Source: Mycolicibacterium sp. MU0053
GTDB taxonomy: Bacteria > Actinomycetota > Actinomycetes > Mycobacteriales > Mycobacteriaceae
DNA length: 64,000 nucleotides
Assembly: GCF_963378095.1 (NCBI RefSeq)
Contig: NZ_OY726397.1
Span: 4,092,001-4,156,000, forward strand
Direction: 5' to 3'
The notes beneath the pieces were generated by a model. It was not told the origin of the DNA, ran no database searches, and worked only from the letters and a program-made list of their open reading frames with translations. Position numbers and translations under genes: made by a program. This document shows positions 1 to 64,000 of the stretch, in pieces (within the stretch, counting starts at the first letter, position 1; each line of letters begins with the position of its first letter).

Positions 1-263
1 GGCAGGTCGGGATCCACCAGATGGGTGGCGAACGTCGCGATCGAGGCGGCCAGGGCCCGCTGCTGGGCGCCGCTGACCTGGTTGCCGCGGTTGAACAAGT
101 TGCGCAGCAGCGCGGGATGCGCGGCGAACAGGCCCTCGTAGAACCGCCCGGTGATGTCGTCGATGTGGGCGCCGATCAGCGGCAGCGTCGCCTTGATCAC
201 CTCGACGTGGTGCGGCTCGAGCTCGACGCGTACGGCCGACGATCCGGGGGTGGTGACGGTCAT
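1..263 (-). CDS. hmp: Flavohemoglobin (NO dioxygenase), N-terminal part only
   Basis: Translation from the ATG at 263 runs off the left edge after 87 codons without a stop. The visible part is a globin N-terminus, with a helix carrying FYEGLF followed by a proline and LLRNLFN, typical of bacterial flavohemoglobins and single-domain globins. Flavohemoglobins oxidise NO to nitrate in the cytoplasm using haem, FAD and NAD(P)H. The reductase half lies outside the window, so a single-domain globin is not excluded. The start codon overlaps the stop of the NsrR-type repressor gene by 4 bp (ATGA), so the two are co-transcribed. That pairing strongly favours an NO-detoxifying flavohemoglobin. Confidence 0.8.
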   Translation of the reverse strand, partial: MTVTTPGSSAVRVELEPHHVEVIKATLPLIGAHIDDITGRFYEGLFAAHPALLRNLFNRGNQVSGAQQRALAASIATFATHLVDPDL

Positions 264-709
264 CGTGGGGTCCTTTCTCCAGTGAGTTGCAGAACAACCG
301 GGAGGCTTGGGCTCCCGGCCAGATCGGTGACCGTGTATCGGTCGAGTTCGCGGTAAAACGCCTCTTTGGCCTCGGCGAGCGCGCGGCGCAGTCGGCAGGC
401 CGCGATCAGCGGGCACGGGTTGTCCCCGCCGCATTCGATGACCTCGCGGTCGCCTTCGAGTTGGCGCACCAGCCAGCCGACCGACGCGGTGCGGCCGGCC
501 TCGGTGAGCAGCAGTCCGCCGACCCGGCCGCGGCGCGCGTGCAGCATGCCCAACTCGGCGAGCCGGGACACCGCCTTGGCGACGTGGTGCTCGGAGGCGT
601 GCGCCCCGGCGGCGATGGCGCGGGTGGTCACCCGCCGGTCCGCGGACTCCCCGGCCGCCAGCAGCATCATGGCCCGGAGTCCTAAATCGGTGAACCGTGT
701 GAGCTGCAT
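260..709 (-). CDS. nsrR: Rrf2-family NO-sensing [Fe-S] repressor, NsrR-type
   Basis: 149 aa. The N-terminal winged helix-turn-helix (residues about 1-80, beginning MQLTRFTDLGLRAMM) is typical of the Rrf2 family. Three cysteines fall at residues 93, 99 and 105 (C-x5-C-x5-C), the spacing and numbering I recall for the [4Fe-4S] ligands of Streptomyces coelicolor NsrR. NsrR loses repression when NO attacks its cluster and classically controls hmp, which follows here with an ATGA overlap. The ATG at 709 was chosen because family members start at this MxLTxxTD motif; an in-frame extension to 811 has no similarity and would run into the divergent MBL gene. Inverted repeats at 730-744 and 753-772 are candidate operators for autoregulation. 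Confidence 0.85.
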   Translation of the reverse strand: MQLTRFTDLGLRAMMLLAAGESADRRVTTRAIAAGAHASEHHVAKAVSRLAELGMLHARRGRVGGLLLTEAGRTASVGWLVRQLEGDREVIECGGDNPCPLIAACRLRRALAEAKEAFYRELDRYTVTDLAGSPSLPVVLQLTGERTPR

Positions 710-729
710 GAAGCTGACGGTATTTATTG

Positions 730-772
730 CGCATCCCAGATGCGAATTTTGGCGGTGTGTGGTTAAACACCG
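730..772. promoter_or_regulatory. Candidate NsrR operators between nsrR and the MBL hydrolase gene
   Basis: The 100-bp divergent gap holds two inverted repeats. CGCATC-N3-GATGCG lies at 730-744, with A/T-rich flanks that partly extend the symmetry. CGGTGT-N8-ACACCG lies at 753-772. The first resembles the GATGC-containing arms of the E. coli NsrR site as I recall it. Which repeat is bound, if either, is inferred from position only. Confidence 0.4.
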
Positions 773-809
773 TGTGAAGTGCGGTTTTTTGACCTGCAAT
801 GATGGAGGC

Positions 810-1547
810 ATGGCTAACCCGACAGCTGCTTCGACATCCCAGGACCGGCTCTACTTTCGCCAACTTCTGTCCGGCCGCGACTACGCCGTCGGCGACATGA
901 TCGCCGATCAGATGCGCAACTTCGCCTACCTGATCGGCGACCGGGAAACCGGTGACTGCGTGGTGGTCGACCCGGCCTACGCGGCCGGTGACCTCCTCGA
1001 CATCGCCGAGGGTGACGGCATGCGACTGTCCGGTGTGCTGGTCACCCATCACCATCCCGACCACGTCGGCGGCACCATGATGGGGTTCACGCTGGCCGGC
1101 CTCGCCGAGCTGATGGAACGCCAAAGCGTGCCGATCCACGTCAACACGCATGAAGCCCAATGGGTTTCCCGCACCACCGAGATCCCGATGGCTGAGCTGA
1201 CCGCCCACGAGCACGGCGACAAGGTGAGCGTCGGCGACATCGAGATCGAATTGCTGCACACCCCCGGCCACACCCCGGGCAGCCAGTGCTTCCTGGTGGA
1301 CGGTCGACTGGTGGCCGGCGACACGCTGTTCCTCGAGGGCTGCGGCCGCACCGACTTCCCGGGCGGCGACGTCAACGAGATGTTCCGCAGCCTGCAGCAG
1401 TTGGCGGCGCTCTCCGGTGACCCGACGGTGTTCCCCGGGCACTGGTACTCGGCCGAGCCCAGCGCCCCGCTGGAGGAGGTCAAACGGACCAACTACGTCT
1501 ACCGGGCCTCGAACCTGGACCAGTGGCGCATGCTGATGGGCGGCTGA
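810..1547 (+). CDS. MBL-fold metallohydrolase, glyoxalase II / persulfide dioxygenase-like
   Basis: 245 aa. It carries the metal-binding motif HHHPDH (HxHxDH) near residue 80, a downstream TPGHTPGS histidine motif, a GDTLF aspartate motif and a C-terminal FPGHW histidine. This is the full ligand set of the metallo-beta-lactamase fold hydrolases. Family members hydrolyse S-lactoylglutathione-type thioesters or oxidise persulfides; the substrate cannot be read from sequence, and actinobacteria use mycothiol rather than glutathione. The ATG at 810 follows GGAGG closely. The gene is divergent from nsrR-hmp and shares its 100-bp promoter region, so it could belong to the same NO/sulfur stress response, but that is inference. 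Confidence 0.8.
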   Translation: MANPTAASTSQDRLYFRQLLSGRDYAVGDMIADQMRNFAYLIGDRETGDCVVVDPAYAAGDLLDIAEGDGMRLSGVLVTHHHPDHVGGTMMGFTLAGLAELMERQSVPIHVNTHEAQWVSRTTEIPMAELTAHEHGDKVSVGDIEIELLHTPGHTPGSQCFLVDGRLVAGDTLFLEGCGRTDFPGGDVNEMFRSLQQLAALSGDPTVFPGHWYSAEPSAPLEEVKRTNYVYRASNLDQWRMLMGG

Positions 1548-1614
1548 GTCCCGCGTGACCGCCCGGCGGTAACGTCGAGGTCGGTCATCCCACGTGTCAT
1601 CCTCGAGGAGCATC

Positions 1615-2313
1615 ATGAGCGGTCCGGTCACCTATCGCCACGACGATTCGATCGCCGTGATCACCCTCGACGACGGCAAGGCCAACGTCCTGGGCCCGCA
1701 GATGCAGCAGGCGATCTCCGACGCGCTCGACCGCGCCGAGGGCGACGGCGTCGGCGCGGTGGTGATCGCGGGCAACCAAAAGGTGCTCAGCGGCGGGTTC
1801 GACCTGAAGGTGTTCCAGTCCGGGGACCCCGAGGCCGCACTGGCGATGCTCAAGGGCGGTTTCGAACTGTCCCACCGACTGCTGTCGTTCCCCAGGCCGG
1901 TCGTGATCGCCTGCACCGGGCACGCCATCGCGATGGGCGCATTTCTGCTGTGCAGCGGCGATCACCGAATTGCGGCTCCCGGCTACAACATTCAGGCCAA
2001 CGAGGTCGCCATCGGAATGGTGTTGCCGCATGCGGCGCTCGCGGTGATGGAGCTGCGGCTGACGCCGTCGGCCTACCAGCAGGCGGCGGGCCTGGCCAAG
2101 GTGTATTTCGGCGAGGCCGCGCAGGCCGCGGGCTGGATCGACGAAATCGCGTTGCCGGAACTGGTTTTGGAGCGCGCCGAGGAGGCCGCCCGCGAGTACG
2201 CCAACCTGCACCAGCGGGCCCACCTCGAGTGCAAGCTGCGCGCCCGCGCCGACGCCCTGGCGGGCATCCGCGCCGGGATCGACGGGATGGCCGCCGAACT
2301 CGGGATGCCCTGA
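1615..2313 (+). CDS. echA3: Enoyl-CoA hydratase/isomerase (crotonase family), EchA3-like
   Basis: 232 aa, single crotonase domain. The oxyanion-hole segments are visible: SGGFDLK around residue 63 and GHAIAMGAFLL around residue 104. The protein is shorter than typical 255-aa hydratases, matching my recollection of mycobacterial EchA3 (about 231 aa). It lacks the usual pair of catalytic glutamates in an obvious context: the segment after NIQANEVAIGM has one Glu. It may therefore be an isomerase or bind CoA esters without classic hydratase chemistry. The ATG at 1615 is preceded by GAGGAG; the upstream in-frame GTG at 1594 has no ribosome site. It is convergent with the helicase gene, 13 bp away. 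Confidence 0.75.
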   Translation: MSGPVTYRHDDSIAVITLDDGKANVLGPQMQQAISDALDRAEGDGVGAVVIAGNQKVLSGGFDLKVFQSGDPEAALAMLKGGFELSHRLLSFPRPVVIACTGHAIAMGAFLLCSGDHRIAAPGYNIQANEVAIGMVLPHAALAVMELRLTPSAYQQAAGLAKVYFGEAAQAAGWIDEIALPELVLERAEEAAREYANLHQRAHLECKLRARADALAGIRAGIDGMAAELGMP

Positions 2314-2326
2314 GCGGTTTCGCCGC

Positions 2327-3979
2327 TCAGAGACCGAGACGGTGGGCCAGATCCGGCCCGCCGACGGCGGCGATGAACTCGGGATCCCCGCAGACCACGA
2401 GCTGATCCCGGGCCCGGGACAGGCCCACGTACAGCCGTTCCCGGGAGCGTTCGAACTTGGCCTGTTCGTTGACCACCAGCACCACGGCGCGCCGCTCCAG
2501 ACCCTTGAACCCCAGCACGTGTCCGTAGAACACCTGGTCGGTGTCCCAGAAGCTGTCCCAGTAGGCGTCGTGGCCGCCGGCCTGGCGCGCCACCTGTTCG
2601 GGGTGCCGGCTTCCGGTGGTCAACAGCGCGACGTCCTCGGGACGCCAACCGGCATCCAGCAGTAGATCGACCTGATCGTCCCCGGCCGCCATCGCATCCG
2701 CCGCGCTGCACGCGACGTAGGTGACCGCGGGGCCCTCGCCGCCGAGGAACCGCATCGGATGGTCCACCAGCGGCTGGAACGCCGTGGCGATCTGCCGGGT
2801 GTTGCGCAGATTGTGATCGAGGATCAACGGCACCAGCGGCACCGGCGGCGCGCCGTATCGGTCGAAGACCCGCTGGCCCTCGTCGGTGAACACGTAGATG
2901 CCGTCGGATTCGTCGTCACGCAGCGCCGCCAGGATCGGATCCCACCAGGCGTCGGCGAAATCCTGCGCCTCGTCGATCACCACGGCGTCGAACCGATGGC
3001 CGGGTTCCAGGGCCGAGGCCAACTGCGCCATCTGGTGCGGCAGGTCGTGTTCCCAGAACCTGACGGTCTCGTCGTTGCGGACCGACTCGTCCGGCCCCTC
3101 GGGCGCGCCCCAGGTCACCCCGAGCCGATGGAACTCCCCGACGTAGGCGGGTTGTTGGCGGCGCGGCCATTTCGCGGTGACGCGTTGCAGGTAACTGGCC
3201 AGCCCGTGCGAGTAGCACACCAGCGCCACCCGCTGGCCGCGCTGGGCCAGCCGACGCGCCTGCTCGACCGCCAGAAATGTCTTGCCGCTGCCCGCTCCCC
3301 CGCGCACCTCCACCCGGTTCAGCTGCCGGATGGCGTCCAGGATCACCGACTGGTGGTCGGTGAGCATGTCGGCGGCGTCCTCGTTCGCCAACGCCCGCGC
3401 CACCACATCGCGTTGTGGCAGACCGCGCCCGCTGAGCACGACCTGCAGTTGCTCGATGCCCTCGGCGGCCAGCAACGGCCGATCCAGCTCCTGATCGAGC
3501 AGCACCCGGGTGAGCCGGTCGACGATGTGCGGCAGGTCGTCGCGGTCGATGACCTTCCAACGCGGGCACTCGGGCAACGCGAAGTCCTGCGGGACAGCGG
3601 AGTTCGGGAAGACCACGACGTGGTCCCACCGCAACCGGCGCTGGGTCCAACGTGGGTCGGCCTCGATGAAGGAGCGCAGCGCGTAGCACGCTTCGCGCGC
3701 CTGTCGGACCGGCTCGATCTCATGGTCGCGGCCGTCGCGGCGGCGCTGGCGCCAGCTGATGCCGTCGTGGGTGACCTCACCGCCCTTGACCTCCAGGCAC
3801 ACGACGCCCGCGCCCTCCATCGCGACGACGAAGTCGACCTCGTGGTCCTTGAGGTGGTCGGTCACCCGCTTGCCCGGAATGGCCAGATCCCGCGAACTCA
3901 GCTGCGCGGTCAACTCATCCCAGACCCGGCGTTCGGCGCCGTTGATCAGTCTGGGCACCTCGTCAGGACTCGCGGTCAC
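2327..3979 (-). CDS. NERD-domain UvrD/Rep-type DNA helicase
   Basis: 550 aa from a GTG at 3979 preceded by GGAAGGGG. The N-terminal 110 residues look like a NERD nuclease-related domain (INGAERRVWDEL, then VDFVVAME and a CLEVKGG motif matching the ExK of the restriction-endonuclease-like fold). A superfamily 1 helicase core follows, with Walker A GGAGSGKT near residue 230 and Walker B VVIDEAQDF near residue 345. The C-terminal 2B-type region ends with VGLSRARDQLVV, the UvrD motif VI. Such proteins are inferred to act on damaged or foreign DNA; no partner genes are adjacent. An in-frame extension to 4069 would overlap the divergent promoter and was not used. Confidence 0.75.
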   Translation of the reverse strand: MTASPDEVPRLINGAERRVWDELTAQLSSRDLAIPGKRVTDHLKDHEVDFVVAMEGAGVVCLEVKGGEVTHDGISWRQRRRDGRDHEIEPVRQAREACYALRSFIEADPRWTQRRLRWDHVVVFPNSAVPQDFALPECPRWKVIDRDDLPHIVDRLTRVLLDQELDRPLLAAEGIEQLQVVLSGRGLPQRDVVARALANEDAADMLTDHQSVILDAIRQLNRVEVRGGAGSGKTFLAVEQARRLAQRGQRVALVCYSHGLASYLQRVTAKWPRRQQPAYVGEFHRLGVTWGAPEGPDESVRNDETVRFWEHDLPHQMAQLASALEPGHRFDAVVIDEAQDFADAWWDPILAALRDDESDGIYVFTDEGQRVFDRYGAPPVPLVPLILDHNLRNTRQIATAFQPLVDHPMRFLGGEGPAVTYVACSAADAMAAGDDQVDLLLDAGWRPEDVALLTTGSRHPEQVARQAGGHDAYWDSFWDTDQVFYGHVLGFKGLERRAVVLVVNEQAKFERSRERLYVGLSRARDQLVVCGDPEFIAAVGGPDLAHRLGL

Positions 3980-4074
3980 CGCGGCCCCCTTCCCACGTCC
4001 GCTCGTGCGTCGAGATGGTAGCCGCAGCCACCGACAGTTGCGCTCAGCCGCGCCAACGCGGACCATCACAGGTG

Positions 4075-5055
4075 ATGAGCAATCTCGAGGTCGACCCCGT
4101 CGAAGTAGATTGCGCCGCCGGGCCCACCGAACGCATCGAGATCCTTGCGCCGCGCGACGTGCCGCTCGGTGGCCCGCGCGCGATGCGCGTCAAACGCACG
4201 CTGCCGCAGCGTCAGCGGTCGATGGTCGGCGCGTGGTGTTTCGTCGACCACTATGGCCCCGAGGACGTGCGGACCCGCCCGGGCATGGACGTCGCACCGC
4301 ATCCACACACCGGATTGTCCACGGTCAGCTGGCTGTTCAGCGGCGAGGTCGAACACCGCGACTCGGCCGGTGTGCACGCGATGGTCCGCCCGGGTGAGCT
4401 CAATTTGATGACGGCCGGCGCCGGTATCTGCCACTCCGAGGTGTCGACGTCGGCGACGAGCGTTCTGCACGGCGTGCAATTGTGGCTGGCGCTGCCGGCG
4501 GCGACCCGCAACGGGGATCGCGGATTCGATCACTTCGCACCCGAACCGACCGTCGTCGGCGCTGCGACGCTGCGGGTGTTCCTCGGCTCGCTGGCGGGCG
4601 CGAGTTCGCCCGTACCGACCGCGACGCCGCTGCTCGGTGCGCAGATCGAGCTGCCGCCCGACACTTCGGTGCAACTGCCGATCGACCCGGCGTTCGAGCA
4701 CGCGGTGTTGCTCGACCGGGGCGCGCTGCGCCTGGCCGAGACCCCCGTACAGCCCCACGAATTGGCCTATCAGGGACCCGGTCGGTCGACGTGGGAGCTG
4801 ACCAACACCGGCACCGACCCGCTGCGGGCGATCCTGCTCGGGGGCGAGCCGTTCACCGAGGAACTGCTGATGTGGTGGAACTTCGTGGGCCGCACGCATG
4901 AGGAGATCGCGCAGTACCGCGAGCAGTGGGAGGCCGGCTCGGACCGGTTCGGTGCGGTCCTCGGCTATCAGGGTGCGCTGGAGCGGATTCCGGCCCCGGC
5001 GCTGCCCACCACCCGCCTCAAGCCACGGCAACAACCCCAACGAAAGGGCATCTGA
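4075..5055 (+). CDS. Pirin family protein
   Basis: 326 aa bicupin of normal pirin length. The N-terminal cupin carries the metal-binding HPHTGLSTVSW motif near residue 83 and a second His/Glu set around GAGICHSE near residue 122, so the iron site appears intact. The C-terminal cupin and the region around EELLMWWNFVGRTHEEI, characteristic of pirins, are present. Pirins include quercetin 2,3-dioxygenases and transcription cofactors; the role here is unknown. The ATG at 4075 was preferred to the upstream in-frame start at 4015, which lies inside the divergent promoter region. The stop shares one base with the next start (TGATG), so the two genes are probably translationally coupled. Confidence 0.8.
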   Translation: MSNLEVDPVEVDCAAGPTERIEILAPRDVPLGGPRAMRVKRTLPQRQRSMVGAWCFVDHYGPEDVRTRPGMDVAPHPHTGLSTVSWLFSGEVEHRDSAGVHAMVRPGELNLMTAGAGICHSEVSTSATSVLHGVQLWLALPAATRNGDRGFDHFAPEPTVVGAATLRVFLGSLAGASSPVPTATPLLGAQIELPPDTSVQLPIDPAFEHAVLLDRGALRLAETPVQPHELAYQGPGRSTWELTNTGTDPLRAILLGGEPFTEELLMWWNFVGRTHEEIAQYREQWEAGSDRFGAVLGYQGALERIPAPALPTTRLKPRQQPQRKGI

Positions 5056-5387
5056 TGACTCTCACCGACAAGACCGGCGCCCCGGTCACCGTCACGCGGG
5101 AAGCCGACCGGTTCAACGTCGACGTAGAAGGAAAAACGGTGGGCCACGCCGCCTTCGCCGCACGCGACGGCAAGCGGGTCTTCTTCCACACCGAGGTGGC
5201 CGACGGCTACGAGGGGCGTGGGCTCGCGACCCTGCTCATCGGTGCGGCGCTGCAGGCCACCCGCGCCGACGGCACCCGCATAGTCCCGGTGTGCGAGATG
5301 GTCGCGGCCTACATCGACAAGCATCCGGAGTTCGCCGACATCACCGATGCGGCGACGCCGGAGATCCGGCAGGGGTTGCCCGACTAG
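5055..5387 (+). CDS. Small GNAT-like N-acetyltransferase (YjdJ type)
   Basis: 110 aa, a minimal GCN5-related fold. The acetyl-CoA-binding segment YEGRGLATLLIG (near residue 55) follows a short two-strand N-terminus, and the end has the VPVCEMVAAYIDKHPEF signature of the single-domain YjdJ/Gcn5-like family, which is usually about 90-110 aa. No substrate is known for most members. The ATG overlaps the pirin stop by one base and has GAAAGGG upstream, supporting a two-gene operon. The stop is directly adjacent to that of the convergent membrane protein gene. Confidence 0.75.
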   Translation: MTLTDKTGAPVTVTREADRFNVDVEGKTVGHAAFAARDGKRVFFHTEVADGYEGRGLATLLIGAALQATRADGTRIVPVCEMVAAYIDKHPEFADITDAATPEIRQGLPD

Positions 5388-5612
5388 TCAGGCGCCCACC
5401 CGGCTGAAGAACGCGGCACCCACCAGTCCGATGGCGATCGCGATGGCGGGTTGCCCGCTCATCACCGCCACGGCGACGCCGGTGACAACGGCGACGCCGA
5501 TGAGCAGCAACAGCACACCGAGCAGAGCGCGATGGCCGCTGATGGATCCACCCGCAGCGGGCGGCAGCGCCTTCTTGGACTGTCCCGCGGTGCCCTCATC
5601 AAACCTGACCAT
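5388..5612 (-). CDS. Small membrane protein, unknown function
   Basis: 74 aa from an ATG at 5612 with GAAGGGG upstream. A polar N-terminus of about 25 residues (MVRFDEGTAGQSKK) is followed by two hydrophobic stretches, around residues 27-47 and 52-70, separated by a short turn. It would be a two-helix inner-membrane protein. I do not recognise the family. It is convergent with the GNAT gene with no spacer between the stop codons. Confidence 0.6.
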   Translation of the reverse strand: MVRFDEGTAGQSKKALPPAAGGSISGHRALLGVLLLLIGVAVVTGVAVAVMSGQPAIAIAIGLVGAAFFSRVGA

Positions 5613-5778
5613 TGCAATCCCCTTCACTATGGCGTGGGCCACAGTGTAAGCCGAGGTGTGGGATAAAACACAATGACACACCAAAACCGATATGTAAGGC
5701 CAGCTAAGCTATTTCCGCAGGTGACAGCCTCGCAGGCCGCACGCTGCGAGAATGCGGTTACCCCGGATCGGCCGCCGG

Positions 5779-6090
5779 CTAGCTCGCGCGCAGGTGCGGC
5801 ATCCGGTCCGGGTGCTCGGCCCGCCACCGACGTTCGACGCGGTTGACCCGCTGATGCTCCAGGGTGATCAACAACGTGCCCGCGGTCACGATGGCGCCGG
5901 CGATGAGCGCCAGGGTCAGCGACAGACTGCTGTTGCCGTAGGCCGACGCCGCCACGGTGCAGGCGATGAGCACGGTGCCGATGCCCAACAGGAGTAGCCC
6001 GGGCCACCACAGCGTGTCGATGAACGATTCACCGGCTCGCGGCTGGGTGGTACGTGCGTGATCGATGGGGTCCCGATGCGCGCCCTTCAT
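5779..6090 (-). CDS. UsfY-like small membrane protein
   Basis: 103 aa. The N-terminal DHARTTQPRAGES motif resembles the start of UsfY, the stress protein encoded beside sigF in mycobacteria, as I recall it. Two transmembrane segments follow (residues about 27-50 and 56-77) and a charged C-terminus. Function is unknown; UsfY-like genes are often general-stress induced. The ATG at 6090 follows GGGAG, and the message has an 8-bp stem ending directly at the start codon (6091-6117). A perfect CRP-type palindrome lies about 50 bp upstream (6134-6149). I did not find a convincing SigF promoter. Confidence 0.55.
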   Translation of the reverse strand: MKGAHRDPIDHARTTQPRAGESFIDTLWWPGLLLLGIGTVLIACTVAASAYGNSSLSLTLALIAGAIVTAGTLLITLEHQRVNRVERRWRAEHPDRMPHLRAS

Positions 6091-6117
6091 GGCATCTCCC
6101 TTCGTCGCAGAGATGCC
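6091..6117 (-). promoter_or_regulatory. Stem-loop at the ribosome-binding site of the UsfY-like gene
   Basis: On the message strand GGCATCTC pairs perfectly with GAGATGCC, with an 11-nt loop. The stem's last base is immediately before the ATG. Part of the AAGGGAG ribosome site lies in the stem and part in the loop, so the hairpin could limit initiation. The structure is seen in sequence only. Confidence 0.4.
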
Positions 6118-6133
6118 CCCACGATACTCCTGT

Positions 6134-6149
6134 TGTGATGCGCATCACA
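6134..6149. promoter_or_regulatory. CRP-type operator (TGTGA-N6-TCACA)
   Basis: A perfect 16-bp palindrome, TGTGATGCGCATCACA, centred about 51 bp upstream of the UsfY-like start codon. It matches the cAMP receptor protein consensus TGTGA-N6-TCACA, which mycobacterial CRP (Rv3676) also recognises. Whether it activates or represses depends on the transcription start, which cannot be placed. Confidence 0.6.
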
Positions 6150-6154
6150 GCTCG

Positions 6155-6187
6155 CCGCGCTTCGCCCACCCGCCCGCGCTTCGCCCA
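6155..6187. repeat. 14-bp direct repeat, two copies
   Basis: CCGCGCTTCGCCCA occurs at 6155-6168 and again at 6174-6187 (19-bp period), just beyond the CRP-type palindrome. The rest of the 368-bp gap between 6090 and 6459 shows no convincing gene. Confidence 0.5.
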
Positions 6188-6458
6188 AAGGTGAGTTTGG
6201 GCCGGTTTGTGCGAGTAACTTCCGGCATTTCGCCCGCCTCGGCGATGCCCTCAACCCATTTGACTATCAACCACTTTGGCCGTACGCCGGCGGGGCGACG
6301 CGCGACGCGGCCCGGACTGGCATATCAACCCCGCCGCGCCGGCCCCGGCGGTCACTCGAGATGCCCTGGGGTCCAACCAGATTGGGTCGCCGCCGTCGCC
6401 CCGGAGTGCTGGGCGAGTACTGCTGCCTGCCCCGAACTCGACCCGCCGACCGCGATGC

Positions 6459-7280
6459 TCAGGAGTGGCCGCCGGCGCGGGATGCTCCCCTCGGCGCCCG
6501 CAGCAGATTCGCGACCAACGCCAGCCCCAGCACGACGGCACCGAGCAGCGCCGCGACCAGGATCGAGGTGGTGTCGCTCAGGCGCACCGCCACTGCGACC
6601 AGAGCCCAGATCACCACTGCCACATAGGCCGCGTCGGCGTGCAGGAAGGCCATTGCCAGGCCCAGCACGGTGGCCACCGCGATCATGATGACGCCCCACG
6701 TGGGTTCGGCGATGCCGAAGCCGTTCCAGCCGGCGTCGTCGAGCGTGATGGTGGCGTTCGCGATCGTCGCCACCGAGATCCAGCCGAGGTAGATGCGGAA
6801 CGGGATGTGCACCGACCACAGTTCGAATTTGGAGTCGGCGGGCCGGACCACCAGCTTGCGGTAGATCACGATCAACGCCGCCAGCAGCACGACCATCAAC
6901 AGCATGCTCAGCGGGAACTGATTGTGATGCCAGGCGATCAGCCAGCACGCGTTCGCCACCGCGGTGAGCAGATACCAGGGGGCGATCGCGAGCGCGCTGT
7001 CCGCGCCGCGGCCACGCGCCACGGCCAGGCTCAGATAGACGCTGTAGACGACCAGGCCCAGATAGATCAGGCTCCAGATGCTGAACGCGTAGCCCGCCGG
7101 AATGAAGTACACCTCGTACCCGCGGGTGACGTCGCCGGTGGTCTGGCCGTTGATGGGCAGCGCGTTGGCCAGGAAATTGACCAGGATCATCGCCGCCGTG
7201 GCGAGGCTGACGCCGGTCGCCAGCAGCAGGGCGCTGAGCGCTCGTTTCTGAACGCCGGGGCCGGCAGCAGGGGAGGACAT
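6459..7280 (-). CDS. TspO/MBR-related multi-spanning membrane protein
   Basis: 273 aa from an ATG at 7280 with AAAGGAG upstream; the longer in-frame ORF to 7475 has low-complexity sequence and no ribosome site. There are about eight hydrophobic segments, and tryptophans lie in or near several of them (FSIWSLIYLG, WLIAWHH, LYLGWISV). This pattern matches the larger tryptophan-rich sensory-protein relatives (about 250-280 aa) rather than the five-helix 160-aa TspO core. Ligand and role are unknown. It is monocistronic in appearance. Confidence 0.6.
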   Translation of the reverse strand: MSSPAAGPGVQKRALSALLLATGVSLATAAMILVNFLANALPINGQTTGDVTRGYEVYFIPAGYAFSIWSLIYLGLVVYSVYLSLAVARGRGADSALAIAPWYLLTAVANACWLIAWHHNQFPLSMLLMVVLLAALIVIYRKLVVRPADSKFELWSVHIPFRIYLGWISVATIANATITLDDAGWNGFGIAEPTWGVIMIAVATVLGLAMAFLHADAAYVAVVIWALVAVAVRLSDTTSILVAALLGAVVLGLALVANLLRAPRGASRAGGHS

Positions 7281-7460
7281 TCTGGGCTCCTTTGGTGTGG
7301 TGCGGGTGCAGGGACTATGCCCGCTGGGAGCGCGATTGAATCCTGGCGCGCCCGGGGAGCGCGGAGCGCGGCGCGGCAATTGTGCGCGGGCCTGGATGCT
7401 CCGCGGCATGGCCCGGCTCACCGCAGCGAACGGTCGCGGCTGACTACCCCACAACGCAAT

Positions 7461-7486
7461 CAGGCCCCCTCGCAAGAGGGGGCCTG
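7461..7486 (-). terminator. Hairpin terminator downstream of tRNA-Tyr
   Basis: A perfect 10-bp stem (CAGGCCCCCT / AGGGGGCCTG) with a 6-nt loop begins 10 bp beyond the tRNA 3' end. There is little U tract after it, as is common in mycobacteria. Confidence 0.65.
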
Positions 7487-7496
7487 AACGTACGCG

Positions 7497-7579
7497 TGGC
7501 AGGTACAGGATTCGAACCTGTGTAGGCGTAAGCCGACGGATTTACAGTCCGCTCCCATTGGCCGCTCGGGCAACCTGCC
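7497..7579 (-). tRNA. tRNA-Tyr (GTA anticodon)
   Basis: On the minus strand an 83-nt cloverleaf begins GGCAGGT and ends ACCTGCC plus discriminator A. The anticodon loop is CTGTAAAT (anticodon GTA), the T arm has GGTTCGAATCC, and there is a long class II variable arm, as expected for bacterial tRNA-Tyr. CCA is not fully encoded. The flanking genes are chromosomal backbone and no integrase is nearby. Confidence 0.95.
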
Positions 7580-7697
7580 GTGGTACTGCGCCGCACCCCG
7601 GGCTCGATCTACACCCGGGTTGGTGCGAATAGCAGGGTACAACGAGGATGTACCCAACACGAAAACGGCACATCACCGAGTAGAGGGGACGGATCCA

Positions 7698-8189
7698 ATG
7701 GCGGATTCATCGTTCGACGTCGTGAGCAAGGTCGACCGCCAGGAGGTCGACAACGCGCTCAATCAGGCTGCCAAGGAGCTGGCGACGCGCTTCGACTTCC
7801 GTGGCACCGACACCACCATCGAGTGGAAGGGCGAGGAGGCCATCGAGTTGGTCAGCTCCACCGAGGAGCGGCTGAAGGCGGCCGTCGACGTGTTCAAGGA
7901 AAAGCTGGTCCGCCGCGACATCTCGATGAAGGCCTTCGACGCCGGCGAGCCGCAGGCCAGCGGCAAGACCTACAAGGTCACCGGCACGCTCAAGCAGGGC
8001 ATCGACAGCGAGAACGCGAAGAAAATCACCAAGCTCATCCGCGACGAGGGCCCCAAGGGCGTCAAGGCGCAGATCCAGGGCGAGGAGATCCGGGTGAGCT
8101 CCAAGAAGCGCGACGACCTGCAGGCCGTGATCGCGCTGCTGAAGGGTTCCGATCTCGAGGTGGCGGTGCAGTTCGTCAACTACCGGTAG
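7698..8189 (+). CDS. yajQ: YajQ family nucleotide-binding protein
   Basis: 163 aa, the normal YajQ/DUF520 length. It begins [20 protein letters not shown] and contains the two-lobed ferredoxin-like repeat with FDFRGTDT near residue 35 and [10 protein letters not shown] near the end. YajQ proteins bind nucleotides such as cyclic di-GMP and are inferred to modulate transcription or RNA binding. The ATG at 7698 lies after GAGGGGACGG. From memory it corresponds to M. tuberculosis Rv0566c, and its position next to the monooxygenase and gpsA matches that locus. Confidence 0.9.
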
Positions 8190-8257
8190 GGGCACTGGCC
8201 CACCGGTCGGTTGATGCATATCGTGGGTGATGAACACCACACCCGCGAGAGGCCAGC

Positions 8258-9769
<1,512 letters not shown>

Positions 9770-9827
9770 GCCACGAAAGTTCGCCCGAACCGCCCGACGA
9801 TCTGCGGCGCCCGCATACGCTGTCGCC

Positions 9828-10853
9828 ATGAGTGCGGATGTGCGTCAGCCCAAGGTTGTTGTGCTCGGTGGCGGCTCGTGGGGAACGACGGTCGCGGCGA
9901 TCTGCGCGCGGCGCGGCCCGACGCTGCAGTGGGTGCGTTCCGAGGCCACGGCCAAGGACATCAACGAACACCACCGCAACACCAGCTATCTCGGCGGCGA
10001 GGTGGAACTGCCGGAATCGCTGCGCGCCACCAACGACTTCTCCGAGGCCGCGAACTGCGCCGACGTCATCGTGATGGGGGTGCCCTCGCACGGCTTCCGC
10101 AGCGTGCTCGGTGAGCTGGCCAAGGAACTGCGACCGTGGGTTCCGGTGGTGTCGCTGGTCAAGGGCCTGGAGCAGGGCACCAATATGCGGATGAGCCAGA
10201 TCGTCGAGGAGGTGCTGCCGGGCCACCCGGCCGGCATCCTGGCCGGTCCCAACATCGCCCGCGAGGTCGCCGAGGGATACGCCGCCGCAGCGGTGTTGGC
10301 GATGCCCGATCCGAGCCTGGCCGCCAATCTCGCGAAATTATTCCGCACGAAGCGGTTTCGCACCTACACGACCGACGACGTGATCGGTGTCGAGATGGCC
10401 GGGGCGTTGAAGAACGTGTACGCCATCGCGGTCGGGATGGGCTACTCGCTGGGCATCGGCGAGAACACCCGGGCCATGGTGATGGCCCGCGCGATCAGCG
10501 AGATGTCCAAGCTCGGCGAGGCGACCGGCGGCAAGCGCGACACTTTCTCCGGCCTGGCGGGAATGGGCGATCTGATCGTCACCTGCACCTCACAGCGCAG
10601 CCGCAACCGCCACGTCGGGGAACAACTGGGCCAGGGCAAGACCATCGATGAGGTCATCGCCGCGATGAACCAGGTCGCCGAGGGCGTCAAGGCTGCCAGC
10701 GTGGTCATGGAGTTCGCCAACGAGTACGGCCTGAACATGCCGATCGCGCGCGAGGTCGACGGCGTGATCAATCACGGCTCGACGGTCGAGCAGGCCTACC
10801 GCGGCCTGATCGCCGAGAAGCCCGGCCACGAGGTGCACGGCTCAGGCTTCTGA
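9828..10853 (+). CDS. gpsA: Glycerol-3-phosphate dehydrogenase [NAD(P)+]
   Basis: 341 aa. The N-terminal NAD-binding motif is VLGGGSWGTT. Other signatures are SLVKGLE, AGPNIAREVAEG, the catalytic lysine in GALKNVYAIAVGM and the C-terminal FSGLAGMGDLIVTC. The enzyme makes sn-glycerol 3-phosphate from dihydroxyacetone phosphate for phospholipid synthesis in the cytosol. The ATG at 9828 lies 58 bp after the monooxygenase. The stop is 6 bp from that of the convergent secreted protein gene. Confidence 0.95.
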   Translation: MSADVRQPKVVVLGGGSWGTTVAAICARRGPTLQWVRSEATAKDINEHHRNTSYLGGEVELPESLRATNDFSEAANCADVIVMGVPSHGFRSVLGELAKELRPWVPVVSLVKGLEQGTNMRMSQIVEEVLPGHPAGILAGPNIAREVAEGYAAAAVLAMPDPSLAANLAKLFRTKRFRTYTTDDVIGVEMAGALKNVYAIAVGMGYSLGIGENTRAMVMARAISEMSKLGEATGGKRDTFSGLAGMGDLIVTCTSQRSRNRHVGEQLGQGKTIDEVIAAMNQVAEGVKAASVVMEFANEYGLNMPIAREVDGVINHGSTVEQAYRGLIAEKPGHEVHGSGF

Positions 10854-10859
10854 GCCCGC

Positions 10860-11402
10860 TCAGTTCGCATACGGGTTGGTGCCCTCGGGACGGGCCACCA
10901 ACGGATTGTGGTTCAACACAAAGCTGCCCGACGGGGTCAGCACGAATCCGGACTGATCCTGGGCGTTGACGCACATGGTGGTCGCCGCCCCGTCCGTGGT
11001 GCAACTGACGGTGCGAAAGCTGATCCGGGTGTTGGCCGGCAGGTCCTTGAGCGCGCCCAACCCTTCGAAGATCGGCCGGGCCGACGAGGCAAAGCCCGGG
11101 GCGCCGACGGCGCCGCCGCTGACCACGTTCGCGCCGCCCGGGGCGGCCGGGATCGGCCCGCTGCACCCGTAGGCGCCGCTGTTGCGGTCGAAGGCGCACG
11201 ACAACCCGTCGGCGGTGGACCAGGCGAAATACCGGCCCTCCAGCACCGAGTAGTCGACCGGACTGACCAACTGCAACGCGTTGACGTCGGGCACCGGCGG
11301 CGGCGGCGCGGGCTCGCCCGACGCGGTGATCGGCGCCGCGACGGCGGCCGCCGCAAGCGCACCGGCTCCGGCCAGAAGGACTCTGCTCAACACGTTGCTC
11401 AC
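10860..11402 (-). CDS. Secreted mycobacterial protein, unknown function
   Basis: 180 aa from a GTG at 11402. A signal peptide with a long Ala-rich core (VLLAGAGALAAAAVAA) is followed by a Pro-rich linker (EPAPPPPVPD) and a roughly 140-residue domain with four cysteines (SCAF, GCSG, SCTT, MCVN), probably forming two disulfides outside the cell. Many mycobacterial exported proteins share this arrangement and have no assigned function. I do not recognise a specific family. Confidence 0.65.
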   Translation of the reverse strand: MSNVLSRVLLAGAGALAAAAVAAPITASGEPAPPPPVPDVNALQLVSPVDYSVLEGRYFAWSTADGLSCAFDRNSGAYGCSGPIPAAPGGANVVSGGAVGAPGFASSARPIFEGLGALKDLPANTRISFRTVSCTTDGAATTMCVNAQDQSGFVLTPSGSFVLNHNPLVARPEGTNPYAN

Positions 11403-11520
11403 CCTAGGTGTTCCGTGCCGGTCTCGCAGAACGTTACAAACGGTCGGCCGCCCCGCGCATAACCCGGCACGGCCGTGCCGCGGCGCTTAAGCTGAGTCGA
11501 TTATCTGGGGGAGGCTGACT

Positions 11521-12813
11521 TTGGGCGGGGCAGAGAGGTCCTCGATCGGTGGGACCATCGGCGTCGGCGCGGCGGTCGTCGCGCTGACCGTGACCGCGCC
11601 TTTTGCCACGGTCGCCGCTCCCGCGGTGCTGGCGGCGTTGATCATCGAGGGCAGTTCCACCAACCCGACGGGTGCCGGCGTCGAGGATTTCTTTCGCGGC
11701 AAGTTCACCCAGGACGGCGCGGACCCCACCTACGTCAACTTCCTGACGGGTCCGTTCGGTATCTGGCGGGCGCTCGCGCAGGCGACCCGGGCCGACCCCG
11801 CCGATCCCAACACCGTGCTGTCCTCCGGCTGGGGCGCGGCCAACGCCAGCCTGCTGGTGTCGTACCTGCACGCCACCGATCCGAACAACCCGTTGCTGAC
11901 CGACACCACCTGGGTCCTGGACAACAACGTCGCCAACCCGAATGGCGGATTCGGCACCCGCTACCCGGTTTTCGCGGTCATCGGAGTCAATCCGGTTCCC
12001 ACACCGTCGAATCCGGGCGCCGTGGTGATCTCGACCGCCTACGAGTACGACATCAACGGCAACGCACCCAAGTACGTGCTCAACCCGGTCGCGACCGCAA
12101 ACTCGTTGCTGGCCTATGCGGATCGACGGTTGACACAGGCGGACCTCGTGATGCCGGCGGACGCCGAGGGCAACATCCGCGGCGCCGATTGCGAGTCGAC
12201 CTGCCAACTGGATGACGAGACCACGGTGCAGCGGGTGGGCGACGTCTACACCTTCACCTTCGTCGACGGCACCGTCGCGCGCGTCGAGAAGGTCGACGGG
12301 GTCACCTACGTCGGCTACCGGTCCCCCGGCCTGCCACTGGTCAAGCCGCTGCGCGACCACGGCGGTGCGGCCGGCGAGCGCATTGCCGACGCCGTCGAAC
12401 CCGCGCTGAAGGCGACCGTCGACTGGGGCTACCCGGACAACGATCCGCTGGCCGGGCCCGGCACCGTGGAACGGGCGGGCATGCTGCCCAGCCGCGCCGA
12501 GAACCGAAAGTTCGTCCGCGACTTCAGCGACGGCGTGCGCGCGGGAATCGACACGCTGCGGCCCGATCCAGCAGGCCAGCGGAACCGGCCCGCCCGCACG
12601 CTGTTCCGCACCCACGGTCTCGTCCCCCGGGACGACGCCGCGACGACCGAGCGTCGCACGCCCCCGCGGCCGCGGCCGATCTCCGCCAAGCGCGCGGTGG
12701 AAAAGCTCACGAAGGCCTTCGGTGCGCCGCGGTCGGCGACCAAGGAGACCTCCGACGACCGCCGGCAGCGCGCCTCGGATCCCGCCGGCGCCGGCCAGGG
12801 CACCGCCGAGTAG
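11521..12813 (+). CDS. PE-PPE-domain protein without PE or PPE N-terminus
   Basis: 430 aa. The start is a TTG at 11521 with GGGGGAGG seven bases upstream. A hydrophobic N-terminus (residues about 10-40) may be a signal anchor. Residues about 40-235 resemble the PE-PPE alpha/beta-hydrolase domain: IIEGSSTNPTG at the start, FLTGPFGIWRAL, then a C-terminal YEYDINGNAPKYVLNPVA block. The expected GxSxS nucleophile position appears as GWGAA, so the serine seems lost and the protein may be inactive. The tail (about residues 330-430) is basic, Pro/Arg-rich and probably disordered. Confidence 0.65.
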   Translation: MGGAERSSIGGTIGVGAAVVALTVTAPFATVAAPAVLAALIIEGSSTNPTGAGVEDFFRGKFTQDGADPTYVNFLTGPFGIWRALAQATRADPADPNTVLSSGWGAANASLLVSYLHATDPNNPLLTDTTWVLDNNVANPNGGFGTRYPVFAVIGVNPVPTPSNPGAVVISTAYEYDINGNAPKYVLNPVATANSLLAYADRRLTQADLVMPADAEGNIRGADCESTCQLDDETTVQRVGDVYTFTFVDGTVARVEKVDGVTYVGYRSPGLPLVKPLRDHGGAAGERIADAVEPALKATVDWGYPDNDPLAGPGTVERAGMLPSRAENRKFVRDFSDGVRAGIDTLRPDPAGQRNRPARTLFRTHGLVPRDDAATTERRTPPRPRPISAKRAVEKLTKAFGAPRSATKETSDDRRQRASDPAGAGQGTAE

Positions 12814-13197
12814 CGTGCCGCGCAGCCAGATAAGTTAACCGCGGTAAGCATCACGGCAGGATGCTGGGCCCGCCCGCCGGTGCCCCACGGCAGCGGCTGC
12901 GCCGTCCCGACCATTGCTTTCCGGCAACTGCACTGATGGTCTCGTCGACACTTTGACGATTGTGTTCACCGGCGCAGCAAGGCGGCAGCGACGTCAACCG
13001 GCAGCACCCAGCGCAGCGCGTGCCGTCGCCGCGGGACCCGCGAGCTATGGATATCGCCGCCGATATGTGTAGCGTGATTCTCACCAAAGCCAAGACACAT
13101 CCGCGTGGCTTCGATACCGTCTCGAAGTTGACAACAACCGTCATCAGAAAAACGTCTCGGTTGGGTTCGACCTGACGGATCGGGAGGAAGCTTGACT
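12814..13197. other. Intergenic region upstream of mce operon 1
   Basis: 384 bp with no credible gene; overlapping reading frames are short and unlike known families. It must hold the promoter of mce operon 1. One regular feature is an inverted repeat ATATCG-N4-CGATAT at 13051-13066, a possible operator. No KstR-type AAC-N2-GTT motif was found here. A strong GGGAGGAAG ribosome site at 13181-13189 ends the region. Confidence 0.45.
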
Positions 13198-13297
13198 GTG
13201 CCGGCCGACGGAGCCTCGCCGAGCCGCGGCACGCCATCCGGCATCCGCATCGTGGAGCTGGGTTACCGGCTACACCCGGCGCCACCCCCTCGCTTCC
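13198..13297 (+). pseudogene. 5' part of yrbE A (operon 1), out of frame with the body of the gene
   Basis: A GTG at 13198 (or TTG at 13192) sits behind a strong GGGAGGAAG site and encodes about 20 residues, then leaves the YrbE frame. The +1 frame around 13253-13297 reads WVTGYTRRHPLASLATVGDQ, which looks like the expected YrbE N-terminus. That frame has no start codon downstream of its stop at 13193. Removing one C near 13258 joins the two frames into a normal N-terminus. This is a frameshift in the genome or a sequence error. Confidence 0.6.
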
Positions 13298-14059
13298 TTG
13301 GCCACCGTCGGCGACCAGTTCGTGCTCGGTGTTCGCACACTGCAATACCTTGTCACGGACCTGCTCACCGGACGCTTCAAATGGCAGGAGTTCATCCGGC
13401 AGGGCGCCTTCATGGCCGGCACCGCGGTAGTGCCGACGGTGCTGGTGGCACTGCCCATCGGGGTCACGCTGTCGATCCAGTTCGCGCTGCTGGCCGGCCA
13501 AGTCGGTGCCACCTCGCTGGCCGGCGCCGCCAGCGGGCTCGCGGTGATCCGGCAGGCCGCGTCGTTGACCGCCGCGATCCTGATGGCCGCCGCCGTCGGT
13601 TCCGCGATCACCGCCGACCTCGGCTCCCGCAAGATGCGTGAGGAGACCGATGCGATGGAAGTCATGGGCGTCTCGGTGATCCGGCGTCTGGTGGTGCCGC
13701 GCTTCGCCGCCGCGATCATGATCGGCGTGGCCCTGACGGGCGTGGTCTGCTTCGTCGGATTCCTGGCCAGCTACCTGTTCAACGTGTACTTCCAGAACGG
13801 CGCCCCGGGCAGCTTCGTGGCCACCTTCGCGTCGTTCGCCACCACCGGCGACATGATCGTCGCGCTGGTCAAGGCCGTCATCTTCGGGGCGATCGTCGCG
13901 ATCGTGTCCTGCCAGAAGGGACTGGCCACCGTCGGCGGGCCGACGGGCGTGGCCAACTCGGTGAACGCGGCGGTGGTCGAATCGATCCTGATCCTGATGG
14001 TGGTCAACGTCGCCATCAGCCAGCTCTACATCATGATGTTCCCGCGAGTGGGACTGTGA
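13298..14059 (+). CDS. YrbE A permease subunit of mce operon 1 (5' end frameshifted)
   Basis: 253 aa from a TTG at 13298 with no ribosome site; the natural N-terminus is probably in the other frame (13198-13297). The body is a full MlaE/YrbE permease: five hydrophobic segments, with ADLGSRKMREETDAMEVMGV in the conserved cytoplasmic loop and GGPTGVANSVNAAVVES near the end. YrbE A and B form the inner-membrane channel of the Mce lipid importer, energised by an MceG-type ATPase encoded elsewhere. The stop is 1 bp from the GTG of yrbE B. Confidence 0.75.
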   Translation: MATVGDQFVLGVRTLQYLVTDLLTGRFKWQEFIRQGAFMAGTAVVPTVLVALPIGVTLSIQFALLAGQVGATSLAGAASGLAVIRQAASLTAAILMAAAVGSAITADLGSRKMREETDAMEVMGVSVIRRLVVPRFAAAIMIGVALTGVVCFVGFLASYLFNVYFQNGAPGSFVATFASFATTGDMIVALVKAVIFGAIVAIVSCQKGLATVGGPTGVANSVNAAVVESILILMVVNVAISQLYIMMFPRVGL

Positions 14060-14060
14060 C

Positions 14061-14918
14061 GTGACCGCGTCGGCCTATACGCCCAAGCTGCTGTCGCCGT
14101 GGGTGCGCCTGTACCGGCGGACCTCGGTTCCGATCATCCGGCTCGGCCACATGCTGGTGTTCTTCGTCCGCGCGCTGGCCGCGGTGCCCGTCGCGCTGCG
14201 CCACTACCGCAAGGAATTCATCCGGCTGGTCTCCGACATCGCCTGGGGTAACGGCTCATTGGTCGTGGGCGGTGGAACCGCCGGCGTCGCGATCGTGCTG
14301 GGCATCACGGTCGGCGCGCTGGTCGGCATCGAGGGCTACAACTTCCTGGACCTGCTGGGCCTGGGCCCGGCGACCGGCATCATCTCCTCTCTGGTGAACA
14401 CCCGGGAACTGGCGCCCATCGCGGCGTCGCTGGCGTTTGCCACCCAGGCGGGGTGCCGGTTCACCGCGCAACTCGGGTCGATGCGCATCGCCGAGGAGAT
14501 CGACGCGCTGGACTCCATCGCGATCCGTCCCATCCCCTACCTGGTCACCACGCGGCTCATGGCCTCGGTGGTGGCCGTGATCCCGCTGTACGTGCTGTGT
14601 CTGGCCGTCAGCTACCTGACCACCCAGTTGGTGGTGCGGATCATCAGCGGCGGCGCGACGGGGTCCTACCTGCACTACTTCACGCTGATGCTGTCCGGGC
14701 AGGACATTCTCTACTCGCTGGTGAAAGCCATCATCTTCGTGTGGATCGCCTCGACGGTCCAGTGCTACTACGGCTTCTATGCCTCGGGTGGGCCCGAGGG
14801 CGTCGGCGTCGCGGCCGGCCACGCCATGCGGGCCAGCATCACGGTGGTGATCATCGTCAACATGCTGCTCACGATGGCGCTGTGGTCGGTCGATGCCGGA
14901 GCCAGGTTCGGGGGTTAG
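14061..14918 (+). CDS. YrbE B permease subunit of mce operon 1
   Basis: 285 aa, normal length for YrbE B, from a GTG at 14061. It has the permease loop LGSMRIAEEIDALDSIAI near residue 150 and the C-terminal ASGGPEGVGVAAGHAM. Five to six membrane segments are visible. It pairs with YrbE A as the membrane channel of the Mce transporter. Its TAG stop abuts the ATG of mceA, consistent with one polycistronic message. Confidence 0.9.
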   Translation: MTASAYTPKLLSPWVRLYRRTSVPIIRLGHMLVFFVRALAAVPVALRHYRKEFIRLVSDIAWGNGSLVVGGGTAGVAIVLGITVGALVGIEGYNFLDLLGLGPATGIISSLVNTRELAPIAASLAFATQAGCRFTAQLGSMRIAEEIDALDSIAIRPIPYLVTTRLMASVVAVIPLYVLCLAVSYLTTQLVVRIISGGATGSYLHYFTLMLSGQDILYSLVKAIIFVWIASTVQCYYGFYASGGPEGVGVAAGHAMRASITVVIIVNMLLTMALWSVDAGARFGG

Positions 14919-16520
14919 ATGGCGGCGAACGCGTGGGAGCCGGACGGCCGAGGGGTCTCCGAACGGAATCTACTGATCTGCGGGGTGGCCGTACTCGCCG
15001 TCGCCTCGTTGATCTCACTCGCGCTGGTGGTCAAGGCAACCGGACGCCTCGATCCCCACGTGCGCGTGGTGGCCGCGCTGAACAACGTCGGTGACGGCCT
15101 GCCGCAGCGCTCCGACGTCAAGTACCACGGTGTCCTGGTCGGGGTGGTGAACGACGTCACGCCCGCCTCGCACGGCAATCCGAACTACGTCGACATCGAC
15201 CTCAAGCCCGAATACGCCCGGTCCATCCCCGCCTCCGTCACGGCCCGGGTGGTGCCCAGCAACGTCTTCGCGGTGTCGTCCGTGCAACTCGTCGACCGTG
15301 GCGCGGCGCCGCCGATTCAGGCCGGCGCTCAGATCCCGGAGGACACCGGACTGCCGACGGTGCTGTTCCAGACGACCATCAGCAAGCTGCGCGACGTCCT
15401 GGCCGCCACCGGGCGCGGGCGCGAGGATCAGACAATCGGTCTGTTGGCCGCGGTGAACGCCGCCACCGAGAACCGCCGCACCGGACTGCTGACCGCCGGG
15501 GCCCAGCTCAACCGGCTCATGGACGAGCTGGACGCAATCGTCGCGACCGAGCCCGGGCCCACCACGGTCTCGGCGCTGACCGACGCCGCCCGCGGCCTAC
15601 AGAGCACGGCGCCGGAACTGGTGGACGCCCTGCACCAGGCCGTGGAGCCGATGCAGACGCTGGTCGAGCAGCGCGCGCAGCTGACGGAGCTACTCGAGGC
15701 CGGCCTGCACACCGTGGGCACCACGCACACCGCACTGAACAATCACTCCGACCGCATGGTGAACATCACCGGCAACCTGACTCCGGTCCTCGGCGCGGTG
15801 GCCGACACCGCGCATCACTTCGAGCCCGCGTTCCTGAAGTTGAACGGCCTGGCCGACAAGTACTTCGACGAGGTGTACATGCCGGACCTGGGCATCGGGA
15901 ACATGCGGGTGAACCTGTCGTTGACCCCGTCCTACAGCTACACCAGGACCGACTGCCCGCAGTACGGAGAACTCAAGGGCCCCAGCTGTTTCACCGCACC
16001 GCTGGTGCCCACCCGCCCGGAGCTGCCGGATGTGCTGCTGCCGCAGAACTATCAGCCACCCAAGGATCTGGCGCCGCCGCCCGGGACCGTCCTGGGGGCC
16101 CACGGCAATCTCGTCGCGGTCGGCCCGCCCTACGTCAACCAGAACCCCAGCCTCGCCGACCCCAACCCGCCGCTGCCGCCAGGGCTGAACCCGTCGCCGC
16201 CGGTGCCCGGCTCCGCCAACCCCGCCCTGATCCCCACCCCGCCGCCGCCGGTACGGCTGTCGCCGCCGGCCCCGGTGGCCCCCAAGCCGGGATCGCCCCC
16301 GCCGCCCGCGCCGGCACCCGCGCCCGGGTTCTCCGCCGAAGCCGCCCCCGCGTCCTTCGGCGGCAACGTCGGCCCCGTCGGCGGCGAGCAAGAACGCAAC
16401 CAGCTCAGCCTCGTCACCGGGCAGCCCGCGACCTCGGCGACCCAGCTGCTGCTCGGACCCTTGGCGCGGGGCACCACCGTGACGGTCAATGGCCAACCCC
16501 CGGAGGGAGGTTCGCGATGA
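14919..16520 (+). CDS. MceA, mce operon 1
   Basis: 533 aa. One N-terminal membrane anchor (residues about 20-40) is followed by an MCE/MlaD domain (residues about 45-125, with LPQRSDVKYHGVLVGVV). A long helical region follows, then a Pro-rich segment of about 100 residues, and a short tail with the LLGPLARGTTV motif common to MceA proteins. Six Mce proteins form a hetero-hexameric periplasmic tube that carries lipid towards YrbE. The Pro-rich segment is longer than in many MceA proteins. From synteny this operon may be the mce5 type, but I cannot confirm the subtype. Confidence 0.85.
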   Translation: MAANAWEPDGRGVSERNLLICGVAVLAVASLISLALVVKATGRLDPHVRVVAALNNVGDGLPQRSDVKYHGVLVGVVNDVTPASHGNPNYVDIDLKPEYARSIPASVTARVVPSNVFAVSSVQLVDRGAAPPIQAGAQIPEDTGLPTVLFQTTISKLRDVLAATGRGREDQTIGLLAAVNAATENRRTGLLTAGAQLNRLMDELDAIVATEPGPTTVSALTDAARGLQSTAPELVDALHQAVEPMQTLVEQRAQLTELLEAGLHTVGTTHTALNNHSDRMVNITGNLTPVLGAVADTAHHFEPAFLKLNGLADKYFDEVYMPDLGIGNMRVNLSLTPSYSYTRTDCPQYGELKGPSCFTAPLVPTRPELPDVLLPQNYQPPKDLAPPPGTVLGAHGNLVAVGPPYVNQNPSLADPNPPLPPGLNPSPPVPGSANPALIPTPPPPVRLSPPAPVAPKPGSPPPPAPAPAPGFSAEAAPASFGGNVGPVGGEQERNQLSLVTGQPATSATQLLLGPLARGTTVTVNGQPPEGGSR

Positions 16521-17572
16521 AGGAACGCGGCGCGCTCATCGGATTGTCGTTGTTCATGGTGGTGGCGCTCACGTTGACGTGGCTGGTCTATGTGACCCTG
16601 CGCCGGGATGTCGCCGGCAGCACCGTGCCGTACGCGGCCGTGATCTCCGATGTCTTCGGTCTGCGCGAGGGTGACGACGTCCGCATGGCGGGTGTCCGGG
16701 TCGGCCGCGTCGAAAAGATTGAACTGCAGGGCGACAAGGCCAAAGTGTCGTTCGTCGTGCAAGCCGATCAGCAGGTGCTCGGTACCACGGTGGCCTCGGT
16801 GATCTACCAGAACATCGTCGGACAGCGCTACCTCGGGCTGTCGTTGGGCACGCTCGGAGAGCCGGACCCGCTGCCGCCCGGCAGCGTGATCCCGGTCGAA
16901 CGCACCGACCCGTCGTTCGACGTCGGCAGGCTGCTCAACGGTTACGAGCCACTGTTCAGCCTGCTCAATCCGCGTGACGCCGACAGCCTCACCAAGGGCG
17001 TCATCGAGTCGCTGCAGGGCGATCAGGGCTCGATCGCCGCCCTGGTCGACCAGACCGCCCAACTCACCGACTCGTTCGCCGGTCGCGACCAGGAACTCGG
17101 CGCGGTCATCACTGATCTCAACTCGGTGGTCGGCAACCTGGCCCAGCACAATGACACCCTCGATGAGGTGATCGGCGAAACCCGCTCCATGGTCGGCACA
17201 TTCGACGCCCGCCGCCCCGAACTGGTGGAGTCGATGGGGTCGATCTCGGCGGTGGTGCGGCAGCTGTCGACCATCTCCGACGAGGTGTACCCGCCGCTGA
17301 AGGAACTCGTGGTCCGCCAGCCCGGTTTCGCCCAGCACCTGGTCAGCATCGAACCGCAGTTGGCCTACACCGGCGCCAATCTGCCGCTGCTGCTGAAGGG
17401 TTTCGCCCGCATCACCGGCGAGGGCGCCTACGTCAACACCTACATCTGCGACCTGAACCTCACCGGCTTCTTCCCCGGCCTCAACGACGTGGTGCCGATC
17501 ATCGTCGACGCCGCCTCCCGCGGGGACGGAACCCAGTACACCCCGAGATGCAGGATCACCGAACATGGCTGA
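16517..17572 (+). CDS. MceB, mce operon 1
   Basis: 351 aa. One N-terminal membrane segment (LIGLSLFMVVALTLTWLVY) and an MCE domain (residues about 35-115, with LREGDDVRMAGVRVGRV) precede a long helical region with repeated heptad-like stretches. The C-terminus has paired cysteines around NTYICDLNL and PRCRI, common in MceB. The start overlaps mceA by 4 bp (ATGA), and the 3' end overlaps mceC by 8 bp. It is part of the Mce hexamer. Confidence 0.88.
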   Translation: MKERGALIGLSLFMVVALTLTWLVYVTLRRDVAGSTVPYAAVISDVFGLREGDDVRMAGVRVGRVEKIELQGDKAKVSFVVQADQQVLGTTVASVIYQNIVGQRYLGLSLGTLGEPDPLPPGSVIPVERTDPSFDVGRLLNGYEPLFSLLNPRDADSLTKGVIESLQGDQGSIAALVDQTAQLTDSFAGRDQELGAVITDLNSVVGNLAQHNDTLDEVIGETRSMVGTFDARRPELVESMGSISAVVRQLSTISDEVYPPLKELVVRQPGFAQHLVSIEPQLAYTGANLPLLLKGFARITGEGAYVNTYICDLNLTGFFPGLNDVVPIIVDAASRGDGTQYTPRCRITEHG

Positions 17573-18611
17573 GAGCACACCGAAACAGCGGAAGTGGCGC
17601 CGCCCGATCGAGGACTGGAACAAGACCGTGCTCGGCGTCATCGCGGTCGCCGTCGTCGCGGTTTTGATCGGCGCGCTGATGGCGGTCAAACTCGCCGACG
17701 TCGGCCACCGGCACTACACCGCGAAGTTCCAGCAGGCCGCGGCGCTGCGGGCGGGCAACCCGATCACGATCGCCGGTATCCCCGTCGGCGAGGTCACGGG
17801 TATGAAGCTGGCCGGAGATCACGTGGTGGCCGAATTGAAGGTGCGCGACGACATCGAGTTCGGCGCGCACTCCCGGGCCACCATCATGATCACCACCATC
17901 CTAGGTTCGCGCTACCTGGCGCTGCACCCCGCCGGTCCGGGAACGTTGCCGGACAACACCTTCGACCTGGAGCACACCGAGGTCCCGTACGACCTGCAGG
18001 AAGCGCTGGCCGACGTCACCACCACCTTCGAACAGGTCGACTCCGACAAGTTCGCCGAGACCCTCGGCATTCTCGGTCAGCAGATGGAGTCACTACCGGC
18101 CATCGTGCCGCAGGCCATGCAGAACACCCACACGCTGTCGACCATCATCGCCGAACGCCGCGATCAACTCGGGTCGCTGCTCCAGACCACCGAGACGGTG
18201 ACCAACACGCTGCGTCGGCAGCAGTCGACGCTGGGCAGCCTGGTGAATCAGGGCAACAGCCTGGTCGGCGAGTTCGTCGCACGGCGGGACTCCTTCCGCG
18301 CGATGATGGCCGGCCTGACCAACCTCGTCGAGACACTTTCGGGCATCGCGATCGACGACCGCCCGGAGTTGGAGGCCCTGCTGCAGGACATCCGGGAACT
18401 GACCGACATGCTCGCCCAGCATGACGACCTGCTGCGCAGCATCCTGCAGTCCGGGCCGGTGGCCCTGCGCGGCATCGCCAACGCCACCGGGTCGGGCAAC
18501 GCCGCCAGTCTCTTCGCCCCCGGCGGCCTGCTGATCGATTCCTGGATGTGCGCAATCAGCGGCCGCGCCGAACAGTTCGGCATGATCCAGTACTACCAGG
18601 ACTGCGAATGA
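17565..18611 (+). CDS. MceC, mce operon 1
   Basis: 348 aa. It has an N-terminal anchor (residues about 20-40), an MCE domain beginning ALRAGNPITIAGIPVGEVTG, a helical domain with several QQS/NTLRRQQ heptads, and a C-terminal DSWMCAISGRAEQFG motif seen in MceC/MceD proteins. It starts 8 bp before the mceB stop and overlaps mceD by ATGA, so translation is coupled. It forms the hexameric lipid tube with the other Mce proteins. Confidence 0.88.
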   Translation: MAESTPKQRKWRRPIEDWNKTVLGVIAVAVVAVLIGALMAVKLADVGHRHYTAKFQQAAALRAGNPITIAGIPVGEVTGMKLAGDHVVAELKVRDDIEFGAHSRATIMITTILGSRYLALHPAGPGTLPDNTFDLEHTEVPYDLQEALADVTTTFEQVDSDKFAETLGILGQQMESLPAIVPQAMQNTHTLSTIIAERRDQLGSLLQTTETVTNTLRRQQSTLGSLVNQGNSLVGEFVARRDSFRAMMAGLTNLVETLSGIAIDDRPELEALLQDIRELTDMLAQHDDLLRSILQSGPVALRGIANATGSGNAASLFAPGGLLIDSWMCAISGRAEQFGMIQYYQDCE

Positions 18612-19726
18612 TCAGCGCCCGAAGCAAACTCATCGCCCTGCTCGCCGCCGTCGCCCTGGCCGCGCTCGTCGTCGCGGGTGCGGGCTGGTGGTACCTCCAC
18701 GAGCGGATGAACACCATCAACGTCACCGCGCAGTTCGACAGCGCCGCGGGCCTCTACGAGGGCAACACGGTGGCGGTGCTGGGAATGCCGGTGGGCCAGG
18801 TCGCCAAGATCACCCCGAAGGGCAGTTACGTCGAGGTCGAGTTCACGGTGGACTCCGACGTCGCGATCCCCGCCGACGTACAGGCTGTCACGATCTCCAA
18901 CTCGATCCTGACCGACCGCCAGATCGAACTGACCCCGGCCTACACCGGCGGTCCCACCCTCGAGAACAACGCCACGATCGACCGCGAGCGGACCAAGACA
19001 CCGGTCGAATTCGCGCGCGTGCTCGATGTTTTGGACAAGATGGCAGGATCGCTGCGCGGCGACGGTCAGGGCAACGGACCGCTGGCCGCGGTCGTCGACG
19101 CCAGCGCCGCCATCGCCGACGGCAACGGGCAGCTGATGAAGGACGCGCTCGGCGAACTCTCGAATGCGCTGCGGCTCAGCGCCGATCGCGGCGAAGTCAC
19201 CCGCGATCAGCTGACCACCATCATCCGCAACCTGAGTTCGCTGCTGCAAGCCGCCGCCGACAACGACGCCACGCTGCGCGAGTTCGGCTCGTCGGTGCGC
19301 GCGCTCAGCCAGATCCTCGCCGACGAGAACCTCGGGACCGGGACCACCGGCAAGAAGATCGACGACGTCATCAAACAGGTCAGCGAGGTTCTCGACACCC
19401 ACCGCGAGGCCATCAAGCAGATTGTCGCCAACGGCGACACCGCGTTGATCACCACCGTGGAGCATCGGCGCGACCTCGCCGAGTTCCTCGACCTCGGGCC
19501 GTTGACCCTGGACAACATCTACAACGTCATCGACCAGCAGAACGGGGCGGCCCGGGCGAATGTGCTGGTCGACAAGGTGCTGTTCGACACCCAGACGATC
19601 AAGGAGGTCTGCAACATGATGGGCCTGCGCCAACTCGGTTGCAGCACCGGAACAATGCAGGACTTCGGCCCGGACTTCGGGCTGTCCTACATGCTGGACG
19701 GCCTCGCGGCGATGGGACAGAAATGA
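18608..19726 (+). CDS. MceD, mce operon 1
   Basis: 372 aa. Its signal anchor is LIALLAAVALAALVVAG. The MCE domain (residues about 35-115) contains AGLYEGNTVAVLGMPVGQV, followed by helical repeats and a C-terminal pair of cysteines (VCNMM, LGCSTG). The ATG at 18608 overlaps the mceC stop (ATGA). An earlier in-frame ATG at 18548 lies inside mceC and was rejected. Confidence 0.88.
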   Translation: MISARSKLIALLAAVALAALVVAGAGWWYLHERMNTINVTAQFDSAAGLYEGNTVAVLGMPVGQVAKITPKGSYVEVEFTVDSDVAIPADVQAVTISNSILTDRQIELTPAYTGGPTLENNATIDRERTKTPVEFARVLDVLDKMAGSLRGDGQGNGPLAAVVDASAAIADGNGQLMKDALGELSNALRLSADRGEVTRDQLTTIIRNLSSLLQAAADNDATLREFGSSVRALSQILADENLGTGTTGKKIDDVIKQVSEVLDTHREAIKQIVANGDTALITTVEHRRDLAEFLDLGPLTLDNIYNVIDQQNGAARANVLVDKVLFDTQTIKEVCNMMGLRQLGCSTGTMQDFGPDFGLSYMLDGLAAMGQK

Positions 19727-20988
19727 CGGCGCCGCGCACCAGACCGCGCTATGTGCTGCCCCTGGTGCTCACCGCCGGGCTCGGGCTCTCAGGTTGTGCG
19801 ACAGAGGGTTTGAGCAGCCTGCCACTGCCGGCACCAGGAGTGGGATCCGGGGGGTACACGGTGACCGCGGTGTTCGGCAATGCGCTCAACCTGCCCGCCG
19901 ACGCCAAGGTGAAACTCGCCGGCGCCGACGTGGGGCAGATGGAATCGATGCAGGCCCGCGACTACACCGCGGTGGCCACGCTGCGGATCATGGACGGCGT
20001 CCGACTGCCGGAGGGGACCACCGCCGAACTGCGTTCCGCGACGCCGCTGGGCGATGTGTTCATCTCGGTGCGGCCGCCCGCCACCGTCGAACCGAGCGCG
20101 CCGCTGCTCGGCGACGGCGACGTCATCGACATCGACTCCACGGCCTCGGCCGCCACCGTCGAGTCCGTGCTCGGTTCGGCGGCAATCCTGGTCAACGGTG
20201 GTGCGGTGCGCAGCTTCACCAACATCATCAACGGTCTCGGCAAGGCCACCGGCGATCAGGGCCAGGCCTTCGGCGCCCTGATCGACAAGACCAACCGGAC
20301 CCTGGGCAAGCTCAACGCCCGATCCGACGAGATCGCCACCGCGGTGTCCGAGACCAACAACCTGGTGGCGCAGATCGAGACCAAGAACGACGCCCTCGGA
20401 GAGCTGATGACCGAGGCCGGCCCCGCCGCCAACACCCTGGCCCAACACACCACCGGAATCGCCGATCTGGTTCAACAGGTCGGCGCTACCACCGACCAGC
20501 TCAAGAAGTTCCCGTCGATCGCGGGCACCGACACCAGCGGACGCAGCGTCATCGCCGACGCCAACCAGATCGCCGCATCCTGGAATGACCTGGTGGTCGC
20601 CCCCGATGCCACGCTGCGCTCGCTCAACCGCCTGATGCCGCCCCTGATCAAGGGCACCTCCGGCAATTCGCTGGCCACCCGGGCCAGCATCGACCGCCTG
20701 GTCCTGGGTTCGATACCGGACATCGGGTTCACCGGCGATGTGGGCCTGCACGGCCCCAAACGCTATAACTGGGAACAACTGGTCGGTTCGTTCAAGTACA
20801 CGCTGTGGCGCCTGCAGGAGCGCATCGTCGGCAAGGGCCCCGAGGTTCCGCAGGTGCCGGTGCTGCCGAGTCCGACCGAACCGGGCCAACTTGTGGTGGC
20901 CCCGACTCTCCCCGAGGCGCCACCGCCGCCCCCGGGCCCAGAGGCGCCCCTGCCCGGTCCGCCCCAGAACGCCGAGGCGCCACGGTGA
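19723..20988 (+). CDS. MceE lipoprotein, mce operon 1
   Basis: 421 aa with a classical lipoprotein signal: hydrophobic residues 11-22, then the lipobox LSGC with Cys near residue 25. The MCE domain follows (LPADAKVKLAGADVGQ), then a helical domain and a Pro-rich C-terminus (PPPPGPEAPLPGPP). MceE is normally the lipid-anchored subunit of the Mce hexamer, of the LprK/LprN type. It overlaps mceD by ATGA and mceF by GTGA. Confidence 0.9.
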   Translation: MTAPRTRPRYVLPLVLTAGLGLSGCATEGLSSLPLPAPGVGSGGYTVTAVFGNALNLPADAKVKLAGADVGQMESMQARDYTAVATLRIMDGVRLPEGTTAELRSATPLGDVFISVRPPATVEPSAPLLGDGDVIDIDSTASAATVESVLGSAAILVNGGAVRSFTNIINGLGKATGDQGQAFGALIDKTNRTLGKLNARSDEIATAVSETNNLVAQIETKNDALGELMTEAGPAANTLAQHTTGIADLVQQVGATTDQLKKFPSIAGTDTSGRSVIADANQIAASWNDLVVAPDATLRSLNRLMPPLIKGTSGNSLATRASIDRLVLGSIPDIGFTGDVGLHGPKRYNWEQLVGSFKYTLWRLQERIVGKGPEVPQVPVLPSPTEPGQLVVAPTLPEAPPPPPGPEAPLPGPPQNAEAPR

Positions 20989-22238
20989 TCGGCGCTGTGG
21001 CCGACGGGCTCGTCGGCGTGGCGCGCGCCGGTCACCGCAAACGCGCGTGGCTGTCGACGTGCGCGCTGATCCTCACCCTGGTGGTGGCCACCGCCTATCT
21101 GCTGCTCGGTGCGCTTCGGGTCAACCCGTTCGCGTCGAGCTACCGGCTCACGGTCGAACTTCCCGAATCCGCGGGGCTGCTGCCCAATCAGGACGTGACA
21201 GTGCGCGGGGTGCCGGTCGGGCGGGTCGAGCGCCTCGACATCACCCCGGCCGGCGTCAACGCCGTGGTCACCGTGAAATCGACGGTCCAGATACCGGAAT
21301 CCAGCGCTGTTCGGGTGTCGGGGTTGTCCCCGGCCGGCGAGCAGTACATCGACTTCGCGGCCGAATCCGAGGCCGGTCCGTTCCTGCAGGACGGCAGCGT
21401 CGTCACCCAGGGCCGCGCCACCGTGCCGGTCAGCCTGGCCGAACTGCTGGCCAACGCCGACGGGGCGCTGGCCCAGGTCGACACCGGCAAGATCGAACTC
21501 ATCAAGCGCGAGCTGAGCCTGAGCAAGGCCGGACCGCAGAAGCTGGCCGACATCGTCGACGGCGGAACCTTCCTGCTCTCGACGCTGGACTCGGTACTGC
21601 CCGAGACCACCAGCGTGCTGCGCACCAGTCGCGTGGTGCTGACCATGGTGGCCGACAAGAACGCCGGAATCGATGTCGCCGCAGACAATCTCGACCAGAC
21701 GCTGGCGGGGATCAGCAGCATGCGGGAGGGCTTCCGGCGCCTCACCGACCAGGCACCGGACGCGTTGGGCTCGGTCGACAATCTGTTGGCCGACAACTCC
21801 GACACCATGGTGCAGCTGCTCGGCAACCTGACCACCACCTCGCGACTGCTGTATCTGCGGGTGCCCGCATTGCACGCGCTGTTCCCCACCCACCGCACCT
21901 CGGTGCTGGATGCGCTCGGCAGCGTCATGCATGACAACGGGCTGTGGGCCACCGCCGACATCTACACCCGGTATGCGTGTGATTACGGCACCCCGCGGCG
22001 GTCGCCGGCCGCCGCCGATTTCGCCGAACCCTTCATGTACACCTACTGCCGCGACGACCACCCCGGAGTCCTGGTGCGCGGCGCCAAGAACGCTCCGAGG
22101 CCGGCCGAAGTGGACAACGGGGCCGGCCCCCCGGCCGGCGCCGACCTCGGCAGGACCACCGATCCGACGCCGCGGGGCCGGTACTCGATTCCGACGCCGT
22201 ACGGCGGGCCGCCGCTGCCGTTCGAACCCCCACGTTGA
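20985..22238 (+). CDS. MceF, mce operon 1
   Basis: 417 aa from a GTG overlapping the mceE stop (GTGA). The N-terminal anchor is ALILTLVVATAYLLLG, and the MCE domain contains LLPNQDVTVRGVPVGRV. The helical domain and a Pro/Gly-rich tail (PYGGPPLPFEPP) are typical of MceF. Two cysteines near the end (RYACDYG, TYCRDD) may form a disulfide. This is the last of the six tube subunits. Confidence 0.88.
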   Translation: MIGAVADGLVGVARAGHRKRAWLSTCALILTLVVATAYLLLGALRVNPFASSYRLTVELPESAGLLPNQDVTVRGVPVGRVERLDITPAGVNAVVTVKSTVQIPESSAVRVSGLSPAGEQYIDFAAESEAGPFLQDGSVVTQGRATVPVSLAELLANADGALAQVDTGKIELIKRELSLSKAGPQKLADIVDGGTFLLSTLDSVLPETTSVLRTSRVVLTMVADKNAGIDVAADNLDQTLAGISSMREGFRRLTDQAPDALGSVDNLLADNSDTMVQLLGNLTTTSRLLYLRVPALHALFPTHRTSVLDALGSVMHDNGLWATADIYTRYACDYGTPRRSPAAADFAEPFMYTYCRDDHPGVLVRGAKNAPRPAEVDNGAGPPAGADLGRTTDPTPRGRYSIPTPYGGPPLPFEPPR

Positions 22239-22264
22239 CGATGAACAGTTGCGAAGGAGACGCT

Positions 22265-22885
22265 GTGACGGTGACCACCGACAAGAATTCCGACACCGAT
22301 CCCGACGACGCGACCGCGCCCGCTGAGCCGACAGACACCGCTGAGGCGACGGACGTGCCCGAGGAGGAGGTCAGCGACGCCCCCGAGGAGACCGCGGCCG
22401 CGCCGTCGAACCGGCGCCGGTTGCTGCTCGGTGCGACCGCGCTGGTTCTGGTCGCGGCGCTGGGCGTCGCCGGGTTCCTGGGCTGGAAGCTGTGGGCGCT
22501 CAGCAGCGCGGCCGACGCCGGCCGGCAGGCGCAGGAGGCGGCGGTGTCCTACGCCCAGGTGCTGACCAGCATCGACTCCGAGATGGTCGACGAGAACTTC
22601 GACCAGGTGCTCGACGGCGCCACCGGCGAGTTCAAGGACATGTACTCGCAGTCCAGCACGCAGCTGCGACAGCTGCTGATCGACAACAAGGCCACCGCCC
22701 ACGGCGTCGTGGTGGAGTCGGCGGTGCAGTCGGCCTCGCGGGATCAGGCCGTGGTGCTGCTGTTCGTCGACCAGTCGGTGTCCAACACCGCCGTTCCGGA
22801 TCCGCGCCTGGACCGCAGCCGGATCAAGATGACCATGGAGCTGGTCGACGGACGTTGGCGGGCAAGCAAAGTCGAGCTGCCCTGA
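22265..22885 (+). CDS. Mce-associated membrane protein (Mas)
   Basis: 206 aa from a GTG at 22265 with GAAGGAG upstream. The acidic N-terminal region (about 55 residues rich in Asp, Glu, Thr and Pro) is cytoplasmic. One transmembrane helix follows (LLLGATALVLVAALGVAGFLG), then an extracytoplasmic SnoaL/NTF2-like fold domain ending WRASKVELP. Mas proteins follow most mce operons and are thought to stabilise the Mce complex. The gene is 26 bp after mceF. Confidence 0.85.
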   Translation: MTVTTDKNSDTDPDDATAPAEPTDTAEATDVPEEEVSDAPEETAAAPSNRRRLLLGATALVLVAALGVAGFLGWKLWALSSAADAGRQAQEAAVSYAQVLTSIDSEMVDENFDQVLDGATGEFKDMYSQSSTQLRQLLIDNKATAHGVVVESAVQSASRDQAVVLLFVDQSVSNTAVPDPRLDRSRIKMTMELVDGRWRASKVELP

Positions 22886-22902
22886 GTGCGCGGGTGATCG
22901 AC

Positions 22903-23691
22903 ATGGGCATCCGATCCGGCCTGGCGGCGGCCGTCGTGACGGCCGCGGCCGTGCTGACCGCGCCGTCGGCGGCCGCGGCACCGGCACCGTTCTGCGCGGA
23001 GTTGCAGGGCCACTGGGACGGCCAATACTGCCGCGCCCAGGTGGTCTCGGAGCAGCAGGCGACGCGCGAAATCAAGGTCGCGATTCCCGCCGAACTCATC
23101 GACGATCCCGTCGCCGGCCCGGTGCTGCGCGACTACCTCGCGACGCTGGTGGGCAACTGGCGGCGGGTGGGGGCGAAGATGTTCGCCGACAGCTTCGGTG
23201 AGGGCAACTACCAGGTCTTCCGCCGCGGCGATGTCACCTCGGTGGTGTTCCGGGAGACGTATCACGCCGACGGACCCGACTTCAACAACGCCTACCGCAC
23301 CTTCACCTTCGACCTCGCGGGCGGCCGTCAGTTGGCGCTGGCGGACCTGGTGAAGCCGGGCCTGGACCCGTTGGTGGCGATTCCGCCGCTGGCGCATCCG
23401 TTCGTGGTGACCGCCTTGGATCAGGCGCCGCCGCCGCACCAGCCCGGCAGCTATCCGTTCATCGCGGATCGTTGGACGCCCGACAAGGTCTACTCGGGCG
23501 GGTACAAGGCGTGGGCCCTGACCCCCGACGAACTCGTGCTCTACATGCCCGACTATCCGGTGGCGCGGGACTCCCCGACCGACTTCACGCCGGGGGTCAT
23601 GCAGTGGGCGATGGACGGCGGCACCGTGCAGGCGCACATCCCGCTGGCCGCGCTGGGGCCGGTGCTACGGCCCGAATTCGGGGGCAGCTGA
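22903..23691 (+). CDS. Exported protein with RsiV/DUF3298-like domain, end of mce operon 1
   Basis: 262 aa from an ATG at 22903; a GTG at 22894 is the alternative. A signal peptide (AAAVVTAAAVLTAPSAAAA) precedes a domain with FDLAGGRQLALADLVKPG, DRWTPDKV and AWALTPDELVLYMPDYPV, a beta-rich pattern of the DUF3298/RsiV type. Two early cysteines (PFCAEL, QYCRAQ) may pair. Exported proteins of this type can bind carbohydrate or sense ligands, but the role is unknown. The gene is 17 bp after mas and convergent with htpX, 7 bp away. Confidence 0.65.
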   Translation: MGIRSGLAAAVVTAAAVLTAPSAAAAPAPFCAELQGHWDGQYCRAQVVSEQQATREIKVAIPAELIDDPVAGPVLRDYLATLVGNWRRVGAKMFADSFGEGNYQVFRRGDVTSVVFRETYHADGPDFNNAYRTFTFDLAGGRQLALADLVKPGLDPLVAIPPLAHPFVVTALDQAPPPHQPGSYPFIADRWTPDKVYSGGYKAWALTPDELVLYMPDYPVARDSPTDFTPGVMQWAMDGGTVQAHIPLAALGPVLRPEFGGS

Positions 23692-23698
23692 CGGCTTT

Positions 23699-24604
23699 TC
23701 AGTAACCCCCGGGACGAAGACCGCCCCGGCCCGCCATGTCCTCGAGCCGCTTGATCCGCTCGGCCATCGGCGGGTGCGTCGAGAACAGCTTGCCGATCTT
23801 CTCCCCGGCACGGAACGGGCTGGCGATCATCAGATGCGCCTGATCGGCCAGCTTCGGGTCCGGTGGCAACGGCGCCTGCTCGATGCCGCCGGAGATCTTG
23901 CGCAACGCCGAGGCGAGCGCCAGCGGGTCGCCGGTCAGTTCGGCGCCGGACTGGTCGGCCTGGAATTCGCGGGAGCGCGAAACGGCCATCCGCACCACGG
24001 TGGCCGCGATCGGGCCGAGCAGCTGAATCAGCAGCAGCGCGAAGATGTTTCCGCCGCCGCCCTGGCGGTTGCCGCCGAACATGTTGGCGAAGAACGCGAA
24101 GTTGGCCATCGCGGTGATCACCGAGGCCATGGCGCCGGCGACGCACGAGATCAGGATGTCGCGGTTGTAGACATGCGACAGTTCGTGACCGAGCACCGCG
24201 CGCAACTCACGCTCGTCGAGGATGTTGAGGATCCCGGTGGTGCAGCACACCGCAGCATTGCGCGGATTCCGGCCGGTGGCAAAGGCGTTCGGATTCGCGG
24301 TGTCCGAGACGTAGAGCCGCGGCATCGGCTGGTGCGCGGTCGTCGCGAGTTCGCGAACGATCCGGTACATCACCGGGGCCTGCACCTCGGTGACCGGCAC
24401 CGCGTGCATGGCCCGCAGCGCCAGCTTGTCGCTGTTGAAATACGTGTAGGCGTTCGTGCCCAACGCGAACAGCAGGGCGATCCACAGCCAGATCGTCGAA
24501 CCCGTCGACTGCGTGAACAACGCCCCGATGAACATGATCAACGCCGAGAAGCCGACCAAGAGCACAAAGGTCTTGATCCGGTTACCGGTCGGATGCCAGG
24601 TCAT
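23699..24604 (-). CDS. htpX: HtpX membrane zinc protease
   Basis: 301 aa, M48 family. Two N-terminal membrane segments (residues about 12-30 and 38-54) are followed by the catalytic HELSH motif (HExxH) near residue 145 and a downstream [13 protein letters not shown] third-ligand motif, then two more hydrophobic stretches. HtpX degrades damaged membrane proteins. The ATG at 24604 is chosen over a TTG one codon earlier. It lies 72 bp after grcC1 on the same strand and matches the Rv0563 position. Confidence 0.92.
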
Positions 24605-24676
24605 CAATGTCCTCCTACATGAGCACTGTCAGCTGATTAAACGACAACCGAGGCATCGAAGTTCCGTGAACCGGAA

Positions 24677-25684
24677 CTACCCGTCTCGGTTCACCGTGTA
24701 ATCCACCAGCGACGCCAGTGCGTGGCGGCCCGGGACATCGGGTAGCTGCTCGAGTTCGGCCAGCGCTTGCTGGGCGTAGTCCCGGACGGTCTCCTTGGCC
24801 CGGACCATCCCCGGGGACACCCGCAGCAGCGCCAGTGCCTCGGCCAGCACGGCCTCGTCCTCGACCGGGCCGGTGAGCAACTCCCGCAGCCGGGCCGCCT
24901 CGGGCCCGTCGTCGCGCAGCGCATAGAGCACCGGCAGCGTGTGCACGCCCTCGCGCAGGTCGGTGCCCGGCAGCTTGCCCGACTCGTCGGGGTCGCTGTC
25001 GATGTCGATGATGTCGTCGGAGATCTGGAAGACCATGCCCACCTGACCGCCCAGGCGCGCCAGGCGCTCGATCTGGTCCGCCGAGGCGCCGGAGAACGTC
25101 GCGCCGAACCGGCCGGAGGCCGAGATCAGGCATGCGGTCTTCTCGTACACCACCTTCAGGTAGTGCTCGATGGGGTCGGTGTCCTCGACCGCGCCGCGGG
25201 TCTCCCGCATCTGACCGGTGACCAGTTCGGCAAAGGTGTCGGCGATCACCAGCACCGCGTCCGGGCCCAGCCGCGAGACCAGCCGCGACGCCGTGGCAAA
25301 GAGGTAGTCGCCGGCCAGGATCGCGATGTTGTTGCTCCACCGCGCGTTGGCGCTGGGCGCCCCGCGGCGCACCTGCGCATCGTCCATCACGTCGTCGTGA
25401 TAGAGCGTCGCCAGATGGACCATCTCGATCACCGCGCCGGCGATGGTGACCTCGGTGGCGTCCGGGCGGGGCCCCAGGGCGGCCGCCAGCACCGTGAACA
25501 ACGGCCGGAACCGCTTCCCGCCGGCCAGGAACAGGTGCTGGACCGCCTCGGACATCAGGCTGTCGGCCCGGCCGAGTTCGGCCTCCATCAACTGCTCGAT
25601 CTGGGTGACTCCGTCGCGAACACTTCGGGCGAATTCGGGGTCCCCGAAGTCCACCCCCGCAACCACGCTCGCCGGCGTTCTCAT
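24677..25684 (-). CDS. grcC1: Long-chain polyprenyl diphosphate synthase (menaquinone side chain)
   Basis: 335 aa. The first Asp-rich motif is YHDDVMDDAQVRRG near residue 95 and the second is FQISDDIIDIDSD near residue 220, with GGKRFRP at the IPP-binding site. The residues before the first motif are small (VHLATL), compatible with a long product. From context it makes the C40-C45 tail used for menaquinone. The ATG at 25684 is only 21 bp from the divergent GTG of menJ, so the two share a very small promoter region. Confidence 0.85.
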   Translation of the reverse strand: MRTPASVVAGVDFGDPEFARSVRDGVTQIEQLMEAELGRADSLMSEAVQHLFLAGGKRFRPLFTVLAAALGPRPDATEVTIAGAVIEMVHLATLYHDDVMDDAQVRRGAPSANARWSNNIAILAGDYLFATASRLVSRLGPDAVLVIADTFAELVTGQMRETRGAVEDTDPIEHYLKVVYEKTACLISASGRFGATFSGASADQIERLARLGGQVGMVFQISDDIIDIDSDPDESGKLPGTDLREGVHTLPVLYALRDDGPEAARLRELLTGPVEDEAVLAEALALLRVSPGMVRAKETVRDYAQQALAELEQLPDVPGRHALASLVDYTVNRDG

Positions 25685-25705
25685 GCGTCCAACATACTGG
25701 TCATC

Positions 25706-26938
25706 GTGAACATCTACCCCGCCCATACCGCCGACGTGGCTGTGGTGGGTGCCGGACCGGCAGGTTCTGCCGCCGCGGCCTGGGCAGCACGGGCCGGCCA
25801 CGACGTCGTCGTCATCGATTCGGCGACTTTTCCCCGCGACAAGGCCTGCGGCGACGGACTGACGCCGCGCGCAGTCGCCGAGCTGCAATTGCTGGGCCTG
25901 GGCGGCTGGCTCGACGAGCACATCCGGCACCGGGGCCTGCGGCTGGCCGGCTTCGGTTCGGCGGTGCAGGTGGACTGGCCGGGGCCGTCGTTCCCGTCGA
26001 CGGGCTCGGCGGTCCCGCGCACCGAACTCGACGATCGCATCCGGCAGGTCGCCGAGGCGGCCGGCGCCAAGATGCTGCTCGGTGTCAAGGCCGTCGACGT
26101 GGAACGGGACGCGGCCGGTCGGGTCAGCGCGCTGGTCCTGGACGACGGCGCGGTGGTGCGCTGCCGGACGTTGATCGTCGCCGACGGCGCCCGCTCCACG
26201 CTGGGCCGGGTCCTGGGCCGGCAATGGCACCAGGAAACCGTGTACGGGGTGGCCGCCCGCGCCTACCTGGCCTCACCGCGCGCCGACGAACCGTGGATCT
26301 CCTCGGACCTGGAACTGCGGTCGACCGACGGCACCGTGCTGCCCGGCTACGGCTGGATCTTCCCGCTGGGCAACGGCGAGGTGAACATCGGCGTGGGCGC
26401 GCTGGCAACCGTCAAGCGGCCCGCCGATGTCGCGCTCCGGCCGCTCATCAAGGGATACACCGACCTCAAACGCGACGACTGGGGCTTCGTCGGCGCGCCG
26501 CGGGCGGTGTCGTCGGCGCTGCTGCCGATGGGCGGCGCGGTGTCCGGCGTCGCCGGCGTCAACTGGATGCTGATCGGGGACGCGGCCGCCTGCGTCAACC
26601 CGCTCAACGGTGAGGGCATCGACTACGGCCTGGAGACCGGGCGGCTGGCGGTGGACCTGCTCGACGGCCGCGATCTGACGCTGGCGTGGCCGGCCGTGTT
26701 GCAGCAACACTTCGGCAAGGGCTTCTCGGTGGCGCGGCGGTTGGCGCTGCTGTTGACCATCCCGCGGTTCCTGCCGATGACCGGTCCGATCGCGATGCGC
26801 TCGAGCACCCTGATGGGCATCGCGGTACGCGTCATGGGCAACCTCGTCACCGACGACGACGTCGACTGGATCGCCCGGGTGTGGCGCACCGCCGGCGCGG
26901 GGTCGCGGCGCCTCGACCGTCGCAAGCCGTTCGAGTAG
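25706..26938 (+). CDS. menJ: Menaquinone side-chain reductase (geranylgeranyl reductase family)
   Basis: 410 aa. The FAD Rossmann motif VVGAGPAGSAAAAWAA is near residue 11. The family signature DKACGDGLTPRAV and the FAD-phosphate motif IGDAAACVNPLNGEGIDYG are both present. In M. tuberculosis MenJ (Rv0561c, about 408 aa) hydrogenates one isoprene unit of menaquinone-9. The GTG at 25706 was chosen because it gives the standard N-terminus, and the gene is divergent from grcC1, its likely source of prenyl substrate. Confidence 0.88.
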   Translation: MNIYPAHTADVAVVGAGPAGSAAAAWAARAGHDVVVIDSATFPRDKACGDGLTPRAVAELQLLGLGGWLDEHIRHRGLRLAGFGSAVQVDWPGPSFPSTGSAVPRTELDDRIRQVAEAAGAKMLLGVKAVDVERDAAGRVSALVLDDGAVVRCRTLIVADGARSTLGRVLGRQWHQETVYGVAARAYLASPRADEPWISSDLELRSTDGTVLPGYGWIFPLGNGEVNIGVGALATVKRPADVALRPLIKGYTDLKRDDWGFVGAPRAVSSALLPMGGAVSGVAGVNWMLIGDAAACVNPLNGEGIDYGLETGRLAVDLLDGRDLTLAWPAVLQQHFGKGFSVARRLALLLTIPRFLPMTGPIAMRSSTLMGIAVRVMGNLVTDDDVDWIARVWRTAGAGSRRLDRRKPFE

Positions 26939-26940
26939 CG

Positions 26941-27420
26941 ATGGCTCCCGAGGCCTACCGGGCGCCGCTGCGGTCGCGCCGCGACGACATCGACGCGGCG
27001 CAGACGTTTCGACGCGCGCTGAGCCTGGGCTTGTGCGGCTTCGGCGGGGTGCTGCGGCCGGCCCCGGCCGATCTCGCTGCGGCCCTACGGCTGGCCGCGG
27101 AACAGTACGACGAGCGCACCAGCGCGCGGATCGCACGGTTTGCCGCTGTGGCCGACGGCGCGCTGGTGTGGACGCGCGCTGCCGACGGGATGTTCTGGCT
27201 CGGGCGCATCGAGGGACCGTGGCGCTACGACAAGACCGCGGCGGCCGCGGCGGTCGATCTGGTGCACGTGCGCCGGTGCGGCTGGGCACCGCGGCCGTTC
27301 CTCGAGCGGCACACCCCGGCGGCGGTGGTCGCGACATTCCGCCGCGGCGGCAAGAACTTTCAGCGCATCCGCGCCGAGTCCGCGGGCCCGGAATCGGAGC
27401 GCTGCTGGCAGCGCCATTGA
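26941..27420 (+). CDS. Conserved hypothetical protein
   Basis: 159 aa, starting 2 bp after the menJ stop and so probably in the same operon. The sequence is Arg- and Ala-rich with no membrane segment. Recognisable blocks are RIARFAAVADGALVWTRAADG and a TPAAVVATFRRGGKNFQRI end, which suggests a small alpha/beta domain. I do not recognise a function. It is convergent with the Tat-exported FAD oxidoreductase gene, 4 bp away. Confidence 0.55.
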   Translation: MAPEAYRAPLRSRRDDIDAAQTFRRALSLGLCGFGGVLRPAPADLAAALRLAAEQYDERTSARIARFAAVADGALVWTRAADGMFWLGRIEGPWRYDKTAAAAAVDLVHVRRCGWAPRPFLERHTPAAVVATFRRGGKNFQRIRAESAGPESERCWQRH

Positions 27421-27424
27421 TTGC

Positions 27425-29218
27425 TCAGCGGCCCGGCCAGCGGGCATCGACGATATCGAGCGCATTGGGCAGCCGCGAGCGGTACCGCAGCCGGTCGGCG
27501 GCCTTGAACGGCCCCCACCACGGTGCCTGGAACAGCGGCACGATCTTGACGGCCGGCCCCGAGTAGCCCGAGGCGATCAACACCCCGTTGGCGGCTTGAC
27601 GGCCGCCCTCGTTGGCGCCCTCCATCGTGGTGACGTTCTGATCGGTCTTGACCCAGTCGCCGGCCAGGAACAGATTGTCCACCGCCGTCACCGACGCCGG
27701 CCGACGGGCCCAGGAGCCCGGGTCCTGGATGAACAGCGGCTCGTCGTTGACGATGCCGGGCGTCCCCGGGTTGATGATCGCAGGGTCGAGCATCCAAGAA
27801 TGCAGCATGCGGTCGGTGACGACGATGCCGGTGTCGTTGAGGTGGGCCTTGATCTGTTTCCAGGCCTCGGCCGCGATCTCCGGCGCGGTGCACGCTTTGG
27901 CGCTCTTGCCGTTGAAGTTGCCGGGTGTGGTCCAGTCCGAGATGATCGCCGACAGACAGTCTTTGACGGTCCCGTCGCCGTATCCCGTCAGGGGCCGCCG
28001 CCAGAATTGGGCCTGGCTGATGGAGGTCATGCCCCAACCCGAGTCGACATAGTTCACGTGCCCCTTGGTGACATCGACGCGCTCACGAAGGTAGAACATC
28101 AGCCCGTTCATCCATTCGGTGCGCAGCCGCGCCACGTTGGCCAGGCCGGGGTCTGCCGCCAGCAGGTCGGGGGTCAGCACCGCGGCGAGCTTCTCGCAGG
28201 GCAATGCGGAGATGTACCAATCCGCGTGCACCGGTTGGGGAACGCCGTTGCCGCCCGCCACCGTGGCCGCGGTGATGTGTCGCCCGTCGGTGGAAAAACC
28301 GGTGAGGGCCTGACCGACCCGGAAGTCCACACCCTTGGAGCGCAGGTGGGCAACCCACGGGTCGATCCACTGCGAGCTGGTCGGACCGTTGAGCACCCGG
28401 TCGAAGCCCTTGTTGTCGATGTCGTTGCCCAACAGCAGGATCGACCACACCGACGCCTCCCCTACCAGTCCGATCGAATGCGCGCTGGCATCCCGGGATT
28501 TGGAGGCCGCCAGGTTGCGGATGATGCCGTCGGCGAGGTACCGGTTGTACTCCTTGGAGGCGCGGTCGGCGCCGATGTAGCGTTCCCAGGTCATGTTGTC
28601 CCACTGACCGATCTTGCGTTCGTCACAGCTGGTGACGTAGACCGCGAGCTTCTGGGCGGCATACGCCGCTTCGTGCAGCGGCAGCCGCAGCAACGTCTGG
28701 AACACCGCGGTCAGGGATTCGATGAACGCCTTGGGAGTGATCGGATTCGGCAGCGTCGGCAGCGGAAACGGCAGCGGGATCGTCAGATCCGCCCGGCCCA
28801 GACCGGAGTGCAGATAGGCGGTGGCCCGGGTGAGGTTCTGCCACACCCCGTGGGAGTTGCCGGCGAACGGGATCCGCCGCATCGTATCGGTGACGTTGCG
28901 ATAGAAGCCCGGGAAGAACCGGAAGCCGTGCTCACCGGGCAGCGGGGTGGCACCGGAATTCGGCGCCGGTATTGATCGGGCCTTGCCGCCGAGCGACTTT
29001 CGTTCATAGATCGTCACCGCGTAGCCGCGATCCACCAGTTCGTGGGCCGCCGTCAGACCGGCTACTCCCGCGCCGAAGATAGCCACCGTCCGGCCCGCGG
29101 CCCGGGCCGTGCGGATCGGAGCAAGCGAGGCCAACATGGTCGCCGCCGCACCGGCGGCCGCCGCATTCTGCAGAAATCCCCGCCGAGACATCCGGTGACT
29201 GTCGGTACGTTCTGGCAT
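27425..29218 (-). CDS. Tat-exported FAD oxidoreductase, phytoene-desaturase / HpnE-like
   Basis: 597 aa. A twin-arginine signal (SRRGFLQ, then an Ala-rich core ending TARA) is followed by the FAD motif IFGAGVAGLTAAHEL and the phytoene-desaturase-type GGKARS and EHGFRFFPGFYRN. The C-terminus has the LAGDWV motif followed by MEGANEGGRQAANG, the FAD-binding end of amine oxidase and carotenoid desaturase families. Export by Tat implies a folded flavoprotein acting in the cell envelope, unusual for this group. Substrate is unknown; isoprenoid or sterol-like lipid is inferred from fold and neighbours. Confidence 0.7.
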   Translation of the reverse strand: MPERTDSHRMSRRGFLQNAAAAGAAATMLASLAPIRTARAAGRTVAIFGAGVAGLTAAHELVDRGYAVTIYERKSLGGKARSIPAPNSGATPLPGEHGFRFFPGFYRNVTDTMRRIPFAGNSHGVWQNLTRATAYLHSGLGRADLTIPLPFPLPTLPNPITPKAFIESLTAVFQTLLRLPLHEAAYAAQKLAVYVTSCDERKIGQWDNMTWERYIGADRASKEYNRYLADGIIRNLAASKSRDASAHSIGLVGEASVWSILLLGNDIDNKGFDRVLNGPTSSQWIDPWVAHLRSKGVDFRVGQALTGFSTDGRHITAATVAGGNGVPQPVHADWYISALPCEKLAAVLTPDLLAADPGLANVARLRTEWMNGLMFYLRERVDVTKGHVNYVDSGWGMTSISQAQFWRRPLTGYGDGTVKDCLSAIISDWTTPGNFNGKSAKACTAPEIAAEAWKQIKAHLNDTGIVVTDRMLHSWMLDPAIINPGTPGIVNDEPLFIQDPGSWARRPASVTAVDNLFLAGDWVKTDQNVTTMEGANEGGRQAANGVLIASGYSGPAVKIVPLFQAPWWGPFKAADRLRYRSRLPNALDIVDARWPGR

Positions 29219-29248
29219 TCCCCACCCCCACGCTGGGACCACGATCCG

Positions 29249-30496
29249 TCAAGCAGACAAGTTAACCGCGATTCCGTCGGTTTCGGGGATTTCGCTCGGC
29301 GTGTCGGCGGATCCGAACAGGGTGGCCCGCACCAGCGTGCGGACCCAGGTGCGGGCCTGCTCCGAGTCGGCAGGGCCGTCGTGGCCCATCAGGCGTCCGA
29401 TGTCGATTACCACGGCGAAGCCACCGTGCACGACGAAATGCGCCTCGGCCATGCCGAATTCCGGCTGCACTCCGGTCACCAGCTGCGCCCAGGCCTCGAC
29501 GGTCGCGCGCTGAATGTTGCGCAACACCTTCTGATCGGCGGGCGCCAGGTTGGTCCGCTCGGTGTGATAGACGTGGGCGAGTTCGGGATTATCGAACGAC
29601 CTCGCGATATAGGCCTCGATCAGCCGGCTCAACGCCCGGTCCGGATCCGTCTCGGCGGCAAGGGTATTGGCGACGTCGGCGGAAACCCGGTCGGCGGCCC
29701 GGCGAAAAGACGCCGCCAGAATGTCGGCCTTACCGACGAAGTACCGGTAGATGCCCGAAGCCGGCATCCCGACCGCGGCGGCGATGTCCTCCACACCGGT
29801 CTGGTGGTACCCCCGTCCGTGGAACAGGATCAGCGACGCGCGCAGCACCTCCTCGTACCGGCCCGCACTCACCTCCCCCGGGGCGGCCACGATGGCCTGC
29901 GAGATCCCCTGCGGCAGTTCGGCACTGAGCACAGCGACGGCCCGGTCGAGCAACAGCGTGCGAATCTGCGCGTGGCCGAGTTGCGCGTGATGGTCGGCGA
30001 CCGACCCGATCACGCTAAGCGCTGCCGCCGACAGCGTCCAGCGCTGCGGGCTGGTGAGGTCGGGGCGCAGCTCGCGCAACGGCAGCTGGATCCGGCGGTT
30101 GACCAGCTTCAGCTGATCCATGAGCAGCCGGCGGTCGTCGTCGCTCAGATACCTGGCCTGGCGCCGGTAGAGCCCACCCGAGCTGCGGTTCGTCAGCGCC
30201 GTATCGATGAGCGCCCCGAGGATCCGCTCGCGTAACTGCACTGGATCATCGCCCGCGGGCGTCGTCTCGACGAACTCGGTACAGTCGGCCAGCTGAGCCC
30301 CCAGCGCCAGGACCGCATCCCGGAACAGCTGGTACTTGCCGGCGGCGTGGCGGTACAGCGCCGTCGCCGAGATGCCGACGCGGGCGGCGATGTCGTCCAT
30401 GCTCACCGCGTGGTAGCCCGACTCCCCGAAGGCCTCGGCCGCCGCGCGGGCAATCTGAGCCTTGCGGTTTCGGGGACGCCTACGCACCGAGGACAT
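29249..30496 (-). CDS. Double TetR-family regulator, Mce3R-like
   Basis: 415 aa with two complete TetR DNA-binding domains in tandem. The first is near residues 14-65 (AFGESGYHAVSMDDIAARVG, then TALYRHAAGK) and the second near residues 205-255 (LFHGRGYHQTGVEDIAAAVG, then SGIYRYFVGK). Mce3R of M. tuberculosis (about 406 aa) has the same rare arrangement and represses the divergent mce3 operon. Here the gene is likewise divergent from mce operon 2. The ATG at 30496 was chosen; an extension to 30661 runs through the promoter region. Confidence 0.8.
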   Translation of the reverse strand: MSSVRRRPRNRKAQIARAAAEAFGESGYHAVSMDDIAARVGISATALYRHAAGKYQLFRDAVLALGAQLADCTEFVETTPAGDDPVQLRERILGALIDTALTNRSSGGLYRRQARYLSDDDRRLLMDQLKLVNRRIQLPLRELRPDLTSPQRWTLSAAALSVIGSVADHHAQLGHAQIRTLLLDRAVAVLSAELPQGISQAIVAAPGEVSAGRYEEVLRASLILFHGRGYHQTGVEDIAAAVGMPASGIYRYFVGKADILAASFRRAADRVSADVANTLAAETDPDRALSRLIEAYIARSFDNPELAHVYHTERTNLAPADQKVLRNIQRATVEAWAQLVTGVQPEFGMAEAHFVVHGGFAVVIDIGRLMGHDGPADSEQARTWVRTLVRATLFGSADTPSEIPETDGIAVNLSA

Positions 30497-30780
30497 GGCC
30501 GATACGGTAACGCACCGGCGACCGTGGCGTGCGACCGCACAGTGGGAATTCATCACAACATCACGGTGCGTGTCCACACTCGTGCATATGCGAATATAGC
30601 TGCTCGGCAGGATCATAGCGGCGTAACCGGCGCTATTCTCGACGTCCCGTTCGACCACCATCAGCGCGAACGATCATTAACTTAGTGCTTGCGCACGCAT
30701 CTCAGCTGTGCCATGCTCCACACGACCGGGGGGTCGGGAACTGCATCCCCGGACGACGCGACCAGACCGGGAAGGACGCC
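30497..30780. promoter_or_regulatory. Divergent control region of the double-TetR gene and mce operon 2
   Basis: 284 bp without a gene. Inverted repeats are CGTTCG-N13-CGAACG at 30648-30672, GTGT-N2-ACAC at 30570-30579 and the 8-bp palindrome GCATATGC at 30584-30591. Any could serve the double-TetR regulator. GGGAAGGACG at the right end is the ribosome site of yrbE A. No KstR-type motif is present. Confidence 0.5.
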
Positions 30781-31593
30781 ATGACCTACGAGCTGCCGGT
30801 CACCAAGGGCCCGGTGCGCGACCTCATGGTGCAGGCCGGTTACATCCTGGGATTCTCGGTGCAGGCACTCCTGAACGTCGGGACCGCGGTGGTCCGCCGA
30901 CGGTTGGCGGTCGACGAGCTGGTGACCCAGACGCTGTTCATCGGCCGGGTGTGCACCGGACCGGCGCTGCTGCTGATGATGCCGATCGGCGTCTTCATCG
31001 CGGTCTCGGTCGGTGAGCTGGCCGGCCGGATCGGGGCCGGCGGCTACTCGGGCGCGGTGGTGGCGTTCATCGTCGTAGGTCAGGCCGCCGCCCTGGTGTG
31101 CGCGTTGATGATGGCCGGCGTTGCGGGATCAGCGATCTGCACCGACCTGGGGTCGCGAAAGATCCGCGAGGAGGTCGACGCCATGGAGGTCATGGGCCTC
31201 GACGTGATCGAACGCCTGGTGGCACCGCGGCTGATCGCGGCCGTGATCGTCTCCGTCGCGCTGTGCGCGATGGTCACCTTCGCCGGCGTGCTGGCCTGCT
31301 ACGCGTACCACATCGCGGTCCAGCAACTACCCGCCGGCAGCTTCCTGGCGACCTTCAGTCAGTACGGCCGGGTCTCGGACTTCACTATGGCGCTCATCAA
31401 GGCCGCGGTGTTCGGTCTGACCGCGACGTTGGTGGCGACCTTCAAGGGTTTGCACGCCAAGGGGGGACCGCGCGGTGTCGCCGACTCGGTCAACGAGGCC
31501 GTGGTGCTGGCCTTCGCGCTGGTGTTCATCCTCAACACCATCCTGTCCGCGCTCTACACGGTGGTGGTGCCGGCGGTGGGCAGCTACCGATGA
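30781..31593 (+). CDS. YrbE A permease subunit of mce operon 2
   Basis: 270 aa, first gene of the second mce operon. The permease loop DLGSRKIREEVDAMEVMGLD is intact near residue 125, and the C-terminal block GGPRGVADSVNEAVV matches YrbE A. Five to six hydrophobic segments are visible. Unlike its counterpart in operon 1 the 5' end is in frame, with GGGAAGGACG before the ATG at 30781. It overlaps yrbE B by 4 bp (ATGA). Confidence 0.92.
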   Translation: MTYELPVTKGPVRDLMVQAGYILGFSVQALLNVGTAVVRRRLAVDELVTQTLFIGRVCTGPALLLMMPIGVFIAVSVGELAGRIGAGGYSGAVVAFIVVGQAAALVCALMMAGVAGSAICTDLGSRKIREEVDAMEVMGLDVIERLVAPRLIAAVIVSVALCAMVTFAGVLACYAYHIAVQQLPAGSFLATFSQYGRVSDFTMALIKAAVFGLTATLVATFKGLHAKGGPRGVADSVNEAVVLAFALVFILNTILSALYTVVVPAVGSYR

Positions 31594-32447
31594 CCGCCCT
31601 GACCAGCTCAGCTCCGCTGCATCGCGTGGCCCAGCCCGCCACCGCCGGCTACCACGGCCTCGCCGTCATCGGCCAACACGTCAGCTTCTACGGCAAGGTC
31701 CTGAGCTCGCTGCCGTATGCCCTGGTCCGGTACCGCAAGCACACGCTGGGCCAGATCGGCGAGGTCACGTTCGGCAACAGTTCGCTGCTGTCCGGCGGCG
31801 GGACCATCGGCATCGTCTTCGCGATGTCGCTGGCCGCGGCCATGATGCTGGGGGTCGAGACCCAGCGCGGCCTGGATCTGGTGGGCATGAACACGCTCTC
31901 GGGCATGCTCGCGGCGATCGCGAACACCCGCGAACTGGCACCGGTCGTCGTCGCAATCGCGTTGGCCGCCAAGGTGGGAACGGGATTCACCGCCCAGATC
32001 GGCGCAATGCGGATCTCCGATGAGATCGACGCCCTCGACGCGATGGCGCTGCGGTCCATCCCGTTCCTGGTGGGCACCCGGGTCATCGCCGCGGTGGTCT
32101 GCGTCATCCCGATCTACATGATCGGGCTGCTGGCCAGCTACCTGTCCACCCGCACCGTGGTGGTGTTCTTCAACGGTGCCTCCCCGGGCACCTACGACTA
32201 CTTCTTCCATTTGGCGCTGAGCCCGCAGGACCTGTTGTATTCGGGCATCAAGGCCGTCGTCTTCGCCGTCGTCGTCGCCCTGGTGCACTGCACCTACGGC
32301 TACTTCGCCACCGGCGGTCCCGAGGGCGTCGGTCAGGCGGCCGGACGTGCGTTGCGCACCGCGATCCTGGCCATCGGCATGCTCGACGTCCTGCTGACGT
32401 TCGCGCTGTGGGGGCTGGTCCCCGAGATCCCCGGGATGGGGATGTAA
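31590..32447 (+). CDS. YrbE B permease subunit of mce operon 2
   Basis: 285 aa. The loop IGAMRISDEIDALDAMALRS near residue 140 and the FATGGPEGVGQAAGRALR block near the C-terminus identify it. It begins inside the yrbE A stop (ATGA) and its TAA abuts the mceA ATG. Together the YrbE pair forms the inner-membrane part of the transporter. Confidence 0.92.
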   Translation: MTALTSSAPLHRVAQPATAGYHGLAVIGQHVSFYGKVLSSLPYALVRYRKHTLGQIGEVTFGNSSLLSGGGTIGIVFAMSLAAAMMLGVETQRGLDLVGMNTLSGMLAAIANTRELAPVVVAIALAAKVGTGFTAQIGAMRISDEIDALDAMALRSIPFLVGTRVIAAVVCVIPIYMIGLLASYLSTRTVVVFFNGASPGTYDYFFHLALSPQDLLYSGIKAVVFAVVVALVHCTYGYFATGGPEGVGQAAGRALRTAILAIGMLDVLLTFALWGLVPEIPGMGM

Positions 32448-33842
32448 ATGCGCATCCCACGAAAAAGACGGCGCCGCAGGTCCTTTCTGCCCGGTCGGCC
32501 GTGGCTGGCGGTCCGCGGGTTGATCGCGGTGGTGGCCGCCGGGGCCATCGCGGCCGTTCTCGTCGGCCGCGCCACCGGCAGCCTCGATCCCACCGGCGAC
32601 GTCTTCGTGGGCGTCCCGGTCTCGGCCGGCCTGATCAGCACCGCCGCCCCGGTGCGCTACCACGGTGTCAACGTCGGACGGATCGCCGAGATCGAGTCCG
32701 GCACCCAGACCTCGCGGGTCCGTCTTGCCATCGACCGGGATTCGCTGCCGCTGATCCCGGACACGGTGGTCGCCCGGATTGTGCCCCGCACCTTCTTCGG
32801 CGACATCTACCTGCAGTTGGCCGACGACCCCGGCGGGCGCACCGGCAAACCGCTGGGCACCGGGGCCACCATCTCGATCGACGACAGCGACGACGCCATG
32901 GCGCTCTATGACGTCTTCACCAAGATCGTCGACGTCTTCAGCACCATCAAGCCCGAGAAGATGCAGACCGCGCTCACCGCGATCAGCCAGGCGCTGCGCC
33001 ACCGGGGCACCGAAATCGGTTTTACGATCGACAATCTCAGAGACGTCTCGGCCCTGCTGACCCCCACCGTGGTCCAATTCCTGGACACCACCCCGCAGTT
33101 CCGCGATGTGATGGCGGCCCTGCACACCGCGACACCCGACATCCTGACCACGTTGTCGGCCGCCACCAACGTGTCCAATCGGCTGGCCGACGACAGCGCC
33201 GCGTTCGGCTCCGCGCTCAGCGAGATGGCCGGCCTCGGTTCGCTGCTCACCGGGTTCTTCGCCGACCACCGGGACCAGTTCATCACCGTCCTCGACGCCG
33301 CCGGCAAGGTACTGGCCACCACGGCGGCCCACCCCGAGGGGTTGGTCGAGACGCTGGTGGGTGCCCGTGATTTCGGCGCGGCCGGCAGCAAGGTGTTCGC
33401 CACCGGCAAGTTCAGCATCACCGCGGTCGCGACGTTCGCCGGGCCGATGCCCTACACGGCCGCCGACTGCCCGGTGTACGGGACCAGCTACGGCGCGCAC
33501 TGCGCCGAGGCCGACCCGTTCAACCCGGTCCCGACGATGCCGCTGGAGGTTCCGTTGCCGGACTCGGTGGACCTGAAAACACCCGCGCCCGTGGTGTTCC
33601 TCCCGGAGGGCCAGCCCAGCGGCGGCGCTGCGCCCCCGCCGCCGGGACCCGCGCCGCACTTCCCCGCCGAAGCCGCACCGGCCGCCGCGATCGCCGGCGG
33701 CGCCGCCGAGGCCCACGCCCTGGGCGTGCTGCAGAACGAGGTGCTCGGCCGCGGCGCGCGCGACGGCACCCCCGAGCCGAACATCGCCACCGTGATGATG
33801 CTCGGCCCGTTGGTGCGCGGCACGGCGGTGCAGGTGTCATGA
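32448..33842 (+). CDS. MceA, mce operon 2
   Basis: 464 aa. The N-terminus is strongly basic (RKRRRRR) before one membrane anchor (residues about 27-45). The MCE domain contains ISTAAPVRYHGVNVGRIAEI. The C-terminus is Pro/Ala-rich and ends with the MLGPLVRGTAV motif shared with MceA of operon 1. Three cysteines are visible, two of them in DCPVYGTSYGAHCAE. It is the first of six tube subunits and starts directly after yrbE B. Confidence 0.88.
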   Translation: MRIPRKRRRRRSFLPGRPWLAVRGLIAVVAAGAIAAVLVGRATGSLDPTGDVFVGVPVSAGLISTAAPVRYHGVNVGRIAEIESGTQTSRVRLAIDRDSLPLIPDTVVARIVPRTFFGDIYLQLADDPGGRTGKPLGTGATISIDDSDDAMALYDVFTKIVDVFSTIKPEKMQTALTAISQALRHRGTEIGFTIDNLRDVSALLTPTVVQFLDTTPQFRDVMAALHTATPDILTTLSAATNVSNRLADDSAAFGSALSEMAGLGSLLTGFFADHRDQFITVLDAAGKVLATTAAHPEGLVETLVGARDFGAAGSKVFATGKFSITAVATFAGPMPYTAADCPVYGTSYGAHCAEADPFNPVPTMPLEVPLPDSVDLKTPAPVVFLPEGQPSGGAAPPPPGPAPHFPAEAAPAAAIAGGAAEAHALGVLQNEVLGRGARDGTPEPNIATVMMLGPLVRGTAVQVS

Positions 33843-34885
33843 CCGTGCGTTGGCAGGCCTGGGCCAAGGTGGGCGCATTCTGCGCCGCCGGGTTGATGAG
33901 CGGATTGCTGGTGGTCAACACATTGTCGGTGCCGGTGCGCGGCAAGACCACGCACTACGTCGCGCAGTTCAGCAGCATCGAAGGCCTCAGCGTCGGCAAC
34001 CCGGTGACCATGAACGGGATTCGGATCGGCCGCGTCGACTCGATCCGCTTCGCCGACAACGGCCAGGGCACCAGCCGCGCCGACGTCGGGCTGGAGGTCA
34101 AATCCCGCTACGCGCTGACCACCGACGTCACCGCCGCGGTGCGCTACGGCGACATGCTCGGCGCCCGCTACGTCGCGCTGTCCGACCCAACCGGAACCGT
34201 GCTGGAGCTGTCCACCGGGGAGCCACGACAGCTGCTGGCGGCCGGCGGTGTGATCCCGCTGACGGCCACCTCCCCCGCCGTCGACCTGACCGCGCTGCTC
34301 AACGGATTCAAGCCGCTGTTCGACGCCCTCGAGCCCCAGCAGGTGAACACGATCACCCGCGGCTTCGCCGAAACCTTCGGCGGCCAAACCCAGACGGTCA
34401 CGACGCTGCTGGCGCAGATCGCGACCATGACCGCCGCCATGGACCACAACGAGCAGATCTTCACCGCGCTGATCGACAACGTCTCGGCGCTGATGAGTTC
34501 GGTCCACGCCCGCCAACCGCAACTATCCGAAATGCTCGACGGGCTCGAGCGGCTGACAGCGACGGTCACCGGGCCCAACGGCCAACTCGAACTGCTGCTC
34601 GACCAGGGCAACGCGGTATTGGCCACCCTCGCCAACACCGTCACGCAGTCCTCGGTCGCCTACGGCGACGCCGTCACCGACCTGAACGCCATGCTGGGCA
34701 CCTGGACCGACAACACCGGCGAGTTCCAGGCGCTCGTCGAAAAGCTGCCGCAGTTCGCCGACTCCATCAACCGCGCCAGCAGCTACGGCGGTTTCGTCAG
34801 CCTCTACCTGTGCAACTTCACGCTGAAGATCGCCAAGCATGAGGCGAACATCTTCGGACGCCGGCATACGGAGGTGTGCCGGTGA
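33839..34885 (+). CDS. MceB, mce operon 2
   Basis: 348 aa. The N-terminal anchor is VGAFCAAGLMSGLLVVNTL and the MCE domain contains LSVGNPVTMNGIRIGRV. A helical region of about 200 residues follows, with a C-terminal LYLCNFTLKIAKHEANIF block. The ATG overlaps the mceA stop (ATGA). It is part of the hetero-hexameric Mce tube. Confidence 0.88.
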   Translation: MTVRWQAWAKVGAFCAAGLMSGLLVVNTLSVPVRGKTTHYVAQFSSIEGLSVGNPVTMNGIRIGRVDSIRFADNGQGTSRADVGLEVKSRYALTTDVTAAVRYGDMLGARYVALSDPTGTVLELSTGEPRQLLAAGGVIPLTATSPAVDLTALLNGFKPLFDALEPQQVNTITRGFAETFGGQTQTVTTLLAQIATMTAAMDHNEQIFTALIDNVSALMSSVHARQPQLSEMLDGLERLTATVTGPNGQLELLLDQGNAVLATLANTVTQSSVAYGDAVTDLNAMLGTWTDNTGEFQALVEKLPQFADSINRASSYGGFVSLYLCNFTLKIAKHEANIFGRRHTEVCR

Positions 34886-35937
34886 TGTTCCTGGTCAAGC
34901 TGATCGACCTGCTCGTCGGCGCGGTGCTGTTCCTACTGAAGAAGGACCGCGGACACAATCCGACGATTCCGTTGACCCTCGGGGCGCTCGGCACCCTCGG
35001 TCTGATCGCGCTGACGCTGGTGACGATCGCGCTGCCCCGCACCTGGTATCAGGTACGCACCGACGCGTTCACCGCCGAGATGGCCAACGCCAGCGGACTG
35101 ACCGGCGGCGACCCGGTGTACGTCGCGGGGGTGCCGGCCGGGCGAGTCGAACGCGTCAACCTCGCCGGCGACCACGTCCGGGTCGACTTCCGCCTCGACA
35201 GTGCCCAACCCCTGGGCAACCAGACCACAGCGACGGTGCGGCTCCGCACCGTGCTGGGCAAGCGCTTCCTCGACGTCATGCCCGCCGGTGTGGTCGATCC
35301 GGCCGCCGGCACCGTGATCCCGTTGTCGCGCACCACGGTTCCCTACAGCCTCGACGAGGTGGGGCGCTCGGCCGAGGCGGCCGCCACCGGCGTCGACCAG
35401 GCGGCGTTGACCGCCGCGATGCGCACCGTGCAGGAGTCGATCCCTACCGACAACACCGACCTGAGTGCCGCGCTGGCCGGGATCGGCAGCGCCAGCGCGG
35501 TATTCGCCGAAAGCGGCGACAAGTTCGACGAACTGCTGCGCATCTCGCGGTCGTTGTCGGCGCTGCTGGTCGAGCAGAACGAGTCGGTGACCAACACCGC
35601 CGCCAACGCCGCGCACATCGTCTCGGCGCTGACCGCCCGCCGAGACGCGCTGAGTCAGATCGTCACCAACCTCAGCGCGCTGCTGCGCGAACTGTCGGTG
35701 GTGTACAGCGAAAAGCAGCCGGAGTTCCGCGAAGTGATCACCAAGCTCAGTGCCGTGACCGCCACCCTGAAGGCCAACGCCTACCACATCGACGAAACGC
35801 TGCGCACCCTGCCGCCGGCAATGCGGTCGGTCACCAACGCCACCGGCAACGGCAATTGGGCCGACGTCAACTCCCCGTCGCTGGTGATGCCGGACAACCT
35901 GCTGTGCGCCTTGAACATCCAGCGGTCGTGCCGATGA
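34885..35937 (+). CDS. MceC, mce operon 2
   Basis: 350 aa from the ATG at 34885 (TGATG with the mceB stop). A GTG at 34882 has better spacing from GGAGG and would give the GTGA overlap seen elsewhere, so the start is uncertain by one codon. The N-terminus is unusual for Mce proteins: two hydrophobic segments (residues about 1-18 and 32-52) separated by KKDRGHNPT. The MCE domain contains LTGGDPVYVAGVPAGRV. The C-terminus ends with LLCALNIQRSCR. Confidence 0.85.
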   Translation: MFLVKLIDLLVGAVLFLLKKDRGHNPTIPLTLGALGTLGLIALTLVTIALPRTWYQVRTDAFTAEMANASGLTGGDPVYVAGVPAGRVERVNLAGDHVRVDFRLDSAQPLGNQTTATVRLRTVLGKRFLDVMPAGVVDPAAGTVIPLSRTTVPYSLDEVGRSAEAAATGVDQAALTAAMRTVQESIPTDNTDLSAALAGIGSASAVFAESGDKFDELLRISRSLSALLVEQNESVTNTAANAAHIVSALTARRDALSQIVTNLSALLRELSVVYSEKQPEFREVITKLSAVTATLKANAYHIDETLRTLPPAMRSVTNATGNGNWADVNSPSLVMPDNLLCALNIQRSCR

Positions 35938-37046
35938 GGTCCCGCAAACGTGCCGTCGCGATGGCCGTCGCAGTCCTGGCCTTCCTGGGCGCCGGCGGGT
36001 GGTACGTGTTCGGCAAAACCGACAACGCCACCACCGTGCATGCCGACTTCAGCTACATCAACGGCATCTACCCGGGCAGCAGCGTCACGGTGCTCGGGGT
36101 GCCGGTCGGTCGGGTCACCGCGGTCAACCCGCAGGGCACCACGGTCCGGGTCTCGATGTCGCTGCCGGCCGAGGTGGAGTTGCCCGCTGAGGTCAACGCC
36201 TACATCATGAGCCCCGCGCTGATCAGCGATCGCAGCGTCGAGCTCGGCCCGGCCTATGGCGGCACCGGCCCGAAATTGCAACCTGAGCAGGTCATCCCGG
36301 CTGACCGCGCCCACGCCCCGATCACCTTCGACAGCATGCTGACCAGTCTCACCACCATGACCGACGCGCTGGGCCCCGACCAGGGCGACCTGAGCCGGCT
36401 GCTGGCCAGCGGCGCCGACCAGTGGCGGGGGCAGGGCAAGCAGTTCAACACCGCGATCCGCAACCTCAGCACGGCCACCGGCGTCGTCGGCGCCCGAGCC
36501 GAGGACATCGACACCGTGGTCGAGAACCTCGGCACCATGATGAGCGCGTTCAACCAGCGCCAGGTCTCGCTCAATGACCTCGTGAGTTCCCTTGGGATGC
36601 TCGGAGACTCGTGGGCGGATCAGAATCTGGACATCACCGGCCCGATGAACGACCTCAAGACCGTGCTGGACCAGGTGAATGCCGTCGTCGCCAATCACAC
36701 CGACGACATGGGCGCCATCGCCGGCAACCTCAACGCCGTCGGCGACATCCTGAACCGGCGTCAGCCCGAACTCGCCGAGTTCATGGACCTGCTGCCGCTG
36801 ATGATGCAGAACCTGTCGGGCACCATCGGTCCGGACCGCCGCGGCCGGATTCGGCTCAACGTATCTTCGGTGCTCACGCAGTTCGCGGACGCGCACAACT
36901 TCTGCGAACGCCACCAATGGCCGATCTGTTCGGGTATCGGCCTGGTCAACCCGATCTCGTTCCCCATCAGCCGTTCCGACCCGCTGGGCATCGTCAGCGC
37001 CGTCACCGGCGTCATCCCCCCGCCGAACCCGGAGCACCCGAGGTGA
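35934..37046 (+). CDS. MceD, mce operon 2
   Basis: 370 aa. The anchor is AMAVAVLAFLGAGGWYVFG, and the MCE domain contains IYPGSSVTVLGVPVGRV. The helical region leads to a C-terminus with two cysteines (NFCERHQWPICSG) and a Pro-rich end. It overlaps mceC (ATGA) and mceE (GTGA). The overall pattern closely matches MceD of operon 1. Confidence 0.88.
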   Translation: MRSRKRAVAMAVAVLAFLGAGGWYVFGKTDNATTVHADFSYINGIYPGSSVTVLGVPVGRVTAVNPQGTTVRVSMSLPAEVELPAEVNAYIMSPALISDRSVELGPAYGGTGPKLQPEQVIPADRAHAPITFDSMLTSLTTMTDALGPDQGDLSRLLASGADQWRGQGKQFNTAIRNLSTATGVVGARAEDIDTVVENLGTMMSAFNQRQVSLNDLVSSLGMLGDSWADQNLDITGPMNDLKTVLDQVNAVVANHTDDMGAIAGNLNAVGDILNRRQPELAEFMDLLPLMMQNLSGTIGPDRRGRIRLNVSSVLTQFADAHNFCERHQWPICSGIGLVNPISFPISRSDPLGIVSAVTGVIPPPNPEHPR

Positions 37047-38110
37047 GCCCCGTGCGCAAACCGGCCACCACCACCGCGGCCATGCTCGGCATCGCCGCGC
37101 TGAGCGGCGTCGCCCTGTGGGCCGGATCCGAGATCGGCATCCAGGACCTGCCGATCGGACGCAGCGCCCAGGGCCAGGCGATGTCGCTCACCGTCGTGCT
37201 GCCGACCGCGGACGGCATCGCGATCGGCGCCGACGTGCGCGACGGGCAGAAGGTGGTCGGGCGGGTCAGCGGGTTGAGCCTCGCGGCCTCCGGGGCCTCG
37301 GTGGAGCTGAGTGTGCGTGCTGACGCGCAGTTGCCCGTCAACACCATCGCCAGCGTGGAACTGCCGTCGGCCCTGGGCAATCCGTTCGTTCGACTGGCTG
37401 CACCCGAGCAGCCGTCCGGTCGTGCGCTGCGCGACGGCGACGTCATTCCGCCCACCCAGACCGAACTCGGGCCGCAGATCGAGACGGCGCTGGCCACCTT
37501 CGGCGCGTTGATGTCCCGCAGCGGCGTCGACCAGTTGACCACGATCGTCACCGAACTCGACAAGGCCTTCGGGGGCCGCACGGCGAAGGTCCGCGGGCTC
37601 CTCGACGCGATGTCGGTGCTGACCGCCAAAACCGAAGAACACCAACGCGACTTCGATGAGGCATTGCGCCTGGCGTCCGACATCAGCGCGCAGTTCGCCC
37701 GCGAACAGCACACGCTCAACGCCTATCTGGACTCGCTGCCCAGGGTGGTGGCCATGCTCGATGTCCAGCGGGCCAAGATCGAGACGCTGTTCGCCTCGAC
37801 GACCGCGCTGGCCGCCACCGCCAACCATGCCTTCGCGCACGCCGACACCGCGGCGATCGTGCGCGATGCCGGCACCGTGGTGACGGCGCTGAGCAGCTAC
37901 AACGACCGGCTGACCGACACCTTGTCCACCATGAACACCTTCCTCGACCGGTTCGGTGCGTCGGTGCACGGTGACTACCTGATGTTCGATGGGGCGCTGG
38001 ACATTCCGGGCACCATCGACAAGCTGCTCACCGGCGGTTTGATCGTCAACGGCATCCCGATCACCGGCCAACAGGCGCTCGACGGATTCCTCTCTGGGGG
38101 GTTGCGATGA
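37043..38110 (+). CDS. MceE-position protein lacking the lipobox cysteine, mce operon 2
   Basis: 355 aa from a GTG overlapping mceD (GTGA). The N-terminal hydrophobic stretch TTAAMLGIAALSGVALWAG aligns with the lipoprotein signal of MceE in operon 1, but the lipobox reads LSGV (codon GTC) instead of LSGC, so lipidation seems impossible. The MCE domain is present (IAIGADVRDGQKVVGRVSGL). It is shorter than MceE of operon 1 (421 aa), lacking a Pro-rich tail. It may be held by an uncleaved anchor. Confidence 0.82.
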   Translation: MSPVRKPATTTAAMLGIAALSGVALWAGSEIGIQDLPIGRSAQGQAMSLTVVLPTADGIAIGADVRDGQKVVGRVSGLSLAASGASVELSVRADAQLPVNTIASVELPSALGNPFVRLAAPEQPSGRALRDGDVIPPTQTELGPQIETALATFGALMSRSGVDQLTTIVTELDKAFGGRTAKVRGLLDAMSVLTAKTEEHQRDFDEALRLASDISAQFAREQHTLNAYLDSLPRVVAMLDVQRAKIETLFASTTALAATANHAFAHADTAAIVRDAGTVVTALSSYNDRLTDTLSTMNTFLDRFGASVHGDYLMFDGALDIPGTIDKLLTGGLIVNGIPITGQQALDGFLSGGLR

Positions 38111-39321
38111 GTCGGCTGGTCCTGGTTCAAGTGGCCATCTTCGCGGTCATCAGCGCCATCGTGGTGCCGTTCGGCATCCGGTACGTGGTGGGTTCGCAGG
38201 GTTTTCAGACCCCGACGACGTTGCACGCCACCATGGCCGACGGCTTCGGTCTGACCGCGGGCACCAGCGTCACCGTGCGCGGCGTCGAGGTCGGCACCGT
38301 CGCCGCCGTGGGGTTGGGACCCGAGGGCGGGGCCCAGGTGGAGCTGTCGGTCGATCCCGAGGCCCGCATCCCGCGCGATTCGATCATGACCGTCGGCATG
38401 GGCACCGCGGCCGGCATCCAAAGCGTGGACATCCTCCCGCAATCCGGTGGGGGGCCGTTCCTGGCCTCCGGCGATACCATCGCCGCGCCGGCCGAACGGC
38501 AGCCGGTACAGATGGATCGCGTCATGCAGGAAGCCGGCCGGCTGATCAAGGGCATCGACGCTCGGGCGGTCGCGGATGTCTCCACCGAGCTGTCGGATTC
38601 GTTCACCGGGCTGGGGCCCAGCCTGGCCACGCTGATCGACAACGCCGCCGTCATCTCCCAGGGTCTGCACGACCGCGCCAGAGCGCTGCAGCCCCTGATT
38701 GAGGGCACCGCCCGGCTCGTCACGACAATGGCCGCGCAGCAGAGCAGCTTCGTGCGCGGCATGGGCGCCAGCGCGCGGTTCACCACCCAACTCGACGACA
38801 ACGGGCCGGTGTTTCTCCACCTGACCGACCATTCCCCGGCCGCGCTGGCCTCGGTACGGACTGCGCTGGACACCTACCGCGACACCTTCGGCGCGACGTT
38901 GGCCAACCTCGCCACGGTGGCGCCGATCGTCGGCGACCGTACCGAGTCCTTGGCCACCGGACTGACCGCGATTCCGCAGGGGCTCTACGACCTGTCCTCG
39001 ATTGTCAAGGGCGATCGTGCGAACTTCGCGCTGATCGCCACCCAGGGTCCGGTGTGCGTGCATGACGTCGACCGCCGCACGATCGGCGACATCTCCCCCG
39101 TCGAACCCGACCTGGTGCGGTATTGCCCGCCGTCACCGGATATGCAGATGCGCGGCGCGGTCAACGCGCCCCGCCCCAACGACCTCGGCATGCAGAACTC
39201 GCAGCTTCCCGGCGGCGTGATCGGGCCGCCGGTGGTGCGCGACCCGATCAAGATCCCGACCCTGGCAGAGCTGGTTTACAAATGGCGAATGATTCTGCGC
39301 AACAACGATGTACCGCGCTGA
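38107..39321 (+). CDS. MceF, mce operon 2
   Basis: 404 aa. The anchor is VQVAIFAVISAIVVPFGI, and the MCE domain contains LTAGTSVTVRGVEVGTV. A helical region follows, and the C-terminal part carries two cysteines (GPVCVHDVDRR, VRYCPPSPD). It overlaps the mceE gene by ATGA and is 25 bp before mas, closing the six-gene set. Confidence 0.88.
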   Translation: MSRLVLVQVAIFAVISAIVVPFGIRYVVGSQGFQTPTTLHATMADGFGLTAGTSVTVRGVEVGTVAAVGLGPEGGAQVELSVDPEARIPRDSIMTVGMGTAAGIQSVDILPQSGGGPFLASGDTIAAPAERQPVQMDRVMQEAGRLIKGIDARAVADVSTELSDSFTGLGPSLATLIDNAAVISQGLHDRARALQPLIEGTARLVTTMAAQQSSFVRGMGASARFTTQLDDNGPVFLHLTDHSPAALASVRTALDTYRDTFGATLANLATVAPIVGDRTESLATGLTAIPQGLYDLSSIVKGDRANFALIATQGPVCVHDVDRRTIGDISPVEPDLVRYCPPSPDMQMRGAVNAPRPNDLGMQNSQLPGGVIGPPVVRDPIKIPTLAELVYKWRMILRNNDVPR

Positions 39322-39346
39322 TGTGACAACTCCTGGAGGATCCGCA

Positions 39347-39895
39347 ATGGCAACAACCGAGACCGTCACCGACGACGCGAGCGTGGAAACCGAAGCCGAC
39401 ACCGCGCCCGATCCATCCTCGCGCGGCCGGACCCGTCGCGCCCTCGTGGCCCTGTTGGTGGCCGCAGTCCTGACCCTCGGCGGGGCCCTGGGTTACACGC
39501 TGTATCAGCAGAGCGAGTTGCATACGCTGCAGCAGGATGCGGTCTCCACGGCCCGCGACTACCTGGTGGCGATGGCGTCGTTCGACTACCAGAATCTGGA
39601 CGCCAACAAGGGTGCGATCACCGCCGGGTCCACCCCGGAGTTCGCGCACAAGTACGACGAGATGGTGGCGGCGCTGCGCGACATCGTCGTCACCAGCAAG
39701 GGCGTCGCGACGGCAGCGGCGGAGCACGTGGCCGTGGAACGGCTGGCCTCCGACGCAGCCACCGTCATCGGGTTCGTCGACCAGCAGGTCACCAATGTCA
39801 CTGCACCCGAGGGCAACACGCAGCGCTACCGGATGGCGGTCGAGTTGGTTCGCAGCGGCGATCGCTGGCTCGTGAACGACGTGCAGACCCTGTAA
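39347..39895 (+). CDS. Mce-associated membrane protein (Mas), mce operon 2
   Basis: 182 aa from an ATG at 39347 with GGAGGA upstream; an in-frame GTG at 39308 lies inside mceF. An acidic N-terminus is followed by one membrane helix (ALVALLVAAVLTLGGALGY) and a SnoaL/NTF2-like extracytoplasmic domain ending RWLVNDVQTL. It resembles the Mas gene of operon 1. It lies 25 bp after mceF and 19 bp before the first DUF2236 gene. Confidence 0.85.
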   Translation: MATTETVTDDASVETEADTAPDPSSRGRTRRALVALLVAAVLTLGGALGYTLYQQSELHTLQQDAVSTARDYLVAMASFDYQNLDANKGAITAGSTPEFAHKYDEMVAALRDIVVTSKGVATAAAEHVAVERLASDAATVIGFVDQQVTNVTAPEGNTQRYRMAVELVRSGDRWLVNDVQTL

Positions 39896-39914
39896 TCACC
39901 CGAAGGAGATCGCG

Positions 39915-40817
39915 ATGCCAGCTCAGTACCTGCCCGTGGAGACGCCACCGGCGTTGACCACCGAGCAGACCCGGATTCAGATCACCCAGCGCACCCCGCG
40001 CTGGAACAAGAAGCAGGTCGACCTCACCGACGCGCTCGACTTCTGGTCGGCGGCCGCCTCGGCCGCCAACGTCATCATGCAGCTCAGTCGGCCCGAGGTG
40101 GGCTACGGCGTCGCTGAAAGCCGCGTCGAATCCGGGTCGTTGATGCATCATCCCTGGAAACGGCTGCGCACCACCGCACAGTATCTGGCGGTCGCGATCC
40201 TGGGCACCGACGAGGAGCGCGCCGCCTATCGGGAGGCCGTCAACGTCGCCCACCGGCAGGTTCGCTCCACTGCCGAGAGCCCCGTCAAATACAACGCCTT
40301 CAATCGTGACCTCCAATTGTGGGTGGCAGCTTGCCTGTTCATCTTCTATGAGGACACCTACCAGTTGCTGCACGGCGCCATGTCGCCGGAGCAGGCCGAG
40401 AACTTTTATCAGAGCGCCATGCCGATCGGCACCACACTGCAGGTGCTCGAGGACCAATGGCCGGCCACCCGAGCCGATTTCGACGTGTACTGGAACACCT
40501 CGTGTGAGCAGATCCAGATCGACGACTTCGTGCGCGACTTCCTCAACGAGCTGGTCGCGCTGAAGATGATCAACATCGTTCCGCGGCTGATCCTGGCGCC
40601 GCTGCTGCGGTTCTTGACGATCGGTTTTCTGGCCCCGGTGTTCCGCGAACCGATGGGATTGGAATGGTCCGAGACCGACCGTCGCCGCTTCGAGCACCTG
40701 TTCCTGTTCGTGTCGCTCGTCAACCGGTTCATCCCGCGCTTCGTGCGCACCTACAACTACACGATCCTGATGAAGGATCTGCGCCGCCGCATCCGCCGCC
40801 AGAAGGCCCTGCTCTGA
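39915..40817 (+). CDS. DUF2236 oxygenase (MpaB/Lcp-type), operon partner of mce operon 2
   Basis: 300 aa from an ATG at 39915 with CGAAGGAG upstream, 19 bp after mas, so very likely part of the mce operon. DUF2236 hallmarks are seen in order: WKRLRTT, the VAHRQVRS histidine/arginine motif (HxxV class) near residue 115, and YNAFNRDLQLWVAACLF. A hydrophobic segment near residues 215-240 could attach it to the membrane. Relatives include the fungal oxygenase MpaB and the rubber-cleaving Lcp, which oxidise prenyl-type chains. The substrate here is unknown. Confidence 0.75.
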   Translation: MPAQYLPVETPPALTTEQTRIQITQRTPRWNKKQVDLTDALDFWSAAASAANVIMQLSRPEVGYGVAESRVESGSLMHHPWKRLRTTAQYLAVAILGTDEERAAYREAVNVAHRQVRSTAESPVKYNAFNRDLQLWVAACLFIFYEDTYQLLHGAMSPEQAENFYQSAMPIGTTLQVLEDQWPATRADFDVYWNTSCEQIQIDDFVRDFLNELVALKMINIVPRLILAPLLRFLTIGFLAPVFREPMGLEWSETDRRRFEHLFLFVSLVNRFIPRFVRTYNYTILMKDLRRRIRRQKALL

Positions 40818-40844
40818 CCGTGCCGACCCCCTTCTCCTTCTTGC

Positions 40845-40904
40845 GCGAGCGGGCGTGTCCCCGGCCGACACGCCGGGGATTTTCCGGTGTTCACGCACGC
40901 TCGC
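40845..40904 (-). repeat. 60-bp dispersed element, copy A (inverted)
   Basis: One of four 60-bp copies; on the minus strand it reads GCGAGCGTGCG at the start and GACACGCCCGCTCGC at the end. The termini form an imperfect inverted repeat (12 of 13 bases). It lies 28 bp after the first DUF2236 gene and is inverted relative to copies B, C and D. Confidence 0.75.
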
Positions 40905-40920
40905 CGTATGGAGTAGCCCC

Positions 40921-41691
40921 GTGACAGCGACCATGCTGCGACGCTATGTCGGCGACCGACGGTTCCTGTTCATGCTGCCGCGGGCGGTGTGTCTGCAATT
41001 GCTGCATCCCGCGATCGCCACCGGTATCCGGGACCACGCGCTGCTGCGCGAGCGGATCTGGCAGCACAAGAAGCGGACCGTCACCGCCGCGGTCGACATC
41101 GCCTTCACCGAGATGGACATGCGCTCGTTCATCCGGTTCGGACACGAGCACGTCAAGGGCCGGACCGCCGACGGCACCAAGTACCACGCCCTCGATCCCG
41201 GGATCTTCCACTTTCAACACGCAACCTACGTGGAATCCCTGGTGACAGTGGTTAACTCGTTCATCCGGCCGCTCGACGACATCGAACACGAGCAGCTGTA
41301 TCAGCAGTGCTGCCAGTGGTATCGCCGGTACGGCATTTCGGCGCGCGCCATGCCCGCGGACTGGCCCGCATTCCAGACGTACTTCGCGGACTACTGCCGC
41401 ACCGAACTCGTCGGCGGCGAGCACTTCGAGCATTTCCGCACCGAGATCTTCGAGCCCTCGGACTGGTGGCCACGCCTGGTGCCGCGCTCGGCGATCCGCG
41501 CCATGCAGCACGAGATCGCGGTCGAACTCACCGGGGTGCGACCCAGCGCCCGGGATCGGCGCGCGCTGCGCACCTTCGCCGGTCTGTCCCGCGTCGGCGC
41601 GACGATTCCCGCGCTGCGCGCGCCCGCGAAGGTGCGCAAACCCGCAAAAGTGTCCGGCGGGTCGGCCGGGGACACGCCCGCTCGCGCTTAG
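40921..41691 (+). CDS. Second DUF2236 oxygenase, 3' end inside a 60-bp repeat
   Basis: 256 aa from a GTG at 40921 (an ATG at 40933 is possible). The DUF2236 pattern is clear: CLQLLHPAIATGI, the histidine motif FGHEHVKGRTADG near residue 80, and YHALDPGIFHFQHATYVES. It is shorter than its neighbour and not closely similar to it, so the two are not a recent duplication. Residues 236-255 are encoded by repeat copy B, which shows the element invaded or replaced the natural 3' end. It is flanked by inverted copies A and B. It may be transcribed with the mce operon, 103 bp after the first oxygenase. Confidence 0.72.
   Translation: MTATMLRRYVGDRRFLFMLPRAVCLQLLHPAIATGIRDHALLRERIWQHKKRTVTAAVDIAFTEMDMRSFIRFGHEHVKGRTADGTKYHALDPGIFHFQHATYVESLVTVVNSFIRPLDDIEHEQLYQQCCQWYRRYGISARAMPADWPAFQTYFADYCRTELVGGEHFEHFRTEIFEPSDWWPRLVPRSAIRAMQHEIAVELTGVRPSARDRRALRTFAGLSRVGATIPALRAPAKVRKPAKVSGGSAGDTPARA
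41626..41685 (+). repeat. 60-bp dispersed element, copy B
   Basis: Same 60-bp element, plus orientation, starting GCGAAGGTGCGC and ending GACACGCCCGCTCGC. It lies inside the last 20 codons of the second DUF2236 gene. Confidence 0.75.
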
Positions 41692-41704
41692 GGCACGCTT
41701 GCGC

Positions 41705-42391
41705 TCAGGGCTTGACCGCGGCGTGCAGGGCGACGATGCCGCCGGTGAGGTTGCGCCAGCGCACCGAAGACCAACCGGCGCTTTCGATCCGGCGCGCCAA
41801 CTCCGCCTGATCGGGCCAGGCCCGGATGGACTCCGCGAGGTACACATACGACTCAGGATCGCTGGAGACCGCGCCGGCCATCGCCGGCAGCGCCCGCATC
41901 AGGTACTCCTTGTACACCGTCGAGAACACCGGCACCGTCGGCGTGGAGAACTCGCACACCACCAGCCGGCCACCGGGCTTGGTCACCCGCGCCATCTCGC
42001 GCAGCCCCGCGACGTGGTCGACGACATTGCGCAGCCCGAAGCTGATGGTGACCGCATCGAAGAGCGCATCGCCGAAGGGCAGCTTGGTGGCGTCGCCGGC
42101 CACCTTCGGCACGTTGCGGTGCGCACCGGCCTTGAGCATGCCCACCGAAAAATCACAGGCCACGCACCACGCGCCGGCCTTGGCCAGCTCGACCGTCGAC
42201 ACCGCGGTACCCGCAGCGAGGTCCAGCACCCGGTCCCCCGGCGCGATCCCCAGCGCGGCCCGGGTGGCGCGGCGCCACAGCCGGTCCTGGCCCAGCGAGA
42301 GCACGGTGTTGGTCAGGTCGTATCGACGGGCCACGGCGTCGAACATCGACGCCACCTCGTGGGGATCCTTGTCCAGCGTCGCGCGGCTCAC
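41705..42391 (-). CDS. menG: Demethylmenaquinone methyltransferase
   Basis: 228 aa from a GTG at 42391 ([10 protein letters not shown]), matching the usual start of mycobacterial homologues; an extension to 42433 is unlikely. The SAM-binding motif [14 protein letters not shown], a [16 protein letters not shown] block and [19 protein letters not shown] identify the UbiE/MenG family. It methylates demethylmenaquinone in the last nucleus step. The gene is divergent from the SDR gene, 68 bp away, and corresponds to Rv0558. Confidence 0.92.
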
Positions 42392-42459
42392 CGCACCGAC
42401 GCTACCTGTGAACTTGCTCGAATCGGGAATCACTGCCCGTGAGCTCGGTTAGATGGGTC

Positions 42460-43284
42460 ATGACTGAAAAAGTGTGGTTCATCACCGGTACTTCCCGCGG
42501 CTTCGGCCGACAATGGGCGATCGCGGCCCTCGAGCGCGGCGACAAAGTGGCCGCGACGGCTCGCGACACCTCATCCCTGGACGACGTCGTCGCCCGGTTC
42601 GGCGACGCGGTGCTGCCGATCGCGCTGGACGTCACCGACCGCGACGCCGACTTCGCCGCGGTCGAGGCCGCGCACGAGCACTTCGGCCGTCTCGACGTCG
42701 TCGTCAACAACGCCGGCTACGGACACTTCGGGCTCATCGAGGAACTCACCGAGGCCGAGGCCCGCGATCAGATCGAAACCAATGTGTTCGGGGCGTTGTG
42801 GATAACCCAGGCCGCGCTGCCCTACCTGCGGGCCCAGCGCAGCGGCCATTTCATCCAGGTGTCGTCGATCGGCGGCATCACCGCGTTCCGCGGCCTGGGC
42901 ATCTATCACGCGTCCAAGTGGGCGTTGGAGGGTCTCTCGCAGTCGCTGGCCCAGGAGGTGGAGCCGTTCGGGATCCACGTCACGCTGGTGGAACCGGGCG
43001 GCTTCGCGACGGACTGGGCCGGCTCGTCCGCCAAGCGTTCGACGCCGCTGCCCGACTACGCCGAGGTTCACGAGGAGGCGCAGCGGGTGCGCAGTCAACG
43101 GGTCGCCGAACCCGGGGATCCGGCCGCCTCCAGCCGGGCCATCCTGGCGATCGTCGATGCCCCGGAGCCGCCGCTGCGGGTGTTCTTCGGGACCCTGCCC
43201 CTCGAGTTGGCCAAGGCCGACTACGCGCAGCGGATCAGCACCTGGGAGGCCTGGCAACACGTGGCGGAGTTGGCTCAGGGCTGA
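42460..43284 (+). CDS. SDR-family oxidoreductase
   Basis: 274 aa. The NAD(P) motif TGTSRGFGR near residue 10, the NNAGYG motif near residue 82 and the catalytic YHASK near residue 150, preceded by VSSIGG, define a classical short-chain dehydrogenase. The Arg in TSRGFGR suggests NADP(H) preference. The ATG at 42460 was chosen over an upstream start at 42439 because it begins directly at the first beta strand. Substrate is unknown. Confidence 0.85.
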   Translation: MTEKVWFITGTSRGFGRQWAIAALERGDKVAATARDTSSLDDVVARFGDAVLPIALDVTDRDADFAAVEAAHEHFGRLDVVVNNAGYGHFGLIEELTEAEARDQIETNVFGALWITQAALPYLRAQRSGHFIQVSSIGGITAFRGLGIYHASKWALEGLSQSLAQEVEPFGIHVTLVEPGGFATDWAGSSAKRSTPLPDYAEVHEEAQRVRSQRVAEPGDPAASSRAILAIVDAPEPPLRVFFGTLPLELAKADYAQRISTWEAWQHVAELAQG

Positions 43285-43305
43285 GCACGGCGCTGGAACG
43301 CCCCC

Positions 43306-43365
43306 GCGAACGTGCGCAGAACCGGGGTTTTACCCGGTGTGTCGGCCGGGGACGCGCCCGCTCGC
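43306..43365 (+). repeat. 60-bp dispersed element, copy C
   Basis: Starts GCGAACGTGCGC and ends GACGCGCCCGCTCGC. It lies between the SDR gene and mgtA, which converge, and supplies the last 11 codons and stop of mgtA on the minus strand. Confidence 0.75.
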
Positions 43366-44490
43366 GGGAAGAGACGAAGAGGGTGTGGAGGAGACGGCGG
43401 CGTAGTGGCCCAGGAGTTCGTCGCAGATCACGGGCCAGGTGCGGCCCAGCACGCTGCGCCGCGCGGCCACCGCGTACCGGCCGCGCTCGGCGATCAGGTG
43501 GTCGACGGCCGCGTCGAGGCGCTGTTCGAACTCGGCGACCGGCAGCAGCAGACCGGTCTGCATGGGGGTCACCAGGTCGCGCGGCCCGCCGGCATCGGGT
43601 GCGATCACCGGCAGTCCCGAAGCCATCGCCTCCTGGACGGCCTGACAGAACGTCTCGTGCTCGCCCGGGTGTACGAAGACGTCCATGCTGGCATACGCCG
43701 CGGCCAGCTCCGATCCGTACAGCGCGCCGGTGAACACCGCTGCGGGCAAGACGGATTCGAGCTTGCGCCGGTCGACGCCGGCACCGACGATCACCACCTG
43801 CAGATCGTCGCGCCGCGCCAGCGCCGCCAGCCGCTCCACGTGCTTCTCCGGCGCCAACCGGCCGACGAAGCCCACCACCGGCTTGCCGGCCGGCGACCAG
43901 ACTCGGCGCAGCGCGGCGCTGCGGGCCGACGGCGCGAACCCGGTGACGTCGACGCCGCGGGCCCACCTGTGTACCCGCGGAATCCCGTGGGCGGCAAGGT
44001 CGTGCATGGCCGAGGTGGACGGGGCCAGGGTGCGATCGGCCTTGGCGTGCAGTTGCCGCGTCCACGCCCAGGCTGCCCGCGAGGCCATCGCCATCCCGTA
44101 GCTTTCGGCAAAACCGGCGATGTCGGTCTGGAACACCGCGACGGTCGGCACGCCCAGGTGGCGCGCCGCGAGCACCCCGCCCCAGCCGAGCAGGGCCGGC
44201 GAGGCCAGATGCACGACGTCGGGGTCGAAGCCGCGCAGCACCCCCACCATCCGCGGCCAGGGGATCCCCAGCGGCAGCGAGGTCACCTTCGGAAACATCC
44301 GCGACGGGACCCGGTGCACCCGGATGCCGTCGTGCACGCGGTCGGCCCGGGGTTGCCGGCGCGGGGTGTCCGGGGCGATCACCAGCGCCTCGTGCCCGGT
44401 GCGACGCAGATGTTCCAGCACCCGAAGCACCGAGTTGGTGACACCGTTGACGTTCGGGAGGAAACTTTCTGCGACAATCGCAACGCGCAC
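43330..44490 (-). CDS. mgtA: GT4 alpha-mannosyltransferase, MgtA-type
   Basis: 386 aa from a GTG at 44490. The N-terminus [18 protein letters not shown] and the GT4 donor motif [15 protein letters not shown], followed by [19 protein letters not shown] (E-x7-E class) near residue 290, match the mannosyltransferase Rv0557 (MgtA, formerly called PimB). It transfers mannose from GDP-mannose to a glycolipid acceptor on the inner face of the membrane. The last 11 residues come from repeat copy C, so the natural C-terminus has been altered. It is divergent from the lipoprotein gene. Confidence 0.87.
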
Positions 44491-44585
44491 GACTGCGAGG
44501 GTGCCAGCGCCACGTTGCCGCCTGGTTGCGGACAGGCAGACAGCAGACGAAGAGACATCGGATGCGCGCACCGGAAGGGGTCACC

Positions 44586-45257
44586 ATGGGTTGGCGAGGC
44601 TTGCTGGCGGCGGCCGCGGTGGCGGCGCTGCTGCTGAGCGGGTGCACCACCACGATCACCGGGGCGGCCCGCCCGGATCTGCGCGGCCCCGGGGTGGAGC
44701 TGACGCCGGACGGGGCCGGGATCATCCTCGGGTTCACCGACGCCGCGGTGCAGTTGGAGCTGTTCACCGAACCGCAGTGCCACCGCTGCGCCTACCTGCA
44801 GTCCGAGTACGGCGACGAGATCAAGTCCCACCTCGATTCGGGCCGGCTGGCCCTCACCTACCGGCCGATGATGTTCCTCGACGACGTGACGGGCAGCGGC
44901 TATTCGGCGACGGTGACCAATGCGTTGTTCCTCGCGGTCGATCCAGCGGTCTCGGCCGGCGGTTATCAGGGTTTCGTCCAGCAACTCTGGGCCCATCAGG
45001 ACCTGTCGCAGCTGCGCTTCTCCGACGGCGACTTCGCGGCGATCGCCACCCGCAGCGGCCTGCCCGCCCCGGTGGTGCAGAGCATCGGCCAAGGCACGGA
45101 TGCGGTCGACACCGCGGCGGTCGCCGACGTCAACGCCGCACTGCTGGAGGAGGTGTACGGCGAGGTCGCCACGCCCGTCGTCTACGACCCGGCGAGCCGG
45201 GAAACCCTCGACATCGACGACCCCCGCTGGCTGGCCGATCTGATGCGGTCGGCGTGA
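44586..45257 (+). CDS. Thioredoxin-fold (DsbA-like) lipoprotein
   Basis: 223 aa from an ATG at 44586 with GGAAGGGG upstream. The signal LLAAAAVAALLLSGC has a lipobox Cys near residue 20. The mature protein has a CxxC motif in FTEPQCHRCAYLQSEYG, as in DsbA/Mdb-type thioredoxin folds, and VATPVVYDP, whose cis-Pro is expected next to the active site. It probably acts in disulfide chemistry at the outer face of the membrane. An in-frame ATG at 44526 overlaps the promoter and lacks a ribosome site. Confidence 0.75.
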   Translation: MGWRGLLAAAAVAALLLSGCTTTITGAARPDLRGPGVELTPDGAGIILGFTDAAVQLELFTEPQCHRCAYLQSEYGDEIKSHLDSGRLALTYRPMMFLDDVTGSGYSATVTNALFLAVDPAVSAGGYQGFVQQLWAHQDLSQLRFSDGDFAAIATRSGLPAPVVQSIGQGTDAVDTAAVADVNAALLEEVYGEVATPVVYDPASRETLDIDDPRWLADLMRSA

Positions 45258-45261
45258 CCGC

Positions 45262-45750
45262 TCACAGCACGCGTCGTTCGAGGGCCGCGAGTCCGGCCAG
45301 CGCGCCGAAGGCGACCACCCAGCCCAGCACCGCGATCGAACCGGCCGGGATGATGGCCAACGTCGCATTGCGGTGCTGCACCCGCACCAGATCCGGATCT
45401 GCTCTGTCGTATTCGACGTAGATGCGCATGCCGGTGGCCAGCTCGGACGGATAGAGCACGCCGAGCTCCGGCCGGTAGGTGACGCGGTCCGACGTCACGA
45501 ATTCGATGGTGGACCGGCGCGGGCCGGCGCTGAGCACCTCGGCCTGCGCCACCCCCATGTTCGCCTCGATCTGGCGGTCGTTGCGCCACGCGCCGGCCAC
45601 CAGCAGCAGCGACTGCAACGTCACCACCACCGCCAGGATCCAGACGCCGGTCTTGGCCCACCGCAACACCTTTCGACGCGGCGTATCCGGCGCGTCGATG
45701 GGTTTGCTCGGTAAGAGTTGCCGCAGAACGGGTTTGAGCTCGGCCTTCAC
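45262..45750 (-). CDS. DUF3592-like membrane protein (Rv0556-like)
   Basis: 162 aa from a GTG at 45750 overlapping the menD stop (GTGA). Two membrane segments ([18 protein letters not shown] and [19 protein letters not shown]) flank a DUF3592-type extracytoplasmic domain with [12 protein letters not shown]. It is the last gene of the bpoC-menD operon and matches the position of Rv0556. Function is unknown. Confidence 0.75.
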
Positions 45751-47399
45751 AGCGCGGCCTTGATGGACGCGTGCAGCTGCCGCAGCGACGACCGGTCGGC
45801 CTTCACCTCCACGACCCGCATCCCGGTGAACGGTTCGTCGAGCACCGCGGCCAACTCGGCGGCCTCGACCTGCCGGCACTCGACGTGATAGGCCCGGCAC
45901 AGCGCCGCGATGTCGACGTCGTGCGGGGTGCCGAAGATCCGCGAGGACACATCGGAGAACCGCGGATCGCCCTGTTCGAGCAGCTCGAAGATGCCGCCGC
46001 CGTTGTCGTTGGAGACCACGATGGTCAACTGGCGCGGGGTGGGTTCGGTGGGCCCGATCAACAGCCCCGAGCTGTCGTGAACGAAGGTGAGGTCCCCGAT
46101 CAGCGCCACCGTGCGGCCCCCGGCGACGCGGTCGTGGGCCAGCGCGGCGCCGATGGCCGTCGAGACCGTCCCGTCGATGCCGGCCACCCCGCGGTTGGAG
46201 CGCACCGTGATGCCGCGGGCGGAGCCGGCCTCGGCGAGGCCGACCAGCGCCGCGTCGCGGACCGGGTTGGAAGCGCCGAGCACCAGCTGGTCCCCGTCGC
46301 GCAGCGCATCGGCGACCTCGGCCGCCACATGCAGGCCGGTCGTCACCGGATGCGCCTTGAGCTGACTGCGCACCGCCTCGACCGCGTGCCGGTTGACCTC
46401 CGAGCAGCGCCGCAACCACGCCGGGCTCGGCTCCCCGCTGACCACCGCGCGGGTGCCGGTGGCCTGCGAGTTGCCCGAGACATCGGGCCAGCGCGGCCCG
46501 GTGGTCAGGGCGAACACCGGCACCGACGGATCGGCCAGCAGCGCCGAGACCGGCCGGTGCAGCGTCGGCCGTCCCAGCATGATCACCTGATGCGGCCGCA
46601 GCAGCGGCAACGCCAGCGGGTGCAGCGGGTTGGCGGGCAGCGGCGCGGTGGGCTCGGCGATGGTCGGCAGGCCGGCCAGGTTGGGCTGCATCCCGGCGCC
46701 GTGGCCGGCGATCACCACGGTGTCCGGACCCAGATCGATGTCCAACGGCTGATCGAAGGTCACCGGCGGGGTGAAGGTCCACGGCCGGCCGTCGGGACGT
46801 CCGTCGGGTGGGCCCGCGCCACCATCGGTTTCGCGGTCGGGCACCAGCGGTTCGCGCAGCGGGATGTCGAACTGGACGGGGCCGGCGTTGGCACTGCGGG
46901 ATCCCTTGGCGGCCACCAGGACCCGGCACGTCGCCGAGCGCCACTTCGCGTTGAGCACGTCCATCCGCTCCGGAGACCCCTCGGCCAACCCCAGGCTGAT
47001 GTTGGCGCGCACCTGGGTACCGAAGTAGCCGAGCTGCTCCATGGTCTGATTCGCCCCGGTCCCCAGCAGTTCGTAGGGCCGGTTGGCGCTCAACACGATC
47101 AACGGCACCCGCGCGTAGTTGGCCTCGACCACGGCGGGCCCCAGGTTGGCCACCGCGGTTCCGGAGGTCATCGCCACGCACACGGGCGCGCCGGCGGCCA
47201 CCGCCAGGCCGATGGCCAGGTATCCCGCGGTGCGTTCGTCGATGCGCACGTGCAACCGGATCCGACCCGCACGGTCGGCGGCCTCCAGGGCGAACGCCAA
47301 CGGCGCATTACGCGATCCGGGGCACAGCACCACATCCCGCACGCCGCCACGAATCAATTCGTCAACGACGATGCGCGCCTGGGCCGTCGATGGGTTCAC
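45747..47399 (-). CDS. menD: SEPHCHC synthase, menaquinone biosynthesis
   Basis: 550 aa from a GTG at 47399 (VNPSTAQAR, the mycobacterial start); a second GTG one codon upstream is possible. The N-terminal catalytic-Glu segment [18 protein letters not shown] and the ThDP/Mg2+ motif [13 protein letters not shown] followed by [14 protein letters not shown] are present. The enzyme joins 2-oxoglutarate to isochorismate using thiamine diphosphate. It begins 4 bp after the bpoC stop and overlaps the DUF3592 gene. Confidence 0.93.
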
Positions 47400-47403
47400 C
47401 ACC

Positions 47404-48201
47404 TCAGGGTGTCACACCACCAGTCGAGGAGAAAAACTCCAGGATCGCGGTGTTGACGACGTCGGGGCGTTCGATGAAGCCGAGGTGCCCGGCGTCCGGA
47501 ATCTCCAGGTAGCGGCCGTTGGGCAGGGCATCGGCGACCTCCTTGCCCAGGTGCGGCGGCAGCAGCACATCGTCGGCGAATCCCAGCACCAGCACCGGGG
47601 TGGCGATGGACCGGTAGACCGACAACCGGTTGGCCCCAGGGTTGATCTCCAACTGCTGGCGCAGGCCGGGGGTGGCCTTGGTGGGCCACATGGTGAACAT
47701 CTGGATCCAGTCGTCGGCGCTGCGGTCGTCGTTCAGCGTCTTCGGCGAAAAGTTCTCCATCATGCGAACTTTCGCGTCGTACTCCGGTGGCACCTGCACC
47801 CCGGCATCCATCATGGTGCGCTCGGCGGCGTTGAAGAATTCGCGCGCGCGGTCGTGGCGGCCCCGGGTGGCCATCAGCACCGCCTGGCTGACCAACTCGG
47901 GCCGGGAGAGCATCAGTTCCTGCGCGATGAACGACCCCATCGACACCCCGACCACCCGCACCGGGCCGCCGACGAGTTCGTCGATCAGCGTGGCGGTGTC
48001 GGCCACCATGGTTTCGGTGGTGAACGCGCTGGCGTTCTCGGTGGCACCGACGCCGCGGTTGTCGAAAGTGATGGTGCGGAACCCGGCCCGGCGGAAGGCC
48101 GGGACCTGGTGCAGGTGCCAGGTGCGTCCGGCGCCGCCGCGCCCGGCGATGAAGAGCACCGGATCACCGGTACCACGGTCTTCGTAGGCCAGATTGATCA
48201 C
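47404..48201 (-). CDS. bpoC: Alpha/beta-hydrolase BpoC, candidate MenH
   Basis: 265 aa from a GTG at 48201. The nucleophile elbow is [14 protein letters not shown], the acid is likely in [11 protein letters not shown], and the catalytic His is in [13 protein letters not shown]. It has been called a non-haem bromoperoxidase in M. tuberculosis (Rv0554). It lies just upstream of menD in one operon, and MenH enzymes, which act right after MenD, share this fold, so it may supply that step. That is inference. Confidence 0.8.
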
Positions 48202-48258
48202 CCGGCCACGTTAGCCGAGGACGGCTTCGGCGTGATATGCCACGCCCACCGTGTCAGA

Positions 48259-48993
48259 TCACGCCGAAATCGCCCGCTTGCGGCGGCGGCCCCGGGCGGT
48301 GGCGATGGCGCGGTCCCAGGCCAGCAGCGCACCCGCCTTCAGCAGCGCGGGCTTGGCCATGTCCTTGGACAGCAGCGCGGTGGCGGTGGCCCGGGTGGCC
48401 GCCGAGGCCTTGGAGACATGGCCGGAGTCGAACGGCGGCTGCGGATCGTATTCGATGCCCAGCTGAACGGCCTTGGCCCTGGCCTCGCCGGCGAGCCGAG
48501 CCGCCAGCCACAGCCCCAGATCGATGCCCGCCGAGACGCCCGCGGCGGTCACGGTGTCGCCCTCGTGCACGATGCGTTCGTCGCCCACCGGGGTGACGCC
48601 GAACATCTTCAGCGTGGGCAACGTCGACCAGTGCGACGTGGCGCGCTTGCCGTCGAGCAGACCGGCCGCGGCCAGCACCATCGAGCCCGAGCACACCGAG
48701 GTCGTCCACGCGGCGCCGTGGTGCGCGCGGCGCAGCCAGTCCAGCACCTGCTCGTCGCGTGCCACCTCGACGCAGCCGGGCCCGCCCGGCACCAGCACCA
48801 CATCCGGTGCCGGGGTCTCGTCGAAGGTGTGGGTGGCGCCGATCATCAGCACCCCGGAGTCGGCGGTCAGCGGGCCCGTCTCATGCCAGAGGAGGCGCAC
48901 CTCGGCATCGGGCAGCCGGTGCAGCACCTCATACGGTCCGATGAAGTCCAACGCGGTGAAGTTCGGATAGAGGACGATCGCGATCTGGGTCAT
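48259..48993 (-). CDS. DJ-1/PfpI family protein, isonitrile hydratase-like
   Basis: 244 aa. The N-terminus VLYPNFTALDFIGPYEVL and the nucleophile-elbow cysteine in TSVCSGSMVLAAAGLL near residue 100 mark the DJ-1/PfpI (GATase-1) class; the ATSHWST block follows the isonitrile hydratase pattern. The C-terminal 35 residues are basic and unrelated to the fold. It lies 18 bp after the AraC/DJ-1 regulator on the same strand, so the pair is probably an operon. Confidence 0.8.
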   Translation of the reverse strand: MTQIAIVLYPNFTALDFIGPYEVLHRLPDAEVRLLWHETGPLTADSGVLMIGATHTFDETPAPDVVLVPGGPGCVEVARDEQVLDWLRRAHHGAAWTTSVCSGSMVLAAAGLLDGKRATSHWSTLPTLKMFGVTPVGDERIVHEGDTVTAAGVSAGIDLGLWLAARLAGEARAKAVQLGIEYDPQPPFDSGHVSKASAATRATATALLSKDMAKPALLKAGALLAWDRAIATARGRRRKRAISA

Positions 48994-49011
48994 GGCGTGC
49001 TCCTTGACGGG

Positions 49012-49977
49012 TCAGACGAAACTTCTGCGGTACTGGTCCGGCGAGATGCCGATGCGGCGAACAAAGTTGCGGCGCATGGTTTCCGAGGTGCCGAAGCCGC
49101 AGCGCGCGGCGATGGCGACGACGGTGTCGTCGGTTTCCTCGAGCTGGCGGCGGGCCGCCTCGGTGCGGATCCGCTCGACGTAGGCGCCCGGCGATTCGCC
49201 GACCTCGGCGGTGAACACCCGGATGAAATGCCGCGGACTCATCGCGGCGCGGCGCGCCAGCTCCGGGATGCTGTGCCGGCCGCCCGGCTCGGCTTCGACG
49301 ACCTCTTGCACCGCACGGATCGGCGCGCGTTTGGCCCGCGGCATCCACACCGGCGCCGCGAACTGCGTCTGTCCGCCCGGTCGGCGCAGGTAGAGCACCA
49401 GGTAGCGGGCCACCGTCTGCGCCACCTCGGTGCCGTGGTCGTCCTCGACGAGGGCCAGCGCCAGGTCGATGCCCGCGGTCACCCCCGCCGCCGTCCACAC
49501 CCGCTCCGAGCTGCGCACGAAGATCGGTTCGGGATCCACCTCCACGCCCGGGTACTCGTCGGCCAGCCGCTGCGCGAACGCCCAGTGGGTGGTGGCCCGG
49601 CAGCCGTCGAGCAGGCCGGCCTCGGCCGCCAGCGTCGCGCCGGTGCACACGCTGACGACGCGGCGCGCGGTGCCCGACACCCGCCGAATCCACGCCATCA
49701 ACTCCGGGTCGCGGCGGGCGCCCTCGACGCCCGTGCCGCCGGGCAACAACACGGTGTCGACGGACCCGGCCGCGGGCAGCGGGTGCGCCGCCAACTCGAG
49801 TCCGCTGTCGGTGCGGACCGGCTCTCCGCCGGCCGACACCAGCGTGACGTCGTATCCGACATCGGGGTTGCCGCCGCCGGCCAACACCAGCGAGGCCGTC
49901 GCGAACACCTCGAACGGGCCGACGACGTCCAGGGACTGCACCCCCGGAAAGCCCAGCAGCACGACCGTTGTTCGCAT
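49012..49977 (-). CDS. AraC-family regulator with DJ-1 sensor domain (GlxA/FtrA type)
   Basis: 321 aa from the ATG at 49977; one three codons upstream (49986) is also possible. The N-terminal half is a DJ-1-like domain with VLLGFPGVQSLDVVGPFEVF and SVCTGATLAAEAGLLDG. The C-terminal AraC HTH carries SIPELARRAAMSPRHFIRVF and AIAARCGFGTSETMRRNF. Such regulators sense small amines or aldehydes and usually control the next gene; here that is a second DJ-1 protein. Confidence 0.85.
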   Translation of the reverse strand: MRTTVVLLGFPGVQSLDVVGPFEVFATASLVLAGGGNPDVGYDVTLVSAGGEPVRTDSGLELAAHPLPAAGSVDTVLLPGGTGVEGARRDPELMAWIRRVSGTARRVVSVCTGATLAAEAGLLDGCRATTHWAFAQRLADEYPGVEVDPEPIFVRSSERVWTAAGVTAGIDLALALVEDDHGTEVAQTVARYLVLYLRRPGGQTQFAAPVWMPRAKRAPIRAVQEVVEAEPGGRHSIPELARRAAMSPRHFIRVFTAEVGESPGAYVERIRTEAARRQLEETDDTVVAIAARCGFGTSETMRRNFVRRIGISPDQYRRSFV

Positions 49978-50031
49978 GGATCTCATCGTGGCCCCCGGCG
50001 GCCGTGGCGTCTACGCCATACACCCCACCAA

Positions 50032-50988
50032 TTAGGACAACAGCGGATAGCACTCGGCGATCCGGCGCAGCCACCAGTCCCGCCGCGGCGCCGCGGCGCG
50101 CAACGCGGCCAGCCGGGCCGGATCCGGGGCGACCGGACCCACCGGGAGAAATCCGTCGACCGGTGCCGGCACCTCGGCCACGTCCTCGACGAACAGCCCG
50201 CCGGTGCCCAGCCCGCACGCGTGGTGCAGCGACGGCAGCGCCGCCGCGGCCCCGAGACCCACGGCGATGCCCACCGCCGAGTCCAGCGCACTGGAGATCA
50301 CCACTGGGATGTCGATCTGCTCGGCGATCCGCAGCAACGCCGAAACACCGCCCAGCGGAGCCACTTTGAGCACCGCGACATCGGCCGCGCGGGCGCGCAC
50401 GACCTGCAGCGGATCCTCGGCCTTGCGGATGCTCTCATCGGCCGCGACGGGCGTGGACACCCGGCGCCGCACCTCGGCCAACTCGGCGACCGACCGACAG
50501 GGTTGTTCGACGTACTCCAGCGGGCCGTCGGCGGTCAGCGCATCGATCGCGGCCACCGCCTCGGCGACCGTCCAGCCGCCGTTGGCGTCCACCCGCACCG
50601 TGGGCAGCTGGGCCCGCACCGCGTTGACCCGCGCCACGTCGTCGGCCAGGTGCTGGCCGGGCTCGGCGACCTTGACCTTGGCGGTTTGCGCGCCGGGGAA
50701 GCGCGCCAGCACCTCGGGGACCTCGGCGGCAGACACCGCGGGCACGGTGGCGTTGATGGCGATCCGGTCGCGGCGGCGCGGCGGGGGCCGATCGAAGGCC
50801 GACTCGACCGCCGAGGCCAGCCAGCATGCGGCTTCGGGCGGCTCGTACTCGGTGAACGCCCCGAATTCGCCCCAGCCGGTGGGGCCGTCGATCAACGCGA
50901 CCTCGCGCTCGGTGATGCCGCGGAACCGCACCCGCATCGGCAACGCGACGACGTGCACGCGGTCCAGCAGATCGCTCAAGGGCTCCAC
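50032..50988 (-). CDS. menC: o-Succinylbenzoate synthase
   Basis: 318 aa from a GTG at 50988. Enolase-superfamily features in order: the lysine motif TAKVKVAE near residue 105, the metal-binding aspartate in TVRVDANGGW, EYVEQPC, AADES and the second catalytic lysine in VLKVAPLGG. The enzyme dehydrates SHCHC to o-succinylbenzoate. It is divergent from the YCII gene by 89 bp and matches the position of Rv0553. Confidence 0.92.
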   Translation of the reverse strand: MEPLSDLLDRVHVVALPMRVRFRGITEREVALIDGPTGWGEFGAFTEYEPPEAACWLASAVESAFDRPPPRRRDRIAINATVPAVSAAEVPEVLARFPGAQTAKVKVAEPGQHLADDVARVNAVRAQLPTVRVDANGGWTVAEAVAAIDALTADGPLEYVEQPCRSVAELAEVRRRVSTPVAADESIRKAEDPLQVVRARAADVAVLKVAPLGGVSALLRIAEQIDIPVVISSALDSAVGIAVGLGAAAALPSLHHACGLGTGGLFVEDVAEVPAPVDGFLPVGPVAPDPARLAALRAAAPRRDWWLRRIAECYPLLS

Positions 50989-51077
50989 GGGATCTGAGGC
51001 TAGTCGGCGGTGCGATGAGTTTCCGGCCGCGGCGGCGTCTATACCGGCGACAGATCCCCGATGCGTAGGAGCTACCG

Positions 51078-51494
51078 ATGCGTTACATGCTGATCATGCG
51101 GTCGACCCCGGAGGCCGAGGAAGCCATGAAGGAAGTCCCGTTCGACGAGGTCGTGACCCACATGGGCCGCTACAACGAGGAACTCATCAACGCCGGGGTC
51201 ATGGTGGCCGGCGAGGGCCTGGCCCCACCCGAGGACGGCGGTTTCGTCGTCGACTTCAGCGCGGACCCGCCCGCGGTGCGCGACGGGGCCGTCGGCGAGG
51301 CGGCCGTGCTGTTCAACGGCTTCTGGATTCTCGAAGTGGCCACCAGGGACGAGGCCATCGGGTGGGCCACGAAATGCCCGCTGGGCCCCGGGATCAAGCT
51401 CGAGGTGCGGCGGGTGCCGACCATCGACGAGTTCCCGCCGGACAACGAGTACGTCCAGAAGGAGAAGGCCTGGCGCGAAAAGCTCAAGATATGA
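51078..51494 (+). CDS. YCII-related (YciI-like) protein
   Basis: 138 aa starting MRYMLIMRSTPEAEEAMKE, with a ferredoxin-like YciI fold (GRYNEELINAGVMVAGEGLAPP, then FWILEVATRDEAIGWATKCP). These are small dimeric proteins, often linked to sigma factors or detoxification, of unknown reaction. The ATG at 51078 follows TAGGAG. The stop is followed at once by a 49-bp palindrome that probably ends both this and the convergent gene. Confidence 0.85.
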   Translation: MRYMLIMRSTPEAEEAMKEVPFDEVVTHMGRYNEELINAGVMVAGEGLAPPEDGGFVVDFSADPPAVRDGAVGEAAVLFNGFWILEVATRDEAIGWATKCPLGPGIKLEVRRVPTIDEFPPDNEYVQKEKAWREKLKI

Positions 51495-51496
51495 GC

Positions 51497-51545
51497 GATT
51501 TCGGTGCGCTGGGTGGCGCTGAGCGCCTCCCAGCGCACCGAAATC
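51497..51545. terminator. 49-bp near-perfect palindrome between convergent genes
   Basis: Starts GATTTCGGTGCGCTGGG and ends with its exact reverse complement; the inner part pairs too, with one T-T mismatch, for a 24-base arm on each side of a single central base. It lies between the converging YCII and FAD/Fe-S genes and should act as a bidirectional terminator. Confidence 0.65.
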
Positions 51546-51550
51546 ACGCG

Positions 51551-54316
51551 TTAGAGGTGGTGTTCCAGCAGCTGAGCCAGGTGGATGCCGCGGCGCTCCG
51601 TCAGGTCGGCCAGCTGCGTCCGGCACGAGTAGCCGTCGGCCAGGATCGTGGTGTGCGGGCCGGCGGCGGTCACGGCCGGGCGCAGCGCCAGATCGGCCAC
51701 CGCCACCGAGACCTCGTAGTGCCCCTTCTCCACCCCGAAGTTCCCGGCCAGTCCGCAGCAGCCGGGAACCCGCTGCACCTGTGCGCCGGCCGCGGCCAGC
51801 AGCGCGGCGTCGGTGCCCCATCCCAGCACCGCGTGATGATGGCAATGTGGCTGGGCCAGCACCGATTCCCCGGCCAGCGACGGCGGCTCCCACCCGCGCT
51901 GCACCAGCAGTTCGGCCAGGGTGCGGGTGCGCGCGGCCACCGGATCGGCGGTGGGGCCCAGCAGTTCGCCGGCATCCGAGCGCAACACCGCCGTGCACGA
52001 CGGCTCGATCCCCACAATCGGCATGTCGGTGGCCGCCAACTCGTGCACGGTGCGCCCCAGGATCTTCTTCGCCGCATCGAGTTGACCGGTGGAGATCCAG
52101 GTCAGCGCGCAGCACCGCTGCTTGGCGGTCAGCACCGGCGCGTAGCCCGCGGCCTCCAGCACCCGCACCGCGGCGCGGCCCACCTCGGGGGTGAAGTAGT
52201 TGGTGAAGGTGTCGACGAACAGCAGCACCGGATCGCCCGGGGCCGCCGGCCGCCGGGCGAACCAGGATCGGAAGGTCTGGGGCGCGAACTCGGGAATGCG
52301 GCGGCGCCGGTCCACCCCCGCCAGCGCCGTCCCCAGCGGCCCGAGGCCGCGCAGGCCGGTGGCGGCGTTGACCAGGCGCGGCGCCGCGGCGGCCAGCTTG
52401 GCCCAGCGCGGCAGCCAGCCCAGCGAGTAGTGCGCGGCCGGCCGCGGCCGATGGCGGTAACTCTGGTGCAGCACTTCGGCTTTCAGCGCCGCCATGTCTA
52501 CTCCGGTCGGGCAGTCCGACAGGCAGCCCTTGCAGGACAGGCACAGATCCAGCGCCTCATGCACTTCCGCGGCGCGCCAACCGCCGGTCACCGCGGTGCC
52601 GTTGATCATCTCCTGCAGCACTCGGGCGCGGCCGCGGGTGGAGTCCTTCTCCTCCCCGGTGGCCAGGTACGACGGGCACATCACGCCGCCGGTGGCGCTG
52701 TTGTCGGCGCGACACTTGCCGACCCCGGTGCACCGGTGTACGGCCTGGGTGAAGTCGCCGCCGTCGTGGCGGTAGGCCAGCGCCAGGTCGCGGCGGCGGC
52801 TGGGGGCGGCGGGTTCGCGCAGATCGGCGTCGAACGGTCGCGGGTCGACCAGCACGCCGGGGTTCAGGATATTGCCCGGATCGAAGACGTGCTTGACGGC
52901 CGCGAACAACTCCAGCGCGGCCGGTGAGTACATCAGCGGCAGCAATTCGCTGCGGGCGCGGCCGTCGCCGTGCTCGCCGGACAGCGATCCGCCGTAGCCG
53001 GCCACCAGGGTCGCCGCGTCCTCGAGGAACCGGCGAAAGGCCGGTGTGCCACCGGGTTTCCGGAGCGGAAAATCGATCCGGATGTGCAGGCAGCCGTCGC
53101 CGAAGTGCCCGTAGGGCAGGCCCGTGAGGCCCGCGTCGGCCAGCAGCGCGTCGAAGTCGCGCAGGTAGCTTCCGAGCCGCTCCGGCGGCACGGCGGCGTC
53201 CTCCCAGCCGGCGTGGGCGGGCAGCCCCGCCGGACTTCGGCTCGACAGGCCCGCGCCGTCGGCCCGGATCCGCCACAGCGCAGCGGCCTGTGCCGGGTCC
53301 GAGACCACCGCCGCCGCCACGGTGCCGCAGTCCGTGCCGATTCGCTGCGCCCGCGCCACGGTGTCGGCCAGATCGTCGCCGGTGAGCTCGACGAACAGCC
53401 AGGCCGCTCCCGCCGGCAGCGGCGGAACCGCCTGCGGCCCGAACCTTTCCCGCACCACCTCGACGATCCGCGAGTCGATCCCCTCGCACGCCACCGGCCG
53501 ATGCGTGAGCACCTGGGGCGTCGCGTCGCCCGCCGCCGCGATATCGGGATAGCCCAACACCGCCAGCACCCGGTGCGCGGGTTCGGACACCAGCGCCACG
53601 GTGGCCTCGGTGAGGACGGCCAGCGTCCCCTCGCTGCCCACCAACAGCCGATTCAGGTCGAATCCCCGTTCGGGCAACAGGTTTTCAAGGCCGTAGCCCG
53701 AGACCTGCCGGCTGAACCGGGCGAACTCGGTGCGGATGGTCGCCAGGTTGTCCCGGCCGATCCGCTGCAGTCGCGACCGCGTCGACGCGGCGTCCAGAGT
53801 CTCGCCCTCGCCGGTCAACCCGCGCAACGCGAGCACGTTGTCGCTGGTGCGGCCGTAGCCCAGCGCGCGGGTGCCGCACGCGTTGTTGCCCACCATGCCG
53901 CCGATGGTGCACCGCGACGACGACGACGGGTCCGGCCCGAACCGCAGGCCCCGCGGTGCCAGGTGGCGCTGTAGCACCTCCTGGACGACGCCGGGTTCCA
54001 CGGTCGCGGTGCGCGCCTCTGGGTCGACCGCGAGCACCCGGTTGAGGTGACGGCTGAAGTCGAGCACCAGGCCGGGGCCCACGGCGTTGCCCGCGATGGA
54101 GGTTCCGCCCCCGCGTGAGGTCAATGGCACTCCCTCGGCGCGGCACACCGCCAGCGCGGCCGCGACCTCGTCGACGTGCCGGGGCCGCGCCACCACCAGT
54201 GGCGGCACCCGGTACAGCGAGGCATCGGTGGAGTAGGCCGCCCGCGTGGTGCCGTCGGTCAGCACGTCGGAGACGCCCGCACGGCGCAGCAGCGCCCCGA
54301 GGCTCGCCGGATCCAT
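51551..54316 (-). CDS. FAD-linked 2-hydroxyacid dehydrogenase fused to Fe-S/CCG domain
   Basis: 921 aa. The N-terminal half is a VAO-type FAD domain (PLTSRGGGTSIAGNAVG near residue 65, then CTIGGMVGNNACGTRALGYG). The C-terminal half has a ferredoxin motif CLSCKGCLSDCPTGVD near residue 605, a further Cys set (CTGVGKCR) and CCG repeats (RCCALTW, PGCCGLAGNFG). This is the YdiJ / D-2-hydroxyglutarate or D-lactate dehydrogenase layout. The ATG at 54316 was chosen; other starts upstream lie in the twin operator. It is divergent from, and probably repressed by, the GntR gene. Confidence 0.85.
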   Translation of the reverse strand: MDPASLGALLRRAGVSDVLTDGTTRAAYSTDASLYRVPPLVVARPRHVDEVAAALAVCRAEGVPLTSRGGGTSIAGNAVGPGLVLDFSRHLNRVLAVDPEARTATVEPGVVQEVLQRHLAPRGLRFGPDPSSSSRCTIGGMVGNNACGTRALGYGRTSDNVLALRGLTGEGETLDAASTRSRLQRIGRDNLATIRTEFARFSRQVSGYGLENLLPERGFDLNRLLVGSEGTLAVLTEATVALVSEPAHRVLAVLGYPDIAAAGDATPQVLTHRPVACEGIDSRIVEVVRERFGPQAVPPLPAGAAWLFVELTGDDLADTVARAQRIGTDCGTVAAAVVSDPAQAAALWRIRADGAGLSSRSPAGLPAHAGWEDAAVPPERLGSYLRDFDALLADAGLTGLPYGHFGDGCLHIRIDFPLRKPGGTPAFRRFLEDAATLVAGYGGSLSGEHGDGRARSELLPLMYSPAALELFAAVKHVFDPGNILNPGVLVDPRPFDADLREPAAPSRRRDLALAYRHDGGDFTQAVHRCTGVGKCRADNSATGGVMCPSYLATGEEKDSTRGRARVLQEMINGTAVTGGWRAAEVHEALDLCLSCKGCLSDCPTGVDMAALKAEVLHQSYRHRPRPAAHYSLGWLPRWAKLAAAAPRLVNAATGLRGLGPLGTALAGVDRRRRIPEFAPQTFRSWFARRPAAPGDPVLLFVDTFTNYFTPEVGRAAVRVLEAAGYAPVLTAKQRCCALTWISTGQLDAAKKILGRTVHELAATDMPIVGIEPSCTAVLRSDAGELLGPTADPVAARTRTLAELLVQRGWEPPSLAGESVLAQPHCHHHAVLGWGTDAALLAAAGAQVQRVPGCCGLAGNFGVEKGHYEVSVAVADLALRPAVTAAGPHTTILADGYSCRTQLADLTERRGIHLAQLLEHHL

Positions 54317-54318
54317 TC

Positions 54319-54348
54319 GTAGCATGCTACACCGTCGTAGCATGCTAC
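54319..54348. promoter_or_regulatory. Twin 12-bp palindromic operators for the GntR regulator
   Basis: The perfect palindrome GTAGCATGCTAC occurs at 54319-54330 and again at 54337-54348 (18-bp period). Together they fill almost the whole 35-bp gap between the two divergent start codons, so a bound repressor would cover both promoters or start sites. The pairing with the FadR-type gene is inferred. Confidence 0.7.
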
Positions 54349-54351
54349 GGT

Positions 54352-55062
54352 GTGCGGGTGGCGCAGGGACTTCCCGGGCTGCAACCGCTGGCCGAGCACG
54401 GCCGCCGATCCGAGGCCGCGGTGGCAGCGGTGCGGGCGGCAATCGACGACGGCCGGATGCAGCCCGGGATCCGCTACTCGGTGTACCAACTCGCCGAGTC
54501 GCTCGGCGTCTCCCGCACTCCGGTCCGCGAGGCGCTGCTGCTCTTGGAAGAGGTCGGGCTGGTCAAATTCGAAGCCCGGCAGGGGTTTCAGATCCTGGCG
54601 CCGCGCGCGACCGACATCGCCGACATCTTCGAGGTACGCCTGGCGCTGGAGATTCCGGCGGTGCGCACGGTGGCCGGCAGCGGGACCGGTCGGGACCGGT
54701 TGCTGCGGCAGCGCGAACTGATGCGCCAGGCCGCCGCGGCCGGTGACGAGCGCGCCTTCGTCCAGCACGATCAGGGGCTGCACGACCTGATCCTGGAATT
54801 GGCCGGCAACGCCCGGGCGCGGGCCATCGTCGCCCGCCTGCGCGAGGCCACCCGCCTGCTGGGCGCCTCGACGGCCGAGAAGACCCGGACGCTGGCCGAC
54901 ATCGACGCCGAACACGGCCCCATCGTCGACGCGGTGCTGGCCGGAGACCCCGATGCCGCCGAGGCCGCCATGCGCTCCCACCTCGTCGACACCGGAAAAC
55001 TGCTGGTGGAGCAGTCCCTGCGGGAAAATCCGGCGACCGGCGTCGAATCTGCCGTGTACTAG
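54352..55062 (+). CDS. GntR/FadR-family transcriptional regulator
   Basis: 236 aa from a GTG at 54352 (a GTG at 54358 is possible). The N-terminal winged HTH contains SVYQLAESLGVSRTPVREAL near residue 45. The FCD effector domain has FEVRLALEIPAVRTVAG, DQGLHDLILELAGN and EHGPIVDAVLAGDPDAAEAA, with conserved metal-binding histidines of the FadR class. The gene has no clear ribosome site and may be leaderless. Its likely target is the divergent FAD/Fe-S dehydrogenase. Confidence 0.85.
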   Translation: MRVAQGLPGLQPLAEHGRRSEAAVAAVRAAIDDGRMQPGIRYSVYQLAESLGVSRTPVREALLLLEEVGLVKFEARQGFQILAPRATDIADIFEVRLALEIPAVRTVAGSGTGRDRLLRQRELMRQAAAAGDERAFVQHDQGLHDLILELAGNARARAIVARLREATRLLGASTAEKTRTLADIDAEHGPIVDAVLAGDPDAAEAAMRSHLVDTGKLLVEQSLRENPATGVESAVY

Positions 55063-55081
55063 AACTGGAACACGTTCTAGT
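55058..55081. promoter_or_regulatory. KstR-type operator upstream of fadD8
   Basis: TGGAACACGTTCTA at 55066-55079 fits the KstR consensus TnnAACnnGTTnnA exactly as I recall it, and lies within a wider inverted repeat ACTAGAAC-N8-GTTCTAGT. It starts at the GntR stop codon and ends 9 bp before the fadD8 ATG. KstR represses cholesterol and related lipid catabolism genes in mycobacteria. Confidence 0.65.
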
Positions 55082-55090
55082 GTGGGTGCC

Positions 55091-56722
55091 ATGACCGACG
55101 ACCAGCTACTGCGCCATCCGGTCCACTCCGGCCACCTGCTCATCGGTGCCCTCAAACGGCACCGCGACTCCCCCGTGTTGCATCTGGGCGACACCACGCT
55201 GACCGGGGGCCAGTTGGCCGACCAGATCAGCCAGTACGTCCAGGCGTTCGACACCCTGGGTGCGGCCTCGGGTGAGACCTCCGGGCTGCTGTCGCTGAAC
55301 CGTCCCGAGGTGCTGATGATCACCAGCGCGGGGCAGACCCAGGGCTACCGCAGGCTGGCGCTGCACCCGCTCGGCTCGCTCGACGACCACGCCTACGTGC
55401 TCGCCGATTCCGGTGCCACGTCGTTGATCATCGACCCCAACCCGATGTTCACCGAACGCGCGATCGGTCTGCTCGGCAAGGTCGACGGCCTCAAGCAGGT
55501 GCTGACCATCGGCCCCGTGCCGGCGGAGCTGAGCGCCGCGGCGGCCGCCGCGGGCCGCGAGGTCACCGTGCTCGACCTGACGGCCGAGGCCGCCAAGTAC
55601 CCGCCGCGTCCGCTGCGCGCCGCCACCCTGTCGCCCGATCACGTCAACGGCCTGTCCTACACCGGTGGCACCACCGGAAAGCCCAAGGGCGTCATGATGA
55701 CGACGCAGGCCACCACCACCATGACCACCATCCAGCTGGCCGAATGGGAGTGGCCGCAGCACCCCCGCTTCCTGATGCTGACGCCGCTGTCGCACGCCGG
55801 GGCCGCGTACTTCCTGCCCACCCTGATCAAGGGCGGCGAGATGCACGTGATGGCCAAGTTCGATCCGGGCGAGGCGCTGCGCTACATCGAGGAGCACCGG
55901 ATCACCGCAACCTTCGTGGTGCCCGCCATGCTGTATGCCCTGATGGACCACCCGGACTCGCGCACCCGCGACCTGTCCTCGCTCGAGACGGTCTACTACG
56001 GCGCCTCGGCGATCAACCCGGTGCGGCTCGCCGAGGCCATCGACCGGTTCGGCAAGATCTTCGCCCAGAACTACGGGCAATCCGAGGCGCCGATGGCCAT
56101 CTCGTATCTGGCCAAGAACGACCACGACGAGAAGCGGCTGTCCTCCTGCGGTCGGCCCACGTTGTTCGCGCGGTGCGCGCTGCTCGACGCCGACGGCAAC
56201 CCCGTCGCCCAGGGCGAGGTCGGCGAGGTGTGCGTGTCGGGGCCGCTGCTGGCCGGCGGCTACCTGAACCTGCCGGAGGAGACCGCCAAGACCTTCGCCG
56301 ATGGCTGGCTGCGCACCGGTGACATGGCCCGCGAGGACGAAGACGGGTTCTGGTTCATCGTCGACCGAGTCAAGGACATGATCGTCACCGGCGGTTTCAA
56401 CGTGTACCCGCGCGAGGTCGAGGACGTCATCGCCGAGCATCCGGCGGTGGCGCAGGTCTGTGTCGTCGGCGCCCCCGACGAGAAGTGGGGCGAGACCGTG
56501 ACCGCGGTGGTGGTGCTGCGCTCCGACGCCGGCACCGACGAGGACTCGGTCGCGGCGATGACCGCCGAGATCCAGGCCGCGGTCAAGGATCGCAAGGGCT
56601 CGGTGCAGGTGCCCAAGCAGGTCGTCGTCGTCGACGCGCTGCCGTTGACCGGGCTGGGCAAGCCGGACAAGAAGGCCGTGCGGGCGCCGTTCTGGGAGGG
56701 CGCCGCGCGGGCGGTCGGCTGA
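55091..56722 (+). CDS. fadD8: Fatty-acid-CoA ligase, FadD8-like
   Basis: 543 aa from an ATG at 55091. AMP-binding motifs: YTGGTTGKPKGVMMTT near residue 190, YGQSEAPMAIS near residue 330, the WLRTGDMAREDEDGF motif near residue 410, and DMIVTGGFNVYPREVED near the C-terminus with the catalytic Lys in GLGKPDKKAVR. It activates a carboxylic acid to its CoA ester through an acyl-AMP. By position it matches Rv0551c (fadD8). The KstR-type motif just upstream suggests sterol-related induction. Confidence 0.85.
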   Translation: MTDDQLLRHPVHSGHLLIGALKRHRDSPVLHLGDTTLTGGQLADQISQYVQAFDTLGAASGETSGLLSLNRPEVLMITSAGQTQGYRRLALHPLGSLDDHAYVLADSGATSLIIDPNPMFTERAIGLLGKVDGLKQVLTIGPVPAELSAAAAAAGREVTVLDLTAEAAKYPPRPLRAATLSPDHVNGLSYTGGTTGKPKGVMMTTQATTTMTTIQLAEWEWPQHPRFLMLTPLSHAGAAYFLPTLIKGGEMHVMAKFDPGEALRYIEEHRITATFVVPAMLYALMDHPDSRTRDLSSLETVYYGASAINPVRLAEAIDRFGKIFAQNYGQSEAPMAISYLAKNDHDEKRLSSCGRPTLFARCALLDADGNPVAQGEVGEVCVSGPLLAGGYLNLPEETAKTFADGWLRTGDMAREDEDGFWFIVDRVKDMIVTGGFNVYPREVEDVIAEHPAVAQVCVVGAPDEKWGETVTAVVVLRSDAGTDEDSVAAMTAEIQAAVKDRKGSVQVPKQVVVVDALPLTGLGKPDKKAVRAPFWEGAARAVG

Positions 56723-56726
56723 CGAT

Positions 56727-56751
56727 GTGGGGGCGAGGAACGAGCCCCCAC
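56727..56751. terminator. Terminator-like hairpin between fadD8 and the flavin monooxygenase gene
   Basis: GTGGGGGC pairs with GCCCCCAC across a 9-nt loop in the gap between two convergent genes. There is no U tract. Confidence 0.5.
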
Positions 56752-56803
56752 TGAGGAGGCCGCCAATCCAGCCCTGTCGGCTGAGCACCGCCCGCCGCGA
56801 CGC

Positions 56804-58132
56804 TCAGTACTCCTGCAGGCTGTCGCGCAGCGTGGTCCCGGGGTAGCGGGTGCGAAACCGGCCGCGGCGCTGCAACTCCGGCACCAACAGTTCGGTCATG
56901 TCGTTGAAGCAACCGGGGGTGTCGGTGGCCAACATCATGAAGCCGTTGCAGCCGCCCTCGTCGAGGTACTGCTCCATCTGATCGGCCACATCCGACGGGG
57001 TCCCGACCGCCACCGGGGCGCCCATCGACACCCCGTAGATCTGCGCGGCCTCGCGCACCGTCACCGGCGCACCGTCCTTGGCCTCCAGGATCGCATCGAA
57101 CAACCCGCGGATGCCCTGCACGTCGGCGTCGACCACGTTGTCGTCGAGTCCGAGGGTGGAGAAGTCGAATCCGGTGTGCCCGGACAGGATTCCGAGCGCA
57201 CTTTCGATCTGGACCTTCTCCACGAACTCGGCGTAGCGATCGTTGGCGCGCGACTTGTCGCGATCGATCACGGTCTGCAGGCCGTAGATCAGCTTCACCG
57301 ACTCCGGGTCGCGACCGTGGTTGTCGGCGCGGGTCCGGATGTCGTCGGCGTAGGCCCGCATGCTCTTGGGGGTCGGGAAGATCCCGAACACCGATTCGGC
57401 GTGCTTGGACGCGAATTCGCGGCCCTGCTCCGAAGATCCGGCCTGCCACAGCACCGGCCGCTGCTGCGGTGACGGCGCCACGAAGTGCCGGCCCTTGGAC
57501 TGGAAGAACTCGCCCTGGAAGTCGACCTCACGCACCTTGGCGGGGTCGGCGAAGATCCCGTTCTCGCGGTCGTAGACGATCGCGTCGTCGTCCCAGGAAT
57601 CCCACAGCTGGTAGAGCAGCTGCATGTACTCCTCGACCACCTCGTAGCGCTTGTCGCGCGGGGTGAGGTTCTCCTTGCCCATCGCCTGGAACTCACTCTT
57701 GGAGTACGAGGTGACAATGTTCCAGCCGACCCGGCCGGCCGTCAGGTGATCCAGCGTCGAGAGCTGACGGGCCATCATGTAGGGCGGCACAAAGGAAGTC
57801 GAGAGCGTGATACCGATTCCGAGGTGCTTGGTGAACGCCCCGATGATCGGCACCAGGCTGGCCGGCTCGTGCACCGGACACTGCCCGGCGAACTTCACGA
57901 CGGGATCGGAGCTGCCCTTGTAGGTGGTGTAGGGCGCCAACTCGTCGGCGATGAACATCGCGTCGAACAGGCCGCGCTCCATCGTCCGGCCCAGATCCCG
58001 CCAGAACTCCGGGCGCGACCAGTGATAGCCCACCTTGTCGCGCGGGTGCGCCCACATCGTCGAGGCGTGGTTCATCACGCCGTGCTGGACGAAGCCCAGC
58101 AGGTGGGCCTTCCTTTTCAAATCCGCGCTCAC
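56804..58132 (-). CDS. FMN-dependent monooxygenase of the NtaA/SnaA/DszA family
   Basis: 442 aa from a GTG at 58132. Luciferase-like TIM barrel with NtaA-family features: HASTMWAHPRDKVGYHWSRP near residue 22, WNIVTSYSKSEFQAMG near residue 135, and RPVLWQAGSSEQGREFASKH near residue 225. These enzymes use reduced FMN from a partner reductase to cleave sulfones, chelators or similar compounds; DszA is the best known sulfur-scavenging member. An upstream 36-codon ORF ends in its start codon (58129-58239). Confidence 0.82.
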   Translation of the reverse strand: MSADLKRKAHLLGFVQHGVMNHASTMWAHPRDKVGYHWSRPEFWRDLGRTMERGLFDAMFIADELAPYTTYKGSSDPVVKFAGQCPVHEPASLVPIIGAFTKHLGIGITLSTSFVPPYMMARQLSTLDHLTAGRVGWNIVTSYSKSEFQAMGKENLTPRDKRYEVVEEYMQLLYQLWDSWDDDAIVYDRENGIFADPAKVREVDFQGEFFQSKGRHFVAPSPQQRPVLWQAGSSEQGREFASKHAESVFGIFPTPKSMRAYADDIRTRADNHGRDPESVKLIYGLQTVIDRDKSRANDRYAEFVEKVQIESALGILSGHTGFDFSTLGLDDNVVDADVQGIRGLFDAILEAKDGAPVTVREAAQIYGVSMGAPVAVGTPSDVADQMEQYLDEGGCNGFMMLATDTPGCFNDMTELLVPELQRRGRFRTRYPGTTLRDSLQEY

Positions 58133-58239
58133 AGTGCGGCCTTTCGATCGAAGGTGAATGCGGCGGCCACGGAGCCGACCGCGAGACCGCCGGGAGCTAC
58201 CCGAATGCGGGCAGCGGGTACCGAGTCTCCACGCAGCAT
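58129..58239 (-). CDS. Possible short leader ORF upstream of the flavin monooxygenase
   Basis: A 36-codon frame from the ATG at 58239 reads MLRGDSVPAARIRVAPGG and ends with a TGA that overlaps the GTG of the monooxygenase (GTGA). No ribosome site is obvious, and composition is like random high-GC sequence. It could be a translationally coupled leader or the true N-terminal part of a different start; evidence is weak. Confidence 0.25.
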   Translation of the reverse strand: MLRGDSVPAARIRVAPGGLAVGSVAAAFTFDRKAAL

Positions 58240-58397
58240 CGCAGGGTCGGCGGCATCAGCCAACGGTTGCGATCAACGTGAGTTTTAGCTTTCGCATCCG
58301 CGTGTTGCTGATCGGATGCGCGGGTCATCGAACGTGCGAGATCATCCGGGTAGGCGGCGTGTCGCGGATGAAACCGCACCCTCGGACCTGGGGCGCG

Positions 58398-59342
58398 TCA
58401 GGCGGGCGCATCAACCAGCGCACCGAGCGCCGCGAGGTCACGTTCGGCCTGACTCTGGCGCACGTAGATCGACAGGTCCGTGACGCGTCGGGCGTGGAAT
58501 TCACTGCGACACAACGGGGCCGGACCCAACGCTCGCCCGACCCTGGTGATGGTCTCGTCCACCGCGGTCTCGACGACCGCACGCACGCGGCGGGCCAGCA
58601 GTTCGCCTTGGCCGGCTCGGTCGAAGGGGTCGGCGTCGATCTGTGCGGCACTGACCGACAGCATCGCCTCGGCGGCCGCCACCGCCGCGTCGACGGCGCC
58701 GAGGTGGGCCAGGGCGTGCGCGTCGGCCCCGTCGCGGGCGCAATGCTCGTACAACGGCCGGGCCACCTCTCGGGCGCCGCCGAACCAGCACGCCGCGGCC
58801 TCGATGGTGCCGTGCCAGAAGCCGGGCCGATTCCGATACTGGCCGGGCTCCCCCACCGGCACAGCCGCGGTGTTGCTGAATTTGACTGCGCGCGTGTCGC
58901 TTCCCACCATGCCCGGATTCGTCCACTCACTCGGCAGCGCGCGCACCGTCGGATCCCACAGCGAGACCGCGAACAGGCTGTCGGCGCCATCGTGGCCCTG
59001 CGCCGTCACCAAGGCGTGCGTGCAGAACGACGCCCCTGCACACCATGTCTTGGTGCCGGACAACGTCACGGTGCCGTCGTCCGTCGGGGTCGCCGTCACG
59101 GTGGCCTCGGGGTCCTCGACATCCCACACGCCCCACAGCTGGCCGGCCTGCACTGGCTTGCCGCCCAGTTCGTCGAGGATCGCCACGGCGTCGATGTGGG
59201 ACTGAGCCACCCGGGCGGCCACCAGATCTTCTTGCGCCAACGCGCTGAGTCGTTGCCACCGGCGCGCGGTGGCCCCCGACCCCGGGAGCGGCAAGTCGAG
59301 CTTGCCGCTGTCGAGCCAGTACTTGACCACTCCGGCCGTCAT
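58398..59342 (-). CDS. Acyl-CoA dehydrogenase-like flavoprotein, short form
   Basis: 314 aa, about 70 residues shorter than most members. Visible blocks are GQLWGVWDVEDPEATV and LSGTKTWCAGASFCTHALVTA, the middle-domain FAD-binding strands, and a C-terminal helical bundle. The usual N-terminal helical domain is partly missing, and I see no clear catalytic Glu. It lies on the same strand upstream of the DszA-like gene with a 265-bp gap, so the two may be functionally linked. Confidence 0.65.
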   Translation of the reverse strand: MTAGVVKYWLDSGKLDLPLPGSGATARRWQRLSALAQEDLVAARVAQSHIDAVAILDELGGKPVQAGQLWGVWDVEDPEATVTATPTDDGTVTLSGTKTWCAGASFCTHALVTAQGHDGADSLFAVSLWDPTVRALPSEWTNPGMVGSDTRAVKFSNTAAVPVGEPGQYRNRPGFWHGTIEAAACWFGGAREVARPLYEHCARDGADAHALAHLGAVDAAVAAAEAMLSVSAAQIDADPFDRAGQGELLARRVRAVVETAVDETITRVGRALGPAPLCRSEFHARRVTDLSIYVRQSQAERDLAALGALVDAPA

Positions 59343-59435
59343 CGGCTCACCGCCGCCGGATGCGCAGAACAGAGCGTGAACATGACGGAATAGATAACCA
59401 ATTCAGCGAAGATTCACACCGAATGCGATGGCACC

Positions 59436-59513
59436 ATGGAAAGCGTGCAGTCCTCGCGTCCGCGCACCGCCGCGCTGCTGCGGGAATTACGGGAACACGG
59501 AGTCGAGCGGTAG
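59436..59513 (+). CDS. Possible 25-aa ORF upstream of the Ddn-like gene
   Basis: ATG GAA AGC begins a 25-codon frame reading MESVQSSRPRTAALLREL; its stop TAG is the first part of TAGGAG, the ribosome site of the next gene. Such an arrangement could couple translation. Composition is compatible with a real alpha-helical peptide, but nothing supports it beyond position. Confidence 0.25.
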   Translation: MESVQSSRPRTAALLRELREHGVER

Positions 59514-59521
59514 GAGCGCGG

Positions 59522-59980
59522 ATGTCGGAACGGATCAGGCCGCCGTGGTGGCTCAAACCGCTGAACAAGGTGTTGATCGTCGCGGCCAGGACCGGCCTGC
59601 CCATCTTCGGCAAGGAGAAGCCCGTCATCCTGACGGTGACCGGGCGACGCACGGGCAAGCGCCGCTCCACTCCCATCACGCCGATGGAGGTCGACGGGCA
59701 GCGTTACGTGGTCGGCGGCTTTCCCGGTGCCGACTGGGTGCGCAACGCGCAGGCCAACCCCGAGGCCGAACTGGCCCGCGGCCGACACGTCGAGCGGGTC
59801 CGGCTGGTGGAGTTGCCGGTCGAGGCGGCCCGGCCGCTGCTGCGCGAATTCCCCACGCTGGTGCCCACCGGGGTCGACTTCATGAAGAACGCGGGGCTGA
59901 TCACCGAGGGGCGGCCCGAGGAGTTCGAGGCGCTCGCGGGCCGGTGCTCGGTGTTCCGATTCGATCCGCCCGCGTCCTGA
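59522..59980 (+). CDS. Deazaflavin (F420)-dependent nitroreductase family protein, Ddn-like
   Basis: 152 aa from an ATG at 59522 with TAGGAGCG upstream. Family blocks: TVTGRRTGKRRSTPITP near residue 45, followed by YVVGGFPGADWVRNAQANP and a C-terminal YxRT-like region (EEFEALAGRCSVFRF). The Ddn family binds coenzyme F420 and reduces quinones or nitro-compounds at the membrane surface. It lies 30 bp before menB on the same strand, so a link to menaquinone redox chemistry is possible. Confidence 0.8.
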   Translation: MSERIRPPWWLKPLNKVLIVAARTGLPIFGKEKPVILTVTGRRTGKRRSTPITPMEVDGQRYVVGGFPGADWVRNAQANPEAELARGRHVERVRLVELPVEAARPLLREFPTLVPTGVDFMKNAGLITEGRPEEFEALAGRCSVFRFDPPAS

Positions 59981-60010
59981 TATTCCGGGCACTGGGCTAC
60001 CGTTCACGTC

Positions 60011-60928
60011 GTGAGTGAGAACCCCTTCGATCCCAAGCTGTGGCGTCCGGTCGACGGTTTCGCCGACCTGGTCGACATCACCTACCACCGCCACATCGAT
60101 GACGCCGGACGTCGGCAACCCACGGTGCGGATCGCGTTCAACCGGCCCGAGGTGCGTAACGCGTTTCGGCCCGGCACGGTCGACGAGCTCTACCGCGCCC
60201 TGGACCACGCCCGGATGTCGTCGGATGTCGGAGTGGTGCTGCTGACCGGCAACGGCCCGTCGGCCAAGGACGGCGGCTGGGCGTTCTGTTCCGGCGGCGA
60301 CCAGCGCATCCGCGGTCGCACCGGCTACCAGTACGCGTCCGGGGAATCCGCCGAGACCGTCGACCCGGCGCGCGCGGGCCGGCTGCACATCCTGGAGGTG
60401 CAGCGGCTGATCCGGTTCATGCCCAAGCCCGTGATCTGCCTGGTGAACGGTTGGGCCGCCGGCGGCGGACACAGCCTGCACGCGGTGTGCGACCTGACGC
60501 TGGCCAGCCGCGAGCATGCGAAGTTCAAGCAGACCGACGCCGACGTCGGCAGCTTCGACGGTGGCTACGGCAGTGCCTACCTGGCCCGTCAGGTGGGCCA
60601 GAAGTTCGCCCGGGAGATCTTCTTCCTGGGCCGCACCTACAGCGCCGAACAGATGCATCACATGGGTGCGGTCAACGAGGTCGTCGAACACGCCGAACTC
60701 GAGAACGTGGCCCTCGAGTGGGCCGCCGCGATCAACGGCAAATCCCCGCAAGCGCAACGGATGTTGAAGTACGCGTTCAACCTCCTCGACGACGGCCTGG
60801 TCGGTCAGCAGCTGTTCGCCGGGGAGGCCACCCGGCTGGCGTACATGACCGACGAGGCGGTCGAGGGCCGCGACGCGTTCCTGGAGAAGCGGGATCCGGA
60901 CTGGAGCCCGTTCCCGCGCTACTTCTAG
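60011..60928 (+). CDS. menB: 1,4-Dihydroxy-2-naphthoyl-CoA synthase
   Basis: 305 aa from a GTG at 60011. Crotonase-fold features of MenB: FCSGGDQRIRGRTGY near residue 95, the substrate loop GGGHSLHAVCDLTLAS near residue 155, and QTDADVGSFDGGYGS near residue 177. It closes the naphthoquinone ring from o-succinylbenzoyl-CoA. It matches Rv0548c. A 49-bp palindrome begins two bases after its stop. Confidence 0.93.
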   Translation: MSENPFDPKLWRPVDGFADLVDITYHRHIDDAGRRQPTVRIAFNRPEVRNAFRPGTVDELYRALDHARMSSDVGVVLLTGNGPSAKDGGWAFCSGGDQRIRGRTGYQYASGESAETVDPARAGRLHILEVQRLIRFMPKPVICLVNGWAAGGGHSLHAVCDLTLASREHAKFKQTDADVGSFDGGYGSAYLARQVGQKFAREIFFLGRTYSAEQMHHMGAVNEVVEHAELENVALEWAAAINGKSPQAQRMLKYAFNLLDDGLVGQQLFAGEATRLAYMTDEAVEGRDAFLEKRDPDWSPFPRYF

Positions 60929-60929
60929 C

Positions 60930-60978
60930 GATTTTGGCGTGATTTTCCACGCTGGGCGTGGGAAATCACGCCGAAATC
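60930..60978. terminator. 49-bp near-perfect palindrome after menB
   Basis: Two 23-bp arms (starting GATTTTGGCGTG) with two mismatches and a 3-nt loop. It has the same length and a similar GATTTNGG edge as the palindrome at 51497-51545. It lies between two genes on the same strand, so it may end the menB message. Confidence 0.6.
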
Positions 60979-60998
60979 CCTGAGTTAGGGTGCACTCG

Positions 60999-61847
60999 AT
61001 GTCCAATCCGCTGCGCAGACTGACCGACGCCCTGGCGTTGGCCGGGATGCGGCCACCGCTGAGCCTGCCGACCGGCACCAACATCGATCTGCGCGGCAAG
61101 CGGGTGCTGCTGACCGGTGCGTCCTCGGGCATCGGCGAGGCCGCCGCCGAACAGTTCGGCCGGGCCGGGGCGACGGTGATCGTGGTGGCGCGCCGCCAGG
61201 AGTTGCTCGACGCGCTCGCGGCCCGAATCCGCGCCGACGGCGGCGCCGCCGAGGCCGTCACCTGCGACCTGGCCGATCTGGACGCCGTCGACGACCTCGT
61301 GAAAACCGTTGGCGACGTGGACATCCTGATCAACAACGCGGGGCGGTCCATCAGGCGGCCGATGGCCGAGTCCCTGGACCGCTGGCATGACCTGGAACGC
61401 ACCATGGCGCTGAATTACTTCTCGCCGCTGCGGCTGATCCGCGGCTTCGCGCCCGGCATGATCGAGCGCGGCGACGGCCACCTGATCAACGTGGCCACCT
61501 GGGGTGTGATGAACGAGGCCGCCCCGCTGTTCGCGGCCTACAACGCCTCCAAGTCCGCGCTCGCGGCGGTGAGCCGGGCCATCGAGACCGAGTGGTCGCC
61601 CAAGGGCGTGCACTCCACGACGCTCTACTACCCGTTGGTGGCGACTCCGATGATTGCGCCGACCAAGGCCTACCAGGGGCTGCCCGCGTTGAGCGCGGCC
61701 GAGGCCGGCGAGTGGATGGTGCGCGCCGCCCGGACCCGGCCGGTGCGCATCGCCCCGCGGATGGCGGTCACCTCTCGAGCGGTCGACGTCGTCGCACCCG
61801 GTCTGCTGAACGCCATCATGAAGCGCCAGGGCATCCAGCCCAGCTGA
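60999..61847 (+). CDS. SDR-family oxidoreductase (Rv0547c-like)
   Basis: 282 aa from an ATG at 60999; a GTG at 60990 is an alternative. The NAD(P) motif LTGASSGIGEAAAEQF near residue 33, NNAGRSIRRPM, and the catalytic AYNASKSALAAVS (YxxxK) are clear. It resembles the mycobacterial SDR next to menB, whose substrate is unknown. Repeat copy D lies 8 bp after its stop. Confidence 0.85.
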   Translation: MSNPLRRLTDALALAGMRPPLSLPTGTNIDLRGKRVLLTGASSGIGEAAAEQFGRAGATVIVVARRQELLDALAARIRADGGAAEAVTCDLADLDAVDDLVKTVGDVDILINNAGRSIRRPMAESLDRWHDLERTMALNYFSPLRLIRGFAPGMIERGDGHLINVATWGVMNEAAPLFAAYNASKSALAAVSRAIETEWSPKGVHSTTLYYPLVATPMIAPTKAYQGLPALSAAEAGEWMVRAARTRPVRIAPRMAVTSRAVDVVAPGLLNAIMKRQGIQPS

Positions 61848-61855
61848 GACCCGGC

Positions 61856-61915
61856 GCGAACGGGCGCAAAGTACGGAAAACCCGCGGCGTGTCAGGCGGG
61901 GACACGCCCGCTCGC
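61856..61915 (+). repeat. 60-bp dispersed element, copy D
   Basis: Starts GCGAACGGGCGC and ends GACACGCCCGCTCGC, plus orientation, just after the SDR gene. The same ends are shared with copies A, B and C, with variable A-rich bases in the middle. Confidence 0.75.
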
Positions 61916-61986
61916 GGGGGGTGGGGCTCGCGGGGGTGGGGGTCGCGGAGGTGGGGGTCGCGGGGGTGAGAGCGGGGGGTGGCGGG
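61916..61986 (+). repeat. G-rich tandem repeat, 15-bp unit, possible G-quadruplex
   Basis: About three to four copies of a 15-bp unit close to GGGGTGGGGGTCGCG follow copy D directly. Several runs of four to six G could form a quadruplex on the plus strand. An ORF through this tract is low-complexity and not considered real. Confidence 0.6.
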
Positions 61987-62006
61987 CATCGGGTAGACAC
62001 ATCAGC

Positions 62007-62393
62007 ATGGAGATACTTGCCAGTCGCGTGCTGTTCCGGCCGGCCGATTACCAACGGTCGGTGCGTTTCTACCGTGACGACATCGGGTTGGCGGTGGCCC
62101 GCGAGTACGCGGGCGGCACGGTGTTCTACGCGGGGCAGTCGCTGATCGAGCTCGCCGGCCACGGCGCCCCGCCCGCCGGGACGCCGCCGTTCCCGGGCGC
62201 GCTGTGGCTCCAGGTCCGCGACGTCTACGCCGCCCAGTCCGAACTGCAGGGCCGTGGGGTGCCGATCACCCGCGAAGCCCGCCGCGAGCCGTGGGGCCTG
62301 CACGAGATGCAGGTCAGCGATCCCGACGGGGTCACGCTGATCTTCGTCGGGATCCCCGAGGACCATCCGTTGCGGCGCGACACCCGCGGCTAG
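62007..62393 (+). CDS. VOC/glyoxalase-family protein (Rv0546c-like)
   Basis: 128 aa. It begins MEILASRVLFRPADYQRSV with the paired beta-alpha-beta pattern of the vicinal oxygen chelate fold, and ends HEMQVSDPDGVTLIFVGIP, where the second glutamate/aspartate metal site lies. The reaction is unknown. It is 19 bp before menE on the same strand, in the order known from M. tuberculosis. Confidence 0.82.
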   Translation: MEILASRVLFRPADYQRSVRFYRDDIGLAVAREYAGGTVFYAGQSLIELAGHGAPPAGTPPFPGALWLQVRDVYAAQSELQGRGVPITREARREPWGLHEMQVSDPDGVTLIFVGIPEDHPLRRDTRG

Positions 62394-62411
62394 GATCGTC
62401 GCATCGCTACT

Positions 62412-63566
62412 TTGCGCACACTCGTAGTTCCGCCGGGCCCGTCGGCGCAGTCGATGATGGCCGCGCTGAGCGCCGTCCTGGACGGGAGCGCCACCCCCGT
62501 GCTGCCGGTGCCCGGCGGGGACCTGCGCCAATACGAGCTGTTGACAACGTCTTTGCGGGTCGGCGAGGAGATCGACGACGATGTCGCGCTGGTGGTGCCC
62601 ACCTCCGGCACGACGGGCACCCCCAAGGGGGCGATGCTCACCGCGCCGGCGCTGATCGCCAGCGCCACGGCCACCCACGACCGCCTGGGCGGTCCGGGCA
62701 CCTGGCTGCTGGCGCTGCCCCCGCACCACATCGCCGGCGTGCAGGTGCTGATCCGCAGCGTGGTGGCGGGAACCACCCCCGTCGAGATCGACGTATCGGC
62801 CGGCTTCGACGTCGCCGCGCTGCCGGCGGCGGTGTCCGCGCTGATGATGGGTTCGGGCCGCAAGTACGCCTCGTTGGTCGGTGTGCAGTTGGCCAAGGCA
62901 CTGGCCGAACCGGCCGCCGGCGCCGCGCTGGCGCAGTTGGATGCCGTGCTGCTCGGTGGCGGACCGGCCCCGGCCTGGGTGCTGGAAAGCGCTGCGGTGG
63001 CGGGAATTTCGGTGGTGCGCAGCTACGGGATGAGCGAAACCGCCGGTGGTTGCGTCTACGACGGGCTGCCGCTGGACGGCGTCCGCGTCCGCATCGACGA
63101 CGACGACCGCATTGTGCTGGGCGGGTCGACGCTGGCCAAGGGCTATCGCAACCCCACCACCCCCGACCCGTTCGGCGAGCCCGGCTGGTTCCGCACCGAC
63201 GACATTGGCGCCCTTGACGATTCGGGGGTGCTGCGGGTCCTCGGCCGCGCCGACGACGCGATCAGCACCGGGGGCCTGACGGTGCTGCCGCAGCCCGTCG
63301 AGGCGGCCTTGAACACCCATCCCGACGTGGTCGACTGCGCGGTGTTCGGCCTCCCCGACGAACGGCTGGGCCAACGGGTCGCGGTGGCCGTCGTGCTGGC
63401 CGAGGCCGCCGCGGCGCCCACCGTCGCCGAACTGCGCGAGCACATCACCCAAACCCTGGACCCCACCGCGGCCCCGCGGGAGGTCCACATCGTCGACGAG
63501 GTGCCGCGGCTGGGCATCGGCAAGGTGGACCGGCGGGCCTTGGTGCAGCGCTTCTCCATCGGCTGA
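62412..63566 (+). CDS. menE: o-Succinylbenzoate-CoA ligase
   Basis: 384 aa from a TTG at 62412; no ATG or GTG is available upstream in frame. AMP-binding motifs are VPTSGTTGTPKGAML near residue 62, YGMSETAGGCVYDG near residue 205, WFRTDDIGAL near residue 260, and the C-terminal catalytic lysine in RLGIGKVDRRALV. It activates o-succinylbenzoate for MenB. It is short for the class (typical acyl-CoA ligases are 500 aa), as expected for mycobacterial MenE (Rv0542c). Confidence 0.9.
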   Translation: MRTLVVPPGPSAQSMMAALSAVLDGSATPVLPVPGGDLRQYELLTTSLRVGEEIDDDVALVVPTSGTTGTPKGAMLTAPALIASATATHDRLGGPGTWLLALPPHHIAGVQVLIRSVVAGTTPVEIDVSAGFDVAALPAAVSALMMGSGRKYASLVGVQLAKALAEPAAGAALAQLDAVLLGGGPAPAWVLESAAVAGISVVRSYGMSETAGGCVYDGLPLDGVRVRIDDDDRIVLGGSTLAKGYRNPTTPDPFGEPGWFRTDDIGALDDSGVLRVLGRADDAISTGGLTVLPQPVEAALNTHPDVVDCAVFGLPDERLGQRVAVAVVLAEAAAAPTVAELREHITQTLDPTAAPREVHIVDEVPRLGIGKVDRRALVQRFSIG

Positions 63567-63584
63567 TCGAGCATGATGGAGACC

Positions 63585-64000
63585 ATGCGTCGTGAAGTCA
63601 GCACCGCCGAAGACCTGCGCGAGATCGTGGGCCACCCCAACGAGTACGTCGCCAACAAGGTCGGCCGCAAGCTGGCGCCCATCCACCGGGACTGGCTGGC
63701 CCATTCGCCGCTGGGTTTCGTGGCCACCACCGACGCCGACGGGCGCGTCGACGTCTCCCCGAAGGGTGATCCGTCGGGCTTCGTCCAGGTGATCGACGAG
63801 ACCACCATCGCCATTCCGGAACGCCCGGGCAACAAGCGCGTCGACGGCTATCTGAACGTGCTGCAGCGACCACAGGTCGGCACGCTGTTCGTCATCCCCG
63901 GTCGCGGCGACACCCTGCGGATCAACGGTCGGGCCACGGTGCTGGCCGACGCCGACTACTTCGACGCCATGAGCATCGCCGGCAAGCGACCGCTGCTGGC
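63585..64000 (+). CDS. PPOX-like flavin/F420-binding protein, 3' end outside window
   Basis: At least 138 aa, open at the right edge. In-frame ATGs lie at 63573, 63576 and 63585; the last was used because GGAG precedes it. The pyridoxamine 5'-phosphate oxidase-like split barrel shows HRDWLAHSPLGFVATTDADG and VDVSPKGDPSGFVQVID. These proteins bind FMN or F420. It starts 18 bp after menE. Confidence 0.72.
   Translation, partial: MRREVSTAEDLREIVGHPNEYVANKVGRKLAPIHRDWLAHSPLGFVATTDADGRVDVSPKGDPSGFVQVIDETTIAIPERPGNKRVDGYLNVLQRPQVGTLFVIPGRGDTLRINGRATVLADADYFDAMSIAGKRPLL

Follow-up and report, generated by a model that had tools for sequence, protein, structure and literature searches.

Does the mce operon found in this part of the Mycolicibacterium sp. 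MU0053 genome work together with the two DUF2236 genes that follow it, and what would such a unit do? The operon is located in a window of 64,000 nucleotides (GCF_963378095.1, contig NZ_OY726397.1, positions 4,092,001–4,156,000 of the forward strand), and all coordinates refer to this window. On the plus strand, the MlaE permease genes yrbEA (30781–31593) and yrbEB (31590–32447) are followed by mceA (32448–33842), mceB (33839–34885), mceC (34876–35937), mceD (35934–37046), mceE (37052–38110), mceF (38107–39321) and a single mas gene (mce-associated protein, 39347–39895). Two yrbE permease genes and then six mce genes on the same strand make up an actinobacterial Mce operon. The start of yrbEA is at 30781, and that of mas, at 39347, is preceded by an RBS-like GGAGG. 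The name mas is based on where the gene lies and on a match to the Rv0361 family that stays below threshold, and no cysteine is visible in the N-terminal region of MceE. From the mas stop at 39895 to the start of D1 (39915–40817, plus strand, 300 aa) there are 19 bp, and from the D1 stop at 40817 to the start of D2 (40921–41691, plus strand, 256 aa) there are 103 bp. A double-TetR regulator gene (REG, 29249–30496, minus strand, 415 aa) is divergent from the operon. The gene set, order, orientation and both spacings agree with a sequence-only reading of this DNA, which had proposed an uptake-and-oxidation module for a hydrophobic, perhaps isoprenoid, substrate.

The regulator contains two TetR_N stretches in one chain, and residues 55–424 of the long ORF match the M. 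tuberculosis Mce3R chain (9b7y) over nearly the full length with an E-value of 1.1e-33. As the Mce3R match begins at about 30496, the regulator probably starts there rather than at 30661. Only two full-length matches to the regulator are present in the genome, and REG is one of them. Mce3R is likewise a single-chain double-TetR regulator, which is encoded beside an mce operon and represses an mce operon (PMC2277422, PMC11667970).

Upstream of these genes, a candidate operator-like motif, GAAYNNNNNTTMACWTA, was recognized. Three exact copies are present in the 5.45-Mb genome, and all three precede a DUF2236 gene or a DUF2236-carrying operon. One exact copy (GAACGATCATTAACTTA, 30668–30684, plus strand) is located 96 bp upstream of the yrbEA start. 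A copy with one mismatch (GAATCGCGGTTAACTTG, 29258–29274, minus strand) precedes the flavoprotein gene and falls within the 3' end of REG. The window holds a second mce operon (13298–22238, plus strand), whose YrbEA groups with those of D1-linked operons from other species. Upstream of this operon is a weak motif copy with one mismatch (13064–13080, minus strand), which faces away from it. Because the consensus came from reading such sequences by eye, the first test across intergenic regions, which used 11 of 14 regions and excluded the near-copies L051, L082 and L086, was not blind. Further genomes and Nocardia provided more independent tests. In 59 genomes, 93 copies were found against 12 for the reversed control, and a module gene (regulator, D1, yrbEA, flavoprotein or Lcp-like DUF2236) is no more than 1.5 kb away from 70 of the 93 sites, compared with none of the 12 control sites. 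The regulator gene itself is within 1.5 kb of 30 of the 93 sites, which is compatible with repression of the divergent mce operon and of its own gene. No module gene is near 21 sites (20 loci), and a motif site is missing from 14 of the 77 named loci, of which 11 belong to the Mycolicibacter clade and 3 to Gordonia and Millisia. Across the order, 120 genomes gave 53 sites; in the 103 genomes outside the family, the count only modestly exceeds the control (17 against 5 sites). At the Nocardia loci, the motif shows a fixed one-base difference. Genes for DUF2236 proteins, for the Tat flavoprotein and for a 74-aa hydrophobic protein are among the motif neighbours, as are further mce operons, whereas the Mce3R literature, in the parts covered here, names no DUF2236 target. 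The published Mce3R operator consists of two asymmetric 25-bp sites (PMC2277422, PMC11667970), and the present motif is set beside it by description, not letter by letter.

The flavoprotein (27425–29242, minus strand) is an Amino_oxidase protein, and SRRGFLQ, a Tat-like signal, was read in its translation. It resembles hydroxysqualene dehydroxylase weakly (99.1 bits against a cut-off of 283), and carotene desaturases weakly as well. In relatives (L241, L254, L260, L266, L024 and L038–L048), its gene and the mce operon are immediate divergent neighbours, with motif copies facing in both directions, and at L177, L257 and L277 it carries its own motif copy with no yrbEA in the stretch. According to this placement and these motif copies, the flavoprotein is part of the module, as the sequence-only reading had suggested. 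That reading had also drawn support from the nearby menaquinone and polyprenyl genes. The menG gene is located near the cluster in many mycobacterial loci; in the flanks examined it is absent from Rhodococcus, Gordonia, Tomitella and Millisia loci with the same operon. This support is weak at best, and the nearby menaquinone genes look like a housekeeping neighbourhood.

An exported flavoprotein weakly similar to desaturases and to hydroxysqualene dehydroxylase would also fit envelope maintenance instead of catabolism. The Mce complex would then move lipids made by the cell itself (polyprenols, carotenoid-like or peroxidised lipids), the DUF2236 proteins and the flavoprotein would modify or repair them, and the regulator would answer membrane stress. 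Endogenous lipids may be the cargo of some mce systems, and for this reason import is an assumption in an uptake-and-oxidation module. When the genes at the 20 motif loci lacking a module gene were clustered, no recurrent catabolic family appeared and a single family was common to two loci, which also favours maintenance. However, close D1 orthologues (at least 71% identity) were found in only 6 of the 61 genomes searched, its own genome included, as for a dispensable trait, and a divergent TetR arrangement is often seen with substrate-induced genes. Envelope maintenance is considered a serious but unlikely alternative.

D1 and D2 belong to the DUF2236 family, with PF09995 scores of 212.9 and 154.6 bits, respectively, against a cut-off of 23. 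The haem triad of D1 is kept almost without exception: R83 in 94, T87 in 93 and H113 in 94 of 94 D1 proteins. These residues correspond to R164, T168 and H198 in Lcp numbering, and the D1 numbering was transferred via L129 and 5o1l. In one of the alignments of the analysis, long rows were trimmed to the last 330 residues. In D2, the T and H of the triad are present, and a His is aligned at the position of R. According to the VIA comparison, the best structural matches of the D1 model are latex-clearing protein (Lcp, 5o1l/5o1m) and t-anethole oxygenase (8s1j), which points to an Lcp-like fold, with identities over the aligned part of 12% and 6%, respectively. The model is of middling quality (pLDDT 70.2), and residues 112–118, which include the haem histidine, are below 50. 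Searched against the PDB by sequence, alone or as a profile, D1 gave no match up to an E-value of 1. A phmmer match of D2 to aerolysin (E 0.19–0.23) was taken as chance. Lcps act outside the cell, whereas no signal peptide or other export signal was seen in the D1 translation by eye. By these searches and by eye, D1 shows neither the clear sequence kinship nor the export signal of an Lcp rubber oxygenase. The DUF2236/MpaB-Lcp family also cleaves alkenes other than isoprenoids. The nitrile rubber oxygenase Nro1 of Gordonia sp. J1A is a membrane-bound MpaB-family protein for which C=C cleavage was proposed, and its H104 corresponds to Lcp H198 (PMC12724181). As far as its published description goes, Nro1 resembles D1 as an actinobacterial MpaB-family protein of similar size; the likeness is one of description, not of sequence. 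The word mce is absent from the text of that paper.

It might be supposed that D1 and D2 have no oxygenase activity and are now lipid-binding or sensory partners of the importer. The His in place of the triad arginine in D2 would agree with such a loss, and so would the Ala that replaces the His of the common WxHAT stretch in 93 of 94 D1 proteins. However, the WxHAT His is not the haem ligand and is absent from Lcp-like paralogues too. The D1 stretch LWVAACL, with its Ala for His, was considered as a lost haem ligand and rejected, as the ligand H198 of 5o1l is aligned with the kept H113. With the triad so widely kept in D1, loss of activity appears improbable.

The D1–D2 gap is mostly occupied by a dispersed repeat of about 60 bp with a strong predicted hairpin (40843–40904, plus strand), both here and in the nearest relative, G012. 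It is inverted relative to a second copy at the 3' end of D2 (41626–41687, minus strand). At the remaining loci where D2 adjoins D1, alignment gives a gap of 14–60 bp, and the repeat core is absent. A terminator scan of the gap, under a rule that requires five T, found nothing despite the strongly folding repeat, and Rfam at gathering thresholds gave one tRNA in the window and no match on the repeat. With the hairpin repeat in most of the gap, the proposal that D2 shares a transcript with the mce genes and D1 finds little support.

Linkage in relatives, a check set by the sequence-only reading, was found: mce genes occur no further than 3 kb from D1 at 58 of the 80 named loci, and these 58 span seven genera and several arrangements. 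D1 is not always an mce neighbour, because the flanks examined at 12 of the 80 loci contain no mce gene. In its own genome, only two of the 17 DUF2236 genes, D1 and D2, are within 3 kb of an mce component by coordinates. The genome also gives 109 matches to MlaD and 32 to MlaE, the latter forming 16 yrbE pairs, and DUF2236 and mce are listed among the most expanded Pfam categories in mycobacteria (PMC3388012, as far as covered). An accidental neighbourhood of two such large families is nevertheless highly improbable, as linkage is the rule among D1 relatives across several genera and arrangements, and the motif is shared with no control site near a module gene. At the level of titles and abstracts, the literature gave no description of DUF2236–mce linkage. 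The mce7 operons have a single mas after mceF (PMC1810536; Casali and Riley 2007), and the present operon shares this gene layout only; the account, in the part covered, mentions no linked DUF2236 gene.

These results support the importer, D1 and the Mce3R-like regulator as a conserved unit with a common operator-like motif, and to this extent the proposed uptake-and-oxidation module stands. Its isoprenoid substrate, taken from MpaB/Lcp precedent and the weak likeness of the flavoprotein, is more doubtful. The most likely reading, which we favour with some caution, is a regulon for the import of a hydrophobic alkene and the cleavage of its C=C bonds. A hydrophobic compound containing such bonds would enter through the Mce complex (yrbEAB, mceA–F and mas). 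Once inside, it would be cleaved or oxidised by D1, and probably also by D2, acting as haem-b oxygenases with the DUF2236/MpaB-Lcp fold, either in the cytoplasm or attached to the membrane. The exported flavoprotein may act outside the membrane on the same compound or a precursor, and the Mce3R-like protein would repress the set via GAAYNNNNNTTMACWTA operators until the compound or its product binds. In this picture, the gene content, the linkage across relatives, the motif with its targets, the intact haem triad of D1 and the fold match come from computation, and from these we infer repression, recognition of the motif by this regulator, catalysis, transport direction and substrate.

The recurrence of this short DNA switch before these genes in many relatives suggests, on sequence grounds, a single common programme for taking up and oxidising a fat-like molecule. 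The chances are about even that this is a hitherto undescribed regulon of mycolic-acid bacteria. It would comprise one Mce importer branch, D1 as a dedicated clade of intracellular haem oxygenases for C=C cleavage, the Tat flavoprotein, the 74-aa hydrophobic protein and, as a second oxygenase, an Lcp-like one, all jointly controlled by double-TetR regulators of the Mce3R type with a defined operator (GAAYNNNNNTTMACWTA and its Nocardia variant). For such regulators, the motif provides a consensus that can be tested; the published binding sites, in the sources as covered here, concern the M. tuberculosis protein only. The oxygenase, the flavoprotein and the compact operator offer three handles on one Mce branch, namely the regulator's signal, the target of D1 and the co-switched genes. 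If the reading is true, bacteria would have a route that imports an alkene lipid and cleaves it as ozone does. Substrates are known for only a minority of Mce importers, and D1 would be a chemical clue to the substrate of this branch.

The window occupies positions 4092001–4156000 of a one-contig 5.45-Mb genome in which DUF2236 and mce genes are abundant: 17 DUF2236 genes, 32 MlaE matches (16 yrbE pairs) and 109 MlaD matches are present. REG, the double-TetR regulator gene (29249–30496, minus strand), is located 6 bp upstream of a Tat-signal flavoprotein gene (27425–29242, minus strand). On the plus strand, yrbEA, yrbEB, mceA–F, one mas gene and the two DUF2236 genes D1 and D2 extend over 30781–41691. 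These coordinates bear out the layout of the sequence-only reading, in which REG is divergent from a complete mce operon with D1 and D2 after mas. MceE is usually a lipoprotein; the MceE here (37052–38110) has no cysteine near the N-terminus. A second complete mce operon is located at 13298–22238; its YrbEA groups with those of operons that are D1-linked in other species. In the mce arrays at 618007–627157, 4933788–4939827 and 5018729–5024909 of the genome, the yrbE pair follows the mce genes or no yrbE pair adjoins.

Nearly the whole of REG aligns with the Mce3R chain (E 1.1e-33). Only two full-length REG matches are present in the genome (four matches at E 1e-10, two partial), and the second (55%) adjoins the D1 paralogue at 4299204. 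The REG–yrbEA and REG–D1 intergenic regions have in common the block GAAY-N5-TTMAC-WTA, an operator-like motif; in several cases CTTGC follows, and TGTG..A.GCT comes some 20 bp later. The motif discovery score was 127.4 (11 of 14 intergenic regions), against a mean of 50.6 (s.d. 2.5) for 30 shuffles. The whole genome has three exact copies, one each ahead of the window's yrbEA, the D1 paralogue and an Lcp-like DUF2236 gene at 5321831. Eight more sites match with one mismatch, about as many as in the control (8 sites when up to one mismatch is allowed); two of these eight motif sites are located before the flavoprotein gene (29258–29274) and near the second mce operon (13064–13080), respectively. 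The Lcp-like gene (L168:5508–6899, also L295) gives a weak score of 28.7 bits, and its pairing with the motif recurs in two other genomes (L269, L294).

Across 59 genomes of the genus, 93 motif sites were found in 38 genomes, against 12 sites for the reversed control. Within flanks of at most 1.5 kb, a module gene (REG, D1, yrbEA, flavoprotein or Lcp-like DUF2236) was detected near 70 of the 93 motif sites and 0 of the 12 control sites. If the set also includes a 74-residue protein, which came to light in the same intergenic stretches, the count rises to 72. At 57 sites (33 without the 74-residue protein), the motif is immediately followed, in its own orientation, by one of these genes. The in-locus counts are 38 for the 74-residue protein, 30 for REG, 22 for yrbEA, 19 for D1, 13 for the flavoprotein and three for the Lcp-like DUF2236. 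Without the motif-source genomes G000 (the present genome), G010, G012 and G066, a module gene is near 60 of 82 sites, or 62 with the 74-residue protein; G004, also a source, has no exact site. The 74-residue protein, hydrophobic by eye, follows the motif at 37 of the 93 sites, often beside REG (for example at L227, ahead of the present genome's D1 paralogue), and no Pfam match was found in three homologues scanned.

In the named loci, an exact or one-mismatch motif is located upstream of 20 of the 23 scorable operons of the window's type and of 43 of the 54 D1 genes in other settings; three loci were not scorable, and the reversed pattern gave one site in all. At up to one mismatch, no motif was found upstream of three operons, from Gordonia and Millisia, or of 11 D1 genes, all of the Mycolicibacter clade. 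In 20 Nocardia loci, at the same threshold, 55 sites are located in the 26.6 kb before D1 versus two in the other 380 kb, and the reversed control gave one and none, respectively. By computation, co-regulation of the module is well supported.

The linkage of D1 to mce genes is conserved in related species. Among the best 80 of 364 D1 loci (named organisms, flanks of up to 10 kb), mce genes are located within 3 kb of D1 in 58 and at 3–10 kb in four, 12 have no mce gene within these flanks, and six have a flank too short to score. In the same 80 loci, REG is within 1.5 kb of D1 in 18, and D2 follows D1 within 200 bp in 24. Thirteen further 19-kb stretches from the compared genomes, including that of the present D1 paralogue, were added. 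According to the sequences compared, D1 ends the orthologous operon in Mycolicibacterium, Rhodococcus, Gordonia, Tomitella and Millisia (YrbEA 73–95% identical). A different mce operon (YrbEA 39–45%) precedes D1 in Mycolicibacter and some Nocardia; D1 is divergent from an mce operon in other Nocardia and from REG in some mycobacteria. The context changes on the D1 tree number 15; the possible minimum is six, and shuffling gave 57.6 on average. In a YrbEA tree (quick method, midpoint root, some long branches), the YrbEA of the loci compared are in one part together with that of the window's second mce operon, and 12 of the genome's 16 YrbEA fall elsewhere. The closest D1 protein from a named organism is that of Mycolicibacterium chitae (91% identical); one source gives this homologue (P0004) the name FadD27, probably wrongly.

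Around the cluster, menG and geranylgeranyl-reductase-like, M48 peptidase and MenD-like genes are present. The sequence-only reading took the menaquinone genes as fitting an uptake module, which is not borne out, since no menG is found near the same operon within the flanks compared in Rhodococcus, Gordonia, Tomitella and Millisia. These genes resemble the standard mycobacterial menaquinone neighbourhood.

D1 and D2 are separated by 103 bp, and this gap contains a copy of a dispersed repeat of about 60 bp, found at 43 places in the genome (up to two mismatches over a 21-base core). The repeat, GCGAGCGGGCGTGTCCCCGGCCGACACGCCG...TGCGCACGCTCGC, has inverted sequences at its outer ends, and copies in the window are located at 40843–40904, 41626–41687 and 43365. 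D2 lies between two of these in head-to-head orientation, the second, inverted, being located at the 3' end of D2. The gap copy has a predicted folding energy of -38.3 kcal/mol (66 nt). The repeat is at the same place in the nearest relative, G012, and its core is absent from all the other loci among the 93 compared (L023–L115); where D2 is adjacent in other loci, the D1–D2 distance is 14–60 bp by alignment. Because a hairpin repeat fills most of the gap here and in G012, and the other loci lack its core and have shorter gaps where D2 is adjacent, D2 may be partly uncoupled in this lineage. Rfam gave no match to the repeat at the gathering threshold; a terminator or a miniature mobile element are possible identities.

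In the proposed mechanism, REG would repress the module genes until it is released by the alkene lipid that is imported or by a product. Then Mce import, cleavage by D1 and D2 and oxidation by the flavoprotein would proceed. The support for the proposed C=C chemistry comes from fold and residues. The substrate is most likely hydrophobic, and no narrower assignment is supported. As the overall mechanism, REG-controlled import and cleavage of an alkene lipid is most likely.
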